Of a stretch of DNA of 64,000 bases, positions 1 to 64,000 are shown one piece after another; position 1 is the stretch's first letter; every line of letters begins with the position of its first letter. The DNA is from an uncultured Flavobacteriaceae bacterium (GTDB lineage: Bacteria; Bacteroidota; Bacteroidia; Flavobacteriales; Flavobacteriaceae): the NCBI GenBank assembly GCA_947500585.1, contig CANMSN010000001.1:496001-560000 (forward strand), given 5' to 3'. Both the position numbers and the translations under genes were made by a program. A model generated the notes under the pieces. The model saw only the letters and a program-made list of their open reading frames with translations. It was not told the origin of the DNA and made no database searches.

Positions 1-1
1 A

Positions 2-979
2 GCAAGTACTATTTTAAAATCGTTAAAAGAAACAAGTATTACGTCGGAAGAATTAGGTATGTATTGGAAAGGAAATACCAATTCTTGGTATTGGTACCAA
101 GCACCTATTGAAACACATGCGTTGTTAATTGAAGCGTTTTCTGAAGCAGGTTCTGTCATTCAGAGTGAAGCGAAGAATCTTGAAACCATTGATAACTTAA
201 AAATATGGTTACTAAAAAACAAACAAACTAATAAATGGAAAACCACTAAAGCAACTACTGAAGCGGTATATGCATTATTACTTCAAGGAAGTGATTGGTT
301 AAGCGCCAGCACTGAGCGGAGTCGAAGTGTTACAGATATGGTAGATGTAGTTTTAGGTGGACAACAAATAGCCCCTTCTAAACTTGAAAATGTAAAAGTT
401 GAAGCTGGAACGGGTTACTATAAAACATCCTGGAATACTACAGAAATTAACCCTGAAATGGGAGAAGTTAAACTCACCAAAAAAGGTGATGGTATCGCTT
501 GGGGAAGTTTATACTGGCAATATTTTGAAAATTTAGACAACATTACGTCTGCTGAAACTCCATTAAAATTAAAGAAGAAACTATTCCTTAAAACCAATAC
601 AGATACTGGAGAAGAAATTTCAGAAATCACAAAAGACACTAATTTAAAAGTGGGCGATTTAGTTAGAGTTCGTATTGAATTACGAAGCGACAGAAACATG
701 GAATTTATTCACATGAAAGATATGAGAGCTTCTGGATTAGAACCAGTTAACTTAATTTCTAAATACAAATGGCAAGACGGTTTAGGCTACTATGAAAGCA
801 CAAAAGATGCCTCTACAAACTTCTTTTTTGATTATTTACCTAAAGGTGTTTATATTTTTGAATATGATTTACGAGTAAATAATGCTGGTAATATGAGTAA
901 CGGGATTACAACAATTCAAAGTATGTATGCTCCAGAATTTAGTAGTCATAGTGAGGGAACAAGAATTACAATAAAATAG
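2..979 (+). CDS. alpha-2-macroglobulin family protein, C-terminal part
   Basis: The reading frame is open from the left edge, so only the last ~325 residues of a much larger protein are present; the first ATG in view (59) is internal. Family knowledge: bacterial alpha-2-macroglobulins are large envelope-associated protease traps, and flavobacterial members end with this kind of segment (YWYQAPIETHALLIEAF, then NKWKTTKATTEAVYALL, then MVDVVLGGQ, ending with a beta-rich receptor-binding-like domain). Two short stretches look foreign: GSVIQSEAKNLE (149-184) and ASTERSRS (305-328). Both are translations of dispersed palindromic repeats inserted in frame between otherwise well-conserved blocks. 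The gene is followed directly by a terminator. Assignment from recognised sequence style; the thioester region is not visible. Confidence 0.82.
   Translation, partial: ASTILKSLKETSITSEELGMYWKGNTNSWYWYQAPIETHALLIEAFSEAGSVIQSEAKNLETIDNLKIWLLKNKQTNKWKTTKATTEAVYALLLQGSDWLSASTERSRSVTDMVDVVLGGQQIAPSKLENVKVEAGTGYYKTSWNTTEINPEMGEVKLTKKGDGIAWGSLYWQYFENLDNITSAETPLKLKKKLFLKTNTDTGEEISEITKDTNLKVGDLVRVRIELRSDRNMEFIHMKDMRASGLEPVNLISKYKWQDGLGYYESTKDASTNFFFDYLPKGVYIFEYDLRVNNAGNMSNGITTIQSMYAPEFSSHSEGTRITIK
149..184. repeat. dispersed repeat in the macroglobulin gene, copy 1
   Basis: Contains GTCATTCAGAGTGAAGCGAA and GAATCTTGA (155-183), of the family that also makes up the arms of the MITE at 44141. Adds GSVIQSEAKNLE in frame. 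Confidence 0.75.
305..328. repeat. dispersed repeat in the macroglobulin gene, copy 2
   Basis: 24 bp ending AGCACTGAGCGGAGTCGAAG plus T. Adds ASTERSRS in frame between QGSDWLS and VTDMVDVV. Confidence 0.78.
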
Positions 980-987
980 TTTCAACA

Positions 988-1020
988 AAACCCATCAGAT
1001 TTTATAAACCTGATGGGTTT
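988..1020 (+). terminator. Rho-independent terminator of the macroglobulin gene
   Basis: An 11-bp stem, AAACCCATCAG paired with CTGATGGGTTT, around a ~10-nt loop begins 8 nt after the stop codon. The flanking A and T runs are short, so it may act in both directions. Confidence 0.75.
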
Positions 1021-1453
1021 AAAATATTCTATTAGTTAATGAGCTATCTTTAGACAAAGTTATGAGAAAAACGCACTCATAATCAACCATCTTTAAAGAA
1101 GCTTTCTTGCTCCGTAAATTGTATCTTATTAAAAAATGATGTCTACTTCTAAATCTCCTCTTGTAATTAGATTTTTTTGATTTGTAATTCGCTAATTGCG
1201 AATAAAAAAAATAATTTTATTCCTTTTAGTATAATTTGGCATGAAAACTAAAACCTATAATTGATTAAGAATGCTATAGGTATTTATAACGAAGCATGAC
1301 CTCATTTATCAAATGCAATGCTGACGCCTAACCAAATGCATTAACAGAATAAACTTAAAAGAAAAAGTCACAAGAAACAAAAGGTAATAATTTAAAATTG
1401 CTACCTTATGATTATTAATTAATGTAGCACTATTTATAGGACGTCACATAGAA
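1021..1453. other. intergenic region without a recognisable gene
   Basis: This is 433 bp between convergent genes. I see no credible reading frame on either strand. It holds a small perfect palindrome, TTCGC-TAATT-GCGAA (1187-1201), and a looser CCTATA/TATAGG pair near 1255-1282, neither followed by a clear T run. It may be decayed DNA; I cannot assign a function. Confidence 0.5.
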
Positions 1454-2875
1454 TCAAAGTGATTGACCACGATAATAATCTAAAACCAAAACGCGTAGCA
1501 AATATTCGTATTTAGCATTTGCTAGATTTACTTTTGTATTATCTAAGTTATTTTTACTGGTAACGTAATTTAAGAAATTGGAAATCCCGTTATTAAACCG
1601 AATTTCGTTAATGCGATAAGATTCCTCATAAGCATTAACCTGCTTTTGTAAACTTTGATAGCGGTTGTAAACAGCTTCCATATCAAAATGTACTTGGGCA
1701 ATGGTATTCTTTATATCTAAATGTGTACGCTCTAATTCTAGAATAGACTCCTCTACCATGATTTTTTCTAGTGCCACATTATTCTTTGCATTAAAACTAT
1801 TAAAAATCGGTACACTTACAGCAACACCAACAACAGTATTTAAATTATTATCCAACTGGTCTTTATAGTCTATACGCTGAGAAGCAAAAGAAGTTTGTTC
1901 TGTCATTACTGGAAAATCTTGATCACTAACAGTTATAAAATCATCTGTTTGAATAATACTTGTGCCAGTAGACACAAAGGTTTCAGCTACACTGGAATAA
2001 TTAGTATTTACTCCTCCAAAAACAGAAATTTCTGGTGTGAATTGCGACTTAGCTACACTTACTCCTTTTTTGGCTGCCTCAATACGTAACTCTGTAGCTT
2101 TAAACGTTGCTAAATTCTGTAAAGCCTCTTTATAAACCCCTTCTGCAGAAAGGGTATATTTTTCAAAATCCAATAGTATAGATTTAGGGTCTATTTGAAT
2201 ATTTCCGGGTAAATTTAGTAGCCGCACAAGATTTAATCTTGAATTATTTAAATTAGACTTAGAAATTAAAATACTGGTTTCATCATTGGCTATTTGTCCT
2301 AATATATCTGCATAATCTGCTGGATTTCCAGATTCATTTTTATAAAAGTCTTCTTGAATTTTTAGTTGCTTTTTTGTTGTCTCGTAGCGTTGCTTTGTTA
2401 AATCTAAAACGGCTTTATTATTTAAAACTTGAAGATATGCCAAGGTAACATTCAACACTAAATCTTGTTGCGCTGCTTCTTTTTCCAGTTCGGAAGCTTT
2501 TCGGTTAAGATGATTTTGTTTTGCTGCATTTAATAGTCTAAATCCGTTGAATATCGTCATATCTAGACTTAAACCCATATTAGAAAACGTTAATTCTTGA
2601 TTGATAAAATCATTAGTAAATGGATCTATACTTCTACCGTCATTAACCCCTAGATTAAAATTTCCATTTATACTTGGTAGAAAATTAGCTTTGGATTGCT
2701 GATGATTGACTTTAGCCGAATTAGCTCTTAAATTTGCAGATTTTAGATCAAGATTATTCTCTAGTGCAATTGATATGCATTCATCTAAAGAATAGCTTTT
2801 CTGAATTAAATCTTGTGTGTTTCCAAACCACCCCATCAAAACTAGAAGAATGCATGTTATTTTATTATGTTTCAT
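1454..2875 (-). CDS. TolC-family outer membrane efflux protein
   Basis: This 473-residue protein has an N-terminal signal peptide (MKHNKITCILLVLMGWFGNTQ) and then the layout of TolC-type channel proteins: two similar halves rich in long helices (for example residues ~95-230 and ~355-470) with an opening YSLDECISIALENNLDL block. It should form the outer-membrane exit duct of a tripartite efflux system. It starts 10 nt after the stop of the upstream ATPase gene (2886-3563), so the two are almost surely one operon driven by the promoter at 3632-3647. Partners by context are the adaptor at 19419-20669 and the permeases between. The function is well supported as a family; the exported substrate is unknown. 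Confidence 0.9.
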   Translation of the reverse strand: MKHNKITCILLVLMGWFGNTQDLIQKSYSLDECISIALENNLDLKSANLRANSAKVNHQQSKANFLPSINGNFNLGVNDGRSIDPFTNDFINQELTFSNMGLSLDMTIFNGFRLLNAAKQNHLNRKASELEKEAAQQDLVLNVTLAYLQVLNNKAVLDLTKQRYETTKKQLKIQEDFYKNESGNPADYADILGQIANDETSILISKSNLNNSRLNLVRLLNLPGNIQIDPKSILLDFEKYTLSAEGVYKEALQNLATFKATELRIEAAKKGVSVAKSQFTPEISVFGGVNTNYSSVAETFVSTGTSIIQTDDFITVSDQDFPVMTEQTSFASQRIDYKDQLDNNLNTVVGVAVSVPIFNSFNAKNNVALEKIMVEESILELERTHLDIKNTIAQVHFDMEAVYNRYQSLQKQVNAYEESYRINEIRFNNGISNFLNYVTSKNNLDNTKVNLANAKYEYLLRVLVLDYYRGQSL

Positions 2876-2885
2876 ATTTTCTTTG

Positions 2886-3563
2886 TTATTCTGAGACTAT
2901 TTTACCATCTAATAGATTTATAATTCTTGAGCCATATGAAGCATTAGTTTCAGAGTGTGTTGCTTGAATAATGGTAACACCCTGCTTATTTAACTCTAAA
3001 AATAACTCCATAATTTCTGTACTCTGCTTTGAGTTGAGATTTCCTGTTGGCTCATCTGCTAAAATCAGTTTTGGTTTTCCTATCAAAGCTCTTGCAATAC
3101 CTACCAATTGCTGCTGTCCTCCACTTAATTGAGCTGGGAATAAATCTTTTTTTCCAACAATATTAAAACGATCTAACATATCAGCCACCAGTGCTTTACG
3201 CTCAGACGATTTTATGTTTTTATACAACAGAGGTGTTTCTATATTCTCCCAAACATTAAGCTCGTCAATAAGATGATATGCTTGAAATACAAAGCCGATA
3301 TATTCTTTATACAATTTTGACCTGTTGCGTTCTTTCATGCTATGCACAGGCTCACCTAAAAAAGTGTAGCCACCATCTGTGAAATTATCCAGCATACCAA
3401 TACAATTCAATAAGGTTGATTTCCCAGAACCTGACGGTCCCATTAAGGATATAAACTCACCTTCTTTTACTTCCATATTGATACTGTCTAACAAAGCTAT
3501 TTTGTTGCTTCCTGAATTAACCTCTCTTGTTGCTTGACTTAATTTTAATATTGTGTTTACCAT
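2886..3563 (-). CDS. ABC transporter ATP-binding protein (MacB/LolD type), copy 1
   Basis: A 225-residue nucleotide-binding subunit. Walker A is GPSGSGKST (~42-50), the Q-loop glutamine lies in FVFQAYHLID (~94), the signature is LSGGQQQ (~146-152), Walker B is LILADEPTGN (~167-176), and the switch histidine is in QATHSE (~203). The signature is followed by LVGIARAL, with leucine where most relatives, including copy 2 in this window (18620-19297), carry arginine. It energises permeases of the FtsX/MacB class, most likely the array downstream of the adaptor. It has its own promoter and operators (3627-3737) and is cotranscribed with the TolC-like gene. The 206-bp gap from the permease array separates the two transcription units. 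Confidence 0.9.
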   Translation of the reverse strand: MVNTILKLSQATREVNSGSNKIALLDSINMEVKEGEFISLMGPSGSGKSTLLNCIGMLDNFTDGGYTFLGEPVHSMKERNRSKLYKEYIGFVFQAYHLIDELNVWENIETPLLYKNIKSSERKALVADMLDRFNIVGKKDLFPAQLSGGQQQLVGIARALIGKPKLILADEPTGNLNSKQSTEIMELFLELNKQGVTIIQATHSETNASYGSRIINLLDGKIVSE

Positions 3564-3631
3564 TTTATAAAGAATATTTTTAGTCTAATAGATTAATATT
3601 AATTTTGGTCTTCTTATTCTTCTACTATATA

Positions 3632-3647
3632 GTGAAGATGATGCCAA
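3632..3647 (-). promoter_or_regulatory. sigma54-like -24/-12 promoter upstream of ATPase copy 1
   Basis: On the minus strand the block reads TTGGCATCATCTTCAC: a good -24 element (TTGGCA) and a weak -12 element (TTCAC where TTGC is expected). It is part of a 23-bp block (3627-3649) that occurs identically at 20693-20715 in front of the adaptor gene. Transcription would begin near 3620, ~57 nt before the ATPase start. The adjacent regulator pair with a sigma54-interaction domain supports the reading. Inference, not proven; the -12 box is imperfect. Confidence 0.6.
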
Positions 3648-3699
3648 AACAACAAACGACTAATAATCAAACATTTATCGTTTTACAAACAAATAGAAG

Positions 3700-3737
3700 T
3701 GTTCGATTTTGATACACTTCTTGTTCGTAATCGAACA
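3700..3737. promoter_or_regulatory. paired operator sites (upstream activator sequence), copy 1
   Basis: Two palindromic sites lie head to tail: TGTTCGATTTTGATACA (3700-3716) and TGTTCGTAATCGAACA (3722-3737, a perfect 6+4+6 palindrome). Their starts are 22 bp apart, about two helical turns, and site 1 begins 55 bp upstream of the GG of the promoter at 3632-3647. The same pair at the same spacings is seen at 20766-20803. This is what an NtrC-type activator that binds as dimers would need; the regulator at 20873 is the obvious candidate. Confidence 0.65.
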
Positions 3738-3769
3738 CATTAGATATTTAATTTCTGTTTAGTGATCTT

Positions 3770-6175
3770 TTATTCTGACCGCAGTGAATTAACAGGATTT
3801 GCAATAGCAGCTTTTAAGGTTTGAAATAAAATAAGCAATACAGTTACACCTCCTATTAATAGAATCCCTATTAAAAATGGATTTAAGCTAATAGTAATTC
3901 GGTATGCATAGCTGGATAACCAATGATCCATTAATAAATATGCTAAAGGGCAAGCTAAAAGTATTGATAACCCTAGAACAACTAGAAATTCTTTAATGAA
4001 TAAAAAGCTTATGTTAGATACTGAAGCTCCTAAAACTTTCCTGATACCAACTTCTTTTACGCGCTTATTTATGCTTAATGATACCATACCAAATATACCA
4101 AGAAGCGCTATAATTAAAGATAGTAAGGATGCTGTATATGTCGCTTTTTTAAATTGTAATTCGTTTTCATAAAGATTAGCCAAAGTATCGTCCATAAATT
4201 TATACTCAAATGATGAATTTGGCATAAGGGTTTTCCATTTTTGTTCAATCGTCGTCAAGCTTCTATTTATATCTCCAGGTGCTAACTTAAAAGACAAATA
4301 CCTATAATTAGGGTTGGCATTCACACTAAAAAACAATTGTGGTTTTATTTGTTGCTGCATGGATTCAAAATGAAAATCTGAAATCACCCCTTTAATTATA
4401 AGAGCTTCCTCACTGTCAACAATTTTCAGGCTTTTACCAATAGCTTCTTCAGCAGTTTTAAAGCCGTATGTATAAAGTGCTTTTTCATTAATAATAACCG
4501 CACTAGGATTCGTTTCTCCAGATTCTAAAAAGGCTCCAGCCAGTAATGAAATTCCATATGTTTTAAGATAGGCATCGTCACTCACCAAACCTTGAGTAGC
4601 GAATGATTGTTCAGGGTTTTCACCCAATTTATATACCGCAACTTGAAAACCGTTATTGCCATTAGGTATTTCATAGGAAAGACTAACACTTTCAACTGAA
4701 GGTATTTTAGAAAATTCATTGCGCATAGTTAGCATTTTTTCAACACCCTCTGAAGTCCAATCTCTAGGTACAGCTGCCGTAACGAGAAATTCTTTATCAT
4801 AACCCAAACCTTTCCCGAAAAAACTATCCAATTGTTGTGTTACCAAAATTGCCGCAATTAAAACAACAAGTGCAGTAACATATTGAAAACCTAAAAGTGA
4901 TTTTCGTAGATATACGCCTTTGGTTTCGGTTTTAAACTTTCCCTTAAGCGCATCTATAGATTTAAAAGAAGAAATAACAAAAGCTGGATAAAAACCCACT
5001 AATAAACCTATAACTGCGATAAACAGAAAAGGTATCAATAAAAAATAAACAGGAAATTGAGAAAGTTTCATGAGCTCTTTGCCTATAAGTTCTGCAAACC
5101 ATACTTTTAAAAAAGGATATGATATACAGGCTAATACCGTTGAAATTGTAACTAAAACAATCGATTCCATAAGAAATTGAAAAATTAGTTGCTTTCTTTT
5201 TCCGCCTAAAACCTTACGTATACCAATCTCTTTGGTCCTGCTTCCAGAGTGACTTATGGCAATATTTATAAAATTTATCATTGCCATAATGATTATAAAA
5301 AGCCCAACAAAAGATAACGTATAAAGCATTTGTTTTAAGCTAGCATTATTTCTATTTAAATAATAATCTGTAAGTCTTAGTGGCACTACTTTTAAGTTTC
5401 TCTGAATAACTTCTGATGTGTGGTTTTGGATTAAACGTTCTAGAGGTTCTTCTAATTGTTGAGCAGAAACACCTGCTTGAAGCTCAACATAACAAGCAAA
5501 AATAGGAACCTCCCATTCTTGAAAATTTGCACGGTTAAAATATGATGCTGAATTTTTAGCAATAAAAAATCCGTTATCACTATTCTTTATTAATTGAGTA
5601 ATAGAATTTTCGGTGGGCTTAACTAAAATTCCTGTAATTGTAAATTCATGATTTTCTCCTTCAAAATTCTGAATCGTTAAAGTTTCTCCTAATACATCCG
5701 TTTTTCCAAAGAATTTTATTGCCTTTTCAGACTTTATAACTACCGAAAATGGATTTTTAAATGCTGTATTAACGTTACCATATAATAGGTTGAAACCATA
5801 CATATTCAAAAAATTTTCATCGCCTAATTGAATACCTTCTCTGAAATTTTTATTGTCCCTTGATATAATGCTCGTTATGCCGTCCCAACGGTAATAATCT
5901 CCAACAAGATGTGGATATTCTTCTTTAAGGCGCTCTGCTAAAGGCCCAAGAGTTGCAAAATCCACACCCATATTGTGGTCTTTCCACTGGCTTGTTAAAA
6001 TATATTGAGAATCCGAATTTTTTAAATTCTTGTTGACTTGTAATTCTTGCCAAACGAATGCCGCAATCAATAATGCAAAACTAATCCCAGTAAATAGACC
6101 CACAATATTTATGAAGGTGTAAAGCCGCTTCTTTTTAAGGCCCCTCCATGCTATTTTGAAATAAGTTTTAATCAT
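3770..6175 (-). CDS. FtsX/MacB-type ABC permease, paralog 6 of 6
   Basis: An 801-residue membrane protein with the class layout: N-terminal helix after MIKTYFKIAWRGLKKKR, a large periplasmic domain, three-helix FtsX domain with TKEIGIRKVLGG (~315), a second short helix and periplasmic domain, and a final FtsX domain with VKEVGIRKVLGAS (~690). It ends NPVNSLRSE, the shared C-terminus of the array. It is the last gene of the tandem array, 31 nt after its neighbour, and the most basic at its N-terminus. Such permeases are driven by MacB/LolD-type ATPases and work as mechanotransmission pumps with TolC and an adaptor. Substrate unknown. Confidence 0.9.
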   Translation of the reverse strand: MIKTYFKIAWRGLKKKRLYTFINIVGLFTGISFALLIAAFVWQELQVNKNLKNSDSQYILTSQWKDHNMGVDFATLGPLAERLKEEYPHLVGDYYRWDGITSIISRDNKNFREGIQLGDENFLNMYGFNLLYGNVNTAFKNPFSVVIKSEKAIKFFGKTDVLGETLTIQNFEGENHEFTITGILVKPTENSITQLIKNSDNGFFIAKNSASYFNRANFQEWEVPIFACYVELQAGVSAQQLEEPLERLIQNHTSEVIQRNLKVVPLRLTDYYLNRNNASLKQMLYTLSFVGLFIIIMAMINFINIAISHSGSRTKEIGIRKVLGGKRKQLIFQFLMESIVLVTISTVLACISYPFLKVWFAELIGKELMKLSQFPVYFLLIPFLFIAVIGLLVGFYPAFVISSFKSIDALKGKFKTETKGVYLRKSLLGFQYVTALVVLIAAILVTQQLDSFFGKGLGYDKEFLVTAAVPRDWTSEGVEKMLTMRNEFSKIPSVESVSLSYEIPNGNNGFQVAVYKLGENPEQSFATQGLVSDDAYLKTYGISLLAGAFLESGETNPSAVIINEKALYTYGFKTAEEAIGKSLKIVDSEEALIIKGVISDFHFESMQQQIKPQLFFSVNANPNYRYLSFKLAPGDINRSLTTIEQKWKTLMPNSSFEYKFMDDTLANLYENELQFKKATYTASLLSLIIALLGIFGMVSLSINKRVKEVGIRKVLGASVSNISFLFIKEFLVVLGLSILLACPLAYLLMDHWLSSYAYRITISLNPFLIGILLIGGVTVLLILFQTLKAAIANPVNSLRSE

Positions 6176-6206
6176 AATGATTTGTTTTTTTAACTTACTA
6201 ATTCAT

Positions 6207-8621
6207 TTATTCTGTTCTAAGCGATTTTACTGGATTTGATGTTGCAGCCTTAATTGTCTTTACTGCTATTGTTAACATAGCTATCAATACCGCAATTATA
6301 CCAGCTCCCAGGAATATCCAGATATTTAAATCAATACGGTAAGCATAGTTTTGTAACCATTTGCTCATTAGCCACCAAGCTACTGGTGTAGCTATAAGAA
6401 AAGCAATACCAACCAATTTCAAAAAGTCTTTAGTTAGTAATACTGTAATAGCTGAGACACTTGCACCCACTATTTTACGAACCCCAATTTCCTTTCGGCG
6501 TTTAGCAACAATAAGTAATGACATTGCAAATAAACCTATACAACTTAGTGTTATAGCCAAAATAGACCCACTGCCTATCATAGTTATCATATTACGCTCA
6601 TTCCGTAATGTTCTGTCTATATTTTCATTTAAAAATGAACCTTGAAATTCTGCATTTGGCTCTACAGTAGCCCAAGCCTCTTTTACACTAATGAAGGATT
6701 CCTCTAAATTTTGAGGCGCTACTTTTACATATACATTTCGTAAATTCCAATTAGGTAAAGCAAAAAGTGACATCGGTGCAATATTTCGATCCAGTTCTTG
6801 AAAATTAAAATCTTCAATAATACCAACAATAGAAAACAACTTATCGTCAATATTTATTTTAGAATTCAGTATCTCTTCTTCATTTAGTTGTTTTGCCATA
6901 GACTCATTAATGATAACCGATAAACTATCACTTGCTAAGTTTTTCTTAAAAGATCTCCCTTCAACTAAATTTAGATCTAAAGTTTCAATATAGTCTGAAT
7001 CTACAACTAACATGTGAGTTTCAACTCCTCTGCCATTGTAATCAAATCCTATGACACTAGTAGATCGAGATCCATCTTTTCCAAGACCCAAAATATTATT
7101 TGATGCTGTGACACTCAAAATATTCGGTTTATCTTGAAGCGCATCTCGAAGTAGTTGCATGGTTTGTTGATCATTCCGTCTTCCATTAAGCGGAAAAGCA
7201 ATGACTTGATCTTTATTGAAACCCAAATCTTTGGTTCGCATAAATTCTACTTGATCCTTAAGTACCAACGTTCCGCTAATAAGCAATATGGCAATACTAA
7301 ACTGCAAAACCATTAAACTATTACGCAAGTAATTTTTTCCACTATTATCCAGTTTACCTTTTAAACTTTGTAATGTTCCTAGACGACTCATTAATACTGC
7401 AGGATAACCACCAGCTATTAACGTAATAGCGATAACACTACATATTAGTGTAACTATTAAAGAAGGATTCAGGAAAGTATTAAATGAGGCTCGTGTGCTA
7501 AACAAAACTTGAAAATGGGGTAATAAAAGTATCGCTGTTAAAATTCCCAAACCTGTAGAAATTATAAATACTAAAATACTTTCGCCCCAAAACTGAAAGA
7601 ATAATTGTTTTTTGTTTGCGCCTAAAGTTTTACGCATCCCAATTTCACGTAGTCTTTGATCACTTTTGGCAATACTCATATTAATAAAATTAACACAAGC
7701 GATAAACAAAATTAAAATTGCAATGCCTAATACTAAATAAGGCATCGTGCGACTTACAGTTACTGAACCTTGATTAAAATTAGCAAATCTTATATCTGCA
7801 AAGGGCAATAATTTTATTTGTCTATAAACACCATTATTAGGTTGAGCACCATCTCGTTTAGCATTATCAATCTCATTCTTATAATGAAGTTGGGTAAAAT
7901 CTTTTGTGCTGCTTTCAAATTGAGCGGGTTTTATCTCTTTAGAAAGTTTCATATATACTTCATGATTCTCAACATCCCAACGACCGACTGCTCGCTCATA
8001 AGCATGATACCCTTGACTTTTGAAATTTAATATAACATCAAAGCCTATAGAACTTGTCGCAGGAAAATCTTCTACAATTGCCGTAACTGTAAATGGTACT
8101 TCTTCTTCATCTCTTAGAATAGTAACTGTTTGTCCTATAGCATTTTCATCACCAAATATCCGTTTTGCTGCTAGTTCCGTAATGACAACAGAAGATTCTG
8201 AAGTTATAGGGTTCTCTTTATCACCTTTAATTATTGGAAATCTGAACATCTCAAAAAAATCAGGATCAACATAAGCACTACTCATACCAAGTTGTTTATC
8301 TTGATAACTCAATAATACACCCGAACCACTATAACGCGTTATTTTTTCAACTCCTGAAACCTCATCTTGCAATGCCGCTGCAAAAGGCTCAGATTTTGAG
8401 ATATTAGCTTCTATACCATTTGGTGAACTATCTTCTGAATACACCATATACAGGTTATTACCATGTTCATGAAAACGATCATAAGATAGTTCATATACTG
8501 CAAACATAGCCAACAATATAGCCACCCCAAATGCAGCAGTGAGGCCTATTATGTTCAGTATTGTAAACGTCCTGTTCTTCCACAAGCTACGAATTGCTAT
8601 TTTGAAATAAGTTTTAATCAT
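6207..8621 (-). CDS. FtsX/MacB-type ABC permease, paralog 5 of 6
   Basis: 804 residues from the start MIKTYFKIAIRSLWKNR. The frame can be extended 13 codons upstream to 8660, but that extension (MLNLFQYQK...) is the translation of the dispersed repeat at 8638-8660, and all six paralogs begin at MI(K/R)xYxKIA, so 8621 is chosen. FtsX domains carry LREIGMRKTLGANKKQ (~318) and RKEIGVRKIVGAS (~695); the end is NPVKSLRTE. A double FtsX arrangement like this gives eight membrane helices and two extracytoplasmic domains in one chain, so each gene could supply a full permease monomer or a fused dimer. Confidence 0.88.
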   Translation of the reverse strand: MIKTYFKIAIRSLWKNRTFTILNIIGLTAAFGVAILLAMFAVYELSYDRFHEHGNNLYMVYSEDSSPNGIEANISKSEPFAAALQDEVSGVEKITRYSGSGVLLSYQDKQLGMSSAYVDPDFFEMFRFPIIKGDKENPITSESSVVITELAAKRIFGDENAIGQTVTILRDEEEVPFTVTAIVEDFPATSSIGFDVILNFKSQGYHAYERAVGRWDVENHEVYMKLSKEIKPAQFESSTKDFTQLHYKNEIDNAKRDGAQPNNGVYRQIKLLPFADIRFANFNQGSVTVSRTMPYLVLGIAILILFIACVNFINMSIAKSDQRLREIGMRKTLGANKKQLFFQFWGESILVFIISTGLGILTAILLLPHFQVLFSTRASFNTFLNPSLIVTLICSVIAITLIAGGYPAVLMSRLGTLQSLKGKLDNSGKNYLRNSLMVLQFSIAILLISGTLVLKDQVEFMRTKDLGFNKDQVIAFPLNGRRNDQQTMQLLRDALQDKPNILSVTASNNILGLGKDGSRSTSVIGFDYNGRGVETHMLVVDSDYIETLDLNLVEGRSFKKNLASDSLSVIINESMAKQLNEEEILNSKINIDDKLFSIVGIIEDFNFQELDRNIAPMSLFALPNWNLRNVYVKVAPQNLEESFISVKEAWATVEPNAEFQGSFLNENIDRTLRNERNMITMIGSGSILAITLSCIGLFAMSLLIVAKRRKEIGVRKIVGASVSAITVLLTKDFLKLVGIAFLIATPVAWWLMSKWLQNYAYRIDLNIWIFLGAGIIAVLIAMLTIAVKTIKAATSNPVKSLRTE

Positions 8622-8637
8622 AATTGTTGATTTTTTT

Positions 8638-8660
8638 TGATACTGAAACAAGTTCAGCAC
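8638..8660. repeat. dispersed repeat, permease-junction copy 1
   Basis: This holds the palindrome CTGAAACAAGTTCAG followed by CAC, in front of the permease at 6207-8621. Near-identical copies lie at 13601, 16032 and 18499, all in the same position just upstream of a permease start. Read on the minus strand it encodes NLFQYQ, which explains the false N-terminal extension. Confidence 0.85.
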
Positions 8661-8676
8661 GAGTTGATGATATTTT

Positions 8677-11103
8677 CTATTCAGATCGTAAACTATTTAT
8701 TGGGTTAGCAATAGCTGTTTTTAGAGTTTTAAAACTTATGGACAATAGTACTAACAAGAAAACTAAGAGAATTGGAAGTAGAAATAACCAAATATGTAAA
8801 TCAATTTTATAAGCAAAGTTTTTCAACCAATTTTGCACCAGAAAATAAGTAATAGGTGCACTTATAATAACTGAAATGATTACAGTTTTTAATGAATCTT
8901 TTGAAAGCAATACTAAAATAGTTGTGGTACTCGCACCAACTACTTTTCGAATACCAATCTCCTTCTTTCTTTTGGCTACGGAAAAAGAAGCTAAACCGAA
9001 AAGCCCTAAACAAGCTATAAGTATGGAAAAGGCGGTGAGAATCATAAACACATTTTTAAAACGGTCTTCAGCCTTAAACTGTTTATCATATTCCTTATCC
9101 ATAAAAAAGTAAGAGAATGGCGCTCCTGGATATACGGTATTAAATGCTTCTTTTACTTGTTGAAGATTTTTACTAGGTGAACCTCCTACAAATTGAACAG
9201 TAGCCAAACTCCCAAAACTATTATTAAATATATGAATCATGGGTAATAAAGGTGATTTAGGAGATTGCTGATGATAGTTTTTAACCACACCCTTGATAGT
9301 CCATTCTGCTCCCCAAAAGGAAAGTTTATTGTTCACTGCCTTTTCAGGATCAGTAATATTCCATTTCTCCAATGCTTTTTCATTTACAATTACTTGTCGT
9401 TTTTCTCGAGTCGAGCTCTCATCAAAATTAGTCCCTGTAAGCATATCTAAGCCTAATAAAGGCACGTAATCCTTATCAATAAAGGTGAGATAAAAGTTAT
9501 GATAGGCATCTGGAGTAGTTCCTGCTATACGTATATCTGCCGTAGTAGACAATGCTCCTGAGGGTTGACCCGGAACTGTATGAGACATTGCAACAACCTT
9601 TATATTAGGGCTGGCTAGCAAATTTTGCTTAAACGACGAATAGTTTTCAGAAGTACTTTTAGCAGGTGCCTCTACAACAATACTATTTTGAACATTAACA
9701 CCTCTATCTAAACTTCGAAGAAAATCAATTTGTTCATTTACCGTAAAGGTTTGAATCAGTAAAATAGTGGTTATTGCAAATTGAAAAACTACTAGTCCTT
9801 TACGCAATAAATTACCTTTGATTGAATGCGAAAAACTTCCTTTTAAAACTGTTGAAGGTTTAAATGACGACAACACAAAAGCTGGATATAAACCTGACAT
9901 AAGCCCACCCAATACAATAAAAGCCAACAAAAGTAACCAAAAGGATAGATTCCCAAATAAGCTGAAACTTTCTGGCAATCCTGAAAAAACTATAAACTTA
10001 GACTTTACAATAGAGATAAGTAAAAGCGCTAAGACTCCTGCAAGAATATTTATGACTACAGACTCTACTAAAAATTGAATTCTTAGTTGACTTTTAGTAG
10101 AACCCAATACTTTTTTAACACCTACTTCTTTTGCTCTATCCAAGGCTTGAGATGTGGTTAAATTTATATAATTAACAAAGGCACTTATAATAATTAATAA
10201 AGCAACGGCAAAAAGAAAATAAACCGCTTTAGCATCTCCATTAGGTTCTGGTTCAAATGTCTTTTTTGAGTAAAGATGAATATCTTTTATTTTTTGCCCA
10301 ACTATGGCTTCACTTTTTATCTTTTCTTCATCAATTAATTTTTTGCTAAAATCTGCTAATGTATTTGTGAAACGGTTATAATCTGCACCTTCAACCAACT
10401 GCACATACATATAAGAATTGTTCCCGTCCCAATTATCTTCTTTCTCTCCGTGTCTATTCAACATTTCAGGATCAGAAATCATTGTTGGATATGAAATAAG
10501 CATATCCACTTTAAGATGGGTATTTGGAGGACTGTCATTTGTAACGCCAACAATATTGTACAAAATATCTCCTCTACTTCCTGGAGATTTTATAACTTCT
10601 CCAACAACATCTGTTCGATTAAAATATTTTAAGGCTATGGATTCTGTAACTACAGCTTCATTAGGTTTTTTAAATAAATCTTTTTTACTTCCATATATTA
10701 ACTTGTAATTAAACATATTAAAGAAATCTGCATCAACTGCATAGAGATCTTTCATAAGAAACTGCTGTTCTCCAATTTGCATGGGAGAATTAGGCTCTCC
10801 AATAGCGTAAGCCCTTGTGTATTTTTCTACCTCTGGAACTTCAGATTTGAGCTTTGGACCAGCTGCAGGATACATCTCACTATCTTGGGTTGTAATAGAG
10901 TTTCCTGTTAAATAGTTTAAAGTGAGACGAACAATTCTCTCAGCATTTGGATGTGAATCTTCATAACTTCTCTCAAATTGAACGTATTGTACTATCAATA
11001 ATGTAATTGCAAAACCAGTTGCTAAACCTACTAGATTTATAAAAGTCAGGCTCTTATGTCTCAAAAGGTTTCTTAAGGCTATTTTAAAATAATTTTTAAT
11101 CAT
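8677..11103 (-). CDS. FtsX/MacB-type ABC permease, paralog 4 of 6
   Basis: 808 residues starting MIKNYFKIALRNLLRHK. First FtsX domain with AKEVGVKKVLGSTKSQ (~322), second with KKEIGIRKVVGAS (~700), C-terminus NPINSLRSE. It differs from its neighbours by a long, polar periplasmic domain (residues ~45-275) rich in YLTGNS/NSPMQ-type loops, which may matter for cargo choice. It lies 32 nt after the stop of paralog 3 and has no repeat at that junction. Clearly a paralog rather than a recent copy: only the FtsX cores and termini are similar. Confidence 0.88.
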   Translation of the reverse strand: MIKNYFKIALRNLLRHKSLTFINLVGLATGFAITLLIVQYVQFERSYEDSHPNAERIVRLTLNYLTGNSITTQDSEMYPAAGPKLKSEVPEVEKYTRAYAIGEPNSPMQIGEQQFLMKDLYAVDADFFNMFNYKLIYGSKKDLFKKPNEAVVTESIALKYFNRTDVVGEVIKSPGSRGDILYNIVGVTNDSPPNTHLKVDMLISYPTMISDPEMLNRHGEKEDNWDGNNSYMYVQLVEGADYNRFTNTLADFSKKLIDEEKIKSEAIVGQKIKDIHLYSKKTFEPEPNGDAKAVYFLFAVALLIIISAFVNYINLTTSQALDRAKEVGVKKVLGSTKSQLRIQFLVESVVINILAGVLALLLISIVKSKFIVFSGLPESFSLFGNLSFWLLLLAFIVLGGLMSGLYPAFVLSSFKPSTVLKGSFSHSIKGNLLRKGLVVFQFAITTILLIQTFTVNEQIDFLRSLDRGVNVQNSIVVEAPAKSTSENYSSFKQNLLASPNIKVVAMSHTVPGQPSGALSTTADIRIAGTTPDAYHNFYLTFIDKDYVPLLGLDMLTGTNFDESSTREKRQVIVNEKALEKWNITDPEKAVNNKLSFWGAEWTIKGVVKNYHQQSPKSPLLPMIHIFNNSFGSLATVQFVGGSPSKNLQQVKEAFNTVYPGAPFSYFFMDKEYDKQFKAEDRFKNVFMILTAFSILIACLGLFGLASFSVAKRKKEIGIRKVVGASTTTILVLLSKDSLKTVIISVIISAPITYFLVQNWLKNFAYKIDLHIWLFLLPILLVFLLVLLSISFKTLKTAIANPINSLRSE

Positions 11104-11135
11104 GACTATTTATTTTTTAAATTTTTAGTTATTGA

Positions 11136-13574
11136 TTATTCAGACCTTAGAACTTTCGCTGGGTTTATAAGTGCCAATTTAATCGCATGGTAACTTACAG
11201 TTATGAAAGCTATAGCAGTTGCTATAACACCTGCAACGGCAAATACAGACCAAGACATTTCAATTCTATATTCATAATCCTGTAACCAAGTTCGCATTAA
11301 GTAATATGCAATAGGAATAGCAACAACTAGTGCAACTACAATTAAGGCTATAAAATTTTTCGTTAATAATTTAAAGATGGTTTGTACTGAAGCTCCTAAT
11401 ACTTTTCGAATGCTCATTTCTTTATTACGCTGCTCAACCATATAAGCGGAAAGAGCTAATAAGCCAAGGCAAGCAACTAATATGGCTAAAATGGCGAATG
11501 TGGTAAATATGGCCTTAATTTGGCTAACATTACCATACATTTTAGCAAAAGAGGCATCCATAAACTCGTAACGAAACGCCATGTTAGGAACAAATTCATC
11601 CCATTTAGATTCCATAGATGCTAATACAGCCGATACATCGGCTGTATTCATTTTAACTGATGTAATTGTAGGACTGATACCTCTAAAAAAGCACAATGGT
11701 TGTACCGTTTGTTTCATTGTATTAAAATTAAAGTCCTCAACAACTCCAATAACTTCCCAAAGTTGACCATACCTAGAAATTCGCTTACCAACCGGGGCAT
11801 CTAGCCTTAATTCTTTCGCCATAGTTTGATTTATTATAACCGCTTTTTCATCAGAAATACGTCCTGAAATAAAATTACGTCCATCAACCAGCTTCATACC
11901 CATGGTTTCTATATAATCCTTGTCAATAACCCAGGCTTGTCCGCCTACACCTTCTTCAGTATTTTCTTTACCCTCGTTTGTAAAACTATTTCCATTTCTT
12001 TTTGTACCTTCAATAGGTAAATAATCACTAATAGAAACATTACTAATACCTGGCAACTTTTTAAGCTCTTCTTTAAAAGTTTCAACACGATCATTTAATA
12101 TGTTTGTACTGTATATTTGGACCACCTGATCTTTCTCAAACCCAATTTTTGAATTTAAGATAAAATCCATTTGTTGATTAATTACAAGTGTGCCTACGAT
12201 CAAAATAATTGAAATAGTAAACTGAAAAACCACCAAACCACTTCTTAATCCACTTGATTTACTTCCTGAACTAAGCTTCCCTTTAAGAACATTAATAGGT
12301 TTAAAATTTGAAAGGTAAAATGATGGATAAAGACCTGCTGAAGTACCCACAACAAGAGCAGCTAATACTAAAATTGGCAAGAACCCAATACTAGACCAAG
12401 GCATAACCAAATCGGTACCAGACATCGTTCTAAAAAGAGGCATTAAAATAACTGATAAAACCGTTCCTAAAATAAAGGCGATAATGGCTATAAGTATAGA
12501 TTCTGCCAAAAATTGACCAATAAGTTGCGTACGTGTTGAACCCACAACTTTTCTTAGACCTACTTCTTTTGCACGATTAGCAGATTTTGCTGTAGATAGA
12601 TTTACAAAATTGATACTTGCGATAATTAAAATAAATAAAGCTACAATACCAAAAATCCAAATAATCTTGATATCATTTCTAAAGCTTGATTCATAAGCGA
12701 TATGAGATGAATGTAAATTAATAGCTGTTAATGGTTGTAAACGCATTTTAAGCCGCTCATGTAATTTTTCCCAACCAGCAAATCCAGACGATTTATATGA
12801 TGGTTTTAAATACTTTTCTATTATAGTATTACTCATTTTTTGCTCAAAAGCTGCTACATCTGTCCCTGCCCTTAAAACTACATAAGTAAAATAATTATTC
12901 TGAGTCCACCTGGTTTGTTCACCCTTTCCAAATTCAACATCTTTTAAAGTGATCAAAAAATCAAAATCTAAATGAGAATTAGTAGCAAAGTCTTTCATAA
13001 CACCATTAATCTTAAAAGGATCATTATTATCACCATTTAAATACATGATTCGTCCAATAGGATTTTGATTTTTGAAATATTTCTGAGCAACTTTTTCTGA
13101 AATAACAATAGTTTTAGGCTCTGTAAGTGCTGTTTTTATATTCCCATAAACCATTTCTATTCCCATAATATCAATCATTGAAGGATCGGCATAGGTAAAT
13201 CCTTCTTCGTAATACTGAGTATCATCTGTACCATCAAAACGTATTTCATTACTTCCTGCTCCATAAAAAAGACCGTTAGACATAAGTCTACCAGTATTCT
13301 CTACTTCTTTAAAATCGGCTAATATTGTTGTTGCGGTATTTGCAGAAAAATGAATGCCAGATTCTACGCGTCCTTCATCAATATATTGGCCTGTTATTCT
13401 ATATATATTCTCAGAATTTGATACATTTTTATCGTAACTACTTTCGTGAAGTATGTAAATTGATATTAAAATACAAGCTGCAACACCAATGCTTAAACCA
13501 ATAATATTTATAAATGAAAACCCTTTATTTTTCATTAAGTTTCTCCAAGCTATTTTTATATAATTCCTGATCAT
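11136..13574 (-). CDS. FtsX/MacB-type ABC permease, paralog 3 of 6
   Basis: 812 residues starting MIRNYIKIAWRNLMKNK. FtsX cores carry AKEVGLRKVVGSTRTQ (~325) and NKEMSIRKVLGAS (~700), and the C-terminus is NPAKVLRSE, the most divergent of the six. The large periplasmic domain (~50-280) contains a YYEEGFTYADPSM stretch typical of MacB periplasmic core domains. The start is fixed by the family N-terminus; the repeat copy at 13601-13623 lies just upstream but is out of frame here. Confidence 0.88.
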   Translation of the reverse strand: MIRNYIKIAWRNLMKNKGFSFINIIGLSIGVAACILISIYILHESSYDKNVSNSENIYRITGQYIDEGRVESGIHFSANTATTILADFKEVENTGRLMSNGLFYGAGSNEIRFDGTDDTQYYEEGFTYADPSMIDIMGIEMVYGNIKTALTEPKTIVISEKVAQKYFKNQNPIGRIMYLNGDNNDPFKINGVMKDFATNSHLDFDFLITLKDVEFGKGEQTRWTQNNYFTYVVLRAGTDVAAFEQKMSNTIIEKYLKPSYKSSGFAGWEKLHERLKMRLQPLTAINLHSSHIAYESSFRNDIKIIWIFGIVALFILIIASINFVNLSTAKSANRAKEVGLRKVVGSTRTQLIGQFLAESILIAIIAFILGTVLSVILMPLFRTMSGTDLVMPWSSIGFLPILVLAALVVGTSAGLYPSFYLSNFKPINVLKGKLSSGSKSSGLRSGLVVFQFTISIILIVGTLVINQQMDFILNSKIGFEKDQVVQIYSTNILNDRVETFKEELKKLPGISNVSISDYLPIEGTKRNGNSFTNEGKENTEEGVGGQAWVIDKDYIETMGMKLVDGRNFISGRISDEKAVIINQTMAKELRLDAPVGKRISRYGQLWEVIGVVEDFNFNTMKQTVQPLCFFRGISPTITSVKMNTADVSAVLASMESKWDEFVPNMAFRYEFMDASFAKMYGNVSQIKAIFTTFAILAILVACLGLLALSAYMVEQRNKEMSIRKVLGASVQTIFKLLTKNFIALIVVALVVAIPIAYYLMRTWLQDYEYRIEMSWSVFAVAGVIATAIAFITVSYHAIKLALINPAKVLRSE

Positions 13575-13600
13575 AATGCTATATTTTAATTGTTCGTTTT

Positions 13601-13623
13601 TGATGCTGAAACAAGTTCAGCAC
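13601..13623. repeat. dispersed repeat, permease-junction copy 2
   Basis: Same element as at 8638 with one change near its left end (TGATGCTG instead of TGATACTG). It sits 27 bp upstream of the permease start at 13574 and 17 bp downstream of the stop of the preceding gene. Confidence 0.85.
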
Positions 13624-13639
13624 AGGTTAATAATGATAA

Positions 13640-16018
13640 TTATTCTGTGCGTAACGATTTTACAGGATTTGAAGTTGCAGCTGTTACTGCTTGAAAACTT
13701 ACGGTTACTAAAGCTATAATAATAGCAACCAAACCAGCCAAAACTACCATCCACCATTCAACACTAATCTTATAGGCAAAGTCTTCCAACCAACTTTGCA
13801 TCGCATACCAAGCAATTGGCACCGAAATTATGAATGATATACCTACCAATTTTAAAAAGTCTTTGGATAATAAATTCACAATACTTCCTACCGATGCTCC
13901 AATAATCTTGCGTATTCCAATCTCTTTTTTTCTTTGGATTGTGCTGTAAGCTGCGAGACCCAATAAACCAAGGCATGAAATGAATATGGCTAATAATGCA
14001 AAGCTTAAAAACAAGTTCCCAAAGTCTTCCTCCGCTTCATACTGAGCATCAAAAAGGTCATCTAAAAAATGATATTCAAACGGGTCTGCAGGTTTCATTG
14101 ATTTCCATATACTCTCAATTGAACCAAGTGTTTTAGAAATATCTCCACCCTGTATTTTCACTGTAATAAGACCTGTACTTTCAGGATCTAAACGCATAGT
14201 TAATGGATTAATATCTTGCTGAAGCGATCTGAAATTAAAATCCTTAATAACACCTATTATTTGTCCATTACTTCCCCATTGCTGATAGCGTGCTCCTATG
14301 GCTTCTTCTGGGTTTGTATATCCAAGTAGAGCTACGGTTTTTTCATTTACAACCATTGCCTGTGAGGAATCTGATGCAAAATCTCTTGAAAAGCCTCTTC
14401 CTGCAATAACCTTCATACCTAATTCATCAATAAAGTCTTCGTTAACAAAATACAAGTCTAAATTTGCGACTTGTAAATCGCCATTTTTATTTTCAATTTC
14501 AGAATATGCTGCTGGATTACCTGTTCCTGGAACACTTGACGTTAAAGCGGTTCCTTTAACTTCCGAAATCTGAGAAATCCTATTTCGTAATGCTTCTTGT
14601 GAACTACCTGTTTCGGTTGGAATAACCAAAGTATGCTCTTTATTGAAACCCAAATCTTGATTTCGCATAAATTGCATTTGATTGTATATTACAATTGTAC
14701 CAATAATTAGGGCTATTGAAATTGTAAATTGTACAACTACTAGGCTTTTTCTTAATAAGATCCCTCTGCTTCCTTTAGAAAAACTACCTTTAAGTACACT
14801 TACAGGTTTGAACGAAGAAAGGATAATAGCTGGATAAGTCCCTGCCAGTATACCAATAGTAAGTGCAATTAATAATAAATAAAGAATATTAATAGGCTCA
14901 ACAAATATACCAGAACTCACCACTTTACCTGTTAATTGATTAAAATAAGGTAATGCAAGAGTAGTTAAACCAACTGCTACAACAAATGCTAAAAAACATG
15001 TAACTATTGACTCACCAATAAACTGAAACCCTAACTGGTTCTTACCAGCACCAACAACTTTTCTTATCCCAACTTCTCTAGCACGTTCAACAGAACGTGC
15101 TGTAGATAAATTGATAAAATTTATACTCGCAATTAATAATATAAATATGCCTATAATTGAAAAAATATAAACATTGTTAATATTACCAGTAACAAATCCT
15201 CCTCTAGTTGATCTTAAATACACATCTTTTAAAGACTCAAGATGTAATGTTACAAACATTTGAGACTCACGCATTTCATCACCTGTTTTCTCCTCTAAAA
15301 AATCTGGAAATTTTGCTACTAATTTTTCAGGATTAGTAGCATTTGATGTTAAGACATAAATCAATGGCCCATAATTTCCCCATTGCTCATCAAGTTCACT
15401 TGGTGCAGCAGTATATGTGATCATGGAAATTAAAATATCTGCCCTAATTTGAGAATTCTCAGGCATATCTTCCATAACTCCAGTTACTGTAGCTGGATTA
15501 TCAAAATTTTCGAGAATTATATTTTGTCCAACTGGATCATTGGTGCCAAAATATTTATTTGCAATTGTCTCAGAAATCACCAAACTATTTGGAACTTTTA
15601 ATAATTGACTTCTATTTCCCTTTATAAGTTTAAAATCAAAAATTTCAAAAAAGGAAGAGTCAACTGCAAAGACTTGCTGCTCAGCAAACTTTTCACCATC
15701 TCTTATAAGCGTTAATTCTTCTGGTAAAACTCTAGTAAACTTAAGAATTTCAGGAAATTCTTTCTTTATATTAGGCCCAATAGGCCAAGCGGCCATACCA
15801 GCTTCTATTTTTTCTGAAGGTGTCTTAATATCTGCAACTACCTTATAAATACTATCTGACTTGCTATGCATTGTATCATAACTAAACTCAAAATTCACAT
15901 AGAGCAATACTAAAAACCCAGCAGTCATACCTATGGCTAAACCACTAATATTTAGCATTGCAAACCCTTTATGCTTAAGTAAGTTTCTAAGCGCTATTTT
16001 GAAATAATTTTTTATCAT
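13640..16018 (-). CDS. FtsX/MacB-type ABC permease, paralog 2 of 6
   Basis: 792 residues, the shortest of the six, starting MIKNYFKIALRNLLKHK. A 12-codon upstream extension to 16054 is repeat-derived and rejected. FtsX cores: AREVGIRKVVGAGKNQ (~310) and KKEIGIRKIIGAS (~685); C-terminus NPVKSLRTE. The periplasmic domain carries EQQVFAVDSSFFEIFDFKL (~107-125), the usual MacB-core signature that all six share in variant form. It lies 13 nt from the repeat at 16032 and is cotranscribed with the flanking paralogs. Confidence 0.88.
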   Translation of the reverse strand: MIKNYFKIALRNLLKHKGFAMLNISGLAIGMTAGFLVLLYVNFEFSYDTMHSKSDSIYKVVADIKTPSEKIEAGMAAWPIGPNIKKEFPEILKFTRVLPEELTLIRDGEKFAEQQVFAVDSSFFEIFDFKLIKGNRSQLLKVPNSLVISETIANKYFGTNDPVGQNIILENFDNPATVTGVMEDMPENSQIRADILISMITYTAAPSELDEQWGNYGPLIYVLTSNATNPEKLVAKFPDFLEEKTGDEMRESQMFVTLHLESLKDVYLRSTRGGFVTGNINNVYIFSIIGIFILLIASINFINLSTARSVERAREVGIRKVVGAGKNQLGFQFIGESIVTCFLAFVVAVGLTTLALPYFNQLTGKVVSSGIFVEPINILYLLLIALTIGILAGTYPAIILSSFKPVSVLKGSFSKGSRGILLRKSLVVVQFTISIALIIGTIVIYNQMQFMRNQDLGFNKEHTLVIPTETGSSQEALRNRISQISEVKGTALTSSVPGTGNPAAYSEIENKNGDLQVANLDLYFVNEDFIDELGMKVIAGRGFSRDFASDSSQAMVVNEKTVALLGYTNPEEAIGARYQQWGSNGQIIGVIKDFNFRSLQQDINPLTMRLDPESTGLITVKIQGGDISKTLGSIESIWKSMKPADPFEYHFLDDLFDAQYEAEEDFGNLFLSFALLAIFISCLGLLGLAAYSTIQRKKEIGIRKIIGASVGSIVNLLSKDFLKLVGISFIISVPIAWYAMQSWLEDFAYKISVEWWMVVLAGLVAIIIALVTVSFQAVTAATSNPVKSLRTE

Positions 16019-16031
16019 AATAATTCGTTTT

Positions 16032-16054
16032 TGATACTGAAACAAGTTCAGCAC
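16032..16054. repeat. dispersed repeat, permease-junction copy 3
   Basis: Contains CTGAAACAAGTTCAGCAC directly upstream of the permease start at 16018. The similarity to copy 4 at 18499 also covers a TTCGTTTTT stretch on its left side, so a little more than the palindrome is shared. Confidence 0.85.
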
Positions 16055-16067
16055 AGGTTGATGATGA

Positions 16068-18470
16068 TTATTCTGTACGCAACGATTTTACAGGATTTGA
16101 AGTTGCTGCTTTTATAGCTTGAAAACTTACGGTAATTATTGTAATTAATAATGCTCCAAGACATGCTATAGCTAACACATCCCAACCAACAGAAGTTCTA
16201 TAGCTAAACTTCTGAAGCCATTGACTCATTATATAATATGCTAAAGGAGATGCTACTAAAATTGAAATAATTACAAGCGTAATAAAGTCTCTTGAAAGTA
16301 ATAGCCATAATTGACTAATAGATGCCCCTAACACTTTTCTAACACCAATTTCTTTGGTGCGCTGTTCTGCTACAAAAGATGCCAATCCAAACAATCCCAG
16401 GCAACTGATAAAAATTGCTAACATTGTAAACACTTTGGCTAAACTTGCAATGCGTTCCTCAGCTACGAATTTTTTTCCATATTCTTTATCTACAAACTGA
16501 TAATCAAAAGGAATACTTGGGAAGTTCTTTTTAAATATACTTTCTACCAAACTTAGGCTTTCACCAACACTCTTATTCGGATTTAAACGTAGATTATAAT
16601 AACTAGCATTCTCATGTGCGTCAAAAACATACATAGCCTGTTTTACAGGTTCGTAAGCCGATTTCACAATCATATCTTTAATAACACCAATAACCTTCAA
16701 TGTGGGAGCTGGGTCTTCTGTATCAGAATCCTTAATAAGTTTTCCTATTGGATCTTTTAACCCCATATACTTTACAGCAGTTTCGTTAAGGATTACGGCT
16801 GTACTGTCTGTGGCATATTCGCGTGAAAATCCACGACCTGCTATAAGCTCTACATCCATGGTTTCTACAAATTCGTAGGACACAGATGTATATGCCAAAT
16901 CTTCTTGAAATCCTTCAGGCTTGCCTTCCCAAGTATAACCGCTTCTGTTAGACCAAACCTGTGTTGTTGGACTACTTGAAGTTGACATGTTCGTAATTGC
17001 ACCAGATTCTATGAACTGGCTTCTCATAATATCTGCTTTCCCTTCAAATTCTGGACTCATAACAGGAAGTTGCACTAACCCATTCTTATTGTAGCCTACT
17101 GGTCGGTTCTTACTGAATTCAATTTGATTCATTACAACCATAGTTCCAATAATTAATGCTACTGAAAAAGTAAACTGCAGGACTACCAAAATTTTACGAG
17201 GTAAAGCGGAATAACGTCCAGCTTTAAAGGTTCCTTTTAAAACGGTAACGGGATTGAAAGACGATAAGTATAAGGCTGGATAACTCCCAGAAACAAGTGC
17301 CGTAAATAAAATAAACAGTAATGAGGCTAACCAGAAACTAAGATTTGACCAAGGAAAAACGATTACCTTACTCGCCAAAGTATTAAACCCATTTAAAAAC
17401 AATAGCACAATACCTATAGCTAAAACAAATGCGAATATTACAACAAGAAACGATTCACTTAAAAATTGCGTAATCAACTGACTTCTATTTGAACCAATTG
17501 ATTTTCTAATACCAACCTCTGTGGCTCTTTTTTCTGAGCGCGCCGTACTTAAATTGATAAAATTAATACATGCTAAAAGCAATACAAATATACCGATGAC
17601 GCCAAACATCCAAACATTTTCAATACGTCCACCTGTTTGCACTCCATTTTCAAAATTACTCCGTAGATGCCAATCTTTCATTGGTAATAACATAAGTTGC
17701 GGATTAAATTGCTGTTCATCTTCACCTACAACTTTCTTTTTGGCATCTCGAACAACTTCAGAAATAGATGCAATAGATGCATTTTCATGGATTTGAACAA
17801 ATAACTGAAATGAGTTATTTCCCCACTGGTCCTTCGCATTTCGCATCCATTCATAGGTTTGCATCATCATTTCCCAATTACCTATGTAATGCAATTCGTT
17901 AAAGGAATTATTTTCTGGAATGTCCTCATAAACCCCAGTAACCATTAAATTAGCTTCATTATTTACGATAATAATTTTTCCAATTGGGTCGTAATCGCCA
18001 AATAAATCCTTGGCCAAAGATGCCGATAACATTATAGCATTAACATCCTTCAATGCTTTGTGATCTCCTTTAAGCATTTTTAAATCCAATAATGAGGGGG
18101 CTTCTTCTTGCATGAAACTCCCAGTCCTTGATAAACTTTTATCACCAAATTTTAGATAGTTTGAATTATTCCAAGAGGACATTACAATATGCTTAAAATA
18201 ATCAGCATAGTTTTCACGTAGCTCAAACTCCAAAGGTCTTGGAATAGCAGGGCCAGTACTAGTTTTTTCATTAAAAGTTTGGCTTTGAATCATTTGAGCC
18301 ACAGTCGATTTATTAGTAAAATAATCGTCATGGCTTAATTCATCATTAATCCAAAGTCCTATCATAATAGCAACAGCCATACCAATGGCTAAACCGGAAA
18401 TATTAATAAAGGAATACACCTTGTTTTTAAGTAAATTTCTAAATGCTATTTTGAAATAATTTTTGATCAT
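16068..18470 (-). CDS. FtsX/MacB-type ABC permease, paralog 1 of 6
   Basis: 800 residues starting MIKNYFKIAFRNLLKNK; a 17-codon extension to 18521 is again repeat-derived and rejected. FtsX cores: ATEVGIRKSIGSNRSQ (~315) and TKEIGVRKVLGAS (~690); C-terminus NPVKSLRTE. It is the first permease after ATPase copy 2 (gap 149 bp) and therefore the likeliest direct partner of that ATPase. The gap holds the repeat at 18499-18521 and short TTCAGTA-type repeats (18535-18585) but no T-rich terminator, so read-through into the array is plausible. Confidence 0.88.
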   Translation of the reverse strand: MIKNYFKIAFRNLLKNKVYSFINISGLAIGMAVAIMIGLWINDELSHDDYFTNKSTVAQMIQSQTFNEKTSTGPAIPRPLEFELRENYADYFKHIVMSSWNNSNYLKFGDKSLSRTGSFMQEEAPSLLDLKMLKGDHKALKDVNAIMLSASLAKDLFGDYDPIGKIIIVNNEANLMVTGVYEDIPENNSFNELHYIGNWEMMMQTYEWMRNAKDQWGNNSFQLFVQIHENASIASISEVVRDAKKKVVGEDEQQFNPQLMLLPMKDWHLRSNFENGVQTGGRIENVWMFGVIGIFVLLLACINFINLSTARSEKRATEVGIRKSIGSNRSQLITQFLSESFLVVIFAFVLAIGIVLLFLNGFNTLASKVIVFPWSNLSFWLASLLFILFTALVSGSYPALYLSSFNPVTVLKGTFKAGRYSALPRKILVVLQFTFSVALIIGTMVVMNQIEFSKNRPVGYNKNGLVQLPVMSPEFEGKADIMRSQFIESGAITNMSTSSSPTTQVWSNRSGYTWEGKPEGFQEDLAYTSVSYEFVETMDVELIAGRGFSREYATDSTAVILNETAVKYMGLKDPIGKLIKDSDTEDPAPTLKVIGVIKDMIVKSAYEPVKQAMYVFDAHENASYYNLRLNPNKSVGESLSLVESIFKKNFPSIPFDYQFVDKEYGKKFVAEERIASLAKVFTMLAIFISCLGLFGLASFVAEQRTKEIGVRKVLGASISQLWLLLSRDFITLVIISILVASPLAYYIMSQWLQKFSYRTSVGWDVLAIACLGALLITIITVSFQAIKAATSNPVKSLRTE

Positions 18471-18498
18471 AATTTCTAAAGAATTACTGTTCGTTTTT

Positions 18499-18521
18499 TG
18501 ATACTGAAACAAGTTCAGCAC
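18499..18521. repeat. dispersed repeat, permease-junction copy 4
   Basis: Fourth copy of the CTGAAACAAGTTCAGCAC element, 28 bp upstream of the first permease start. Junctions at 6175/6207 and 11103/11136 have none, so four of six permease genes carry it. Confidence 0.85.
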
Positions 18522-18619
18522 AGATTGATTTGGCTTCAGTACTTCAGTATAATTAATTTGTTTAGTGGAAATTTATACTGAAGTACATTCACCTGATTGA
18601 TTGATTGATGAAAGTCGAT

Positions 18620-19297
18620 TTAAGTCAAAATATTCTCTGTAACTTTTTGACCGTCTAACATTCTAATAATTCGATGACTATACTTAGCATCATGTTCACT
18701 ATGTGTTACCATAATAATGGTAGTACCTGCCTCGTTTAAATCTATGAGCAAATCCATAACCTCATTACCATTGGTACTATCTAAGTTTCCTGTTGGCTCA
18801 TCGGCTAAAATTAATTTTGGATTATTAACTACGGCTCTAGCAACGGCAACTCTTTGTTGTTGACCTCCTGAAAGTTGCTGAGGAAAGTGATTGCGACGAT
18901 GCATTATTTGCATTTTCTCAAGAACTTCTTCTACTCTTTTTTTGCGTTCTGCTGGTTTTACACCAGTATAAATTAATGGTAACTCTACGTTTTCAAAAAC
19001 GGTAAGTTCATCAATTAGATTAAAACTTTGAAAAACAAAACCGACGTTATGCTTACGTAATTCTGAACGCTTACGCTCGTTATAACCTGCAACTTCTTCA
19101 CCATTAAATTTGAAACTTCCACCATCTGGATCATCCAGTAATCCTAGAATATTTAATAACGTAGACTTCCCACAACCTGATGGTCCCATTATAGCAACAA
19201 ACTCTCCCTGTTTTACCTCAAAAGACAATTTATTTAATGCAATAGTCTGTACCTCTTCGGTTTTGTAAAACTTCTCTAAATCATTAATTTGTATCAT
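18620..19297 (-). CDS. ABC transporter ATP-binding protein (MacB/LolD type), copy 2
   Basis: 225 residues with all ABC motifs intact: Walker A GPSGCGKST (~38-46), Q-loop FVFQSFNLID (~90), signature LSGGQQQRVAVARA (~142-155), Walker B LILADEPTGN (~162-171), switch histidine in MVTHSE. It is the canonical member compared with copy 1 at 2886. It sits between the adaptor gene and the permease array, in the order adaptor-ATPase-permeases typical of MacAB-like operons. The 121-bp gap to the adaptor contains dispersed repeats (19313-19341 and 19384-19409) and no clear promoter. Confidence 0.92.
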   Translation of the reverse strand: MIQINDLEKFYKTEEVQTIALNKLSFEVKQGEFVAIMGPSGCGKSTLLNILGLLDDPDGGSFKFNGEEVAGYNERKRSELRKHNVGFVFQSFNLIDELTVFENVELPLIYTGVKPAERKKRVEEVLEKMQIMHRRNHFPQQLSGGQQQRVAVARAVVNNPKLILADEPTGNLDSTNGNEVMDLLIDLNEAGTTIIMVTHSEHDAKYSHRIIRMLDGQKVTENILT

Positions 19298-19312
19298 TGT
19301 ATTGTGTATTTG

Positions 19313-19409
19313 CTTTTAGCTATTCGCTTTTGGCTATTAGCTTTGTTATTATTATTTATATTATTTACTGACTTTAAAAAACACCCCTAAAGTCCCCTTA
19401 AGGGTACAA
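19313..19409. repeat. two short dispersed repeats between adaptor and ATPase genes
   Basis: The first (19313-19341) is an alternating AGCTATT/GGCTATT block; the second (19384-19409) is an imperfect palindrome built on CCCCTAAAG/CCCCTTAAGGG. Both resemble intergenic repeats common in flavobacterial genomes. The second could fold and act as a weak processing or attenuation hairpin in the operon mRNA. Confidence 0.5.
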
Positions 19410-19418
19410 TCTTTATTT

Positions 19419-20669
19419 CTATTTTAATATTAGCTCTTCTGTGTCGCCATAGGAATCATAACTCGATGTAATTACCTTATCTCCAGCATTCAATCCTTCA
19501 ATAACCTCATAGTATTCTGTATTCTGACTGCCTAAGCGTATGTTTACTTTATAGGCATTACTGCCATCTTCACTAACTTTAAAAATCCAATTACCACCAG
19601 TTTTTTGGAAAAATCCACCTTTAGGAACTAAAAGCGCCTGTTTTTCTGCACTTAAAGCAACTCTGATCTGTAAATTTTGACCTCTTCTAATACCTTCTGG
19701 CACATCGCCTTCAAATTTCATATCTACTTGAAAACGTCCATTGGTAACTTGAGTAAATACTTTTTTAATTACTAATGTGTAGGTTTTGTTATTAAGTTTA
19801 AATGTTCCTGTTTGACCGTTGTAAATTCTAGAAATGTAATGCTCGTCTATATCTACTCGTACTTTATAACCGCTCGTTACATCCACTTGACCCAATCGTG
19901 TTCCTTTGGTTATAGATTGACCAATCTCAGCATCTAAAGACGTTAACTGCCCGTCAATTGGTGCCCTTACAACAAGATCTCCAACTTTTTTTCGCATTAA
20001 TTCTAAAGCACTTTGTGTTCTGGCATAAGAATCTCTTGCTTGTCTTACTTCAAGTTTTGAGGATATAGAATCTTCAGATAACACCTGTTCCGCTAGATTC
20101 ATACGTTCCTTCTGATAGTCATAGTTGTTTTTTGAAGATTCAAAATCTTGTCTACCAATGGCACCTTTTTCATACAAACGCTTATTTAAATCATAAACAC
20201 GTTTTGCTTCGATTAGGCTATTTTCAACATCTGTAAATTGATTTTGCCTATTAATTGTATTTTGACGTGCCGCATTTTGAGAAATCTGCATTTGCGTTAA
20301 TAAGTTATAAACTGAGGTTTCTTGGTTAACTAAGCTTAACTCAAGATCTGTGTTAGATAATCTTAAAATTGGTTCGCCTTTTTTCAAAATTGCTCCATCT
20401 TCAACAAACTTCTCTTCCACCCGACCACCTTCTAAAGCATCCAAATAAATAGTAGTTATTGGCAATACAATACCATTTACTGGGATATTTTCTTGAAATA
20501 CATCATTAGTAATTGTATTTATAGAAATGCGCTCTTTTTCAACATTCAATTTAGAACCACCAGAAGTACTTATAATTACAAAAACAATTAAAGCTAAAAT
20601 TGCTATAACACCTCCGATTAATAATAATCGTGATTTTGAAAATTGCTTCTTTTTAATTGGTATGTCCAT
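19419..20669 (-). CDS. periplasmic adaptor subunit (HlyD/MacA family)
   Basis: 416 residues from MDIPIKKKQFSKSRL: a short cytoplasmic N-terminus, one membrane helix (LLLIGGVIAILALIVFVII), then a lipoyl/beta-barrel adaptor fold with a long coiled-coil hairpin (~105-215) and DAEIGQSITKGTRLGQVD, EGIRRGQNLQIRVAL blocks typical of MacA/HlyD proteins. The frame is open 45 codons further upstream (to 20804), but that stretch covers the promoter and operators, so the start at 20669 is preferred. It bridges the inner-membrane permeases and the TolC-like channel. First gene of the efflux operon. Confidence 0.9.
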   Translation of the reverse strand: MDIPIKKKQFSKSRLLLIGGVIAILALIVFVIISTSGGSKLNVEKERISINTITNDVFQENIPVNGIVLPITTIYLDALEGGRVEEKFVEDGAILKKGEPILRLSNTDLELSLVNQETSVYNLLTQMQISQNAARQNTINRQNQFTDVENSLIEAKRVYDLNKRLYEKGAIGRQDFESSKNNYDYQKERMNLAEQVLSEDSISSKLEVRQARDSYARTQSALELMRKKVGDLVVRAPIDGQLTSLDAEIGQSITKGTRLGQVDVTSGYKVRVDIDEHYISRIYNGQTGTFKLNNKTYTLVIKKVFTQVTNGRFQVDMKFEGDVPEGIRRGQNLQIRVALSAEKQALLVPKGGFFQKTGGNWIFKVSEDGSNAYKVNIRLGSQNTEYYEVIEGLNAGDKVITSSYDSYGDTEELILK

Positions 20670-20697
20670 TTTAGGTTTTTTAGTTACATAACATATA

Positions 20698-20713
20698 GTG
20701 AAGATGATGCCAA
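20698..20713 (-). promoter_or_regulatory. sigma54-like -24/-12 promoter upstream of the adaptor gene
   Basis: Identical to the element at 3632-3647, within a 23-bp block (20693-20715). The predicted start of transcription is near 20686, only ~17 nt before the adaptor ATG at 20669, which also rules out the longer adaptor reading frame. Confidence 0.6.
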
Positions 20714-20765
20714 AAACACAAATAACTAAAAAACAAACACTTACAATATGTTTGAGGAATAAAAG

Positions 20766-20803
20766 TGTTCGATTTTGATACACTTTCTGTTCGAAAATGT
20801 ACA
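20766..20803. promoter_or_regulatory. paired operator sites (upstream activator sequence), copy 2
   Basis: Site 1 TGTTCGATTTTGATACA (20766-20782) is identical to the first site of copy 1; site 2 TGTTCGAAAATGTACA (20788-20803) is a less perfect palindrome. The 22-bp and 55-bp spacings match copy 1 exactly. The pair lies 70-107 bp upstream of the divergent regulator gene and could also autoregulate it. Confidence 0.65.
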
Positions 20804-20872
20804 CTTTTCAAACTAAATTATTTTCTTTTTCTAATCTTTTTAAGCTGAATATAAAATTGTAATATTGTATCA

Positions 20873-22222
20873 ATGGTATTAAAAAACGCAACAATATTAG
20901 TTATTGACGATGATATTGATGTGCTAACTGCACTTCGACTTCTACTAAAACCACTAGTTAAAGATGTAGTTACAGAAAAGAACCCTAGTAATATTACTTC
21001 GCAAATTGAGCGTGCTACATTCGACATCATCATATTAGATATGAATTTCAGTGGTTTAGTCAATACTGGCAATGAAGGTATTTTTTGGCTCAATAAAATC
21101 CGAAAGCAAAAACCAGAAACTTCAGTGATTTTAATGACCGCTTATGCTGATATTGATTTAGCCATTAGAGGTTTAAAAGAAGGCGCATCCGATTTCTTAG
21201 TAAAGCCTTGGAAGAATGAAAAAATTATAGAAACTATAACTGCCATTCTTAGTAAGAAAAAATCTAATGGAGTTAAAACAGAGTCTTTAAATTCAAATAG
21301 TGTTGAAATTATTGGTGAAAGTGACGTTATGAAAGACGTTTTTGTGAAGCTTAAAAAAGTAGCACCAACAGACGCCAATATTTTAGTACTCGGAGAAAAT
21401 GGTACTGGTAAAGATTTAATTGCTAGAGCGCTTCATGATAATTCTAAAAGAAGAAATAAACCTTTTGTGAAGGTTGATGTTGGCGCACTAACAGCATCAC
21501 TTTTTGAAAGTGAATTGTTCGGTTATAAAAAAGGAGCTTTTACAGATGCAAGAGAAGATAGAAAAGGACGTTTTGAGGCTGCAAATGGCGGCACGCTTTT
21601 TTTAGATGAAATAGGCAACATTAGCCTAGGACAACAAGTAAGATTGTTGACTGTCCTTCAAAATAGGCAAGTTACACCTTTAGGTTCTAATGAATCCATA
21701 CCAATAGATATTAGATTAATTTGCGCAACTAATATTGATCCAAAAATATTAGCAGATGAGAAAAAATTCCGAAAGGATTTAATTTATAGAATTAATACTG
21801 TAGATATAATCGTTCCTCCTTTAAGAGATCGAGGTACTGATATTACCGAATTATCTAAATATTTTGTTTCAATCTATGCCGAAAAATATAATAAAAACGG
21901 TTTTACTTTCGATTCTGGATTTATTTCAAAGTTAAAAAAACACGATTTCCCTGGTAATGTAAGAGAACTACAGTATGTTTTAGAACGCGCTGTAATTATG
22001 ACTGATGGATCTACTTTAAAACCTGATGATTTAGTTTTTTCATCTATTGAACGTACAATAAATTCTAGTCCAGAACATACCACTATGAATTTAGACGATT
22101 TAGAAAAAAACACCATTCTTACTGTACTAGAAAAAAACAAAGGAAACGTTTCTAAATCTGCTAAAGAACTAGGAATTACAAGAGCTGCCTTATATAGACG
22201 ATTAGACAAATATGAACTATAA
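20873..22222 (+). CDS. sigma54-dependent response regulator (NtrC family)
   Basis: 449 residues in three domains. Receiver (~1-125): acidic pocket DDD at 12-14, phosphoacceptor Asp56 in IIILDMNF, Lys111 in FLVKPW. AAA+ domain (~147-375): Walker A GENGTGKD, sigma54 loop GAFTDA (a variant of GAFTGA that is frequent in Bacteroidota), Walker B GGTLFLDEIGN. C-terminal Fis-type helix-turn-helix (VSKSAKELGITRAALYRRL). It would bind upstream sites when phosphorylated and open sigma54 promoters. It is divergent from the adaptor gene and overlaps the kinase gene by 11 nt. Its probable targets are the two operator pairs at 3700 and 20766. Confidence 0.93.
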   Translation: MVLKNATILVIDDDIDVLTALRLLLKPLVKDVVTEKNPSNITSQIERATFDIIILDMNFSGLVNTGNEGIFWLNKIRKQKPETSVILMTAYADIDLAIRGLKEGASDFLVKPWKNEKIIETITAILSKKKSNGVKTESLNSNSVEIIGESDVMKDVFVKLKKVAPTDANILVLGENGTGKDLIARALHDNSKRRNKPFVKVDVGALTASLFESELFGYKKGAFTDAREDRKGRFEAANGGTLFLDEIGNISLGQQVRLLTVLQNRQVTPLGSNESIPIDIRLICATNIDPKILADEKKFRKDLIYRINTVDIIVPPLRDRGTDITELSKYFVSIYAEKYNKNGFTFDSGFISKLKKHDFPGNVRELQYVLERAVIMTDGSTLKPDDLVFSSIERTINSSPEHTTMNLDDLEKNTILTVLEKNKGNVSKSAKELGITRAALYRRLDKYEL

Positions 22223-23555
22223 AGGTTACATTTTTAGGCTCTTTTTCAGAATCTTACTTCTTGTTAGCGCTATACTTGTATTAAGCTACACTATATACAA
22301 TGACGAAATAACTTATACTGTTATTACTAGTGTCGTTATACTTTACTTAATTGTTAACACTTACACCTTTGTAAAACGACGTTTTGTGGCAATGGATGAT
22401 TTTTTTGAAGCTGTAAAATATCGTGATTTCTCGAGGTGGTTTCCAGAAGATAGAGGTCCAAAAGACATTCGGTTTTTATATACAGGCTTCAATGAAATTA
22501 ACAGAACAATTAAAGAAATAAATTCTCAAAACCAAGCCCAATATGTGTATCTACAAAAGATTTTAGAAATGGTAGATATTGGTATTATTGCCTACAATCT
22601 AGAAACAGGTAATGTTTTATGGACAAATGACTCGTTTGGAGAAATTTTAGATATGCCGTCGTTTAAGAACATTAGATTTGTGGAAAGTAGAAAACCAAAA
22701 CTCTTCAATACCATTTTTGAAACCTATCATAGAGAGCCTAATTCTATTTCTATTGCCTTACAAAATGAAAGTATTAAAATACTAATTTCTGATACTATTT
22801 TTCAGGTTGATGATGATGCTTTTAAATTAATCGTAATTCAGGATATAGACAATACTTTAAATAAAAATGAGTCCGAATCTTGGAAGAAATTATTGAGTGT
22901 AATGACTCATGAAATAATGAATTCCATTACGCCAATTTCCTCATTGGCAGATACACTGCAGTATAATTTGCAACTTGCCATTGAAAAACCTGATGAAAAC
23001 ACGCTTGAATTAGATGATATTAACTCTGGTATCAAAACCATTAAAAATCGTAGTGAAGGTTTGCTGAAATTCGCCAAAACCTACCGGAGTTTAAGTAAAG
23101 TAACCCAATTAAACCTCCAAAGAGTTAGAGTTTCTGAGCTTTTCAATAATATACAATTATTAATGGAGCCCTCAATTAAAGTTAAAAATATAGATATAGA
23201 ATTTAAAATTACTGGTTCAAAATTAGAATTAGATATAGACACACATCTAATTGAACAAGTATTAATTAATCTTATACTTAATGCAGTTGACGCTTGTAAA
23301 CACAAGGATAATGCTGAAATTAAAGTTTTAGCAGCCCAAAACCCTAACAGGGATATCGTACTTAAAGTTTATGATAACGGTTCTGGTATTCCAGAAGAAA
23401 TATTAGAAAACATATTTGTACCATTCTTTACAAGTAAAGCTACAGGAAGCGGTATTGGTTTAAGCCTTTGTAAACAAATTATGTTATTACACAAAGGAAA
23501 AATTATGGTAAAAAGCTCAGAAGGAGAAGGTTCCGTATTTAGTTTGGTATTCTAA
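22212..23555 (+). CDS. sensor histidine kinase partner of the sigma54-type regulator
   Basis: 447 residues. Two N-terminal membrane helices (~8-28 and ~34-53) separated by only a few residues leave almost no periplasmic sensor domain, so the signal is probably sensed in the membrane or cytoplasm. A PAS-like domain follows (~115-212). The H-box is LLSVMTHEIMNSITPISSLA with His233; N, G1 and G2 boxes are NLILNAVDAC, DNGSGIPEE and GSGIGLSLCKQI. The layout resembles NtrY/envelope-stress kinases paired with NtrC-type regulators. It starts inside the last codons of the regulator gene (ATG at 22212), which indicates translational coupling. Confidence 0.92.
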   Translation: MNYKGYIFRLFFRILLLVSAILVLSYTIYNDEITYTVITSVVILYLIVNTYTFVKRRFVAMDDFFEAVKYRDFSRWFPEDRGPKDIRFLYTGFNEINRTIKEINSQNQAQYVYLQKILEMVDIGIIAYNLETGNVLWTNDSFGEILDMPSFKNIRFVESRKPKLFNTIFETYHREPNSISIALQNESIKILISDTIFQVDDDAFKLIVIQDIDNTLNKNESESWKKLLSVMTHEIMNSITPISSLADTLQYNLQLAIEKPDENTLELDDINSGIKTIKNRSEGLLKFAKTYRSLSKVTQLNLQRVRVSELFNNIQLLMEPSIKVKNIDIEFKITGSKLELDIDTHLIEQVLINLILNAVDACKHKDNAEIKVLAAQNPNRDIVLKVYDNGSGIPEEILENIFVPFFTSKATGSGIGLSLCKQIMLLHKGKIMVKSSEGEGSVFSLVF

Positions 23556-23717
23556 AAAAATCAACCAAATCCATTCAAAATTTTGCTAAAAGCAGAAATA
23601 TGATTTAAGCTAAAAAATAAAAAAAGCACTTCAACTATTAGTTAGTGATTTCTTCATTTCAAAATGTTATTTTTTTATTAAAATTACTTACAACTTCTTA
23701 ATGTATAGTTAAATTTG

Positions 23718-26700
23718 ATGAAAAAAATGACTAATTCTATGATTAAAACTAAAAAACTCTTCGTTTTACTATTCGTATGCCTTTTAACCTTCTCTGTTAA
23801 TGCTCAAAAAAAACCTGAAGTAAAAACAGATTCTACACTTTCAGGCTTAAAATTTAGAAGTATTGGTCCCGCATTTATGTCGGGTAGAATTGCTGATATA
23901 GCCATAGGCCCCAATAACCAGAATATTTGGTATGTAGCCGTTGGCTCTGGTGGTGTATGGAAAACTGTAAATTCAGGTACAACTTGGACGCCTTTAACAG
24001 ACAATTTACCTTTCTTTTCAACAGGTTGCATAACCATTGACCCAAATAACACGAATACCATTTGGTTAGGAACTGGTGAAAACGTTGGTGGAAGACATGT
24101 TGGCATCGGCGATGGACTATATGTAAGTTATGATGGTGGCAAAAACTGGCAAAACAAGGGTTTAAAAAAATCAGAACATATTTCTAAAATTATTGTAAAT
24201 CCGAAAAACTCAAATGAAATATGGGTAGCATCTCAAGGGCCTCTTTGGAGTTCTGGTGGCGATCGTGGTTTATATAAAACTTCTGATGGAGGCGATACTT
24301 GGAAGCTAGTTTTAAGTGATAACAAATGGACTGGGGTTACCGATATCGTAATGGATCCTAGAGATGAAAAAATACTATATGCTGCAACATGGCAACGACA
24401 CAGAAATGTAGCTGCATATGTTGGTGGTGGCGAAGGTACCGCAATTTATAAAAGTACTGATGGTGGTGAAAATTGGGATAAACTAAAAAATGGATTACCG
24501 AATAGCGATATGGGAAAAATTGGATTAGCCATTTCTCCTATTAATCCAGATGTTTTATATGCTGCTATAGAACTGGATAGAAAAAAAGGCGGTGTTTATC
24601 GTTCTGCTGACAGAGGAGGTAGTTGGACTAAAATGTCTGATACAGTTTCAGGTGGAACTGGTCCGCATTATTATCAAGAATTATATGCTTCACCTCATGT
24701 TTTTGATAAAATTTACTTGATGAATAACAGTACACTATATTCTGAAGATGGCGGAAAAACGTTTCAAGTCATGAAAAAGGAAAATAAACATGGCGATGAT
24801 CATAGTTTAACATTCAAATCCAATGACCCAAACTACATGCTTATAGGAACAGATGGTGGTATTTATGAATCTTTTGATGGGTCTGAAACATGGAAATTTG
24901 TTAACAACCTGCCAATAACGCAATTTTATAAAGTCGCCGTTGATGATGCTACTCCATTTTATAATTTATATGGCGGTACTCAAGATAATAATTCTCAAGG
25001 TGGTCCTTCAAGAACACTTAAAACAACTGGCATAACAAATTCAGATTGGTTTGTGCTTTTAGGTGGTGATGGGCATCAACCAGCAACCGAACCTGGAAAT
25101 CCAGATATCGTATATGCGCAATCGCAACAAGGGAACTTACATCGTGTTGATAGAACCACAGGTGAAGCCATTTTTATTAAACCGCAAGCTGGAATTGATG
25201 AAACTTATGAACGTAATAATTGGGACTCTCCTATTATAGTTAGCCATCATGACCCAAAACGCATTTATTTTGGAACTCAGCGTGTTTGGAGGTCTGATAA
25301 CCGTGGTGATAGTTGGGCACCTATTTCTAAAGATTTAACAAAAAATGAAGAACGTATTTTATTACCTATTATGGGTAAACAACAAAGTTGGGATGCCGCT
25401 TGGGATGTTTATGCTATGTCCACATATAATACTATTACCTCACTTTCGGAATCTCCTTTAGATGAAAATATTCTATATTCAGGAACAGATGACGGTATAA
25501 TTCAATACACAAAAAATGGAGGTGAATCTTGGACAAAAGTATTGGTGTCAAATTTACCAAATGTTCCAGCTACAGCTTTTGTAAACGATATTAAAGCCGA
25601 TTTACATGATGCAAATACCGTGTATGTAGCTCTTGACAACCATAAATTTGGAGACTACAAACCTTATTTATTAAAAAGCATAAATGGCGGAAAGTCTTGG
25701 GAGTCCATAACAAATGGTATTCCAGAAAACACTATGGTTTGGAGAATTGTGCAAGATCATATAAACCCTAATTTACTTTTTCTAGCAACAGAGTATGGTA
25801 TTTATACTTCTATGAATCAAGGTAGTCATTGGATTAAATTTTCAGAAGGCTTACCAACTATTTCATTTAGAGATTTAGCTATTCAAAAGAGAGAAAATGA
25901 TTTAGTTGTAGCTTCTTTTGGGCGTGGTTTTTATGTTTTAGATGATTATAGTGCTTTAAGAAGTATGGATACTAATTCGTTTTCAAAACCAGCTTTGTTT
26001 AAGCCAAGAAAAGCTTTACAATACAAACCTATTAGTGGCGGCACTTCTAGTCAAGGCGGTAGTTATTTTGCATCTAAAAACCTAGATTATGGCGCTATTT
26101 TCACCTACTACTTACCAGAAAATTTTGAAAGCTTAAAATCTGTTCGTCAAAAAACGGAAAAGACTTTAAAGAAAGAAAATAAAAATATTCCTTTTCCTGG
26201 TTGGGATGCTTTGGATGAAGAAAAAAATGAAGCAAGCGCCTCAATTATTTTAGTAATAAAAGATATTGATGGTAATTTCGTTACGCGTGTAAATGCACCA
26301 TATAAAAAAGGATTCAATCGCGTGTCTTGGAACTTAAAAAAATCTTTAAGAACATCACTAAACATGGATAAAATAGACGATAACCCATCTGCTTATTACT
26401 ACAGCACATTTGCTGATGAAGGGACTTATAGCGTTTCTATGTTTTCAAATATTAAAGGTGAAATCACACCATTGTCAGAACCTCAAACTTTTGAAGTTGA
26501 AAGAATTCGTGAAAATGTTTTAAAAAATCCATTGAATGATAACATGGATAATTATATAGAAGATTTAAAAACATTCAAATTTAATTTTGAATCTACTTTA
26601 AAAGATTTTGATGAAGCCTCTAAAAAGCTATCTACTTACGAAAAAGCGACCGTTTATATTAATGGAGAACCAGGTGATTTAGAAAAAGAGATTGGCACTT

Positions 26701-26981
26701 TAAAAAAGCAAATGCTTGCTTTAAACCAGACTTTAAATGGAAATGCCTCAAAAAAGGAAATTGGAGAAAAAGATATCCCTTCCATTTCATCAAGATTATC
26801 TGTTGCACAACGTGGATTTAGCACTACTTATGGCCCAACAGAAATGCATATGAAAAGTTTAGATATGGCGAAAACTCTTTTTAATAGGGTTAAACCAGAA
26901 CTTGAAAAATTTATTAAAATTGATGTTCCTAAAATTGAGGAAAAACTTTTGAAAGCTGGAGTTCCTCCAATTTTAGACTAA
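23718..26981 (+). CDS. secreted VPS10/sortilin-type BNR-repeat protein
   Basis: 1087 residues with a signal peptide (hydrophobic core LFVLLFVCLLTFSVNAQ). The frame can start at a TTG (23715), but the next codon is ATG and is preferred. The body is a beta-propeller with repeated Asp-box/BNR motifs of the form SxDGGxxW (SYDGGKNW, TSDGGDTW, STDGGENW, SADRGGSW, INGGKSW). A C-terminal helical region (~920-1087) follows. Flavobacterial relatives are annotated as glycosyl hydrolases or VPS10-domain proteins, but no catalytic residues are certain here. It stands alone between the kinase gene and a strong bidirectional terminator. Export by Sec is likely; no type IX tail is visible. Confidence 0.85.
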   Translation: MKKMTNSMIKTKKLFVLLFVCLLTFSVNAQKKPEVKTDSTLSGLKFRSIGPAFMSGRIADIAIGPNNQNIWYVAVGSGGVWKTVNSGTTWTPLTDNLPFFSTGCITIDPNNTNTIWLGTGENVGGRHVGIGDGLYVSYDGGKNWQNKGLKKSEHISKIIVNPKNSNEIWVASQGPLWSSGGDRGLYKTSDGGDTWKLVLSDNKWTGVTDIVMDPRDEKILYAATWQRHRNVAAYVGGGEGTAIYKSTDGGENWDKLKNGLPNSDMGKIGLAISPINPDVLYAAIELDRKKGGVYRSADRGGSWTKMSDTVSGGTGPHYYQELYASPHVFDKIYLMNNSTLYSEDGGKTFQVMKKENKHGDDHSLTFKSNDPNYMLIGTDGGIYESFDGSETWKFVNNLPITQFYKVAVDDATPFYNLYGGTQDNNSQGGPSRTLKTTGITNSDWFVLLGGDGHQPATEPGNPDIVYAQSQQGNLHRVDRTTGEAIFIKPQAGIDETYERNNWDSPIIVSHHDPKRIYFGTQRVWRSDNRGDSWAPISKDLTKNEERILLPIMGKQQSWDAAWDVYAMSTYNTITSLSESPLDENILYSGTDDGIIQYTKNGGESWTKVLVSNLPNVPATAFVNDIKADLHDANTVYVALDNHKFGDYKPYLLKSINGGKSWESITNGIPENTMVWRIVQDHINPNLLFLATEYGIYTSMNQGSHWIKFSEGLPTISFRDLAIQKRENDLVVASFGRGFYVLDDYSALRSMDTNSFSKPALFKPRKALQYKPISGGTSSQGGSYFASKNLDYGAIFTYYLPENFESLKSVRQKTEKTLKKENKNIPFPGWDALDEEKNEASASIILVIKDIDGNFVTRVNAPYKKGFNRVSWNLKKSLRTSLNMDKIDDNPSAYYYSTFADEGTYSVSMFSNIKGEITPLSEPQTFEVERIRENVLKNPLNDNMDNYIEDLKTFKFNFESTLKDFDEASKKLSTYEKATVYINGEPGDLEKEIGTLKKQMLALNQTLNGNASKKEIGEKDIPSISSRLSVAQRGFSTTYGPTEMHMKSLDMAKTLFNRVKPELEKFIKIDVPKIEEKLLKAGVPPILD

Positions 26982-26991
26982 ATTTTTCAAT

Positions 26992-27027
26992 AAAAAAGCC
27001 TGTTATTTTAAAATAACAGGCTTTTTT
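26992..27027. terminator. bidirectional terminator between the BNR gene and xylA
   Basis: A near-perfect 18-bp inverted repeat, AAAAAAGCCTGTTATTTT with its complement, centred at 27009/27010. A and T runs at both ends let it serve the converging genes on both strands. Confidence 0.9.
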
Positions 27028-27047
27028 TATATTGCTGAAATATCAAC

Positions 27048-28373
27048 TTAAATATACTGATTAATAATATTCTCAAACAATTCTTGTTTACCACTTTTCA
27101 ATTTTAGCTCGCCGTTTTCTTGAGCAATTTTATATAAATCTTGTAGGTTTAATTTTCCGTTCTCAAAATCTTTTCCTTTACCAAAATCAAAAGAACTGTA
27201 ACGCTCTTTTCTTAATTTTTCGTAAGGTGAAGACGTAATAATTTTATCTGCAATTAATAACGCTCTAGCAAAGGTATCTGCTCCACCAATATGCGCATGA
27301 AACACATCATCTAAATCGGTAGAATTTCTTCTAATTTTTGCGTCAAAATTAATTCCTCCGCCTTGTAATCCACCTGCTTTTAAGAATACCAACATCGCCT
27401 CTGTTGTTTCCTGAATGTTATTTGGAAATTGGTCGGTATCCCATCCATTTTGGTAATCGCCTCTATTGGCATCTAAGCTGCCTAACATACCTGCTTTTGC
27501 TGCAGTTTCCATTTCATGCTGAAACGTATGCTGTGCTAAAGTAGCGTGATTAACTTCAATATTTATTTTAAAGTCTTTATCTAAACCATATTGTTTCAAG
27601 AACCCTATTGCTGTAGCTGTATCAAAATCATATTGATGTTTGGATGGCTCCATGGGCTTTGGTTCGATAAAGAAGTTCCCCTTAAACCCTTGTGCTCTTG
27701 CATAGTCCCTACACATAGCTAAAAACTGCCCCATATGGTCTAACTCACGACCCATATCGGTATTTAAAAGCGACATATAACCTTCGCGACCTCCCCAGAA
27801 CACATAGTTTTCACCATCTAAAGCCATAGTCGCATCTAAAGCTAATTTTATTTGTCCGCCAGCTCTAGCAACCACATCAAAATCTGGATTTGTAGAAGCG
27901 CCATTCATGTAACGAGGATTTGAAAAACAGTTTGCTGTTCCCCAAAGTAATTTAATTCCAGATTCGGCTTTCTTTTCTTTTAAATATTCTGTAATGGTTG
28001 CTAATCTGCTTTCTGACTCTGCAAATGTTGCGCCTTCTTGAATTAAATCGAAATCGTGAAAACAGAAATAATCAAAGCCCATTTTTGAAATAAATTCGAA
28101 AGCGGCATCGGCTTTGTCTTTTGCTGCTTGAATAGGATCTGATGATTTATCCCACTCAAAATTTTGGGTTCCAGGACCAAACGGATCACTTCCCTGTCCG
28201 CAGAACGTATGCCAGTAAGCAATGGCGAATTTAAAATGTTCTCGCATTGTTTTTCCAGCTACAACCTGCTCAGGGTTATAGTATTTAAACGCTAAGGGAT
28301 TATCAGAATCCTTACCTTCAAATTTAATATCTCCAATACCTTTGTAGTATTCTTTGTTTCCTATAATTGCCAT
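27048..28373 (-). CDS. xylA: xylose isomerase
   Basis: 441 residues, the normal length for class II xylose isomerases, converting D-xylose to D-xylulose in the cytoplasm. Visible signatures: [16 protein letters not shown] near the N-terminus, [10 protein letters not shown] (~190), [18 protein letters not shown] with the metal-binding glutamate, [18 protein letters not shown], and [20 protein letters not shown] with further metal ligands. It follows xylB by 26 nt on the same strand and forms the last gene of a regulator-kinase-isomerase operon. No anomalies seen. Confidence 0.97.
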
Positions 28374-28399
28374 AATAAAAATGTTTATATTTTATTTAG

Positions 28400-29890
28400 T
28401 TATTTATTGTTTAAAATAAGTTCAAGCTCCTTTTTCCAGTTTTTATAAGCCTTTAAATAAGGTTGCTTATCTTTAAAGGGCATAAACGTCATAATATGAT
28501 CGTTATCCATAATCACATTTCCAAAAGTTTCGTAATCGCCTTTATGCAAATTTGCTGCTCGTGCTGCGCCTATAGCTCCTGTAGTATTATAAATTTCTAT
28601 TTCTTGTTCGATTAAGGTCGCTACTGTATTAGCAAAAATTTCTGATCGGAATAAATTATCATTCCCTGCACGAATTACTTTAGCCTCAATACCATCAGAT
28701 GTCATAATCTCCATACCATAAACAAAAGAAAATGCAATACCTTCCAGTGCTGCTCGACACATATGCCCTTTATGATGATTGTTTAAGTTCATATTAACTA
28801 TTCGTGTTCCTATTTCTTTGTTATTTAACATACGCTCCGCGCCATTCCCAAATGGAATTAAACAAACACCATCAGATCCAATAGGAATATCTGATGCCAA
28901 ATCATTCATCTCCTCATAAGAATTCACCGCTAGATTATTTAATAACCAACGGTACTGAATACCTGCGCCATTAATGCACAATAGTTTGCCTATTCTGGGT
29001 GTTTCACCCTTTTTATAATTAACATGCGCAAAATTATTTACGCGTGAACTTTCTTTGGCTGATAAACTATCGGTAACAGCATATACCACTCCTGAAGTTC
29101 CGCCAGTTGCTGCGACTTCACCAGGATTAAATACGTTTAACGAGAGTGCATTATTAGGTTGATCTCCTGCTCGGTAGTAAATTGGTGTGCCCGCAGCAAT
29201 ACCACTTTCGGCTTCGCCATTTTCATCTACTAAAGCTTGTACACCAAACGTATCTACAATATCTGGAACGAGTGATTTATCAATGTCGTAATACTCTAAA
29301 AGGAAATCGGCGATATTATCATTTTTGAAATTCCAAAAGACACCTTCGGATAATCCAGAAATGGTAGTATTTATTTTGTTTGAAAATTTATAGGCTATAT
29401 AATCACCAGGCAACATAAACTTATAGATATTATTATAAATATCTGGTTCGTTATCTTTTACCCATTTTAATTTTGAAGCAGTAAAATTTGCAGGTGAGTT
29501 AAGTAAGCTTTGTGAGCATTTTTCTTGCCCGATTTCTTTAAAAGCGGTGTTGCCAATTTCTACAGCGCGACTATCGCACCAAATGATGCTTTTACGAAGT
29601 GGCTTACCGTCTTTATCAACTACTACCAAACCATGCATTTGATACGAAATACCTATACCTTTGATTTGCGTTCTACTTACGTTGTATTGTTTTTTTAAAC
29701 GTGTTATGGCATTGCAAACATGCAACCACCAATCGTCTGGTTTTTGTTCTGCCCAGCCATTTTTTAAGGCATGCATACCCATTTCTTCTTTAGGTTCTTG
29801 AACAACTCCTAAACTTTTACCAGATTCTACTTCTACTAATGCGGCTTTTATTGAAGAGCTGCCTATGTCTAATCCTAAATAATAATTCAT
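28400..29890 (-). CDS. xylB: xylulokinase
   Basis: 496-residue FGGY-family kinase. It begins YYLGLDIGSSSIKAALV, the phosphate-1 motif of the actin-like ATPase fold, and has the substrate segment YQMHGLVVVDKDG with WCDSRAVEIG, then TGGTSGVVYAVTD and GAIGAARAA near the C-terminus. It phosphorylates D-xylulose to the 5-phosphate that enters the pentose phosphate pathway. Its ATG overlaps the regulator stop codon by one base (TAATG), so translation is coupled. Identity rests on the neighbouring xylA as well as the fold. Confidence 0.94.
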   Translation of the reverse strand: MNYYLGLDIGSSSIKAALVEVESGKSLGVVQEPKEEMGMHALKNGWAEQKPDDWWLHVCNAITRLKKQYNVSRTQIKGIGISYQMHGLVVVDKDGKPLRKSIIWCDSRAVEIGNTAFKEIGQEKCSQSLLNSPANFTASKLKWVKDNEPDIYNNIYKFMLPGDYIAYKFSNKINTTISGLSEGVFWNFKNDNIADFLLEYYDIDKSLVPDIVDTFGVQALVDENGEAESGIAAGTPIYYRAGDQPNNALSLNVFNPGEVAATGGTSGVVYAVTDSLSAKESSRVNNFAHVNYKKGETPRIGKLLCINGAGIQYRWLLNNLAVNSYEEMNDLASDIPIGSDGVCLIPFGNGAERMLNNKEIGTRIVNMNLNNHHKGHMCRAALEGIAFSFVYGMEIMTSDGIEAKVIRAGNDNLFRSEIFANTVATLIEQEIEIYNTTGAIGAARAANLHKGDYETFGNVIMDNDHIMTFMPFKDKQPYLKAYKNWKKELELILNNK

Positions 29891-30876
29891 TATAATGAGT
29901 CTCTTAATATTAATTTGGTTGGTATGTATGCTTGCATATTTTTATCTCCGCTTATAAATTCGGCTGCTTTAGCGCCTAATTGGTTAAAATCAGTTGAAAT
30001 AACAGAAATACCTTTGTAAATAAATTGCTTCATCGGGGTTTCGTTGTAAGACAAAAAGCCAACATCAATTCCAGGTTCTAAATTTTTTGCACGACATTGT
30101 TCTAAAAAAACACCTAAAATCCTATCGCTTACACTAATGTATGCTTCATTTGCTTTGATATTAAAATCTTTAGCATTCGTAATAATTTCATAATTTAAAC
30201 CCGATTTCTTACAATAGCTTTCAAAATAAGTAACAGTCTCTAACGGATGATTTGTAAATGAAGGATATAAGAAAACTAACTTTTTATATTTCTTAAAAGC
30301 ATTAGTAGCTTCTTCTAAACAATTGTAAAAAGATGCTCCGAAATCTTGAAAAACATAGTTATTATGATTTTTTGAATGTATATTCCAATCAATTAAAAGT
30401 AATTTATTATCATCAATATCTGCCAAAACATCTTCAACTTCTTCATTATCAAAACTCATAACTATATACTTATAATACTTCCCTTTACTGTTATTTAAAA
30501 TAGTTCTAAAATTATCAATATTATAATGATGAAATTGTACATCGGTGATGACATTATCTGGTAGGTTATTTATAAAAGAATGATACAAAACCTCCTTATA
30601 AGCTTTAAAAGTATCTAAAAGGAGTAATACTTTTTTGGTTTCATTAGCTACATAATACCCTTTGTTTGGGACAGATTCTATAACTCCATGCTCCTTTAAA
30701 ATAGAATAGGCTTTAAAAACAGTATCCCTTGAAAGTTTAAAAGACGTACAAACAGTATTAACAGACGGTAAAGCATCACCATTAGATAATCTATTATTGG
30801 CAAGCTCATTATTAATAGCATTAACTAATTGCTGATATTTTGGGACTTCGCTATTAATATTTATATTAAAATTCAT
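29890..30876 (-). CDS. GntR-type regulator with sugar-binding C-terminus, likely xylose regulator
   Basis: 328 residues. The N-terminal winged helix (~8-75; SVNTVCTSFKLSRDTVFKAYSI) is of GntR type, and the rest resembles a periplasmic-binding-protein/LacI ligand domain (YFESYCKKSGLNYEIITNAKD, GVFLEQCRAKNLEPGIDVGF). This HTH/ligand-domain combination is common for sugar regulators in Bacteroidota, including those adjacent to xylBA. It is the first gene of the operon and so probably autoregulates. Upstream of the start there is a tandem CTGTT repeat (30886-30903) that could be part of an operator. Xylose or xylulose as effector is inferred from context only. Confidence 0.85.
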   Translation of the reverse strand: MNFNININSEVPKYQQLVNAINNELANNRLSNGDALPSVNTVCTSFKLSRDTVFKAYSILKEHGVIESVPNKGYYVANETKKVLLLLDTFKAYKEVLYHSFINNLPDNVITDVQFHHYNIDNFRTILNNSKGKYYKYIVMSFDNEEVEDVLADIDDNKLLLIDWNIHSKNHNNYVFQDFGASFYNCLEEATNAFKKYKKLVFLYPSFTNHPLETVTYFESYCKKSGLNYEIITNAKDFNIKANEAYISVSDRILGVFLEQCRAKNLEPGIDVGFLSYNETPMKQFIYKGISVISTDFNQLGAKAAEFISGDKNMQAYIPTKLILRDSL

Positions 30877-30885
30877 TTATTAAAA

Positions 30886-30903
30886 CTGTTCTGTTCTGTT
30901 CTG
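30886..30903. promoter_or_regulatory. tandem CTGTT repeat upstream of the xyl operon
   Basis: Three and a half perfect copies of the 5-mer CTGTT lie 10 bp upstream of the regulator start codon. On the transcribed strand it reads CAGAACAGAACAGAACAG. It may be an operator half-site array or simply a short slipping repeat in the 5' leader; no palindrome is obvious. Confidence 0.35.
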
Positions 30904-30948
30904 GTATGTAAATATAAATAAATTTGTTTATAGTTTAATTTTATTCAT

Positions 30949-30980
30949 AAAAAAAGCCATGTAAATTATTTTACATGGCT
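30949..30980 (-). terminator. terminator of the small membrane protein gene
   Basis: Stem AGCCATGTAAA/TTTACATGGCT with a 4-nt loop and seven A on the plus strand, i.e. a T run on the minus strand after the gene at 31007-31276. It separates that gene from the xyl operon promoter. Confidence 0.85.
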
Positions 30981-31006
30981 AATATATTATTTACGAAAAA
31001 GTTAAT

Positions 31007-31276
31007 TTAACTAACTTTCTGTTTTGTTTTCATTTTTTCTAGAAGCATTAATTCATGTTGAATTTCTTCTTTACGCTTATTAAACTTTCTAACTCTTTCA
31101 TCTATCATTTCTTGTCGCTTAAGACTCCTCTGTCTTCTTAATTCTTCCTTTTCAATTTCCTTTTTTGCATCTCGGTTTAGTTTTATTTTCACCATCGCCG
31201 TTGACAAATAAGCATAGCCATACATACTTAAAAATAGTAATGCTATAATTCCTAATATTACATACCCATTTTCCAT
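31007..31276 (-). CDS. small membrane-anchored coiled-coil protein, unknown function
   Basis: 89 residues. One N-terminal membrane helix (YVILGIIALLFLSMYGYAYL, ~5-24) is followed by a highly charged, basic, probably helical region (~35-89) with many K/R/E, likely a coiled coil facing the cytoplasm. No family is recognised. It has its own terminator (30949-30980). A real gene is supported by the clean membrane helix, start and terminator, but function cannot be stated. Confidence 0.65.
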   Translation of the reverse strand: MENGYVILGIIALLFLSMYGYAYLSTAMVKIKLNRDAKKEIEKEELRRQRSLKRQEMIDERVRKFNKRKEEIQHELMLLEKMKTKQKVS

Positions 31277-31456
31277 TTATTCTGAGGGATTAATTATTTT
31301 ATTAAATTCTGCTTTTGTTAAGAGCAAATACAAATTATTTATAAATGTAGAAAAAAGATATCTTTATTTTTTAAAAAAAAAGTTGAAGTACCTAAAAAAA
31401 AGATTAAAGTGAAAAACCTTACTGTTTTATTTAAAAATTAGGAAAACACACTAATA

Positions 31457-31843
31457 CTATTCGATGGTTTTATAACCTTCAGATCTCCAATTGAGTATAC
31501 CTCCTTCTAATTCATAAATTTTCTTGAAGCCAACTTTTTGAAAATCGGTAACACTTTTGCCACTTCGCTTACCTGAACGGCAATAAATAAAAACAGGCTT
31601 TTCCTTATCTAGTTTATCGATACTATTTAAAAAATCGTCAGATAAAAAATTAATGTTTTCTGCATAATTAATATGATCTGCGTCAAACTCTTTTGGTGTT
31701 CTAACATCTACAAGTTGAATGTCTTCATTTAAAAATGATTGAAATTCTTTTGGAGAAAGTTGGGTAACATTTTTATTAGATGATTCGCAATTAAATAACG
31801 AAACACTAATAAATAAACATATGAATAATAAAAAACGCTTCAT
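31457..31843 (-). CDS. rhodanese-domain lipoprotein
   Basis: 128 residues. A lipoprotein signal (MKRFLLFICLFISVSLFNC, lipobox LFNC) precedes a single rhodanese domain: VDVRTPKEFDADHI, then the active loop FIYCRSGKRSGKS with the catalytic cysteine. Such proteins transfer sulfane sulfur or handle thiols; this one should work at the outer face of a membrane. It lies 5 nt after the cytoplasmic rhodanese gene on the same strand, and both share an ILxWxxEG-like C-terminus (GGILNWRSEGY), consistent with an old duplication. Confidence 0.88.
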   Translation of the reverse strand: MKRFLLFICLFISVSLFNCESSNKNVTQLSPKEFQSFLNEDIQLVDVRTPKEFDADHINYAENINFLSDDFLNSIDKLDKEKPVFIYCRSGKRSGKSVTDFQKVGFKKIYELEGGILNWRSEGYKTIE

Positions 31844-31848
31844 ATGTT

Positions 31849-32166
31849 TTATTCAGAATCTACAACATCACCTTCCCATTCAAGCATACCGCCTTCTAGG
31901 TTAAAAGCATTTTCAAACCCTAACTGCTCCATTATGGCACAGGCTTGACCACTTCTATTGCCAGAACGACAATACACATAGTAATTTTTACTTTTATCTA
32001 GCTTTTCAATTTCATTAATAAATTCTTGACCTTTATAAATATCTATATGAATAGCATTTGGAATAATACCTTCCGCAATTTCATCATCCGTTCTTACATC
32101 TAAAATTACAGCATTATCATCTTTTGCTAATTGAGAAGCCCATTCTTCTTGTGTTAAATCTTCCAT
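31849..32166 (-). CDS. rhodanese-like protein, cytoplasmic
   Basis: 105 residues, the length of a single-domain rhodanese. Key parts: VILDVRTDDEIAEGIIPNAI, active loop YVYCRSGNRSGQAC with the catalytic cysteine, and EGGMLEWEGDVV. No signal peptide is present. It is the upstream member of a rhodanese pair; the downstream one (31457) is exported, so the pair covers two compartments. The gap to the thioredoxin-fold gene upstream (112 bp) contains that gene's terminator, so the pair probably has its own promoter. Confidence 0.88.
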   Translation of the reverse strand: MEDLTQEEWASQLAKDDNAVILDVRTDDEIAEGIIPNAIHIDIYKGQEFINEIEKLDKSKNYYVYCRSGNRSGQACAIMEQLGFENAFNLEGGMLEWEGDVVDSE

Positions 32167-32219
32167 TTTTTTTATAATTGTGTGTCTTACAAAACTAATA
32201 CATCTTAAACTATAGACGA

Positions 32220-32250
32220 AAAAAAATCTGAAGTATTAAGCTCCAGATTT
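32220..32250 (-). terminator. terminator downstream of the thioredoxin-like gene
   Basis: Stem AAATCTGAAG/CTCCAGATTT with one mismatch and a short loop; the minus strand ends in a run of T. It closes the unit that ends at 32279. Confidence 0.7.
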
Positions 32251-32278
32251 TATGAATACAATTTATAGTAAAAGAATC

Positions 32279-32899
32279 TTAAACTTTAATTGAGCAACCT
32301 ATAGCTTTGGTTTCTGTTTCTTTTACTTCTTTTCCATCAAGCAAAGCGTCTACAGCTTCTTCAACATATTTGGTTGTTACAGCAGATGGATCTTTGTAAT
32401 TATCATCTATAGCACCAATATACTTTACAACATTTCCATTTTTTGTTTTTTGTAATACAAACATGTGCGGCGTTTTTGTAGCTCCAAATTTTGGATATAC
32501 TTTTTGACCTTCATCTATTAAATATGGAAAGTTAAAACCCTTGTCTTCGGCTCTTTGTTTCATAGCCGCTAAATTATCACCTGGTTTTACATCTGTATTA
32601 TTTGGCATAATGGCAATTACTGGGTAACCTTTATCTGCATATTTATTATTAAGATCAATAATTCTATCTTCATACATAACAGCATATGGGCAGGTATTAC
32701 AAGTAAATGTTACTATATACCCTTTAGCATCTTTATAATCTGCTAAAGACACCATTTTTCCATCAATATTCTTTAATGAGAAATCTTCTGCTATATCGCC
32801 TATTTTATAGCCATCTCCTTTTTCAGAATTATTAATTGTAAAGGCACTAACACACAATACAACTATTGCTACTGATAAAAATTTAATTGTTTTTTTCAT
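32279..32899 (-). CDS. secreted thioredoxin-fold (AhpC/TSA-like) protein
   Basis: 206 residues with a signal peptide (MKKTIKFLSVAIVVLCVSAF). The redoxin domain starts IGDIAEDFSLKNIDGKMVSL and has a CxxC motif, CNTC, in VTFTCNTCPYAVMYEDRI, followed by YPVIAIMPNN and a TKTPHMFVL cis-proline loop. Proteins of this type are widespread in Bacteroidota and are assumed to act as periplasmic thiol reductases or peroxidases; the substrate is unknown. It starts 13 nt downstream of a TlpA-like gene, so the two are cotranscribed. Confidence 0.87.
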   Translation of the reverse strand: MKKTIKFLSVAIVVLCVSAFTINNSEKGDGYKIGDIAEDFSLKNIDGKMVSLADYKDAKGYIVTFTCNTCPYAVMYEDRIIDLNNKYADKGYPVIAIMPNNTDVKPGDNLAAMKQRAEDKGFNFPYLIDEGQKVYPKFGATKTPHMFVLQKTKNGNVVKYIGAIDDNYKDPSAVTTKYVEEAVDALLDGKEVKETETKAIGCSIKV

Positions 32900-32912
32900 A
32901 ATATTCTTGGTT

Positions 32913-33452
32913 TTAAAATTGTTTTACTTCTTTTTCTAATTCTTCATATGTGAATGATTGCTCAAAAAATTTACTATTATCATTTTTATAAATAATAGTA
33001 GCGGGTAATGATCCTGACCATGATTCATCCACTTTAGGAATCCAAGTATTCATGTCAACATCATCTAAAGCTATTACTTTTGATTTTAATTTCTTTTTTT
33101 CAATAAAAGGTTTCAATTTTGAATCATATAAATGTGGAAAGTCTAAACTAACTAAAATGACTTCTACATTTTTTTCTTCATATTCAGAATTCAGCTTTTC
33201 AAAATAAGGTAATTCTTTTACACAAGGTGCGCACCAAGTTGCCCAAAAATTAATAACATATATTTTGTCGTCCTTTTTATTCAAGAATTTTTCAAAACCC
33301 TCAAAATCATAAATCTCTAGTTCAATATCACTTTTTAAAGTATGCTCTTTTATAATTTCAGCAGAAGTTTCAATAGAAACATCAGTAGATTTCTTTTTGT
33401 TTGAACAACCTACTGTTAAAAGAATGGCAATAATTAATACATTTAACTTCAT
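32913..33452 (-). CDS. TlpA-like thioredoxin-fold lipoprotein
   Basis: 179 residues from MKLNVLIIAILLTVGCSNKK, a lipoprotein signal with lipobox TVGC. The frame extends 41 codons upstream to 33575, but those codons lack a signal peptide and overlap the trp leader region, so 33452 is chosen. The thioredoxin domain carries WCAPC in FWATWCAPCVKELPYFE and a SLPATIIY cis-proline segment, as in TlpA/ResA proteins that reduce disulfides for cytochrome maturation. It heads the two-gene unit with 32279 and is divergent from the trp operon. Confidence 0.87.
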   Translation of the reverse strand: MKLNVLIIAILLTVGCSNKKKSTDVSIETSAEIIKEHTLKSDIELEIYDFEGFEKFLNKKDDKIYVINFWATWCAPCVKELPYFEKLNSEYEEKNVEVILVSLDFPHLYDSKLKPFIEKKKLKSKVIALDDVDMNTWIPKVDESWSGSLPATIIYKNDNSKFFEQSFTYEELEKEVKQF

Positions 33453-33527
33453 AAGGCTAAAATTAATTAATAGTTTTATGCATTTATAATAGTTTAACAA
33501 ACTTTTATATAAAAAATGTTTCAAAGT

Positions 33528-33559
33528 TTTGTGTATAACTATTTTCATTTCTATATTTG
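33528..33559 (+). promoter_or_regulatory. trp operon promoter (Bacteroidota -33/-7 type)
   Basis: TTTG at 33528-33531 and TATATTTG at 33552-33559 match the TTTG and TAnnTTTG consensus of the Bacteroidota primary sigma factor with a 20-bp spacer. Transcription would start near 33566, just before the leader peptide ATG at 33579. Confidence 0.75.
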
Positions 33560-33578
33560 AACCAGTAAAAAACAAAAA

Positions 33579-33626
33579 ATGAACACAATTTTAAATAACA
33601 CTTGGTGGTGGTGCTTTCGAAACTAA
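33579..33626 (+). CDS. trpL: trp operon leader peptide
   Basis: A 15-codon reading frame, MNTILNNTWWWCFRN, with three consecutive tryptophan codons (33603-33611). It sits between the trp promoter and a strong terminator and 90 nt before trpE. This is the classic arrangement for ribosome-mediated attenuation: stalling at the Trp codons when charged tRNA-Trp is scarce should prevent the terminator at 33672 from forming. A following CTTC-GT-GAAG mini-hairpin (33629-33638) may be part of the alternative fold. Too short for usual gene callers. Confidence 0.85.
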   Translation: MNTILNNTWWWCFRN

Positions 33627-33671
33627 TCTTCGTGAAGTAAAACCCTAGTATATTTAAAACTTAAAATATTC

Positions 33672-33704
33672 AAAAGGCTTGTCATTCACGACAAGCCTTT
33701 TTTT
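33672..33704 (+). terminator. trp attenuator terminator
   Basis: A 12-bp stem, AAAAGGCTTGTC/GACAAGCCTTTT, with a 6-nt loop and a run of seven T, placed between the leader peptide and trpE. It is the terminator that attenuation would control. Confidence 0.88.
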
Positions 33705-33715
33705 ATATAAAACAA

Positions 33716-35122
33716 ATGAAAAAATTTAGTCTCTACACACACCACAAACGCATCTTAACAGATACTATTACTCCTGTTACCGTATATTATAAAATACGCG
33801 ATAAATACCCAAATAGTATTTTGTTAGAAAGTGGTGACTATCATAGAAATCATAAGAATTTTTCATACATCTGCTTTAACCCTATTGCTACTATTAAAGT
33901 TGAAAACGAAGTAATTTCTGAAACGTTTCCTGATGGCAGTTCAACATCTATTGAAATAACAGAGAACGTTAATGTCGTTGATGAGATTTATAATTTTACC
34001 AAAAAATTTGACACTAAAAGTGAAGAAAATTTCAAATTTATAAACAACGGAATCTTTGGTTATACTGCCTATGATGCGGTTCGTTATTTTGAAGATGTTA
34101 AAATTAGTAAAAAAGACGATTCTGTTGTTATTCCAGACATGTATTATGCGGTTTACAAAAATATCATTGCTATAAATCATTTTAAAAATGAAGCTTATAT
34201 TTTTGCACATTGCTACGAAGACACAGAAAATAATATTGATGACATTGACAAACTAATCAATGTTCAAAATTTCGCTTCATATAATTTTAATTCAAAAGGC
34301 GATATTAAATCTAACCTAACAGACGATGAGTTTAGAGAACAAGTTGAAATAGCCAGAAAACATTGTCAACGCGGAGATGTTTTTCAACTCGTTTTATCCA
34401 GACGTTTTTCTCAAGAATATACAGGTGACGATTTTAATATTTATCGTGCCTTAAGAAGTATAAACCCTTCGCCTTATCTATTTTATTTCGATTATGGCGA
34501 TTTTAAAATCTTTGGAAGTTCGCCAGAAGCACAACTTATTGTTACAGATGGTTTAGCTGAAATTCATCCCATTGCTGGAACATTTAAAAGAACTGGTGAC
34601 GAACAAAAAGATGAAATTTTAGCCGAAAAATTAAAGAAAGACGATAAAGAAAACGCAGAACATGTGATGCTTGTAGATTTAGCAAGAAACGACTTAAGCC
34701 GACATGGAAGTGACGTAAAAGTAGTTACCTATCGTGAAGTTCAGTTTTTCTCTCATGTTATTCATTTAGTAAGTAAAGTTACAGGAAAAAAGCATGACGC
34801 TACCTCAACCATGCAAGTAGTAGCAGATACGTTTCCCGCAGGAACTTTAAGTGGAGCGCCCAAACATAGAGCCATGCAACTTATTGAAGATTACGAAAAA
34901 ACAAGTAGAGGATATTATGGTGGTGCCATAGGTTTTATGGATTTTGATGGCAATTTTAATCATGCTATTATGATACGCACATTTTTAAGTAAAGACTACA
35001 AGCTTAATTGGCAAGCAGGTGCTGGATTGGTATCAAAATCTGACCAAGAAAGTGAATTACAAGAGGTTTACAATAAGTTAGGAGCATTAACTAAAGCTAT
35101 TAAATTAGCAGAAGATATCTGA
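33716..35122 (+). CDS. trpE: anthranilate synthase component I
   Basis: 468 residues. The N-terminal feedback-binding motif LLESGDYHRN (LLES, ~35) is present, which indicates sensitivity to tryptophan. The chorismate-binding domain is complete: QLVLSRRF, SPYLFYFDYGDFKIFGSSPEAQ (split by convention), HPIAGTFKRTG, LAEKLKKDDKENAEHVMLVD, ARNDLSRHG, FPAGTLSGAPKHRAMQLI, GYYGGAIGF. It makes anthranilate from chorismate with ammonia provided by TrpG. The start lies 12 nt after the attenuator. First structural gene of the operon. Confidence 0.96.
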   Translation: MKKFSLYTHHKRILTDTITPVTVYYKIRDKYPNSILLESGDYHRNHKNFSYICFNPIATIKVENEVISETFPDGSSTSIEITENVNVVDEIYNFTKKFDTKSEENFKFINNGIFGYTAYDAVRYFEDVKISKKDDSVVIPDMYYAVYKNIIAINHFKNEAYIFAHCYEDTENNIDDIDKLINVQNFASYNFNSKGDIKSNLTDDEFREQVEIARKHCQRGDVFQLVLSRRFSQEYTGDDFNIYRALRSINPSPYLFYFDYGDFKIFGSSPEAQLIVTDGLAEIHPIAGTFKRTGDEQKDEILAEKLKKDDKENAEHVMLVDLARNDLSRHGSDVKVVTYREVQFFSHVIHLVSKVTGKKHDATSTMQVVADTFPAGTLSGAPKHRAMQLIEDYEKTSRGYYGGAIGFMDFDGNFNHAIMIRTFLSKDYKLNWQAGAGLVSKSDQESELQEVYNKLGALTKAIKLAEDI

Positions 35123-35202
35123 AGTTAGAAAGGTTTGTAAACTTCTTGATGAAAGAATATTTTAGTAAAAATAAAATTAAAAAAAGTTTAACATAAACAG
35201 TT

Positions 35203-35232
35203 TCTTCCCTTTGGGAAGATTAAGATGGGCTT
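35203..35232. repeat. dispersed repeat between trpE and trpG
   Basis: An imperfect palindrome CTTCCCTTTGGGAAG (35206-35220) followed by ATTAAGATGGGCTT, a type of intergenic repeat seen widely in flavobacteria. It lies directly before the trpG ATG and may influence its translation. Confidence 0.6.
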
Positions 35233-35799
35233 ATGAAGAAAGTATTAGTTATAGACAATTACGACAGTTTCACATATAATCTTGTTCATTATTTAGAAGA
35301 TTTAAATTGTGACGTAACCGTAGTAAGAAACGACAAATTAGCTTTAGAAGATGTCGTGCCATTTGATAAAATAGTATTATCGCCAGGACCCGGAATTCCT
35401 GACGAAGCTGGTTTGCTAAAAGCTATCATAAAAAGGTATGCGCCAACTAAAAGTATATTAGGTGTGTGTTTAGGTCAACAAGCCATAGGCGAAGTATTCG
35501 GTGGTTCATTAATCAATTTGGAAGACGTTTATCATGGCGTTGCCACTAATGTAACAATAAGTGTTTCTGACGAATATATTTTTAAAGGATTAGACAAAAA
35601 TATTGAAGTAGGACGATACCATTCATGGGTTGTAAGTACAGAATTGCCAGAAAGCTTAGAAGCCACGTCTTTTGATGCAAACGGACAAATCATGTCGTTA
35701 AGACATAAGGAATATGATGTTAGAGGTGTTCAATACCACCCTGAATCTGTTTTAACACCAGACGGAAAGAAAATATTAGAGAATTGGGTTAATAATTAA
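35233..35799 (+). CDS. trpG: anthranilate synthase component II (glutamine amidotransferase)
   Basis: 188 residues, class I glutamine amidotransferase. The nucleophile cysteine is in LGVCLGQQAIGE, the oxyanion segment is LSPGPGIPDEAG, and the catalytic His-Glu pair is in VRGVQYHPESVLTPDG. It supplies ammonia to TrpE. A PabA role (folate) is possible for proteins of this family, but position in the trp operon favours TrpG. It is separated from trpE by 110 bp carrying a repeat and from trpD by 99 bp carrying two more. Confidence 0.95.
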   Translation: MKKVLVIDNYDSFTYNLVHYLEDLNCDVTVVRNDKLALEDVVPFDKIVLSPGPGIPDEAGLLKAIIKRYAPTKSILGVCLGQQAIGEVFGGSLINLEDVYHGVATNVTISVSDEYIFKGLDKNIEVGRYHSWVVSTELPESLEATSFDANGQIMSLRHKEYDVRGVQYHPESVLTPDGKKILENWVNN

Positions 35800-35897
35800 A
35801 AAGCCCCCAAACCCCCGAAGGGGGCTTAAAAAAATGAAACATAAGAATTAAATAACGAATCTAATTCCCTCTCCTTTGGAGAGGGCTAGGGAGAGGC
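35798..35897. repeat. two palindromic repeats between trpG and trpD
   Basis: The first (35800-35828) is GC-rich, AAGCCCCC paired with GGGGGCTT, followed by seven A on the plus strand; it could be a terminator-like hairpin inside the operon. The second (35867-35897) contains CCCTCTCCTTTGGAGAGGG followed by CTAGGGAGAGG. Both resemble dispersed intergenic repeats rather than trp-specific signals. Confidence 0.65.
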
Positions 35898-35898
35898 T

Positions 35899-36894
35899 AT
35901 GAAAGATATTTTAAACAGACTTATAAATCATGAAACCATCTCAACTGAGGAGGCAAAACAAGTTATTGTCAACATATCTAACGATATGTATAACCCAAGT
36001 CAGATAACATGTTTCCTATCTGTTTACATGATGCGAAGTATTACCATAGAAGAATTAAAAGGATTTAGAGATGCCCTTTTAGAACTTTGTCTGTCAGTAA
36101 ACCTCAGCGAATTTAATGCCATAGATATCGTTGGTACTGGTGGCGATGGTAAAAACACATTTAACATTTCTACACTATCTGCTTTTATAACAGCTGGTGC
36201 TGGAGTAAACGTTTCCAAACATGGTAATTATGGCGTATCATCAACGTCTGGTTCTTCCAATGTTATGGAAAATTTAGGTGTAAAGTTTTCAAATAATGAA
36301 GATTTCCTGAAACACTGTTTAGACCAAGCAGGAATATGCATATTACATGCACCATTGTTCCACCCTGCAATGAAAAACGTTGCTCCCATCCGCCGAGAGT
36401 TAGGCGTTAAAACCTTTTTCAATATGTTGGGACCTTTAGTTAACCCTTCATTTCCAAAAAATCATGTACTTGGTGTTTTTAGTTTAGAGGTTTTACGACT
36501 TTATAGTTTTTTACATCAAAACTCAGGTCATAATTATAACATTGTTTATGCTTTAGATGGCTATGATGAAATTTCATTAACCGGAAAAGCAAAAATTATT
36601 TCTAATCATACCGAAAAATTATTTTCACCAGAAGATTTAGGGGTTTCGAAAATTAAACAAGAAGCTATTTTTGGAGGAGATACCGTAAAAGATGCCGCAA
36701 AAATATTTGTTGATATTATTAGTGGGAAAGGCACAAAAGCACAAAATAATGTAGTTTGTGCCAATGCAGGATTAGCCATTGCAACTACAAAGCAAATTTC
36801 ACATCAAGAAGGATTTGAAATAGCAAAAGAATCGTTGTTTTCTGGAAAAGCAAAAGTAAGTTTAGATAAATTGATTGAACTCAGTAAAAAATAG
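35899..36894 (+). CDS. trpD: anthranilate phosphoribosyltransferase
   Basis: 331 residues, normal length. It joins anthranilate to PRPP. Visible signatures: the DIVGTGGDGKNTFNISTLSA block with the glycine-rich PRPP loop (~75-95), VSKHGNYGVSSTSGSSNVMENLG, FLHAPLFHPAMKNVAPIRRELG-like anthranilate site (written here in part: HPAMKNVAPIRRELG), FNMLGPLVNPS, and YALDGYDEISLTG. ATG at 35899 lies directly after the second repeat. Nothing unusual in the protein. Confidence 0.96.
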   Translation: MKDILNRLINHETISTEEAKQVIVNISNDMYNPSQITCFLSVYMMRSITIEELKGFRDALLELCLSVNLSEFNAIDIVGTGGDGKNTFNISTLSAFITAGAGVNVSKHGNYGVSSTSGSSNVMENLGVKFSNNEDFLKHCLDQAGICILHAPLFHPAMKNVAPIRRELGVKTFFNMLGPLVNPSFPKNHVLGVFSLEVLRLYSFLHQNSGHNYNIVYALDGYDEISLTGKAKIISNHTEKLFSPEDLGVSKIKQEAIFGGDTVKDAAKIFVDIISGKGTKAQNNVVCANAGLAIATTKQISHQEGFEIAKESLFSGKAKVSLDKLIELSKK

Positions 36895-36898
36895 TTTA

Positions 36899-36922
36899 CA
36901 GTCACAGTTTTCAGTGGGCAGT
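36899..36922. repeat. dispersed repeat between trpD and trpC
   Basis: A CAGTCACAGTTTTCAGTGGG block made of CAGT units, of a type that recurs in flavobacterial intergenic DNA. It fills half of the 42-bp gap. Confidence 0.5.
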
Positions 36923-36936
36923 AAATAAATTATAAA

Positions 36937-37722
36937 ATGAATATTTTAGACAAGATAACATTAGACAAACGGAAAGAAGTTGCACTTAGAAAAGGATTAA
37001 TTCCTGTTTCTCAGCTAGAACAATCTGTTTTATTTGAAAGACCAACTGTTTCACTTGCAAATAACTTACGAAATAGTAAATCTGGCATTATAGCTGAACA
37101 TAAACGCAGGTCTCCCTCAAAATCTGTTATTAATAATGGTTTAAATGTTCAAGATGTAGCAAAAGGCTATGAAGATGCAGGTGTTTGTGGAATGTCTGTT
37201 CTAACTGATGGAAAATATTTTGGAGGCTCGTTAGATGATTTGCTAACTGCAAGAGCAAGTTGCAATCTGCCTTTATTGCGTAAAGAATTCATTATTGATG
37301 AATACCAGTTATTGGAAGCCAAAGCTTATGGCGCAGATGTGATTCTATTAATTGCTGCAATTCTATCAAGGAATGAAATTAAACAATTCTCAGAATTCGC
37401 TAAAAGTTTAAATTTAGACGTGCTTTTAGAAGTCCATAACGAAGAAGAATTACATAAATCTATCATGCCAAGTTTAGATATGCTTGGTGTAAATAATAGG
37501 AATTTAAAAACATTTGAAGTTAGCTTAGAAACAAGTAAACAACTAAGTAATCTTATCCCTAACGATTTTGTAAAAATATCAGAAAGTGGTATTAGCAACG
37601 TTGAAGCCATTAAAGAATTGCAACCTTACGGATATCAAGGTTTTTTAATTGGAGAAAACTTCATGAAAACTGATAACCCAGGAAAAAGTGCAACCAAATT
37701 TATTAAAACTCTAGAAGGATGA
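36937..37722 (+). CDS. trpC: indole-3-glycerol phosphate synthase
   Basis: 261 residues, a TIM-barrel enzyme closing the indole ring. Signatures: [16 protein letters not shown] (catalytic Lys and phosphate region), [72 protein letters not shown] and FLIGENFMK. It overlaps the next gene by 4 nt (ATGA), so translation is coupled to the trpF-trpB fusion. Confidence 0.96.
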
Positions 37723-39548
37723 AACTAAAAGTTTGCGGGATGAAATATCCAGACAATATAACTCAAGTATCTGAATTACAACCAGATTACATGGGGTTTA
37801 TATTCTATGAAAAATCTTCAAGATATTTTGATCAACTGATTCCAAATGTTCCAGATACCATAAAAAAAACAGGTGTTTTTGTAAATGAAGAGTTAAATAC
37901 TGTCATAAAAAAAATAAATAAATATAATTTACAAGCTATTCAATTGCACGGTGAAGAATCTCCTTATTACTGTAATATATTGCGTAGCACGAAACTTATT
38001 TCATCAACCAAACCTATCGAAATAATTAAAGTATTCTCAATAAAAGATGAATTCAATTTTGATGTTTTAACACCTTATGAGGAAGTTTGTGATTACTTCC
38101 TATTTGACACCAAAGGGAAATTACCCGGTGGAAATGGATACACATTTAATTGGAATATTTTAAACAATTACCCTTCCACAAAACCTTTCTTTTTAAGCGG
38201 GGGCATTGGTTTAGATGAAGTTGAAGACATTAAAAAATTCAAACAAAGTGAGGCCTCTAAATATTGTTATGCCCTTGATTTGAATAGTCAATTTGAAAAA
38301 GAACCCGCATTGAAAAATATTTCAATGTTAAAAGAATTTAAAAATAAATTAAGTAATAAAACTATGCCGAATTACAATGTAAATGAAAAAGGATATTATG
38401 GTGAATTTGGTGGCGCATTTATACCTGAAATGCTATATCCTAATGTAGAAGAGTTACGCCAAAATTATTTAAAAATAATGGCAGAACCTGATTTTCAAAA
38501 AGAGTTTAATCAACTTCTTAAAGATTATGTAGGACGTCCTTCACCATTATATTTTGCTAAACGTCTTTCAGAAAAATACAATACTAAAATTTACTTAAAG
38601 CGTGAAGATTTAAACCATACTGGCGCTCATAAAATCAATAATACTATTGGTCAAATTTTAATGGCACAACGTTTAGGTAAAACAAGAATTATAGCCGAAA
38701 CTGGTGCAGGCCAACATGGTGTTGCCACAGCTACTGTTTGTGCTTTAATGGGATTAGAATGTATTGTGTATATGGGTGAAATTGATATTGCAAGACAAGC
38801 ACCAAATGTAGCACGAATGAAAATGTTGGGAGCTAAAGTAGTTCCTGCTTTATCAGGTAGTCGTACCTTAAAAGACGCTACAAATGAAGCCATTAGAGAT
38901 TGGATAAACAACCCTGTAGACACCCATTATATTATTGGTTCTGCTATTGGTCCACACCCTTATCCAGATATGGTCACACGGTTCCAAGCTGTGATTTCAG
39001 AAGAAATTAAATGGCAATTAAATGAACAAGAAGGACGTGAAAACCCAGATTATGTAGTAGCATGTATTGGTGGCGGTAGTAACGCAGCTGGCACATATTA
39101 TCATTTTTTACATGACGAAGACGTTGGTATTATTGCCGTTGAAGCTGCTGGCTTAGGTGTAGATTCTGGTGAAAGTGCCGCAACTTCTGTTTTAGGAAAA
39201 GAAGGTATTATTCACGGTTGTAAAACCCTATTAATGCAAACTAACGACGGACAAATTACTGAGCCGTATTCCATTTCAGCAGGGTTAGATTATCCTGGTG
39301 TTGGTCCTATGCACGCACATTTATCAAAAACGGGGCGCGCAGAATTTATGTCCATTACTGATAGTGATGCCATGGACGCAGGTTTAGAACTTTCAAAATT
39401 AGAAGGTATCATTCCTGCTATTGAAACATCCCACGCCTTGGCTATTTTTAAATATAAAACCTTTAAACCTGATGATGTCGTGGTTATGAGTTTGTCAGGT
39501 CGAGGCGACAAAGATTTGAATACATATATTGATTACTTTAAACTATAG
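37719..39548 (+). CDS. trpFB: fused phosphoribosylanthranilate isomerase / tryptophan synthase beta
   Basis: One uninterrupted 609-codon frame holds two enzymes that are usually separate. Residues 1-~208 are TrpF ([67 protein letters not shown]). Residues ~216-609 are TrpB ([37 protein letters not shown] with the PLP lysine, [43 protein letters not shown]). The linker KNKLSNKT is short. An internal ATG (38364) at the normal TrpB start is preceded by AT-rich DNA, so separate TrpB could also be made. A lost stop codon or a one-base change is the simplest origin. Confidence 0.92.
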
Positions 39549-39556
39549 AATTTTTC

Positions 39557-39584
39557 ATTTCCGCGAAGGCGGAAATCTCATGAT
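39557..39584. repeat. dispersed repeat between trpFB and the GIY-YIG relic
   Basis: Palindrome TTTCCGCGAAGGCGGAAA (39559-39576) followed by TCTCATGATG. Such CCGC-GAA-GCGG repeats are common in flavobacterial genomes. It lies immediately before the GIY-YIG gene start. Confidence 0.7.
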
Positions 39585-39592
39585 GAAACTAT

Positions 39593-39877
39593 ATGGATAT
39601 ACATTATGTTTATATATTAACCAATAAGAATCATTCAGTGTTATATGTAGGTCGTTCGAAACAATTAAAAGAAAGATTAAAACAACATAAAAATAATAGT
39701 CTAAAAACTTTTACTGGAAAATAAAATGTTGACAAGCTTGTCTATTTTGAAACAACAAAATATGTTAATAATTCTATCAAGAGGGAAAGACAAATAAAAA
39801 AATGGAATCGAGAATGGAAGATTAATTTAATTAATGGATTGAATCCAGATTGGAAAGATCTTTCAGAATATATTTAA
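39593..39877 (+). pseudogene. GIY-YIG nuclease family protein (YhbQ-like), broken by a stop codon
   Basis: A 94-codon frame with the full family pattern: HYVYILTNKNHSVLYVGRS (the GIY-YIG pair appears as YVYIL...YVG), KERLKQHK, then FTGK, stop TAA (39722-39724), then NVDKLVYFETTKYVNNSIKR, ERQIKKWNREWKINLINGLN and PDWKDL. Relatives read FTAKYNVDKLVYFE, so one Tyr codon (TAT/TAC) has become TAA; no frameshift is needed. It interrupts the trp operon between trpFB and trpA and is flanked by two palindromes. Function of these small nucleases in Bacteroidota is unclear; a role in DNA mobility is possible. Confidence 0.85.
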
Positions 39878-39890
39878 AATAAACATTAAA

Positions 39891-39917
39891 AGATTCCCTC
39901 ATCCGAGGGAATGAAAA
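39891..39917. repeat. palindromic repeat before trpA
   Basis: GATTCCCTC-ATCC-GAGGGAAT forms an 8-bp stem between the GIY-YIG relic and the trpA start (39933). It may mark the right edge of the inserted unit. Confidence 0.6.
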
Positions 39918-39932
39918 AACTATTCATTTACA

Positions 39933-40697
39933 ATGAACAGAATAAATCAAAAATTAAAAGAAGACAAAAAATTACTGTCTATATATTTCACAGCAGGGTA
40001 CCCAAGTTTAAATGACACTGTTTCCATTATTCAAGATTTAGAAAAAAACGGTGTAGATATGATTGAAATTGGCTTACCGTTCAGCGACCCGTTAGCCGAT
40101 GGACCAACCATTCAAGACAGCTCAACAGCCGCACTAAAAAACGGCATGACTACCGAAGTACTATTCAATCAATTAAAAGACATTAGAAAGTCGGTTACTA
40201 TTCCATTAATCATCATGGGCTATTTCAATCCAATGCTTCAATATGGTGTTGAAGCCTTTTGTAAAAAGTGTCAAGAATTAGGGATTGACGGATTAATTAT
40301 TCCTGACTTACCAGTAGATGTATATCATGAAGAATACCAAAGCATTTTTGAAAAATACGGACTCATAAATGTGTTTTTAATAACGCCTCAAACTTCAGAT
40401 GAGCGCATAAACTTCATCGATTCTGTTTCAAACGGATTTATTTATATGGTTAGTAGCGCCAGTGTTACAGGTAGTAGTTCTGGTTTTGGTAATACGCAAG
40501 CAGATTACTTTAAGCGCATTGCAGATATGAATCTTAAAAACCCACAAGTAATTGGTTTTGGTATCTCTGACAATAAAACATTTACACAAGCTACAAATCA
40601 TGCAAAAGGAGCTATTATTGGTAGTGCTTTTATTAAGCATGTTACAAATAAAGGTATTGATACTATTGATGAATTCGTAAAATCTATTCTAAATTAG
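39933..40697 (+). CDS. trpA: tryptophan synthase alpha subunit
   Basis: 254 residues. It releases indole from indole-glycerol phosphate and passes it to TrpB. Signatures: LLSIYFTAGYPSLNDT, MIEIGLPFSDPLADGPTIQDSS (catalytic Glu; quoted in part as IEIGLPFSDPLADGPTIQ), DGLIIPDLPVDVYHEEY, VFLITPQTSDERI, YMVSSASVTGSS, VIGFGISD and GAIIGSAFIKH. The distance from trpB (384 bp) is unusually large because of the GIY-YIG relic and its repeats; tight stoichiometry with TrpB might be affected. Confidence 0.96.
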   Translation: MNRINQKLKEDKKLLSIYFTAGYPSLNDTVSIIQDLEKNGVDMIEIGLPFSDPLADGPTIQDSSTAALKNGMTTEVLFNQLKDIRKSVTIPLIIMGYFNPMLQYGVEAFCKKCQELGIDGLIIPDLPVDVYHEEYQSIFEKYGLINVFLITPQTSDERINFIDSVSNGFIYMVSSASVTGSSSGFGNTQADYFKRIADMNLKNPQVIGFGISDNKTFTQATNHAKGAIIGSAFIKHVTNKGIDTIDEFVKSILN

Positions 40698-40701
40698 CTT
40701 C

Positions 40702-41121
40702 ATGAAATGGTACAAAAAGGCTTTAATTGAAAACTATGCGAATTTTTCTGGAAGAGCAAGACGACAAGAGTACTGGATGTTTGTTTTATTTCAAATATTG
40801 ATATTCTTTTTTTTAGCATTTTTATCTAACCTTTTTGAAGAATTCAAAATATTTGGATCGGATGTTTTTCTTACCATTTTAGGTATTTATGCACTAGCTA
40901 CATTAATTCCTTGGCTAGCTGTAAATGTTAGAAGACTTCATGACACTGGAAAAAGTGGAGGCTATTTATTTATAAACTTTATTCCCATTGTTGGTAGAAT
41001 CTGGTATATTGTATTAATGGCAACTAATGGAGATAATAGTCTAAACAAATACAGTCCTGACCCTAAAATGCCTCTTGAAGATGAAATTGATGATATTGGA
41101 AAACCTTTATTAGACGACTAA
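40702..41121 (+). CDS. DUF805 membrane protein
   Basis: 139 residues, starting 4 nt after trpA. N-terminal FSGRARRQEYWMFVLFQIL and VNVRRLHDTGKSGGYLFINF are the family hallmarks; about four membrane helices (~27-48, ~55-75, ~95-110) are visible, and the C-terminus is acidic. DUF805 proteins are inner-membrane proteins of unknown role. Its closeness to trpA indicates cotranscription, but a role in tryptophan metabolism is not implied by the family. Confidence 0.88.
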   Translation: MKWYKKALIENYANFSGRARRQEYWMFVLFQILIFFFLAFLSNLFEEFKIFGSDVFLTILGIYALATLIPWLAVNVRRLHDTGKSGGYLFINFIPIVGRIWYIVLMATNGDNSLNKYSPDPKMPLEDEIDDIGKPLLDD

Positions 41122-41122
41122 T

Positions 41123-41575
41123 ATGCCCCTAAACATTGTTTTAATAGAACCTGAAATACCCAATAATACAGGCAACATAGGCCGTCTAGCATTAGCTTCA
41201 GGTTCAAATTTACACCTTGTAAAACCTTTTGGATTTACAATTGATGATAGCCGTTTAAAACGTGCAGGACTTGATTATTGGCAGCACTTATCGGTTACTT
41301 ATTACGAAAATATTGAAGAATTTTTCATAATAAATAAAAACAAAAACATGGTTTTCTTATCTAGCCATGGAAAACAAAAACATTGGGATATTCCTTTTGA
41401 AGATAACTTGTTTCTAGTATTTGGAAAAGAATCTGTTGGTTTGCCAAAATCAATTATCCAAACACATTCAAATCAACTTTACAAAATTCCGTTATATAGT
41501 AAACATGTTCGGAGTTTAAATCTTGCTAATGCTGTAAGCATTATTGTTTATGAAGGTTTAAAACACCTAGATTAA
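41123..41575 (+). CDS. trmL: tRNA (cytidine/uridine-2'-O-)-methyltransferase
   Basis: 150 residues, SPOUT-family methyltransferase of the TrmL type that methylates the wobble position of tRNA-Leu. Signatures: LIEPEIPNNTGNIGRLALAS at the N-terminus, KRAGLDYWQHL, LVFGKESVGLPKSII and the knot motif IPLYSKHVRSLNLANAVSII. It follows DUF805 by 1 nt and may ride on the trp transcript. Length is normal for the family. Confidence 0.93.
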   Translation: MPLNIVLIEPEIPNNTGNIGRLALASGSNLHLVKPFGFTIDDSRLKRAGLDYWQHLSVTYYENIEEFFIINKNKNMVFLSSHGKQKHWDIPFEDNLFLVFGKESVGLPKSIIQTHSNQLYKIPLYSKHVRSLNLANAVSIIVYEGLKHLD

Positions 41576-41667
41576 ATCTAATACCAGATTAAATTTTTCA
41601 TTCACAAAATTTTAATAGAATAATATGTTATATTTATACAAAAAAAATTGGTTAACCAATTTAAGTT

Positions 41668-42741
41668 ATGAATATAAAAAAGAAAATACCTCTATTTTTA
41701 AACTTGTTATTTTGTATTTCAAGTGTAATAGCTCAAGTCACTTTAAATGCCGATGGAGCTGGCAATACATATGAATTAATAACCTCCGTTTTAGCCCCTG
41801 GATATAATCCTATTGAAGTTCCTGACTGTAATCATTCAGCTTTCGGCAGACATATTGATGAAGTTTTTGATACTGATTTAAACACTAATGTCTTTCGATT
41901 TTACATACACACTACGCCAGATAATGATAGATGCATCAATTTTGATAGGCAACGAAATGAGATAAAGAGCTATGACCAATCCCCAGATAATCTTCTAGGA
42001 GCTGAAGATGAAATTGTACAATATAAATGGAAATTTAAACTAGATGCAGGTTTTCAGTCATCATCAAGTTTTACACATATTCATCAATTAAAATCTGTGG
42101 GCGGTTCTTTAGAGAGTATGCCCATGTACACATTAACGACCAGAAAAGGTAGTCCAGATCAATTAGAGCTTCGGTATGCAGAAACGGCGTCTCAAATTAC
42201 ATCAAAAAAAACCGATTTAACACCATTTAAAGGCATTTGGGTGGAAGTAACAGAAACCATCAAATATAGTACTGCCGGATATTATTCTATAGAACTTAAA
42301 AAAGTTAGCGACGGTACCGTTCTTTTTGATTATACAAATAACTCAATAATTAATTGGCGACCAGGAGCCGATTTTGTTCGTCCTAAATGGGGAATTTATA
42401 GAAGCTTAAACAACGCCGCAGATTTAAGAGAGGAACAAGTATTATTTGCAAATTTTAGTATTGAAGAACTTAATTCGTTATCAACAAGTGATATTGAAAA
42501 TGATAATGATGTGGTTAAAATAGTTCCTAACCCGTCTAACTTCATCATTACATTTATTGACAAATACCCAAAAAGCTTTAATACAATTGATATTTATGAC
42601 GTTAGTGGTAAACTCATTCTAAAAAATGAAAAAGCACAAAATAACACACTAAATATTTCTAACTTAACAAGCGGTTTTTACTTGTTGGTTTTAAAAAAAG
42701 GCTTAGTAAAAGTTGCTGAGCATAAATTAGTTATTAAATAA
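41668..42741 (+). CDS. secreted lyase-like jelly-roll protein with type IX sorting tail
   Basis: 357 residues: signal peptide (IPLFLNLLFCISSVIAQ), a beta-rich domain (~25-265) with QYKWKFKLDAGFQSSSSFTH, HIHQLKSVGG and RPKWGIYRSL, then a type IX sorting domain (~280-357; VVKIVPNPSN, IDIYDVSGKLIL, LTSGFYLLVLKKG). The central domain resembles polysaccharide lyases/glucanase-like jelly rolls, but I cannot fix the family or catalytic residues. It should be exported through the type IX system and either released or anchored at the surface. The following gene encodes a secreted TIM-barrel protein, and the two are 21 nt apart. Confidence 0.75.
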   Translation: MNIKKKIPLFLNLLFCISSVIAQVTLNADGAGNTYELITSVLAPGYNPIEVPDCNHSAFGRHIDEVFDTDLNTNVFRFYIHTTPDNDRCINFDRQRNEIKSYDQSPDNLLGAEDEIVQYKWKFKLDAGFQSSSSFTHIHQLKSVGGSLESMPMYTLTTRKGSPDQLELRYAETASQITSKKTDLTPFKGIWVEVTETIKYSTAGYYSIELKKVSDGTVLFDYTNNSIINWRPGADFVRPKWGIYRSLNNAADLREEQVLFANFSIEELNSLSTSDIENDNDVVKIVPNPSNFIITFIDKYPKSFNTIDIYDVSGKLILKNEKAQNNTLNISNLTSGFYLLVLKKGLVKVAEHKLVIK

Positions 42742-42762
42742 TTATCCTATTTTAAAAGATAA

Positions 42763-43719
42763 ATGGCTTCTATTTCCAGACGTAATTTTACTAAAAAATC
42801 GGCTTTATCAATAGCAGGAATTCCTCTAGTTACCTTACCAAACAATTTATTTAAATTAGATGAAAAACAAAACGATAATTCCCTTAACATTAGCATTTTT
42901 TCTAAACACCTTCAGTTTTTAAATTACGAAGCATTAGGTGAACAAACCGCTGAAATGGGTTTTAATGGTGTAGATTTAACCGTGAGACCAAAAGGACATG
43001 TTTTACCAGAATCTGTGTCTCAAGATTTACCAAAGGCTATTGAACTTATTAAAAAAGGAGGTTCAACATGCAAAATGATGACTACTTCTGTGAATGATAT
43101 CGATAATGAATTAGATGTCAATGTAATCCAAATCGCCTCAGAAAATGGTATTAAATATTACAGAACAAATTGGTTTAAATATTCCATGAGCAGAACAATG
43201 GAAGCCGATTTAGACTATTATCAGCAAAAAATAGAACAATTAAGTACGCTTAATAACAAACTTGGTATTATTGGATGTTATCAAAACCACGCTGGAACGT
43301 CTATTGGAGCATCAATTTGGGAAATAAAAAAGCTCTTAGAATTGGCTAATTTCAGTGCTTTTGGTGTTCAATACGATATTCGGCATGCGCTAGTTGAAGG
43401 CGGCTTATCTTGGGGAAATGGCGTAAAACTTATTAAGGAACATATTAAAACTATTGTAGTAAAAGATTTTAAATGGGGGCAAGTAAATGGTGTATGGAAA
43501 CCCATAAATGTACCAATAGGTGAAGGTATGGTTGATTTTGATAGTTATTTTAAGCTATTAAAAAAGTATCAAATAAATGTTCCAGTATCTTTACACTGCG
43601 AATACGATTTAGGTGGCGCAGAACATGGAAGCAAAACACTAACTATTGATAAAAAAGAAGTCTTTAAATCAATTTCAAAAGATTTAAAAACCATTCAAAA
43701 CCTTTGGGAAATGGCTTAA
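42763..43719 (+). CDS. exported sugar phosphate isomerase/epimerase-like TIM barrel
   Basis: 318 residues. The N-terminus SRRNFTKKSALSIAGIPLV has the twin-arginine pattern, so Tat export is likely. The rest is an AP-endonuclease-2/xylose-isomerase-like barrel: EQTAEMGFNGVDLTVRP, GIIGCYQNHAGTSIG, VQYDIRHALVEGG, IVVKDFKWG, PVSLHCEYDLGG, with the usual metal-binding Glu/Asp/His positions. Bacteroidota carry many such periplasmic proteins of unknown substrate. Together with the lyase-like gene before it, it suggests a small carbohydrate-processing pair. Confidence 0.85.
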   Translation: MASISRRNFTKKSALSIAGIPLVTLPNNLFKLDEKQNDNSLNISIFSKHLQFLNYEALGEQTAEMGFNGVDLTVRPKGHVLPESVSQDLPKAIELIKKGGSTCKMMTTSVNDIDNELDVNVIQIASENGIKYYRTNWFKYSMSRTMEADLDYYQQKIEQLSTLNNKLGIIGCYQNHAGTSIGASIWEIKKLLELANFSAFGVQYDIRHALVEGGLSWGNGVKLIKEHIKTIVVKDFKWGQVNGVWKPINVPIGEGMVDFDSYFKLLKKYQINVPVSLHCEYDLGGAEHGSKTLTIDKKEVFKSISKDLKTIQNLWEMA

Positions 43720-43815
43720 ATTTTACTTGTTAAAAAAAATATTTATTCCCGTTTAAACCTTTTAAAAAAAAAAGAGTCTAAACTTTTAATATAAAAAACT
43801 AAAACAAAATTAATT

Positions 43816-44121
43816 ATGATAACAAAAAATTTAAAATTAGGTTTAGTAGTATTAGCACTATGTTCTTTTTCTTTTACTCAAGCGCAAGACAAAAAGAAAA
43901 AACCAGATCCTGAAAAGGTATTTGCTTCTTTTGATACAAATGAAGATAAAGCAATAAGTTTAGAAGAATTTAAAGCTAAGAAAAGAAAGAATGATGTAAA
44001 TCCTGAAGCTCTTGAAAAGCGCTTTGCTAAAATTGATACAGATGAAGATGGATTAGTTTCTTTAGAAGAATTTAAAGCTGGTATGCAAGCAGGAAAAAAG
44101 AAAGATAAAGATGCAAAATAA
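43816..44121 (+). CDS. secreted EF-hand protein
   Basis: 101 residues with a signal peptide (LGLVVLALCSFSFTQAQ). Two EF-hand calcium loops are clear: DTNEDKAISLEEF (~37-49) and DTDEDGLVSLEEF (~74-86), each with the Asp-x-Asn/Asp-x-Asp pattern and the terminal Glu. The C-terminus is lysine-rich. It should bind calcium in the periplasm or outside the cell; partners unknown. The MITE-like element begins 19 nt downstream and could act as its terminator. Confidence 0.9.
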   Translation: MITKNLKLGLVVLALCSFSFTQAQDKKKKPDPEKVFASFDTNEDKAISLEEFKAKKRKNDVNPEALEKRFAKIDTDEDGLVSLEEFKAGMQAGKKKDKDAK

Positions 44122-44140
44122 TTTTATCTAAAAATAATTA

Positions 44141-44283
44141 AAGAGGCTGTCTAAAAAGTGCCATTCTGAATGCAATGAAGAATCTCTAAAAATTTTAATA
44201 TTTTGATTTTTAGATTTTTAGATAAATAAGATTCTTCGCTTTGCTCTGAATGACAAAGTTCATCACTTTTTAGACAGCCTCTT
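44141..44283. mobile_element. MITE-like element with 20-bp terminal inverted repeats
   Basis: The ends AAGAGGCTGTCTAAAAAGTG (44141-44160) and its exact complement (44264-44283) enclose 103 bp. Inside, each arm carries a copy of the dispersed repeat CATTCTGA...GAAGAATCT (44162-44190 and 44229-44255) in opposite orientation, so the whole element can fold into one long hairpin. There is no coding capacity. The ends resemble those of Bacteroidota insertion sequences with GAGGCTGTCT termini; no matching full element is in the window and no target duplication is obvious. It may also terminate the converging genes. Confidence 0.75.
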
Positions 44284-44309
44284 CTTATTAATAAACTTTA
44301 TTTGAATGA

Positions 44310-44540
44310 TTATTTTTTTTCTGCATTCTTCAACATCTTCAAATACATAGTCTCAACTTTCATTCTAGCCCAAGGCATTCTGCGTAAAAACTTCAAACTC
44401 GATTTTACCGAAGGGTTATCAGTAAAACATTTTATTTTAATAACAGTACCCATGTATTCCCAACCATAATGCGACACTAAATCATTTATGATTTGTTCTA
44501 GTTTTATACCATGAAGTGGATTATTGGGTTGAGATTCCAT
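44310..44540 (-). CDS. VF530-family (DUF2132) small DNA-binding-like protein
   Basis: 76 residues. NNPLHGIKLEQIINDLVSHY, IKIKCFTDNPSVKSSLKFLR and RMPWARMKVETMYL are the hallmarks of the VF530 family, a small helical fold thought to bind DNA. The gene begins on the last base of the preceding stop codon (44540), so it is translationally coupled to it and belongs to the helicase operon. Confidence 0.9.
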   Translation of the reverse strand: MESQPNNPLHGIKLEQIINDLVSHYGWEYMGTVIKIKCFTDNPSVKSSLKFLRRMPWARMKVETMYLKMLKNAEKK

Positions 44541-44755
44541 TATGAATTTTCGACTAAACTTTTAATTTTAACTGCTTTTTCAAAATGGTCTAACTTATGG
44601 GTTTTAATCCACCAAGTAGCTGCTTCCATTAACAATTCTGGATTGTCATTTTTGTTCTTAAAAAACGCATAGAATGAAACATCAACATTTTCGCCTTTTG
44701 CAGCTATTTTTTTATCACAAACTTCTATGATTTTATCTTTTAGAATTTGTTGCAT
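44540..44755 (-). CDS. conserved small protein (probably DUF6500 family)
   Basis: 71 residues, mostly helical and charged: IIEVCDKKIAAKGENVDVSF, NPELLMEAATWWIKTHKLDH, FEKAVKIKSLVE. It matches my memory of a family of small flavobacterial proteins, but the family name is not certain. It lies 6 nt after the RNA helicase gene and overlaps the VF530 gene by one base, so all three are made together. Confidence 0.7.
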   Translation of the reverse strand: MQQILKDKIIEVCDKKIAAKGENVDVSFYAFFKNKNDNPELLMEAATWWIKTHKLDHFEKAVKIKSLVENS

Positions 44756-44761
44756 ATCACA

Positions 44762-46036
44762 TTAATTACGTCTGTCGTTATTACGTTTAGGACGTCTAGA
44801 ATTACTATTTGAATTTCGATTCGAATTCCTTGAAGTATTTGAACTACGTAAATTTCTATTTTGACGACCTTGACCTTGCTTTATTGGCGCAGTTGAAGCA
44901 TTAGGGTCTGGTTCAAAGCCTTCCATAATTTCAACAGGAAGCTTCATTTCAATCAACTTTTCAATGACTCTTAAAAAAGATGTTTCATCAGCACTTACTA
45001 ATGATAAAGCTTCACCACTAGCTCCTGCTCTACCTGTTCTACCAATTCTATGCACATAATCTTCAGGAATATTAGGCAATTCAAAATTTACTACATGTGG
45101 TAATAACGGAATATCCAAACCACGAGCAGCAATATCGGTAGCTACCAAAACACGAACACGACTACTTTTAAAGCCTGCCAATGCTTTTGTTCTAGCACCT
45201 TGACTTTTATTACCATGAATAGCAGCAGCTGTAATACCAGATTTACTCATTTTTTCACAAAGTTTATTTGCGCCGTGCTTGGTACGTGTAAAAACCAAAA
45301 CTTGCTTCCAATTACCTTCAGAAATTAACTTAATAATTAAACCTGTTTTTAACCCTTTGGCAACTCTGTATACTTTTTGACTAATCGCATCAACCGTCGT
45401 GTTTTCTGGTGTGGCTTCAACCTGAACAGGATGATTTAAAATTCCATGCGCTAACTTTTTAATATCTTTTGAAAAGGTTGCCGAAAACATCAAGTTCTGG
45501 CGTTTCTCTGGCATAGACTTAATTACCTTTTCTATGTCTCTTAAAAAACCCATATCTAACATTCTATCAGCTTCATCTAAAACAAAAATTTCTACGCGCT
45601 TTAGCGATAATAATCCTTGACTTTGCAAATCTAATAAACGTCCAGGAGTTGCTACTAAAACATCAATACCTTGACGAAGCGTTGCCGCCTGTGGTTTCTG
45701 GTTTACACCACCAAAAATAACAGCACTTCTAATATTTAAAAACTCACTATATTCTTTAACATTAGCATAAACTTGAGCAGCAAGCTCTCTTGTTGGTGTT
45801 AAAATTAAAGCACGTATGGGTCTGTATTTCTCTTTTGGGTTTTCAGAAAGTATATGTAAAAGTGGCAGTGTAAAACCTGCTGTTTTTCCTGTTCCGGTTT
45901 GTGCAGATGCTAATACATCTTTACCTTCTAAAACTGGTGGAATGGCTTTTTGTTGAATTGGACTTGGAGTTGTATATCCTTTTTTGCTAATTGCTTTTAG
46001 CAAGGCTTCAGATAAGCCTAAATTGTTAAATGACAT
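44762..46036 (-). CDS. DEAD-box RNA helicase (RhlE type)
   Basis: 424 residues. Q motif near [15 protein letters not shown], motif [11 protein letters not shown], Ia PTRELAAQV, Ib [32 protein letters not shown], then IV-VI with [11 protein letters not shown] and [10 protein letters not shown]. The tail (~385-424) is rich in Asn, Arg and Ser (RNRNSNR type), a low-complexity RNA-binding extension. It unwinds RNA, often in ribosome assembly or cold adaptation. A good Bacteroidota promoter lies ~50 nt upstream. First gene of a three-gene unit. Confidence 0.94.
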
Positions 46037-46434
46037 AAATTGCGTTTATGAAGTAAACACTATTTAGTTAGGTCACTCCTTTAATTTTGCGCAAAGGTAC
46101 GTCTAATTTTATGATTACAATTTAATAGTTAACTTTATCAGAAAAGATAGGCTAATTAGAAGCTATAATCGTAAGTACAATAAATTGATAATAATATATC
46201 TATGAAAATCAAATTTTCAATTAGTATTAATGAACTTATATTATAACATGAAATAAACAACATGTTTTCTTAGTATAAATTATTCAATATCAAATAAATG
46301 CACACAATAATATTGTAAAATTTAGGTAAGTCTTTAAATTCTAAATTATCTTTATTAAAAAAAATCGAAAAACTACCGCAAGAAACTATATAGAAAAGCA
46401 TCTATAAGTATGTAAAACAAAAAAATTGATAAAA
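46037..46434. other. divergent intergenic region with the helicase promoter
   Basis: 398 bp between divergent genes. On the minus strand TACCTTTG (46092-46099) fits the TAnnTTTG -7 box, with ATTG ~18 bp upstream as a weak -33 box, giving transcription from ~46085 toward the helicase gene. The remainder is very AT-rich; I see no gene and no clear promoter for the YHYH gene on the plus strand. Confidence 0.6.
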
Positions 46435-47217
46435 ATGAAGTACTCAAAATTCACTATTTTAGCTCTTTTAGGGGCTATTATTTTCTTGTCATCATGTAAC
46501 AATGATTCAGATAATACAGATGAAACAGATGATCCATCTAGTGCTGCAAAAACACCAACATCAGCATTTGATGAATTTAACTCCGATTCGGTAACCATTT
46601 CTTATGATGGTGATAATATTACCATTGAATCTAATGGTGTGCCCAACCATACCTCACCATATTGGCCTGAAACGGAACCGCTACATATTGAAGCAGTTGT
46701 GGCTACCCGTCTAACCCCTGGTCGTATTGGTGGCAATCGTAATTATAGCCTAACTGTAGATGCCGCACCCGAATTAGCTATGACAAGCACAGCAACAGGA
46801 TTAGGTGCTATTGGAATTGCCGTAACTGGAGCTCCAATTTTTAATGATTTAGAAGGAAACAATAGACCTATTGAAGAAATGATTGTAGAAACATTTGATT
46901 ATGCAGGAGCGCATAACGGCCCTTCTGGCTATCATTACCATATAGAGTCTTCTGATGTTCCTGAAAACACCACGCTTTCCTTTGATGATGAAAAGTTGAT
47001 AGGCATTATGGCTGATGGCTTTTTATTATATGGAAGAAGAGAAATGGATGGTTCTTACCCTACTGATTTAGATGCATCAGGAGGACACTATGGAGCAACA
47101 CAACATAGCGACGGAGAAGAATTTTATCATTATCATATAATTAATGAGTTTTATTTTGGGAGCGTCATTGCCCTTTTTGCCGGCAACTTACAAGGCACCC
47201 CTAATAGCGTTATGTAG
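46435..47217 (+). CDS. YHYH-domain lipoprotein
   Basis: 260 residues. The ATG at 46435 is preferred over an upstream TTG, because it gives a standard lipoprotein signal (MKYSKFTILALLGAIIFLSSC). An acidic linker follows, then a YHYH domain: NGPSGYHYHIESSDVPENT with the name-giving motif, LIGIMADGFLLYGRREMDGS and EEFYHYHIINEFYFGSV with a second one. Family members occur widely in marine bacteria and are of unknown function, perhaps metal-binding through the histidines. It is monocistronic, with a terminator at 47243. Confidence 0.88.
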   Translation: MKYSKFTILALLGAIIFLSSCNNDSDNTDETDDPSSAAKTPTSAFDEFNSDSVTISYDGDNITIESNGVPNHTSPYWPETEPLHIEAVVATRLTPGRIGGNRNYSLTVDAAPELAMTSTATGLGAIGIAVTGAPIFNDLEGNNRPIEEMIVETFDYAGAHNGPSGYHYHIESSDVPENTTLSFDDEKLIGIMADGFLLYGRREMDGSYPTDLDASGGHYGATQHSDGEEFYHYHIINEFYFGSVIALFAGNLQGTPNSVM

Positions 47218-47242
47218 GTAACCATAAGCATCTATAACATAA

Positions 47243-47289
47243 AAAAGAAACCATCCTTCGTCCTTTTTGGGTTTAAAATGGTTTCTTTT
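47243..47289 (+). terminator. terminator of the YHYH gene
   Basis: Stem AAAAGAAACCAT/ATGGTTTCTTTT with a ~23-nt loop, flanked by A and T runs, 26 nt after the stop codon. Confidence 0.8.
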
Positions 47290-47321
47290 ATCTTTGAATT
47301 ACTAAAACTAAAATTTTTAAA

Positions 47322-47942
47322 ATGAAACTGTTTTTTTGGTTGCTTATGTCTTTAAGCTTTCTACTGATGGGGTGTTCAGATCGAAAAGAAAAACCAACTC
47401 CAAGTAATAATCCTGATCTTGTTTTAGTGGTACCAGATACATTAGTTGAAAAATCAGTTTTGACTTACAATCGTAAAACATCGATATGGACATTAAACGA
47501 TATACCCTATTCAGGATTTGCGGTAAGTTACTATCCAGATAATAGTTTGAAGGAGAAATTCGGAATCTTGAATGGAAAAAAGCAGAACAAATTTATTCAA
47601 TGGTATCCAGACGGGCATTTTAAAAATACCGCAGAATATGATAAAGGGAAACTACATGGCGAAAAAAAAATATGGTCTTCTGATTCGTTACATTTTCTAA
47701 TTGCACATTACAATTTTCACACGGGTAAACCACATGGGGAACAAAAAAAATGGTACCCAACCGGTGAGCTCTTCAAGAAAATGAACTTGAACAGAGGAAA
47801 AGAAGAAGGTATACAACAAGCATTTAGAGAAAACGGAGACCTATATGCCAATTACGAAGCACGAGAAGGAAGAATTTTTGGATTAAAAAAGGCAAAACTC
47901 TGTTATTCGTTAGAAGATGAAAATGTTAAATATAAGAAGTGA
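47322..47942 (+). CDS. YwqK/MORN-repeat lipoprotein
   Basis: 206 residues with a lipoprotein signal (FFWLLMSLSFLLMGC). Several MORN-like repeats follow: KFIQWYPDGHFKNTAEYDKG, KLHGEKKIWSSD, PHGEQKKWYPTGELFKKMNL, KEEGIQQAFRENGDLY. Proteins of this class are called YwqK-family antitoxins in databases, but the many flavobacterial lipoproteins with these repeats have no partner toxin nearby, and none is visible here. Function unknown; likely an outer-membrane-anchored protein. Confidence 0.82.
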   Translation: MKLFFWLLMSLSFLLMGCSDRKEKPTPSNNPDLVLVVPDTLVEKSVLTYNRKTSIWTLNDIPYSGFAVSYYPDNSLKEKFGILNGKKQNKFIQWYPDGHFKNTAEYDKGKLHGEKKIWSSDSLHFLIAHYNFHTGKPHGEQKKWYPTGELFKKMNLNRGKEEGIQQAFRENGDLYANYEAREGRIFGLKKAKLCYSLEDENVKYKK

Positions 47943-47989
47943 TGATAGTAGTCTGTTTTGATTAAGAAATACGTTTATAAACTAGTTAC

Positions 47990-48679
47990 TCAAAAAAATT
48001 CCTGATACTGCATCACCCTAAAATCGAACGTATTAAAATTTGGATTTTTAGCTTTTAGTTGTTTGTAAAGAGGTATTCTACTAATTGAAATATTCGCTGC
48101 TCCAGAGCCTGAAGTTAATGAAACGGTTTTTACGGTTCGGTTCATTTCACGAGATTGCTTCGTTTTACTCGCAATGACGGGTAATTCAAATTTATGAATT
48201 CTTGGTACATCATTTGAAACTAACTCCAGTTTTAAGCTATATTCCTTAAGGTGCTTTCTAAAGAAATATTCTGGTCCGTTTTTACTATTTCCACCTGTAA
48301 ATAAAATGGTGTTTATACTAGGAAACTTTTTTAAGTAGCCCATAATATCTCGTAATTTAATATTTTTCATTCCTAAATCTGAGGCATCTATTTTATCTCG
48401 TTCTGCGCTTTCAACAATATCGCAAACACCTATTTTACTTTTAATTAGAAATGCTTTTCGCTCTTTAATAGCTTCATTTGAATTATCGTAGCGTAAATTA
48501 AGGTTATGAATTTTATCAATAAACAGCCAAAGGGAGTTGTAATAACTACCGTAACAAAAATTGACATCCTTTTCCAAAAGATTACCTGTTGAAAACCGTG
48601 GAGGCGGCAACGTGCCAACAATGAGTTTTGTAGTATCTTTTTGAATAAAGGGTTTGTAAGGATGCTTATGAATAAACAT
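47990..48679 (-). CDS. uracil-DNA glycosylase superfamily protein
   Basis: 229 residues. KLIVGTLPPPRFSTGNLLEK, FCYGSYYNSLWLFIDKI, KIGVCDIVESAERDKIDASD, ILFTGGNSKNGPEYFFRKHL and VSLTSGSGAANISIS outline a UDG-like fold found in flavobacteria; the exact base substrate is unknown. Residues ~166-177 (PVIASKTKQSRE) correspond exactly to a dispersed repeat (48146-48181) and split HKFEL from MNRTVKTVSLTSG, which are adjacent in relatives as I remember them. The insertion is in frame and the gene is otherwise intact, so the protein may still work. Confidence 0.82.
   Translation of the reverse strand: MFIHKHPYKPFIQKDTTKLIVGTLPPPRFSTGNLLEKDVNFCYGSYYNSLWLFIDKIHNLNLRYDNSNEAIKERKAFLIKSKIGVCDIVESAERDKIDASDLGMKNIKLRDIMGYLKKFPSINTILFTGGNSKNGPEYFFRKHLKEYSLKLELVSNDVPRIHKFELPVIASKTKQSREMNRTVKTVSLTSGSGAANISISRIPLYKQLKAKNPNFNTFDFRVMQYQEFF
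48146..48181. repeat. dispersed repeat inside the glycosylase gene
   Basis: On the minus strand it contains CGTCATTGCGAGTAAAACG and AAGCAATCTCG, a common intergenic repeat of flavobacteria. Here it is 36 bp long and in frame inside a coding sequence. Confidence 0.8.
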
Positions 48680-48777
48680 TAGTTTTTACTTGACTTTCGT
48701 CTTTGAATGTGTTATATTAAAATTATAAATATAATGAGAATCTCGTATTAACGGGAATTAAAAATACTTAATTTATT

Positions 48778-48912
48778 ATGGGAAAAGGCGATAAAAAAAC
48801 TAAACGAGGTAAAATAAACAGAGGAACTTTTGGAGCGCGAAGACCTAGAATTAAAAAGAAACCCTCAATAGAAAGCAAAATTAATATTGGCAATAAAGCA
48901 AAAGCAAAATAG
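48778..48912 (+). CDS. 30S ribosomal protein THX
   Basis: A 44-codon gene beginning MGKGDKKTKRGKINRGTFG and continuing ARRPRIKKKPS. The start is the standard opening of the small basic ribosomal protein Thx (bTHX) of Bacteroidota, which sits in the head of the 30S subunit. It is a little longer than usual because of a C-terminal KSKINIGNKAKAK-like tail (written approximately: ESKINIGNKAKAK). Easily missed because of its size. Confidence 0.88.
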   Translation: MGKGDKKTKRGKINRGTFGARRPRIKKKPSIESKINIGNKAKAK

Positions 48913-49165
48913 TAACTAACCTAACCCATTAAGCATTTTGATGAAATTCGTGAGTTCCAGTGGATTTTATGTTTGAAAATTAATTATACTTCTTTAAAAA
49001 AATGGGTAACTATAATTTAACACCTTTTTCAATACAAAAGACTATAAAACAAAAAAGCATCCCAATCTTCTTATTCAGAAAAAAGGAAAGCTTTCCATTG
49101 GTTACCAAGCGAACTTAGTAAACTACATCACGCTTTTAGCGTGAACAACACAACATCTTTATACT

Positions 49166-49195
49166 AAAAAAGCTCTAATTTCTCAGAGCTTTTTT
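49166..49195. terminator. strong hairpin next to the tRNA-like relic
   Basis: AAAAAAGCTCT and AGAGCTTTTTT pair in an 11-bp stem with an 8-nt loop, T-rich on both strands. Such hairpins usually follow tRNA genes in flavobacteria; here it follows the relic on the minus strand. Confidence 0.8.
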
Positions 49196-49204
49196 GCGAT
49201 TTTA

Positions 49205-49262
49205 GCGGTCTGGACGGGACTGTAACCTTGCTCTACCAGCCCAACCACAGCAGTACAACTGC
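49205..49262 (-). pseudogene. tRNA-like relic (possible attachment site)
   Basis: The minus strand ends AGTCCCGTCCAGACCGC, which equals the 3' end of a tRNA-Asp-like gene (T-arm plus 3' acceptor strand), and before it carries GGGCTGGTAGAGCAAGG, similar to a D-arm. The anticodon arm and the 5' acceptor strand (expected GGTCTGG) are missing, so this is not functional. It could be a remnant left by an element that integrated into a tRNA 3' end. Confidence 0.45.
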
Positions 49263-49673
49263 CAAATATTTTATATTGACGATTTGTGACCTATTTACAA
49301 TATCCAATAGTTACTTTTCTTTTCGTCTGGCACAAAAATAGTAATTTGAATCAATTAAATACATTTTATGTCAAAAAAATTAAATAATTCTAACTTAATT
49401 TATTCATTGGTCATAACCAAGCTAACTTTATATTTAATAAAGCTGTTGACGCATTACTATAAGGGATTGCCTTTTTTATATAAACATAAAAAAACACCCT
49501 CCACAATGATAGAAAGTGTTGCAATGGACTACTTATTTGACTGGACATTAAGTTGAGGGAATAACAGTTACATAATTTACCTTTGAATTATGTCAAAATG
49601 TCGTAAATTAACACAATGCAAATCAGGTGTTTTCAATATCAACAGATTATTAAAGTAAGGCTACTAAATAACT

Positions 49674-51659
49674 CTATCTAATTTTCTTAAAAACCTCTAA
49701 ACCACTATCTAAAAATTTAGCATATTCAGATTCATCAGGAGTATACCCAATCGGCTCAATTAAAACTTGATTAGCGTCAGAATTTAATAACACATAATAT
49801 GGCTGTGAATTTGACTTAAAAAATTGCGTTTGAAAATTAGCCCATTTATGTCCATAATTTTTAAGTAAGCGCTTACCTCCATTAACTCTATTTACTTCAA
49901 CTTTTTCATCATCTGGTAAATCTTTTTTATCATCAACATAAAGAGATATTAAAACATATTCGTTACGTAAGTAGTTATCAATTTTTTCTAATGACCATAT
50001 ATGTTCTTCCATCTTTCGGCAGTTTACACAGGCATACCCTGTAAAATCAATCATTATCGGTTTATTGACTTCTTTTGCATAAGCAATACCCTCCTTTAAA
50101 TCTTTAAAAGTTTTAAGATTATTTGTAGAAGAACTAGGATACAACCAACTATACCCAACAGGGGGAGCTAAACCACTTAACAAAGTTAAAGATGTAAATG
50201 TTTTTGTTTCTTTATTTACTATAAACCCAGATGCTAAATAGATTGTAAATGCAGCTACCAATATACCTCCAGCAATTCGTGAAAATGATAATTTTTTAAT
50301 TGGAGAATCATGTGGGAACTTAACCTTACCAAACAGATATAATGCTAAACCTGTAAAAATAATAATCCAAAGAATTAGAAACGGTTCAATCTTTAATAGT
50401 CCCCAATGTTTTACTAAATCAGCATTAGAGAGAAATTTGAAGGCTAGAGCTAATTCAAGAAATCCTAAAATCACCTTAGTTGTATTTAACCATCCTCCAG
50501 ATTTTGGCAACGCATTCATCATATTTGGAAACATCGCAAACAATGCAAAGGGTAACCCTAAAGAAACTCCAAAACCTGCCATACCAGCTGTAAGTTGCCA
50601 TGCACCTCCATCTGCTGTTAGTGAACCCGCTAATAGCGACCCTAAAATTGGACCAGTACAAGAAAATGAAACAATAGCTAGGGTTAGTGCCATGAAGAAA
50701 ATTCCAATTAAACCACCTGCATTTTCACCTTGAGTCGTTTTATTAGTCCAACTTGATGGTAATGTTAATTCATAATACCCGAAGAATGAAAAAGCAAAAA
50801 ACATAAAAATGATGAAGAAAATGACATTTAACCAGACATTCGTTGATATCTCATTTAATATATCTGGATTAACAGAATCTAAAAGGTGAAAAGGGATACT
50901 TAATATTAAATAAACTAATAAAATAAAAAATCCATATAATAAAGCTTTTCCAATACCTGAACTTTTACTTTGATCGCCTTTTTTTGTAAAAAAACTAACC
51001 GTTAACGGGATCATAGGGAACACACAAGGTGTTAAAAGGGCCAATAACCCGCCAAGGAAACCCAACCCAAAAATAGTCCAAAGTGATTTTTCTTCTTTTA
51101 TTTCACCAGATAATAAAGTTACATCTTTAGGAGTCATTCCATAAAGCATTTTATTTACTGACTCGTTATCTATTGATTCATCTTTTACGATATTAATATT
51201 TTCTACTTTGTTAATACCATTTAGATTAAAATTCAAATCTACTTCTGTTGGCGGTAAGCATCTCTCATCATCACACACCATAAATTCGACTTCTCCTTCT
51301 ATAACTTCTGTACTATTTAAAATGGTTATACGCTGCCTAAATTCTGTTTTGCCTTCAAAGTATTTAATGCGCATTTCAAAAACAGGGTCGTCTATAACAT
51401 GACCTACTGCTTCTTTAGTTTCACCAAATAATTCATAGTTTTCTGAATCTTGGTATGAAAAGGTCGTTGGTATAGGACCATCTTCAGGAACATTTTGAGA
51501 ATACAGATGCCATCCAGATTCAATAGTTGCCTTACTTACTAAATCGTATTCTGTATCTGATATTTTTTCAACCGATGTTGACCATTTTACTGGTTCAAAT
51601 ATTTGTGAATGACCATTTAAACCAAATAAAATGGTTAAAATTAATATCAAATTTTTCAT
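49674..51659 (-). CDS. thiol:disulfide interchange protein, DsbD type
   Basis: 661 residues with signal peptide. N-terminal DsbD alpha-like domain (~20-165) with CDDERCLPP; a membrane domain of about eight helices (~190-470) with GGLLALLTPCVFPMIPLTVS and SFSCTGPILGSLLAG, each with its conserved cysteine; and a C-terminal thioredoxin domain (~520-661) with the redox pair CVNC in GYACVNCRKMEEHIW. It moves electrons from the cytoplasm to periplasmic thiols. Complete and normal; monocistronic by its spacing. Confidence 0.95.
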   Translation of the reverse strand: MKNLILILTILFGLNGHSQIFEPVKWSTSVEKISDTEYDLVSKATIESGWHLYSQNVPEDGPIPTTFSYQDSENYELFGETKEAVGHVIDDPVFEMRIKYFEGKTEFRQRITILNSTEVIEGEVEFMVCDDERCLPPTEVDLNFNLNGINKVENINIVKDESIDNESVNKMLYGMTPKDVTLLSGEIKEEKSLWTIFGLGFLGGLLALLTPCVFPMIPLTVSFFTKKGDQSKSSGIGKALLYGFFILLVYLILSIPFHLLDSVNPDILNEISTNVWLNVIFFIIFMFFAFSFFGYYELTLPSSWTNKTTQGENAGGLIGIFFMALTLAIVSFSCTGPILGSLLAGSLTADGGAWQLTAGMAGFGVSLGLPFALFAMFPNMMNALPKSGGWLNTTKVILGFLELALAFKFLSNADLVKHWGLLKIEPFLILWIIIFTGLALYLFGKVKFPHDSPIKKLSFSRIAGGILVAAFTIYLASGFIVNKETKTFTSLTLLSGLAPPVGYSWLYPSSSTNNLKTFKDLKEGIAYAKEVNKPIMIDFTGYACVNCRKMEEHIWSLEKIDNYLRNEYVLISLYVDDKKDLPDDEKVEVNRVNGGKRLLKNYGHKWANFQTQFFKSNSQPYYVLLNSDANQVLIEPIGYTPDESEYAKFLDSGLEVFKKIR

Positions 51660-51809
51660 AATATATTATGTTAGAAAAAAGAGTTATTACTATTTGATAA
51701 CCCTTATCATATCTTTTTTGTTTATTAATTAACGCTTTAAAGTTATTCCCTAACTTCTTTTTACACATACTGTGTAGTATAAAAGAAGATAGGGATAAAC
51801 CACCATTAT

Positions 51810-52568
51810 TTAATTAGACACTAAGCGTATACCAACCGTGTCGTGACGCTCTTCTGGAGTAACAGATGTACGGTAGGCACTACGACTGCGGGCTGCAGTG
51901 TTGTAGTGGCCAAAACTACCGCCACGTATTGGATGTCTCTCTCCTGTTTTTGGACCTTTAGGGTCAGTTTGTGCTTCGTGTGAGTATGGTGCGTACCAAT
52001 CGCTGCAATACTCCCAAACATTGCCATGCATATCATGCAGACCAAAAGCATTAGGTGCAAAAAGGCCAACAGGTGTGGTTTGTCCTCTATATTCTCCCTT
52101 TGCATTCCCATTATATGGATATTCTCCATTGAAATTTGCTTGCGATGTTGTTAAGTTATTACCTGTATGAAATGGTGTCAGTGTATTTGCACGACAGGCA
52201 TATTCCCATTCGGCTTCGGTAGGTAATCGGCAACCCATCCATTCAGCAAAATCTGTGGCATCTTGCCAACTTACAAATATAACTGGGCGGTTACCTCTAC
52301 CCCAACCTTTATCGCCTACTTTTTCTCTACCAGTAGCTTCACAATACGCATCGTATTGCTTATAGGTTACTTCGTACTTGCTCATTTTAAAAGCACTAAT
52401 CGTTACTTGGTGTTGCGTCTCTTCGAGATTTCTACCAACTTCACAAGGCGCACTTCCCATGATAAAGGTACCTGCAGGAATGGATACCCATTTTATTTTG
52501 GGCTTGGTTTGAGCGGTCGAACAAAGCCATACACTCATAAACACTAGAATTAATACATTTTTATTCAT
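51810..52568 (-). CDS. SUMF1/FGE-sulfatase-domain protein lacking the FGE cysteines
   Basis: 252 residues: signal peptide (VLILVFMSVWLCSTAQ), then a complete SUMF1 fold (IPAGTFIMGSAPCEVGRN, FKMSKYEVTYKQYDAYCEA, RLPTEAEWEYACRA, LHDMHGNVWEYCSDWYAP, IRGGSFGHYNTAARSRSAYR). In formylglycine-generating enzymes the segment after GGS holds two copper-binding cysteines; here it is HYNTAARSRSAY without any. It is therefore unlikely to be an oxygen-dependent FGE despite the sulfatases upstream. Last gene of the cluster, separated from DUF1097 by 87 bp. Alternative: a binding or non-sulfatase-modifying role. Confidence 0.85.
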   Translation of the reverse strand: MNKNVLILVFMSVWLCSTAQTKPKIKWVSIPAGTFIMGSAPCEVGRNLEETQHQVTISAFKMSKYEVTYKQYDAYCEATGREKVGDKGWGRGNRPVIFVSWQDATDFAEWMGCRLPTEAEWEYACRANTLTPFHTGNNLTTSQANFNGEYPYNGNAKGEYRGQTTPVGLFAPNAFGLHDMHGNVWEYCSDWYAPYSHEAQTDPKGPKTGERHPIRGGSFGHYNTAARSRSAYRTSVTPEERHDTVGIRLVSN

Positions 52569-52655
52569 TTAGTTTAGTTTAAAAAACACCTACTCTTTGA
52601 AAGGATTTTCGGCGGTCTCCTTAGTTAACTTTTTATAGTTATTTATTCGTTTTGG

Positions 52656-53195
52656 TTATGCCCCAAGTTGCGTTGCTATCTTACCGCCCCAGGCTTCGGA
52701 TATCCATCCCAAGGATAACCCTATGATTAAACCGATAACTGCGGTCAGTATAACTGGCGTAGTGATTGTTGCACCTAACGCAAAAAAAGTAGAACAACCA
52801 ATAAAAGCACCTGGAATAAAACCCAATGCCTTAATATGCGCTTGAAGGCACATACCAGCAGCACCTATGCCTACACCCAAAAAAGCACCAAGATAATTGG
52901 AATAAGACACAAGTAATGTCCATATTAATACCATAATAACACCCCAACAAACACCTGTTAGATTCGTGGCAAAACCACTCCTGAAACCTATCTTTCTTCC
53001 TCCAGCGGCATAAAACGTGGCCCAACCTAGAAAACCGGCGATACCAATGCCTTTAAAATTTAGAGGTTCTTGGATGCCAAGTCCTCCGTAGATAACTTCC
53101 AGCAAGATCCAAGATCCTGCCAAAATGCCCACACTGATGCTTACGCCTATGAGTCCTTTATTCATTTTTGATACACTTTTAGTTGCTTCTTGCAT
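52656..53195 (-). CDS. DUF1097 membrane protein
   Basis: 179 residues with about five membrane helices (~14-34, ~50-65, ~80-105, ~108-128, ~140-170), rich in Gly and Ala. SGFATNLTGVCWGVIM and GFIPGAFIGCSTFFA are typical of the DUF1097 family, which includes E. coli YcdZ and is suspected to be a transporter or channel. It lies 55 nt downstream of the UPF0261 gene on the same strand. In this setting it could import or export the compound handled by the two enzymes upstream. Confidence 0.8.
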   Translation of the reverse strand: MQEATKSVSKMNKGLIGVSISVGILAGSWILLEVIYGGLGIQEPLNFKGIGIAGFLGWATFYAAGGRKIGFRSGFATNLTGVCWGVIMVLIWTLLVSYSNYLGAFLGVGIGAAGMCLQAHIKALGFIPGAFIGCSTFFALGATITTPVILTAVIGLIIGLSLGWISEAWGGKIATQLGA

Positions 53196-53250
53196 AATTA
53201 TAAATGATTTAGATTAGTTGGTATATATAATAATTAAGGATATTCTCTAT

Positions 53251-54474
53251 TTATATCATATCTAGAAAAACTTCAACAGCTTTGTTTGAAAAAACAGGGT
53301 CATTAATATTCGCATCAACTTCTATAATATTGATTCCAGGGTTAAGCTTACTTTTAAGTCCATCGACAAAAGCTTTATCAGCAGCTGGATCCCAAAAAAG
53401 TTGTGGCTCATTTTTTTCATTTATAGAATCAAGCATGGAGTAGCCTTGTAACGGGATAATAAATGCTACTTTTCCTTTCGAAGCATTTGCCTTTTCCGCA
53501 AATGTTTCTCCAAGCTTCCAATTTTCTTCGGCTGTAGTCCTCATCAAGGTGACCTGTGGATTCCATTTATAAAAAAGACGATCCATATATTTAGAAGGTA
53601 TGGTATCGGGGTTTCCGAAATTGCACATATCTATACAACCTGGAGCTATAAGATGTGGAATACCTACTTGTCCTGGAGCATCTAACCTTGAAGATCCCGC
53701 ATCAAATACGCCTCCGCAAAGTGTGTCAGCCCATTCTGTAGTCGTAATATCCAGAGCACCTTGTACAAGACCTTGATCAATTAATTTCTCCATAGTTTTT
53801 CCTCCAGCACCTGTTGAATGAAATACCAGTACTTCATATCCATTTTGGTTAAGAGCTTCTCTACACGAATCAATACAAGGTGTGGTATTACCAAACATGG
53901 ATGCTGCAATAGTTGGTTTACCTTTTGATTGTTGACTTTTTTTAATTTCTAACATGCCAATCAATGCACCTACAGCATTTGTAAAAACAGACTCACTAAG
54001 CGGGTTTAAACCTGAAATATCAACTAAAGAAGGTATCATGATGATATCACTAATGCCTACGTAGGGAGAAACATCTCCAGAAGCAACCGTGGATACACAT
54101 ATTTTAGGCAACCCATAAGGTAAAGGCTGCATCCCAGTGGTAACAACGTTGGTTCCAGCTGTACCTCCCATACCAATAATGCCATCAAATTTTTCTTTCT
54201 TATAAAGATTTTCGATAATAATTCCCAAACCATTAGACATTACGGCTATAGCATTACCTCTATCATTTGCCTTTCTCAAGATTTCAATATTGGTTCCTCC
54301 TGCATTAGCAACCTCATCTGCCTGAATATCAATAGAAAAAACATCTGTTGCCCCCATTACACCGGTGTTAACAGTTATCACCCGAAAACCCTTTTCTTTT
54401 ATGAGGTCTATTATAAATTTATACTCTTCAGCTTTGGTATCAAATGCACCAACAACAACTACTTTTTTTGCCAT
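53251..54474 (-). CDS. UPF0261 / Tm-1-like ATP-binding domain protein
   Basis: 407 residues. KVVVVGAFDTKAEEYKFIID, GIIGMGGTAGTNVVTTGMQ, PKICVSTVASGDVSPYVG, AASMFGNTTPCIDSCREAL and FHSTGAGGKTMEKLIDQG are the hallmarks of UPF0261, the family of the N-terminal half of the tomato Tm-1 protein. No enzymatic activity is established. Family members are usually next to a PEP-hydrolase-like TIM barrel, exactly as here (gap 67 bp), and in plants and fungi the two are fused. Complete; the glycine-rich loops imply nucleotide binding. Confidence 0.92.
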   Translation of the reverse strand: MAKKVVVVGAFDTKAEEYKFIIDLIKEKGFRVITVNTGVMGATDVFSIDIQADEVANAGGTNIEILRKANDRGNAIAVMSNGLGIIIENLYKKEKFDGIIGMGGTAGTNVVTTGMQPLPYGLPKICVSTVASGDVSPYVGISDIIMIPSLVDISGLNPLSESVFTNAVGALIGMLEIKKSQQSKGKPTIAASMFGNTTPCIDSCREALNQNGYEVLVFHSTGAGGKTMEKLIDQGLVQGALDITTTEWADTLCGGVFDAGSSRLDAPGQVGIPHLIAPGCIDMCNFGNPDTIPSKYMDRLFYKWNPQVTLMRTTAEENWKLGETFAEKANASKGKVAFIIPLQGYSMLDSINEKNEPQLFWDPAADKAFVDGLKSKLNPGINIIEVDANINDPVFSNKAVEVFLDMI

Positions 54475-54519
54475 AATGCGTCTTATTTAATTATCTTTAG
54501 TTTTGTTTAATTGACTGAT

Positions 54520-54538
54520 TATCAGATTTTATCTGATA
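54520..54538. other. intercistronic hairpin in the UPF0261/PEP-hydrolase unit
   Basis: TATCAGAT-TTT-ATCTGATA is a perfect 8-bp stem directly after the stop codon of the upstream gene (transcribed leftwards). No T run follows, so it looks like an mRNA-stabilising or processing hairpin rather than a terminator. Confidence 0.5.
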
Positions 54539-54541
54539 GTC

Positions 54542-55378
54542 TTACTTTTTTAATGTCATGGCCTTGAACTTTTTAATTTGTTCTTTGATAGCAATTTCTG
54601 TTGGTAGTCTTTCCATAGAACTCGCACCATAGAATCCATCGATTCCTGTTACTCTTTCTAATACATATTGTGCATCATCTGGCATAGCAATTGGTCCACC
54701 GTGACATAACACAATAACTTCTGGATTAATCTTTTTACAGGTATCAACAATTTCTTGAACAAGTACGACACATTCATCTAATGATTTTGATGTTTGAGCA
54801 CCAATTGCACCACTTGTAGTAAGTCCCATATGCGCTACAATAATGTCTGCTCCAGCTTCTGTCATCTGTATAGCGCTTTCTTTATCAAATACATATGGCG
54901 TAGTAAGCATACCTAGTTCATGAGCAGCTCTAATACAATCTACTTCTAAACTGTAGCCCATACCAGTTTCTTCAAGATTAGCTCTAAAAACGCCATCTAT
55001 TAATCCTACTGTTGGGAAATTTTGTACACCAGCAAATCCTAGATCTTTAAGTTCATTTAAAAAATGATCTCTTAACATGAAAGGATCTGTACCACAAACC
55101 CCAGCTAGTACAGGCGTGTTTTTTACTGCAGGAATAACTTCATGAGCCATTTCCTTTACAATGTCATTGGCATTACCATAAGATAATAATCCAGCCAATG
55201 ATCCCTTACCTGCCATTCTAAAACGTCCTGAATTGTAAATAACTATTAAATCTGCTCCTCCTGCTTCTTCACACTTGGCAGAAAGCCCTGTTCCTGCTCC
55301 TGCTCCGATGATAGCTTCGCCTTTAGCTATTTTTTCCTTTAACTCTTTAATGATTTGTGTTCTTGTAACTACAGCCAT
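54542..55378 (-). CDS. phosphoenolpyruvate hydrolase-like TIM-barrel protein
   Basis: 278 residues. [86 protein letters not shown] and [20 protein letters not shown] are typical of the family annotated as PEP hydrolase or TIM-barrel signal-transduction protein, which is related to PEP mutase/isocitrate-lyase-like barrels. The true reaction is unknown. It is paired with UPF0261 downstream and follows the first sulfatase gene by 83 bp. It may cleave or rearrange a small acid derived from the desulfated substrate; inference only. Confidence 0.9.
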
Positions 55379-55461
55379 AGTTTTTTGTTTATGTGTTTAT
55401 TAATTATATTTATGTAAATGTTATTTGTTATATATTTTTAATTTTCAAGAGAACCTTTTAA

Positions 55462-56898
55462 TTAGTAATCATCACCATTAGCGCTTTTCTCTTGTGAATT
55501 TTTCCAAGACTTCCAAAGGCTTGTTAACTCAATTAATTTGTCAGTTTTAGTTTTTGCCAAATTTTTAGTTTCACTTGGGTCATCAATGATATTATAAAGT
55601 TCGAAAGAACTCCCTGCATCGGCACTATATATTTTGTATTCATCCGTAATTAACGCTGCTTGTTTTTTTATTGCAAACACCATTTCTTTCTCTCTATCTT
55701 CTTTATTACCTAAAACAATGGGTAACATGTTAATACCATCATAAGGCCGTTTGTATTTTGCAATATCAATATTAAGAATGTTGGCGATAGTTGGAAAATA
55801 GTCTGATGTAAAACAAGGTGCATTAACTTTAATTCCCTTTTTTATCTTACTAGGCCATTCCATAATACCGGGCACTCTTACGCCTCCTTCATATAGACTC
55901 CGTTTTCTTCCTCTTAATCCATTAGTTAAACCTTGTGTTCTTCCTGATACAGTGTTCCCTTCTGGACCGTTGTCACTGGTATAAAAGAGAATTGTATTAT
56001 CAGAAATTCCTAATTCTCGAAGCTTGTTTCTTAAGCGACCTAATTGATCATCCAAAGCAGTCAATACTCCATAATAATGTTTTTGGTCTTCAGAAAGCCC
56101 AGGATATTTTTTAGTATACACTTCTCCTGCCAACACTGGTAAATGGGGCGTGTGGAACCAAATAATACTCAAGAAAGGTTGCTGTCTATTTACTGCATCT
56201 TCTATAAATGGAATGGCACGATCCATAATAACACGAGAGTCATCACCTTGAAGGCTCTCTGTTTCAATTTCTCCTGGACCTGTCCAATAATGCGTTCCGA
56301 AGAGTTCTCCTTCAGTCAATTTCTCATTGATATCTCCAGAAATTTTTGGTGGAGTTATCATAGGATTCCAGGTAGGCACTTTTGACTCGGTTACGAAAGA
56401 CACGTCGAAACCATGCTCGCTTGGCGGGGCATAGTGTTCTTCATTTTCTGGTCTGCCCCCTCTATTGGCATCAAGAATATCTTTAGTTAATGTGCCTAAA
56501 TGCCATTTACCAAAATGCCCTGTTGCATATCCTCGTTCTTTCACCATTTCAGCCAGCGTAATTTCTTCTTTTTTTATATGGCCACAATTGGCATAACAAA
56601 TTCCGAATCGTTCTGGGTGTCTTCCTGTCATTACACTTCCACGAGTGGGAGAACATACAGATGAAGCAGCATAAAACCTAGTGAATTCTACACCATTAGC
56701 CGCCATGGCGTCAAGATTTGGTGTCATCAAATGTGGGTGACCATTATAACTTGTATCTCCCCAACCTTGATCATCAGCCATCAAAAGGATGATATTGGGT
56801 CTTTCCTCTTTAGAGGTGGCTAGAGATACCACTTTATTTTTATCTTCTTTACACCCTACAAAGCAAATAACCAATACGGTTAATAAAAACCTCTTCAT
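55462..56898 (-). CDS. S1-family sulfatase, lipoprotein
   Basis: 478 residues from MKRFLLTVLVICFVGCKEDK, a lipoprotein signal; a longer frame to 56940 lacks one and is rejected. The sulfatase signature CSPTR in SSVCSPTRGSVMTGRHPER supplies the cysteine that is converted to formylglycine. Metal site: LLMADDQGWGD; later FYTSDNGPEGN and GHFGKWHLG. It should desulfate a carbohydrate or aryl sulfate in the periplasm. It lies 19 nt after the second sulfatase gene, so both are transcribed together and lead into the PEP-hydrolase/UPF0261 pair. Confidence 0.93.
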   Translation of the reverse strand: MKRFLLTVLVICFVGCKEDKNKVVSLATSKEERPNIILLMADDQGWGDTSYNGHPHLMTPNLDAMAANGVEFTRFYAASSVCSPTRGSVMTGRHPERFGICYANCGHIKKEEITLAEMVKERGYATGHFGKWHLGTLTKDILDANRGGRPENEEHYAPPSEHGFDVSFVTESKVPTWNPMITPPKISGDINEKLTEGELFGTHYWTGPGEIETESLQGDDSRVIMDRAIPFIEDAVNRQQPFLSIIWFHTPHLPVLAGEVYTKKYPGLSEDQKHYYGVLTALDDQLGRLRNKLRELGISDNTILFYTSDNGPEGNTVSGRTQGLTNGLRGRKRSLYEGGVRVPGIMEWPSKIKKGIKVNAPCFTSDYFPTIANILNIDIAKYKRPYDGINMLPIVLGNKEDREKEMVFAIKKQAALITDEYKIYSADAGSSFELYNIIDDPSETKNLAKTKTDKLIELTSLWKSWKNSQEKSANGDDY

Positions 56899-56917
56899 AA
56901 CCTTTTCCTTTTGGCAA

Positions 56918-58447
56918 TTATTTTGTTTTATCCATACCAAACCCTCTCATTTGTCTTTCTTTTTCGGCTAGATCTCTTAAATGTTCTACTTCAGCTTTAT
57001 TGGTTTTATCCTTCCATGCAGGTAAAACGGGAACTCCCCAACTTTCTTTCTTTAAATCCGCTAGATCGTTATTCAGTGTCATTTGGTTACCCATTAGATC
57101 GGTCATTATCTGTAATTGGTCTTTGAATTCTGGTTTATTTACCAGATTTGTAGTTTCAAATGGGTCATTTTCCAAATCAAATAATTGGGTCACAATCTCA
57201 TTACCTACATTATACTTGATCAATTTGTACTGATTATTACGAACTGCTCTCTGAAAGTTTTTATATGCAAAGAACATTGCGTAGCGAACTTGTTCTGAAG
57301 CGCCATTAAGTACCGGTTTTAAACTTTTACCTTCAACAGTCTGCGGAATAACGTTCTCGGTCAAATCACATAAAGTTGGGTAGATGTCAAAAAGGTATGC
57401 AAAGCAATCCGTTGTCTTTCCTTTAGGAATTCCTGGACCCTTAAACAGTAATGGGACATTAATACTATGCTCATAAAGATTTTGTTTACCCATAAGCCCA
57501 TGTTGACCTACTGCCAATCCGTTATCTCCCGAAAAAACGATAATGGTGTTTTCTGTAAGACCTTTCTCTTTCAGCTTTTTTAAAACCCTTCCTATTTGAG
57601 CATCCAAATGGGTAATCATAGCATAATAGGCAGCTATATTAGCTCTTACCTCTTCTTTCGTCCTAGGATAACCAGCTAACCATTCATCACGTATATCTAG
57701 CTCTCCGTTATCAAAAGGATGCATCTCTTTGAAATTTTTTGGTACTGATATGGAATCAGGTTCATACATATCCAAATATTCCTTAGGCATTTCCCTTGGA
57801 TCATGAGGCGCTTGAAACGCCATGAACATAAAAAAAGGTTTTTCGGAATTATATTCATCTAAAAATCTTATCCCAGCATCGGCATAAAGTTCGGATGAAT
57901 GTTTATCAGAAGGAATATTTAAGCGCTGCTTTGAATAATCACCTCCTTTATCAAATTCATAAGTTGGCACTCGATATTGTCTGTGCATGCCTCCCAAAAA
58001 TATTTTTGATCCATCATCGAAGCTACGTATAAACGCGTCTTTTCCATTATGCCATTTACCTATATGAAAAGTATGATAACCTGCATTACCTAAGGTCTTA
58101 GGCAACGTTATGTGTGTTGTATCTATTGTGTTTCCTGTAGGATCTATATTGAATAACGCCCTACCTGTCATGAGCATAGCTCTACTAGGAGAACATACAG
58201 CCCCATTCATGGCACCCATAATATAGGCGTTCTTAAAAAACGTACCATCAGCTACCAATTGGTCTAGGTTTGGAGTAATGACTTGGCGATTACCTAGAGC
58301 ATTAATCGTATTTCTTGTTTGGTCATCAGCTAATAAAAAAATGATATTTGGCTTACTATCAACTTTTTTAGTTTGTGCTTTTTCACAACTGCCAAATAAA
58401 AATATTAGTAATTGTAAAACGAGTATACCAAATATTTTACTTTTCAT
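56918..58447 (-). CDS. S1-family sulfatase, lipoprotein, second type
   Basis: 509 residues from MKSKIFGILVLQLLIFLFGSC, a lipoprotein signal; the frame open to 58489 is longer but lacks one. Active-site region GAVCSPSRAMLMTGRALF contains CSPSR; metal site FLLADDQTRNT; later IVFSGDNGLAVGQHGLMGKQ and FHIGKWHNG. The DDQTRNT and GQHGLMGKQN segments place it in a different S1 subfamily from the neighbour at 55462, so the two probably act on different bonds. First intact gene of the cluster; an 11-copy heptamer array lies 220 bp upstream. Confidence 0.92.
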   Translation of the reverse strand: MKSKIFGILVLQLLIFLFGSCEKAQTKKVDSKPNIIFLLADDQTRNTINALGNRQVITPNLDQLVADGTFFKNAYIMGAMNGAVCSPSRAMLMTGRALFNIDPTGNTIDTTHITLPKTLGNAGYHTFHIGKWHNGKDAFIRSFDDGSKIFLGGMHRQYRVPTYEFDKGGDYSKQRLNIPSDKHSSELYADAGIRFLDEYNSEKPFFMFMAFQAPHDPREMPKEYLDMYEPDSISVPKNFKEMHPFDNGELDIRDEWLAGYPRTKEEVRANIAAYYAMITHLDAQIGRVLKKLKEKGLTENTIIVFSGDNGLAVGQHGLMGKQNLYEHSINVPLLFKGPGIPKGKTTDCFAYLFDIYPTLCDLTENVIPQTVEGKSLKPVLNGASEQVRYAMFFAYKNFQRAVRNNQYKLIKYNVGNEIVTQLFDLENDPFETTNLVNKPEFKDQLQIMTDLMGNQMTLNNDLADLKKESWGVPVLPAWKDKTNKAEVEHLRDLAEKERQMRGFGMDKTK

Positions 58448-58809
58448 TATAATTATATTTTCTTTAATATTAATATTCAACATTAACAATTTTTATGGTA
58501 GTTACTGTGTTGTACTTCCAACATAATACCCCCAATTCTTTTAAAGTAATTTCTTGCAAGGTCTACTGTGTAAAAGCTAAAGCTGTGAAAATTTGAATTA
58601 CTAATATCTATATTGGGCAACCAGTAAAGTTTAATTTTATGATCTGCTCGGTCATACATTTATCTCATTCTTTATTCTTTATTCTTTATTCTTTATTCTT
58701 TATTCTTTATTCTTTATTCTTTATTCTTTATTCTTTATTCTTTAAGATGTTAAAGGTTCTAAATTTCTTGCAAAGAAAGATTCTCTTTTCAACCAACTTT
58801 ATGCTCAAA
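58448..58809. other. intergenic region with heptamer array
   Basis: 362 bp upstream of the sulfatase operon. Apart from the heptamer array (58667-58743) it has no gene; an apparent 63-codon frame across it is only the repeat read in three frames. It presumably holds the sulfatase promoter, but I could not fix a convincing -33/-7 pair. Confidence 0.5.
58667..58743. repeat. heptanucleotide tandem repeat, 11 copies
   Basis: Eleven perfect copies of ATTCTTT (77 bp). Perfect identity implies recent slippage, so copy number probably varies between cells. It lies between the broken sulfatase and the sulfatase operon, ~220 bp upstream of the latter's first start codon. Confidence 0.95.
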
Positions 58810-59264
58810 TCAAACATTATTAAGAGTTAATAATTTTTCAAGATTTACACCTAAACCAAGATACCATTTACCTATACTAGCGGTATTGCAACCGTTATCT
58901 TTTAAAAATGATGCAAAAGTTACCCTGTTTTTTTAATTAGTGGTAGGTCATAACCCCAAAGCCCACCATTCTTTAATCGACTACGCCATGCGTATCGGCC
59001 AGTAATAATACCGTAACGCGTAGGTGTACATACAGATGAATTAGAATGTGCATCAGTAAATTGGATACCATTTTCAACAATACGATCCATACTTGGTGTT
59101 TTAATACTTGATTGTGGATTTAAGAAAGACAGATCACCATATCCCAAATCGTCAGCAAGTATGTAAACCAAATTTGACAATTTTTTTATGACTTCTTTTT
59201 TCTTCTGTACTTCGCTATATCGAAGAATTAGTATCGATATTGGCAGAATTATGCATTTTTTCAT
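58810..59264 (-). pseudogene. sulfatase, N-terminal fragment with frameshift
   Basis: Starts MKKCIILPISILILRYSEVQ (59264). The frame runs through VYILADDLGYGDLSF and the signature SSVCTPTRYGIITGRYAWR to LWGYDLPLIKKTG and a stop at 58920. Adding one A to the seven-A run near 58927-58933 restores LPLIKKNRVTFASFLKDNGC and then NTASIGKWYLGLGVN, after which similarity ends at a stop near 58810. So one base was lost from a homopolymer and the C-terminal ~350 residues are gone. A third S1 subfamily, different from the two intact enzymes downstream. Confidence 0.88.
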
Positions 59265-59280
59265 AATTATTTTAAAGTTT

Positions 59281-59326
59281 AAAAAAGGCATCAATAAAAC
59301 TTATTAAAGTAAAAAATGATGCCTCT
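59281..59326 (-). terminator. terminator of the TonB receptor gene
   Basis: GGCATCA (59287-59293) pairs with TGATGCC (59317-59323); on the minus strand a run of six T follows. It lies 68 nt after the receptor stop and isolates the receptor from the sulfatase relic. Confidence 0.75.
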
Positions 59327-59393
59327 AAATTAAACTAACACAAACTCAAAAATATTTTTAATAAAGTAATTTTAAGTATTACTATGCTTTCAA

Positions 59394-62300
59394 TTAAAAC
59401 CCATATCGCAATCCTAATGTAACTATAGGCTCACCAGAAATTAATTGAAAAGATTCTGCTGGGTTATTTCTAAAGAAAGATCGTTGATCAGCACCTGTCA
59501 CGTTTTGAGCTGCAATAGAAAATTGCATATTATCTGTGATTTCATAGCTTGCACGTAAATCTAACTGACCTCTACCTTCAGTATATTCAGGTAAAGCTGT
59601 TAATCCTTGCCCAGAAAGTGTTCTTAAAAAATTACTTCGTATGTTATAGGCAGCTCGTAAACTAAATTTTTCGTTTTCAAAATAAGCTACCGTATTAAAA
59701 TTGTGTTTAGAGGTGCCAGGAAACGCATCATCTGCATTTATATCATCATTATCAAAGCTTGCTGTTATAAAGTTGTAGTTAGCTTGAACACCAAAGTTTC
59801 TTAATGCATCTGAAATTATATCTAAAGGTTGGTTAAATCCAACTTCAAATCCGAATACATTAGCGTTACCAATATTGGTAGGCTGAGAAACATCGTATGT
59901 TTGGTTTTGAAAGTCGTCTAAAACACCAGCATCTACCATAGATGTTGTATCAAAACCTCCATCTTCCAGAACTTGATCAAACGAAACTTGAGATTGAACA
60001 AGAGTACCTACGTAATCAGATATATCCTTGTAAAAAACACTTAAAATAACTGCTCCTCCATACTTATTATACCACTCTATAGTGTTATCTATTTGCCAAG
60101 TAGTATATGGTTTTAGCTCAGTATTAGGAAGTGAAACACTCCCGTTTGTTCCATCAAACTGTGAATTTAAATTATTCATTGCACTCAAAGTTCCTCCAGG
60201 TGTTAATTCATTATACTCTGGTCTTGAAAGTGTTTTTACTAAACTAAAGCGATAGTTTAGGTTTTCGTTTAATTCGAACTTCAAATTTAATGAAGGTAAA
60301 AGTTGCCATTGGTCATCGTTAACTTCAGACTGTACTCTACCTAAATTTATTGGTCCTCCATTTTCTGCTTCAGGATCATTAAGTGTAATCGTTGTAAATG
60401 CTTTACCCGTATATTCAGTACGCACACCACGTAATCCTAAATTACCAGAAACTGGAACATTACCTATTTGGGTTTTAACATTTATTTGTCCGTAAAGTGC
60501 TAAGGTCTTTTCTTGAAATTCAAATAACGGTCCATTCTGTAAACGCCACCCTTCATCTGTTCCATCAGCAATACTTTGGTTTACTATATTCTCAGCATCA
60601 AATATATTCACATTATTACCAAAAAGAGGATGACTCCCTGGCTTGTAATTAAAAAAATCTGAATACGTATTTTCATATGTACTTATATTAGCTCTTGGCC
60701 AAGCATTCATTAAACCATAGTTATTACCAGGTAAAAAATTTGTTATGTATTCCCCAAAGGCATTATTCGCACTAACTGTTGGCACTGTACCCCCATTAGT
60801 AGATGCCAAGTAATCAGATAACGGCGTTCCATTTCTTTGAACCGCTGCAACAAAAAAGTCATTAGTCGATAATCTTGATCCAAAATCTATTGAAACATTA
60901 TCATTCAATTCCTTCGAGATATCAATCTTAAAAGCATTATTAGTTGCTCCCACATATCTATTCCATTGCACTATTGGTGCAGCCAAGTCATTACTTGTAA
61001 TTGATGATATCCAACTTGATTGAGCATCTTGACCTAATTCAAATCTAGGATAATCGGAACCGTCAAACATAAATGGTCCGTTATTGAAAGGTTGACCAGC
61101 AGCGGCACTTCTTCCACCAACTTCTAGTATTTGATTAAAGTCTAATCTAGAAAGAGAATAATCTGCCTCTACTTTCCATCCATTCTTTTCCCAAGTAGCG
61201 TTTAAACCACCAATCCAAGTATCGTTTAAATTATCATACCATGTAGTTTGATATAACATATTTGCGCCTTCGGCAAGAGTTCCATCGGCACTATTAAAAG
61301 CTCCTTCTGTATTGTATGCCTGCAAAAAATTATCAACAATGGTAAGATTTCCAGGTGCAAATACTTTGTTTGGGGAAATTACGCCTGTTACTGCATTGGT
61401 ACCAGGGTTTGGCCTAATCAAAGCTCGGTTACTAAAAGTTTCAAATCTTGAAAACTGCATATCTGCTACTACGTGTAAAGACTCAGTCGGCTTCCATTCT
61501 AAAGCGGCAGACATAGCTAAACGCTTCTGTTCTTCTCTAATTGGATTATTTGTTACGTTATTTGGAACCAATACATTGGTATATTCTGTATCTCCTCCAT
61601 CAGTACCATCCCATACACCATTACCATTGGTATCCTCTTTTAAACTTCTATTTGCTATTCTAGAAAACACTTGATCTCTTGCACGATCAGCTTGACTATT
61701 TAGAAAAGATACATATGCACCAAATTTTTCGTCTTTTGTTTTACCACCCAATATAGCACTTACTCGGGGTGTAAGCGTAAAAAAGCCATCATGCTGTGTA
61801 TCTGACTCACCACGAATGTTTATAGCACCAAAAAAGTTATTGTCATTTTTATAACTAGCCGATAAGGGCCTAAGCGTTTGAAAATTTACAAGCCCACCTA
61901 ATCCAGGTTCTATAAGACCTGCCTCTGATGTTTTATAAACTGTAGCGCCTTGAAGAATTTCTGGAGGTATTACATCTACATTGAATTGTCTGAACCTACT
62001 AATTCCCTCAACACCAGCTGAAAGTGGTTGTCTGCCATTAACTGTTACCTGAACAAATGCTGGACCAATACCTCTTATCGAAACACGTGAGCCACCATCT
62101 TGCCCTCCAGATTGATCTTCTTGAATTTGAACTCCAGGTACTCTACGCAGTGCGTCTCCAATATTTTCATCAGAAAAGTTACCAATATCTTGAGGCGAAA
62201 TAGCCTCTACAACACTTGTTGCTCTTCTCTTTATTGCAGTGGCACGCAATTGCGAAGCCTTAATACCAATGACAACTGCATCGAGTTCTCCAGCAGATTC

Positions 62301-62594
62301 TTCTAATGTAATTTTCAGATTATTCTGTCCGTTTACTGGAACTTCTAAAGTCTTAAATCCAATATAAGAAATGACGAGGATCGCGTCTTGACCAGTTACT
62401 TTAATGGAAAACTCTCCATCAATATTGGTTTGCGCTCCATTTGTTGTCCCTTTTTGCACAATGTTTGACCCAGGTAAGGGCTGCCCATTCGCATCTGTTA
62501 CAACACCATTAATTAGTTGCTCTTGAGAAAAAACAAAACAGCTTTGTAAAATAAGTACAAATACTACTAAAATTTTTCGTAAATTTTTTTTCAT
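59394..62594 (-). CDS. TonB-dependent receptor with carboxypeptidase-like N-terminal domain
   Basis: 1066 residues. Signal peptide (ILVVFVLILQSCFVFSQ), CarboxypepD_reg-like domain (~24-105; INGVVTDANGQPLPGSNIVQ, ISYIGFKTLEV), plug (~115-240; NIGDALRRVPGVQIQED, RVSIRGIGPAFVQVTVNGRQ) and a 22-stranded barrel ending in an aromatic residue (VTLGLRYGF). Such receptors import large or scarce substrates using TonB. There is no SusD-like partner, so it is not a standard SusCD pair. With sulfatases downstream and a hybrid-sensor remnant upstream, it probably belonged to a sulfated-glycan locus. Its own terminator follows. Confidence 0.93.
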   Translation of the reverse strand: MKKNLRKILVVFVLILQSCFVFSQEQLINGVVTDANGQPLPGSNIVQKGTTNGAQTNIDGEFSIKVTGQDAILVISYIGFKTLEVPVNGQNNLKITLEESAGELDAVVIGIKASQLRATAIKRRATSVVEAISPQDIGNFSDENIGDALRRVPGVQIQEDQSGGQDGGSRVSIRGIGPAFVQVTVNGRQPLSAGVEGISRFRQFNVDVIPPEILQGATVYKTSEAGLIEPGLGGLVNFQTLRPLSASYKNDNNFFGAINIRGESDTQHDGFFTLTPRVSAILGGKTKDEKFGAYVSFLNSQADRARDQVFSRIANRSLKEDTNGNGVWDGTDGGDTEYTNVLVPNNVTNNPIREEQKRLAMSAALEWKPTESLHVVADMQFSRFETFSNRALIRPNPGTNAVTGVISPNKVFAPGNLTIVDNFLQAYNTEGAFNSADGTLAEGANMLYQTTWYDNLNDTWIGGLNATWEKNGWKVEADYSLSRLDFNQILEVGGRSAAAGQPFNNGPFMFDGSDYPRFELGQDAQSSWISSITSNDLAAPIVQWNRYVGATNNAFKIDISKELNDNVSIDFGSRLSTNDFFVAAVQRNGTPLSDYLASTNGGTVPTVSANNAFGEYITNFLPGNNYGLMNAWPRANISTYENTYSDFFNYKPGSHPLFGNNVNIFDAENIVNQSIADGTDEGWRLQNGPLFEFQEKTLALYGQINVKTQIGNVPVSGNLGLRGVRTEYTGKAFTTITLNDPEAENGGPINLGRVQSEVNDDQWQLLPSLNLKFELNENLNYRFSLVKTLSRPEYNELTPGGTLSAMNNLNSQFDGTNGSVSLPNTELKPYTTWQIDNTIEWYNKYGGAVILSVFYKDISDYVGTLVQSQVSFDQVLEDGGFDTTSMVDAGVLDDFQNQTYDVSQPTNIGNANVFGFEVGFNQPLDIISDALRNFGVQANYNFITASFDNDDINADDAFPGTSKHNFNTVAYFENEKFSLRAAYNIRSNFLRTLSGQGLTALPEYTEGRGQLDLRASYEITDNMQFSIAAQNVTGADQRSFFRNNPAESFQLISGEPIVTLGLRYGF

Positions 62595-62857
62595 TTTATT
62601 TAGTTTTAGATAATTAGTTTTACAAAGAAACTTTAAAATGACATAGATTAACTTGCTTAAAATGATTAATTATTTGCTTAAATCAATTATAAGGGCATGT
62701 ATAAACTTTAGTTTAGCAAGTTTTAGGTGAAGCACTACTATAACACACTAAAACCTTTTAAAATAGAAGGAATAAAGCATAACAGTTAAAAAAGGTTTAA
62801 TGGTCAAAATAGTTGGTAAAACTCTTTGAAGGCTATATAAATAAAGGGCTAAGTTAA

Positions 62858-62974
62858 AGTTTTAACGAATTAATGGATTTTAGAAAATTAGAGTCTAATA
62901 AAATGAAAGTTAATGCTTCTAAAATAAATCTAGTTTCTTTTGTAAAAGAAGTTGTAGATCATTTTAAAGAGGAT
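62858..62974 (+). pseudogene. hybrid two-component sensor remnant, interrupted by IS3
   Basis: The frame reads SFNELMDFRKLESNKMKVNA then SKINLVSFVKEVVDHFKED, matching the region just after the phospho-accepting histidine of hybrid two-component systems (typical: NELMDFRKLETGKMKL). It is preceded by a stop (62855) and runs into the end of the IS element. Only ~39 codons of a ~1300-residue regulator survive. Such regulators usually control polysaccharide utilisation loci, so the local locus has lost its sensor. Confidence 0.75.
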
Positions 62975-63011
62975 TGGACTTCCAATAAAAAAGTGGACAA
63001 TTAGATAAGAG

Positions 63012-63844
63012 TCATGCAGCTACTTTTTGATTAAACATTTTAATTTTAAACTCTTCTATAGATTTATACCCTAAATAAGAGAGTATTCTTCTTCTATTAT
63101 ACCAAGTTTCTATTCATTGAAATATAGATAACTCAGCTTCTGATCTAAGCCAGTAATTGTGTTTATATAACCATTCTACCTTTAAGCTTTTAAAGAAACT
63201 TTCAGCTACTGCATTATCCCAGCAGTTTCCTTTCCTGCTCATAGATTGTTTTATAAGTCCCTTATAGCTTTTTAAGATATTGCTGAATTTATAACTAGCG
63301 TATTGAGTTCCTCTATCAGAATGGAATATAAGTTCTTCAGTAATAGTATTTGATGCTACAGCCATATTGAAAGCAGGAATGATAGTATCACTGGTACTTA
63401 ATGTTTGGCTCATTGACCATCCTACAACTTTTCTATGAAACAGGTCTATAATAACGGTCAAATACATCCAGCCTTGACCAGTCTGTATATAAGTAATGTC
63501 CGAGACCCAAACTTGATTTTCTCTATTAACTAAAAAATTTTGATTCAATATATTAGGGGCTATAGGATAGTTATGATTTGCATCTGTAGTCACTATAAAT
63601 TTACGTCTTCTTCTAGCAAATAATTTATTAGCTCTTATCAGTCTAGCGACTCTAGGTCTGGAAATACGATAACCTCGTTTTAACAATTCAATTCTAATTC
63701 TTGGAGCTCCGTAACTCTCATAACTATCTTGAAAAATATCATGTATTTCTAGGGATACAGCTTCGTTTTCTAACCATCGCTTGGATGGCCTGATTTCAAC
63801 CAATTATAATACCCGCTTTTACTTACTCCTAATATACTGCACAT
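63012..63844 (-). pseudogene. IS3 orfB transposase, frameshift plus stop codon
   Basis: Begins [19 protein letters not shown] (from 63844); at ~63787 one base is missing, and the frame shifts to [20 protein letters not shown]. The catalytic core is complete (WVSDITYIQTG, IIDLFHRKVVGW, FHSDRGTQYAS, NAVAESFFKSLKVE: the D-D-E triad). A TGA at 63114-63116 then stops translation after ELSIFQ; the normal end IETWYNRRRILSYLGYKSIE continues to 63012. Two independent lesions, so not active. Confidence 0.88.
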
Positions 63845-63929
63845 CTTCTCAACTGGAAATTTAAACTTATGATGTTTTATGAACCTAAATTTTTCCTGTC
63901 GCTCTCGGAGAAGATACTGATCGCCTTTT

Positions 63930-64000
63930 TTAATACTTCGACATGCTCAGTACAGGAATATCACGTTCTAATTGCATATCTTTTAATTGTCTTCTTCAAG
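63930..64000 (-). pseudogene. IS3 orfA, 3' end, interrupted by a 23-bp repeat
   Basis: Minus strand reads QLKDMQLERDI, then 23 foreign bp, then [18 protein letters not shown], which is the normal C-terminus of IS3 orfA. The insertion (63934-63956) shifts the frame and causes a stop at 63930-63932. Confidence 0.85.
63934..63956. repeat. dispersed palindromic repeat inserted in orfA
   Basis: On the minus strand it reads CTGTACTGAGCATGTCGAAG within a 23-bp insertion. It belongs to the same broad type as CACTGAGCGGAGTCGAAGTG at 309-328. Confidence 0.85.

Follow-up and report, generated by a model that had tools for sequence, protein, structure and literature searches.

In an uncultured Flavobacteriaceae bacterium, two S1 sulfatases are encoded in one conserved block with a UPF0261 protein and a TIM barrel of the PF09370 family. 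The block looks like an accessory sulfated-glycan cassette, since it is conserved in another genus and adjoins a glycan-type locus there. The window analysed here is a stretch of 64,000 nucleotides from contig CANMSN010000001.1. In positions 51810-58489, six minus-strand genes were identified, each over its Pfam cut-off and with intergenic gaps of -23 to 87 bp. They code for the set named in an earlier note on this DNA, namely two S1 sulfatases, PF09370, UPF0261, DUF1097 and a PF03781 protein. Seven positions had been counted in that note; the named proteins are all present, but the interval holds six genes, and the seventh is a sulfatase remnant just upstream. The cassette extends past the sulfatases, with a TonB-dependent receptor as part of the unit. 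The features are, by position:

49674-51659, minus strand: DsbD-like protein, next to the cassette in each of the three genomes that carry it; similarity as high as that of the cassette is limited to the first ~135 codons
51810-52568, minus strand: FGE-like protein (FGE-sulfatase, PF03781) whose start resembles a signal peptide; the cysteine pair of FGE is absent
52656-53195, minus strand: DUF1097 protein (PF06496), hydrophobic, a candidate carrier
53251-54474, minus strand: UPF0261 protein of two domains (PF06792 and PF23189), signal peptide absent by inspection
54542-55378, minus strand: PF09370 (PEP_hydrolase) TIM barrel by Pfam, signal peptide absent by inspection
55462-56940, minus strand: S1 sulfatase 1 (PF00884), CSPTR motif, lipoprotein-like signal
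56918-58489, minus strand: S1 sulfatase 2 (PF00884), CSPSR motif, lipoprotein-like signal
58828-59294, minus strand: decayed third S1 sulfatase, found by tblastn with the intact G228 copy, CTPTR motif kept and the remainder lost
59394-62594, minus strand: TonB-dependent receptor of the TIGR01782 type with a CarboxypepD_reg domain, 86% identical to the G228 copy
63114-63803, minus strand: IS3-type transposase beside the receptor end, where G228 and G1111 carry FecR and a sigma factor

The whole gene order was found again in two genomes of another genus, G228 (locus L031) and G1111 (L223), 2 of the 71 genomes of that genus searched; UPF0261 was likewise found in 2 of the 71. The proteins of the block are 79-94% identical to those of the window, and the DNA is 80-82% identical across 51817-58363 and 58850-62455. 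Because the order recurs as a whole in another genus, it is beyond chance, and the view that sulfatases and pair form a single unit holds in three genomes of two genera. Since nearly the same set recurs in the two other genomes, the cassette probably represents a genuine unit of nutrient use that can move between genomes. The versions in G228 and G1111 additionally contain an intact third sulfatase, an ECF sigma factor and FecR. In the window copy this sulfatase and the regulators were lost, so that the cassette could be decaying in this genome. The sulfatase remnant (open reading frame 58920-59294, alignment 58828-59219) covers residues 16-149 of the intact 501-aa G228 protein in two frames.

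Upstream of the cassette in G228, a series of genes on the same strand codes for an 899-aa protein without a Pfam match, a Sde182-like protein, a 3-keto-disaccharide hydrolase, a beta-helix protein, a sulfatase, GDSL-lipase-like and thioredoxin-like proteins, a GH43 and a second sulfatase. Past this series lies a divergent TonB receptor/SusD unit with a GH95. In the portion read in G1111, the upstream series agrees with this one in gene order, in length and in BLAST labels. The genome of the window (G000) contains relatives of part of this locus together with three more sulfatases at C1:460-485 kb, with identities of 80% for the 3-keto-disaccharide hydrolase, 74-79% for the Sde182-like protein and 63% for the 899-aa protein; the hydrolase gene shares the strand of the cassette and is ~65 kb away from it. 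SusD-type genes were identified on one side of the cassette in G1111 (L224) and on the opposite side in G228 (L226). Among the genes neighbouring receptor and cassette in the window, neither a SusD nor a SusC/SusD pair was found. The receptor passed TIGR01782 (489.5 bits, cut-off 310) and failed the SusC model (131.9 bits versus 368.25). An N-terminal STN domain was identified by family search in the G1111 receptor (L223), while none is listed for the window copy.

The earlier note had named independent promoters as an observation that would speak against the unit. A scan was made with TTTG-N17-23-TANNTTTG, a promoter pattern of the Bacteroidota type. No match lies within the cassette, but the scan is without power, since chance alone would give 6.8 matches in the window and 7 were observed.

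Both intact sulfatases carry the formylglycine motif C-x-P-S/T-R and score 175.5 and 164.1 bits with PF00884 (cut-off 25). The closest solved chain is 6bia for sulfatase 1, followed by the arylsulfatase 3ed4 and carrageenan sulfatases, and 6hr5 for sulfatase 2. Overall, the solved relatives are mostly carbohydrate sulfatases, with chains named as arylsulfatase or choline sulfatase close behind. The SUMF1-type assignment of the earlier note is borne out as a family match (PF03781, 194.6 bits, cut-off 23.3), but not as far as catalysis is concerned. The active-site cysteine pair of FGE, in the GGS-x-x-C-x4-C region, is absent from the cassette copy, which reads GGSFGHYNTAARSR and has no cysteine beyond residue 188. 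Another FGE copy of the same genome, at C5:119611-120540, reads GGSFLCSDSYC. Because the active-site cysteines are missing, this protein probably does not mature the sulfatases, and such a role was discarded for it. It is also not a common gene, a match at E <1e-50 being present in 1 of 60 relatives, the genome of the window itself.

The UPF0261 protein matches both Pfam halves over its full length (280.1 and 198.8 bits) and passes the subfamily model NF002674 (524.8 bits versus 335). Its model aligns with plant Tm-1 at Z 47.7 and 38% identity across 385 residues. Tm-1 binds ATP, and Tm-1 complexes are bridged by ATP. The protein is also 32% identical over 390 aligned residues to Saro_1862 of Novosphingobium aromaticivorans, which was solved with bound acetovanillone (9MPY). 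A putative kinase step would agree, indirectly, with this ligand and with the ATP of Tm-1, and also with a glycerate-kinase-family gene in the PF09370 cluster of three loci in which UPF0261 is absent (L033, L047, L051). However, one kinase simply replacing the other is not the rule, because family loci L034, L036 and L039 hold both.

The PF09370 protein scores 445.4 bits (cut-off 33.8). In PF09370 alignments, a GG after beta-7 and a GASS after beta-8 are invariant or nearly so, and the second-best structural match (Z 21.7, rmsd 2.7, 233 aligned) is 4ml9, whose title refers to a conserved phosphate-binding site. The barrel carries this phosphate-site signature, and a phosphate site is predicted from it. 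Phosphonopyruvate hydrolase matches with Z 18.9, and the barrels of IGPS (17.5) and TrpA (17.2) are close behind. K-x-C-G-H is the catalytic motif of the PEP mutase/isocitrate lyase superfamily; no evident motif of this kind was found by inspection of a 10-sequence PF09370 alignment. In the accessible literature, no stated activity was found for either protein of the pair, and in the open-licence PMC literature neither a function of UPF0261 nor a paper naming both UPF0261 and sulfatase was found. Co-evolution of the two families was reported in 2016, together with their spread in bacteria, archaea, fungi and land plants, in the available part of that study (PMC5028733).

Outside the cassette's own loci (L031, L032 of the window genome, and L223), a sulfatase was identified in the stretch of 13 of 128 pair loci and none was found in 115, counts that are lower bounds for sulfatases, since some contigs are short and the gene caller is simple. 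Thus, the pair in general occurs mostly without sulfatases, the observation by which the earlier note would have given up its link to desulfation. With sulfatases found at so few of its loci, the pair is not defined by a sulfate context, and this counts against the sulfated-glycan reading favoured below. The link was retained in part, as sulfatase-family genes adjoin the pair in further, differently arranged loci: in L035/L040/L042/L043, in L173 with a same-strand run of three sulfatases, and in L074, a beta-proteobacterial bin, with the gene directly after PF09370. The proposal that DUF1097 belongs to a wider set was not upheld. Although the protein itself is a clear match (PF06496, 85.8 bits, cut-off 24.6), DUF1097 was found beside the pair in 0 of the 128 loci, which rules it out as a regular partner, and together with PF09370 in G000 and G228 only, among 397 genomes of the family. 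A sulfatase was present, at the far end, in 1 of 11 other DUF1097 stretches (L210). AraC regulators were found in all three such loci whose neighbours were scanned (one in L210), and short-chain dehydrogenases in L211 and L215.

In Bacteroidota, the neighbours of the pair include sulfatases, DUF7133 and PQQ-type proteins, GH43, cupin, glycerate kinase, 3-keto-disaccharide hydrolase and ThuA, the label of the last two mixing both families, as its reference carries both (Pfam-checked in L044, L045 and L046). In other phyla, ABC sugar transporters, Gfo/Idh/MocA proteins and cupins were found, and a Thermomicrobium locus contains fumarylacetoacetase-like and molybdenum-hydroxylase genes. These mixed contexts and the phenolic ligand suggested by 9MPY count against a sugar route. 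Of 121 neighbours collected on the same strand, up to four per side, all but the 12 longest were tallied. For these 109, the counts were small, no family exceeding 7 of 109, and the NCBIfam tally, unlike that with Pfam, was uninformative.

We favour, tentatively, the reading that the cassette carries out the final, catabolic part of sulfated-glycan utilisation, with desulfation, phosphorylation by UPF0261 and conversion by PF09370. Observed were the gene content and order, the conservation of the block in three genomes, the sulfatase motifs, the linked glycan-type locus with sulfatases in G228 and G1111, and the fold and conserved phosphate-site signature of the barrel; the substrate and the transport, kinase and lyase steps are those that we infer. 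The TonB receptor would import a sulfated (oligo)saccharide, and the lipoprotein sulfatases would strip its sulfates in the periplasm. The freed sugar or sugar acid would pass the inner membrane, possibly via DUF1097. In the cytoplasm, UPF0261 would use ATP to phosphorylate a hydroxyl; cleavage or rearrangement of the phosphorylated product would fall to the PF09370 barrel. This reading is weakened by the absence of a glycoside hydrolase from the cassette, by the possible decay of the unit in this genome and by the missing K-x-C-G-H motif. A broader proposal, somewhat doubtful as a whole, is that UPF0261 proteins are ATP-dependent small-molecule kinases of a new family and PF09370 the lyase of their phosphorylated product. 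Both would form a widespread phosphorylate-then-cleave route, fused into a single protein in plants. In some Bacteroidota this route would have become linked to sulfatases and 3-keto-sugar chemistry, completing the breakdown of a sulfated polysaccharide.

Alternatively, the pair might serve generally in the catabolism of one sugar acid and lie beside sulfatases through nothing more than the usual gene reshuffling in sulfatase-rich Bacteroidota, without a joint pathway. This is consistent with the many sulfatase-free loci and with the family loci, where a sulfatase in 7 of 20 is only mildly above expectation (binomial P 0.035) and five of the seven are one arrangement or its variants; the expected rate of ~0.18 per 20 kb rests on at least 713 sulfatases in 18 pair-bearing family genomes, three of which had not every candidate scored (G000 has 30). 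It is rendered unlikely by the rare full block, kept in order in two genera at high identity, and by the recurrence of different sulfatase-pair arrangements (L173, the L035 type, L074). Degradation of a sulfated phenolic, for example from seagrass or algae, by arylsulfatases and a UPF0261 that phosphorylates the freed phenol is quite improbable. It would agree with the acetovanillone in 9MPY and with the kinases that open hydroxyphenylethanone catabolism in lignin degraders according to the available parts of PMC12167813 and PMC13101465. The latter cites MarK as a single-component kinase from the species of 9MPY; that MarK is Saro_1862 is a guess. Carbohydrate sulfatases prevail, however, among the solved relatives, even with arylsulfatase and choline-sulfatase chains close behind; the G228 neighbours are GH43, GH95 and 3-keto-disaccharide hydrolase, and sugar transporters and dehydrogenases accompany the pair in other phyla.

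It is highly improbable that the cassette PF09370 is a sensor instead of an enzyme. Beside the pair, PF09370 is fused to sigma-54 activators (L061, L064, L137) or to an AraC DNA-binding domain (L095), the sigma-54-fused label of the family-locus survey denoting PF09370 similarity only. In the cassette, however, PF09370 stands alone as a domain of 278 aa and has no DNA-binding part; its identity is 63-78% to the 80 copies from the genome scan, versus 32-44% to the four fused copies. Lone copies of the host family that are also paired with UPF0261 are only 45-50% identical to the cassette copy, one 30%. An equivalence of the host family's copies to the second PF09370 of Firmicutes loci was not supported (43% identity at best).

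For the favoured sulfated-glycan reading, the last catabolic steps of the cassette appear undescribed. The sulfated-glycan context narrows the candidate substrates for UPF0261/PF09370 chemistry, which would bear on the completion of sulfated-polysaccharide breakdown by marine-type bacteria and on the cellular role of plant Tm-1L proteins. With the sulfatase-rich PULs of marine Bacteroidota, the cassette shares a TonB receptor and several S1 sulfatases, in G228 and G1111 also ECF sigma/FecR, and in G228 it is adjoined by GH43, GH95 and SusD. In contrast to these, the cassette itself is without SusD or a glycoside hydrolase and contains UPF0261/PF09370 and DUF1097, for which no described chemistry was found. 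Mll9387 (2P10) belongs to the same family as the cassette PF09370 (62% identity, Z 42.9), but its entry title, 'putative phosphonopyruvate hydrolase', names the function as putative only. Saro_1862 is of the UPF0261 family, and differs in that its crystal contains acetovanillone. The Hpe kinase HpeHI is a possible functional parallel, with ATP-dependent small-molecule phosphorylation heading a catabolic pathway; as a homologue of the pair it was ruled out, since its authors, in the available part of PMC12167813, relate it to rifampin phosphotransferase and partly PEP synthase, not to UPF0261. Plant Tm-1/Tm-1L contains both domains, UPF0261 and the same TIM-barrel family. Tm-1 is known as an inhibitor of a plant virus, and the domains that are fused in plants are encoded separately here, by one gene each, in a cassette of catabolic type.

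The cassette lies on the minus strand of the window, with its genes in the following order:

62594 to 51810, minus strand: TonB-dependent receptor, sulfatase remnant, two S1 sulfatases, PF09370 TIM barrel, UPF0261, DUF1097, protein resembling formylglycine-generating enzyme (FGE-like); then a DsbD-like gene on the same strand

The families named for these genes in an earlier note passed the Pfam cut-offs. Seven positions were counted there; the interval given in that note (51810-58447) contains six genes, with intergenic gaps of -23 to 87 bp, and the seventh can only be the upstream remnant of a third sulfatase, of which two frames preserve pieces from residues 16-149. Both window sulfatases contain a formylglycine-type cysteine motif (CSPTR and CSPSR) and, by inspection, an N-terminal hydrophobic stretch with a lipobox-like cysteine at its end. 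By inspection, no signal peptide was identified on UPF0261 or PF09370. The receptor is devoid of an STN domain, and tblastn with FecR and the sigma factor matched nothing in the window or in the stretch next to it; an IS3-type transposase occupies their place in the window.

The observation of the earlier note was right, and the block is genuine and conserved as a cassette. The gene order recurs, with 79-94% protein identity, in two genomes of another genus of the same family, designated G228 and G1111. In G228, the order is identical at 80-94% protein identity, FecR is present and the third sulfatase is intact (501 aa). For G1111 (79-94%), an ECF sigma factor and a gene for 395 aa that occupies the FecR position are located upstream of the block, and the receptor contains an STN domain. 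These two were the only ones among 71 genomes of their genus with a UPF0261 match (E < 1e-40), while the window's genus was represented by its own genome alone. At the DNA level, the window and G228 share 80.7% identity across 51817-58363 and 82.4% across 58850-62455, and the similarity extends about 135 codons into dsbD (51250-51681, 78% DNA), with only short matches past that; whole DsbD shows 52% protein identity. Such a pattern could be left behind by a transferred or exchanged block. Compared with G228, the dsbD gene itself (49674-51659) has a mosaic appearance: about 135 codons at its start are roughly as similar as the cassette, and the remainder is much less so.

In G228, the region upstream of the sigma factor contains a further series of genes:

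Same strand, first to third: 899-aa protein, Sde182-like protein, 3-keto-disaccharide hydrolase
Same strand, next: beta-helix protein, sulfatase, GDSL-lipase-like protein, thioredoxin-like protein, GH43 protein, another sulfatase
Divergent, beyond the second sulfatase: TonB receptor-like gene with SusD, GH95 and an esterase

The 899-aa protein gave no Pfam match, and the beta-helix protein has a weak likeness to xylosidase chains of the GH120 type (3vst, E 1e-5). G1111 has a matching series as far as the divergent receptor gene, judged from gene order, gene length and BLAST labels. In the window's genome, relatives of part of this locus are present to the left of the window, at 460001-485145 of contig C1 (L232 and L233), with identities to G228 of 80% for the 3-keto-disaccharide hydrolase, 63% for the 899-aa protein, and 79% and 74% for two pieces of the Sde182-like protein, whose gene is split by a stretch boundary. 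This region contains three further sulfatases, and its remaining genes had no match within the G228 stretches. About 65 kb separate the 3-keto-disaccharide hydrolase from the cassette, and both are on the same strand. The simplest reading is therefore that the cassette forms the catabolic end of a locus for a sulfated glycan, whole in G228 and G1111 and split in the window's genome. GH95 and GH43 point to polymers containing fucose, galactose, xylose or arabinose as candidate glycans.

The FGE-like protein is a PF03781 member without a cysteine at the FGE pair position (GGSFGHYNTAARSR). Three other PF03781 genes are present in the genome, one of which (C5:119611-120540) has GGSFLCSDSYC; the radical-SAM maturase model TIGR03942 gave one weak match, far below the cut-off. 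Sulfatase maturation is therefore most likely carried out elsewhere, not by the cassette protein.

Elsewhere in the window, six tandem genes for proteins of about 810 aa (3770-18521), two of which were scanned and are MacB/FtsX-type permeases, lie near an outer-membrane efflux protein and an HlyD-type protein. A single 609-aa frame (37719-39548) combines PRAI (TrpF-like) and PALP (TrpB-like) domains.

The pair of UPF0261 and PF09370 was followed in 128 further loci containing either family: 20 from Flavobacteriaceae, 20 from other Bacteroidota (two from the window's class), 80 from a scan of genomes (the top 80 among the matches listed, mostly other phyla) and 8 from plasmids. A sulfatase was present in 7/20, 3/20, 3/80 and 0/8 of these, respectively, or 13/128 in total. 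Since at least 713 sulfatases are spread over 18 pair-bearing family genomes (30 in the window's own), about 0.18 are expected per 20 kb. Flavobacteriaceae therefore show a mild excess (P 0.035), and five of their seven loci with a sulfatase share one arrangement or its variants. Even so, arrangements that differ from that of the window occur repeatedly. One is GH43-sulfatase-aldose epimerase-GH43-UPF0261-PF09370-cupin-DUF7133-ThuA (L035, L040, L042; variants L043 and, without UPF0261, L037). In L173, consecutive genes of one strand encode 3-keto-disaccharide hydrolase, three sulfatases, ThuA, cupin, UPF0261, PF09370 and DUF7133; the ThuA, cupin, GH43 and DUF7133 labels in these loci come from BLAST to Pfam-scanned members. 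In a beta-proteobacterial bin (L074:8723-12411), a sulfatase-family gene (CGPSR) directly follows UPF0261 and PF09370 on the same strand. Within the same 128 loci, again including the best 80 of the scan, tblastn identified UPF0261 in 116; DUF1097 was found in none. The pair is therefore a general module, with sulfatases as one among several attachments: the claimed link to sulfatases holds for a genuine cassette, but is mostly a Bacteroidota feature and not the pair's rule. The set of the earlier note is too wide with respect to DUF1097 and the FGE-like protein. Among the loci compared, DUF1097 accompanies the pair in this cassette only, and of 397 family genomes only the window's and G228 contain both DUF1097 and PF09370. 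Other Flavobacteriaceae DUF1097 genes (L211, L215, L210) have short-chain dehydrogenases or AraC regulators close by instead of the pair.

A quick tree of UPF0261 with 92 rows places the copies of the window and G228 in one group with those of Arenibacter and Pleomorphovibrio (SH-aLRT 99). In these genera, a PF09370-sigma-54 regulator and PQQ-type dehydrogenases, the latter with 3-keto-disaccharide hydrolase or ThuA, accompany the pair; this group adjoins most other Flavobacteriaceae copies (SH-aLRT 99). In contrast, the window PF09370 is 63-73% identical to copies from other phyla among the matches listed, and 45-50%, in one case 30%, to other family copies, so that the two partners may have different histories within the family. 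Fusions of PF09370 with sigma-54 activators or with the DNA-binding domain of an AraC regulator (L061:5095-6816, L064:8047-9792, L137:6705-8531, L095:7435-8619) also occur next to genes for UPF0261 and PF09370; it is as if the pathway had recruited an enzyme-like domain as its sensor.

In the literature searched, no paper was found on UPF0261 together with a sulfatase. According to PMC5028733, UPF0261 is present in 491 of the 504 bacterial genomes that encode the TIM-barrel family, and in plants both families are joined in a single protein; PMC2364660 mentions a UPF0261 gene from a virulence screen. The cassette offers a good starting point for working out the chemistry of these two widespread uncharacterised families.

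PF09370 folds as a TIM barrel. Its best structural match is Mll9387 (2P10; Z 42.9, rmsd 1.3, 270 aligned), followed by 4ml9 (Z 21.7, rmsd 2.7, 233 aligned), an entry with a conserved phosphate-binding site in its title, phosphonopyruvate hydrolase (Z 18.9), and methylisocitrate-lyase-like, IGPS and TrpA barrels (Z about 17-18). G227-G228 after strand beta-7 (222-226) and G251-A252-S253-S254 after beta-8 (248-250) are invariant or nearly so; in barrels of this kind, they make up a phosphate-site signature. UPF0261 matches Tm-1 (Z 47.7), whose complexes are bridged by ATP, and Saro_1862 (9MPY; Z 35.6, rmsd 7.0, 390 aligned), in an entry titled with bound acetovanillone. We therefore propose that UPF0261 would act as a kinase and PF09370 as a phosphate-dependent lyase, a two-step reading that is tentative and, taken in full, rather doubtful. 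UPF0261 is absent from three family loci (L033, L047, L051) in which the PF09370 cluster contains a gene of the glycerate kinase family, possibly as a substitute; since both genes occur together in L034, L036 and L039, the evidence for such a replacement is weak. Among known systems, a two-component kinase different from UPF0261/PF09370 is described in PMC12167813, and for Novosphingobium aromaticivorans PMC13101465 describes a very similar hydroxyphenylethanone pathway, the first step of which is catalyzed by the single-component kinase MarK, which we guess to be Saro_1862.
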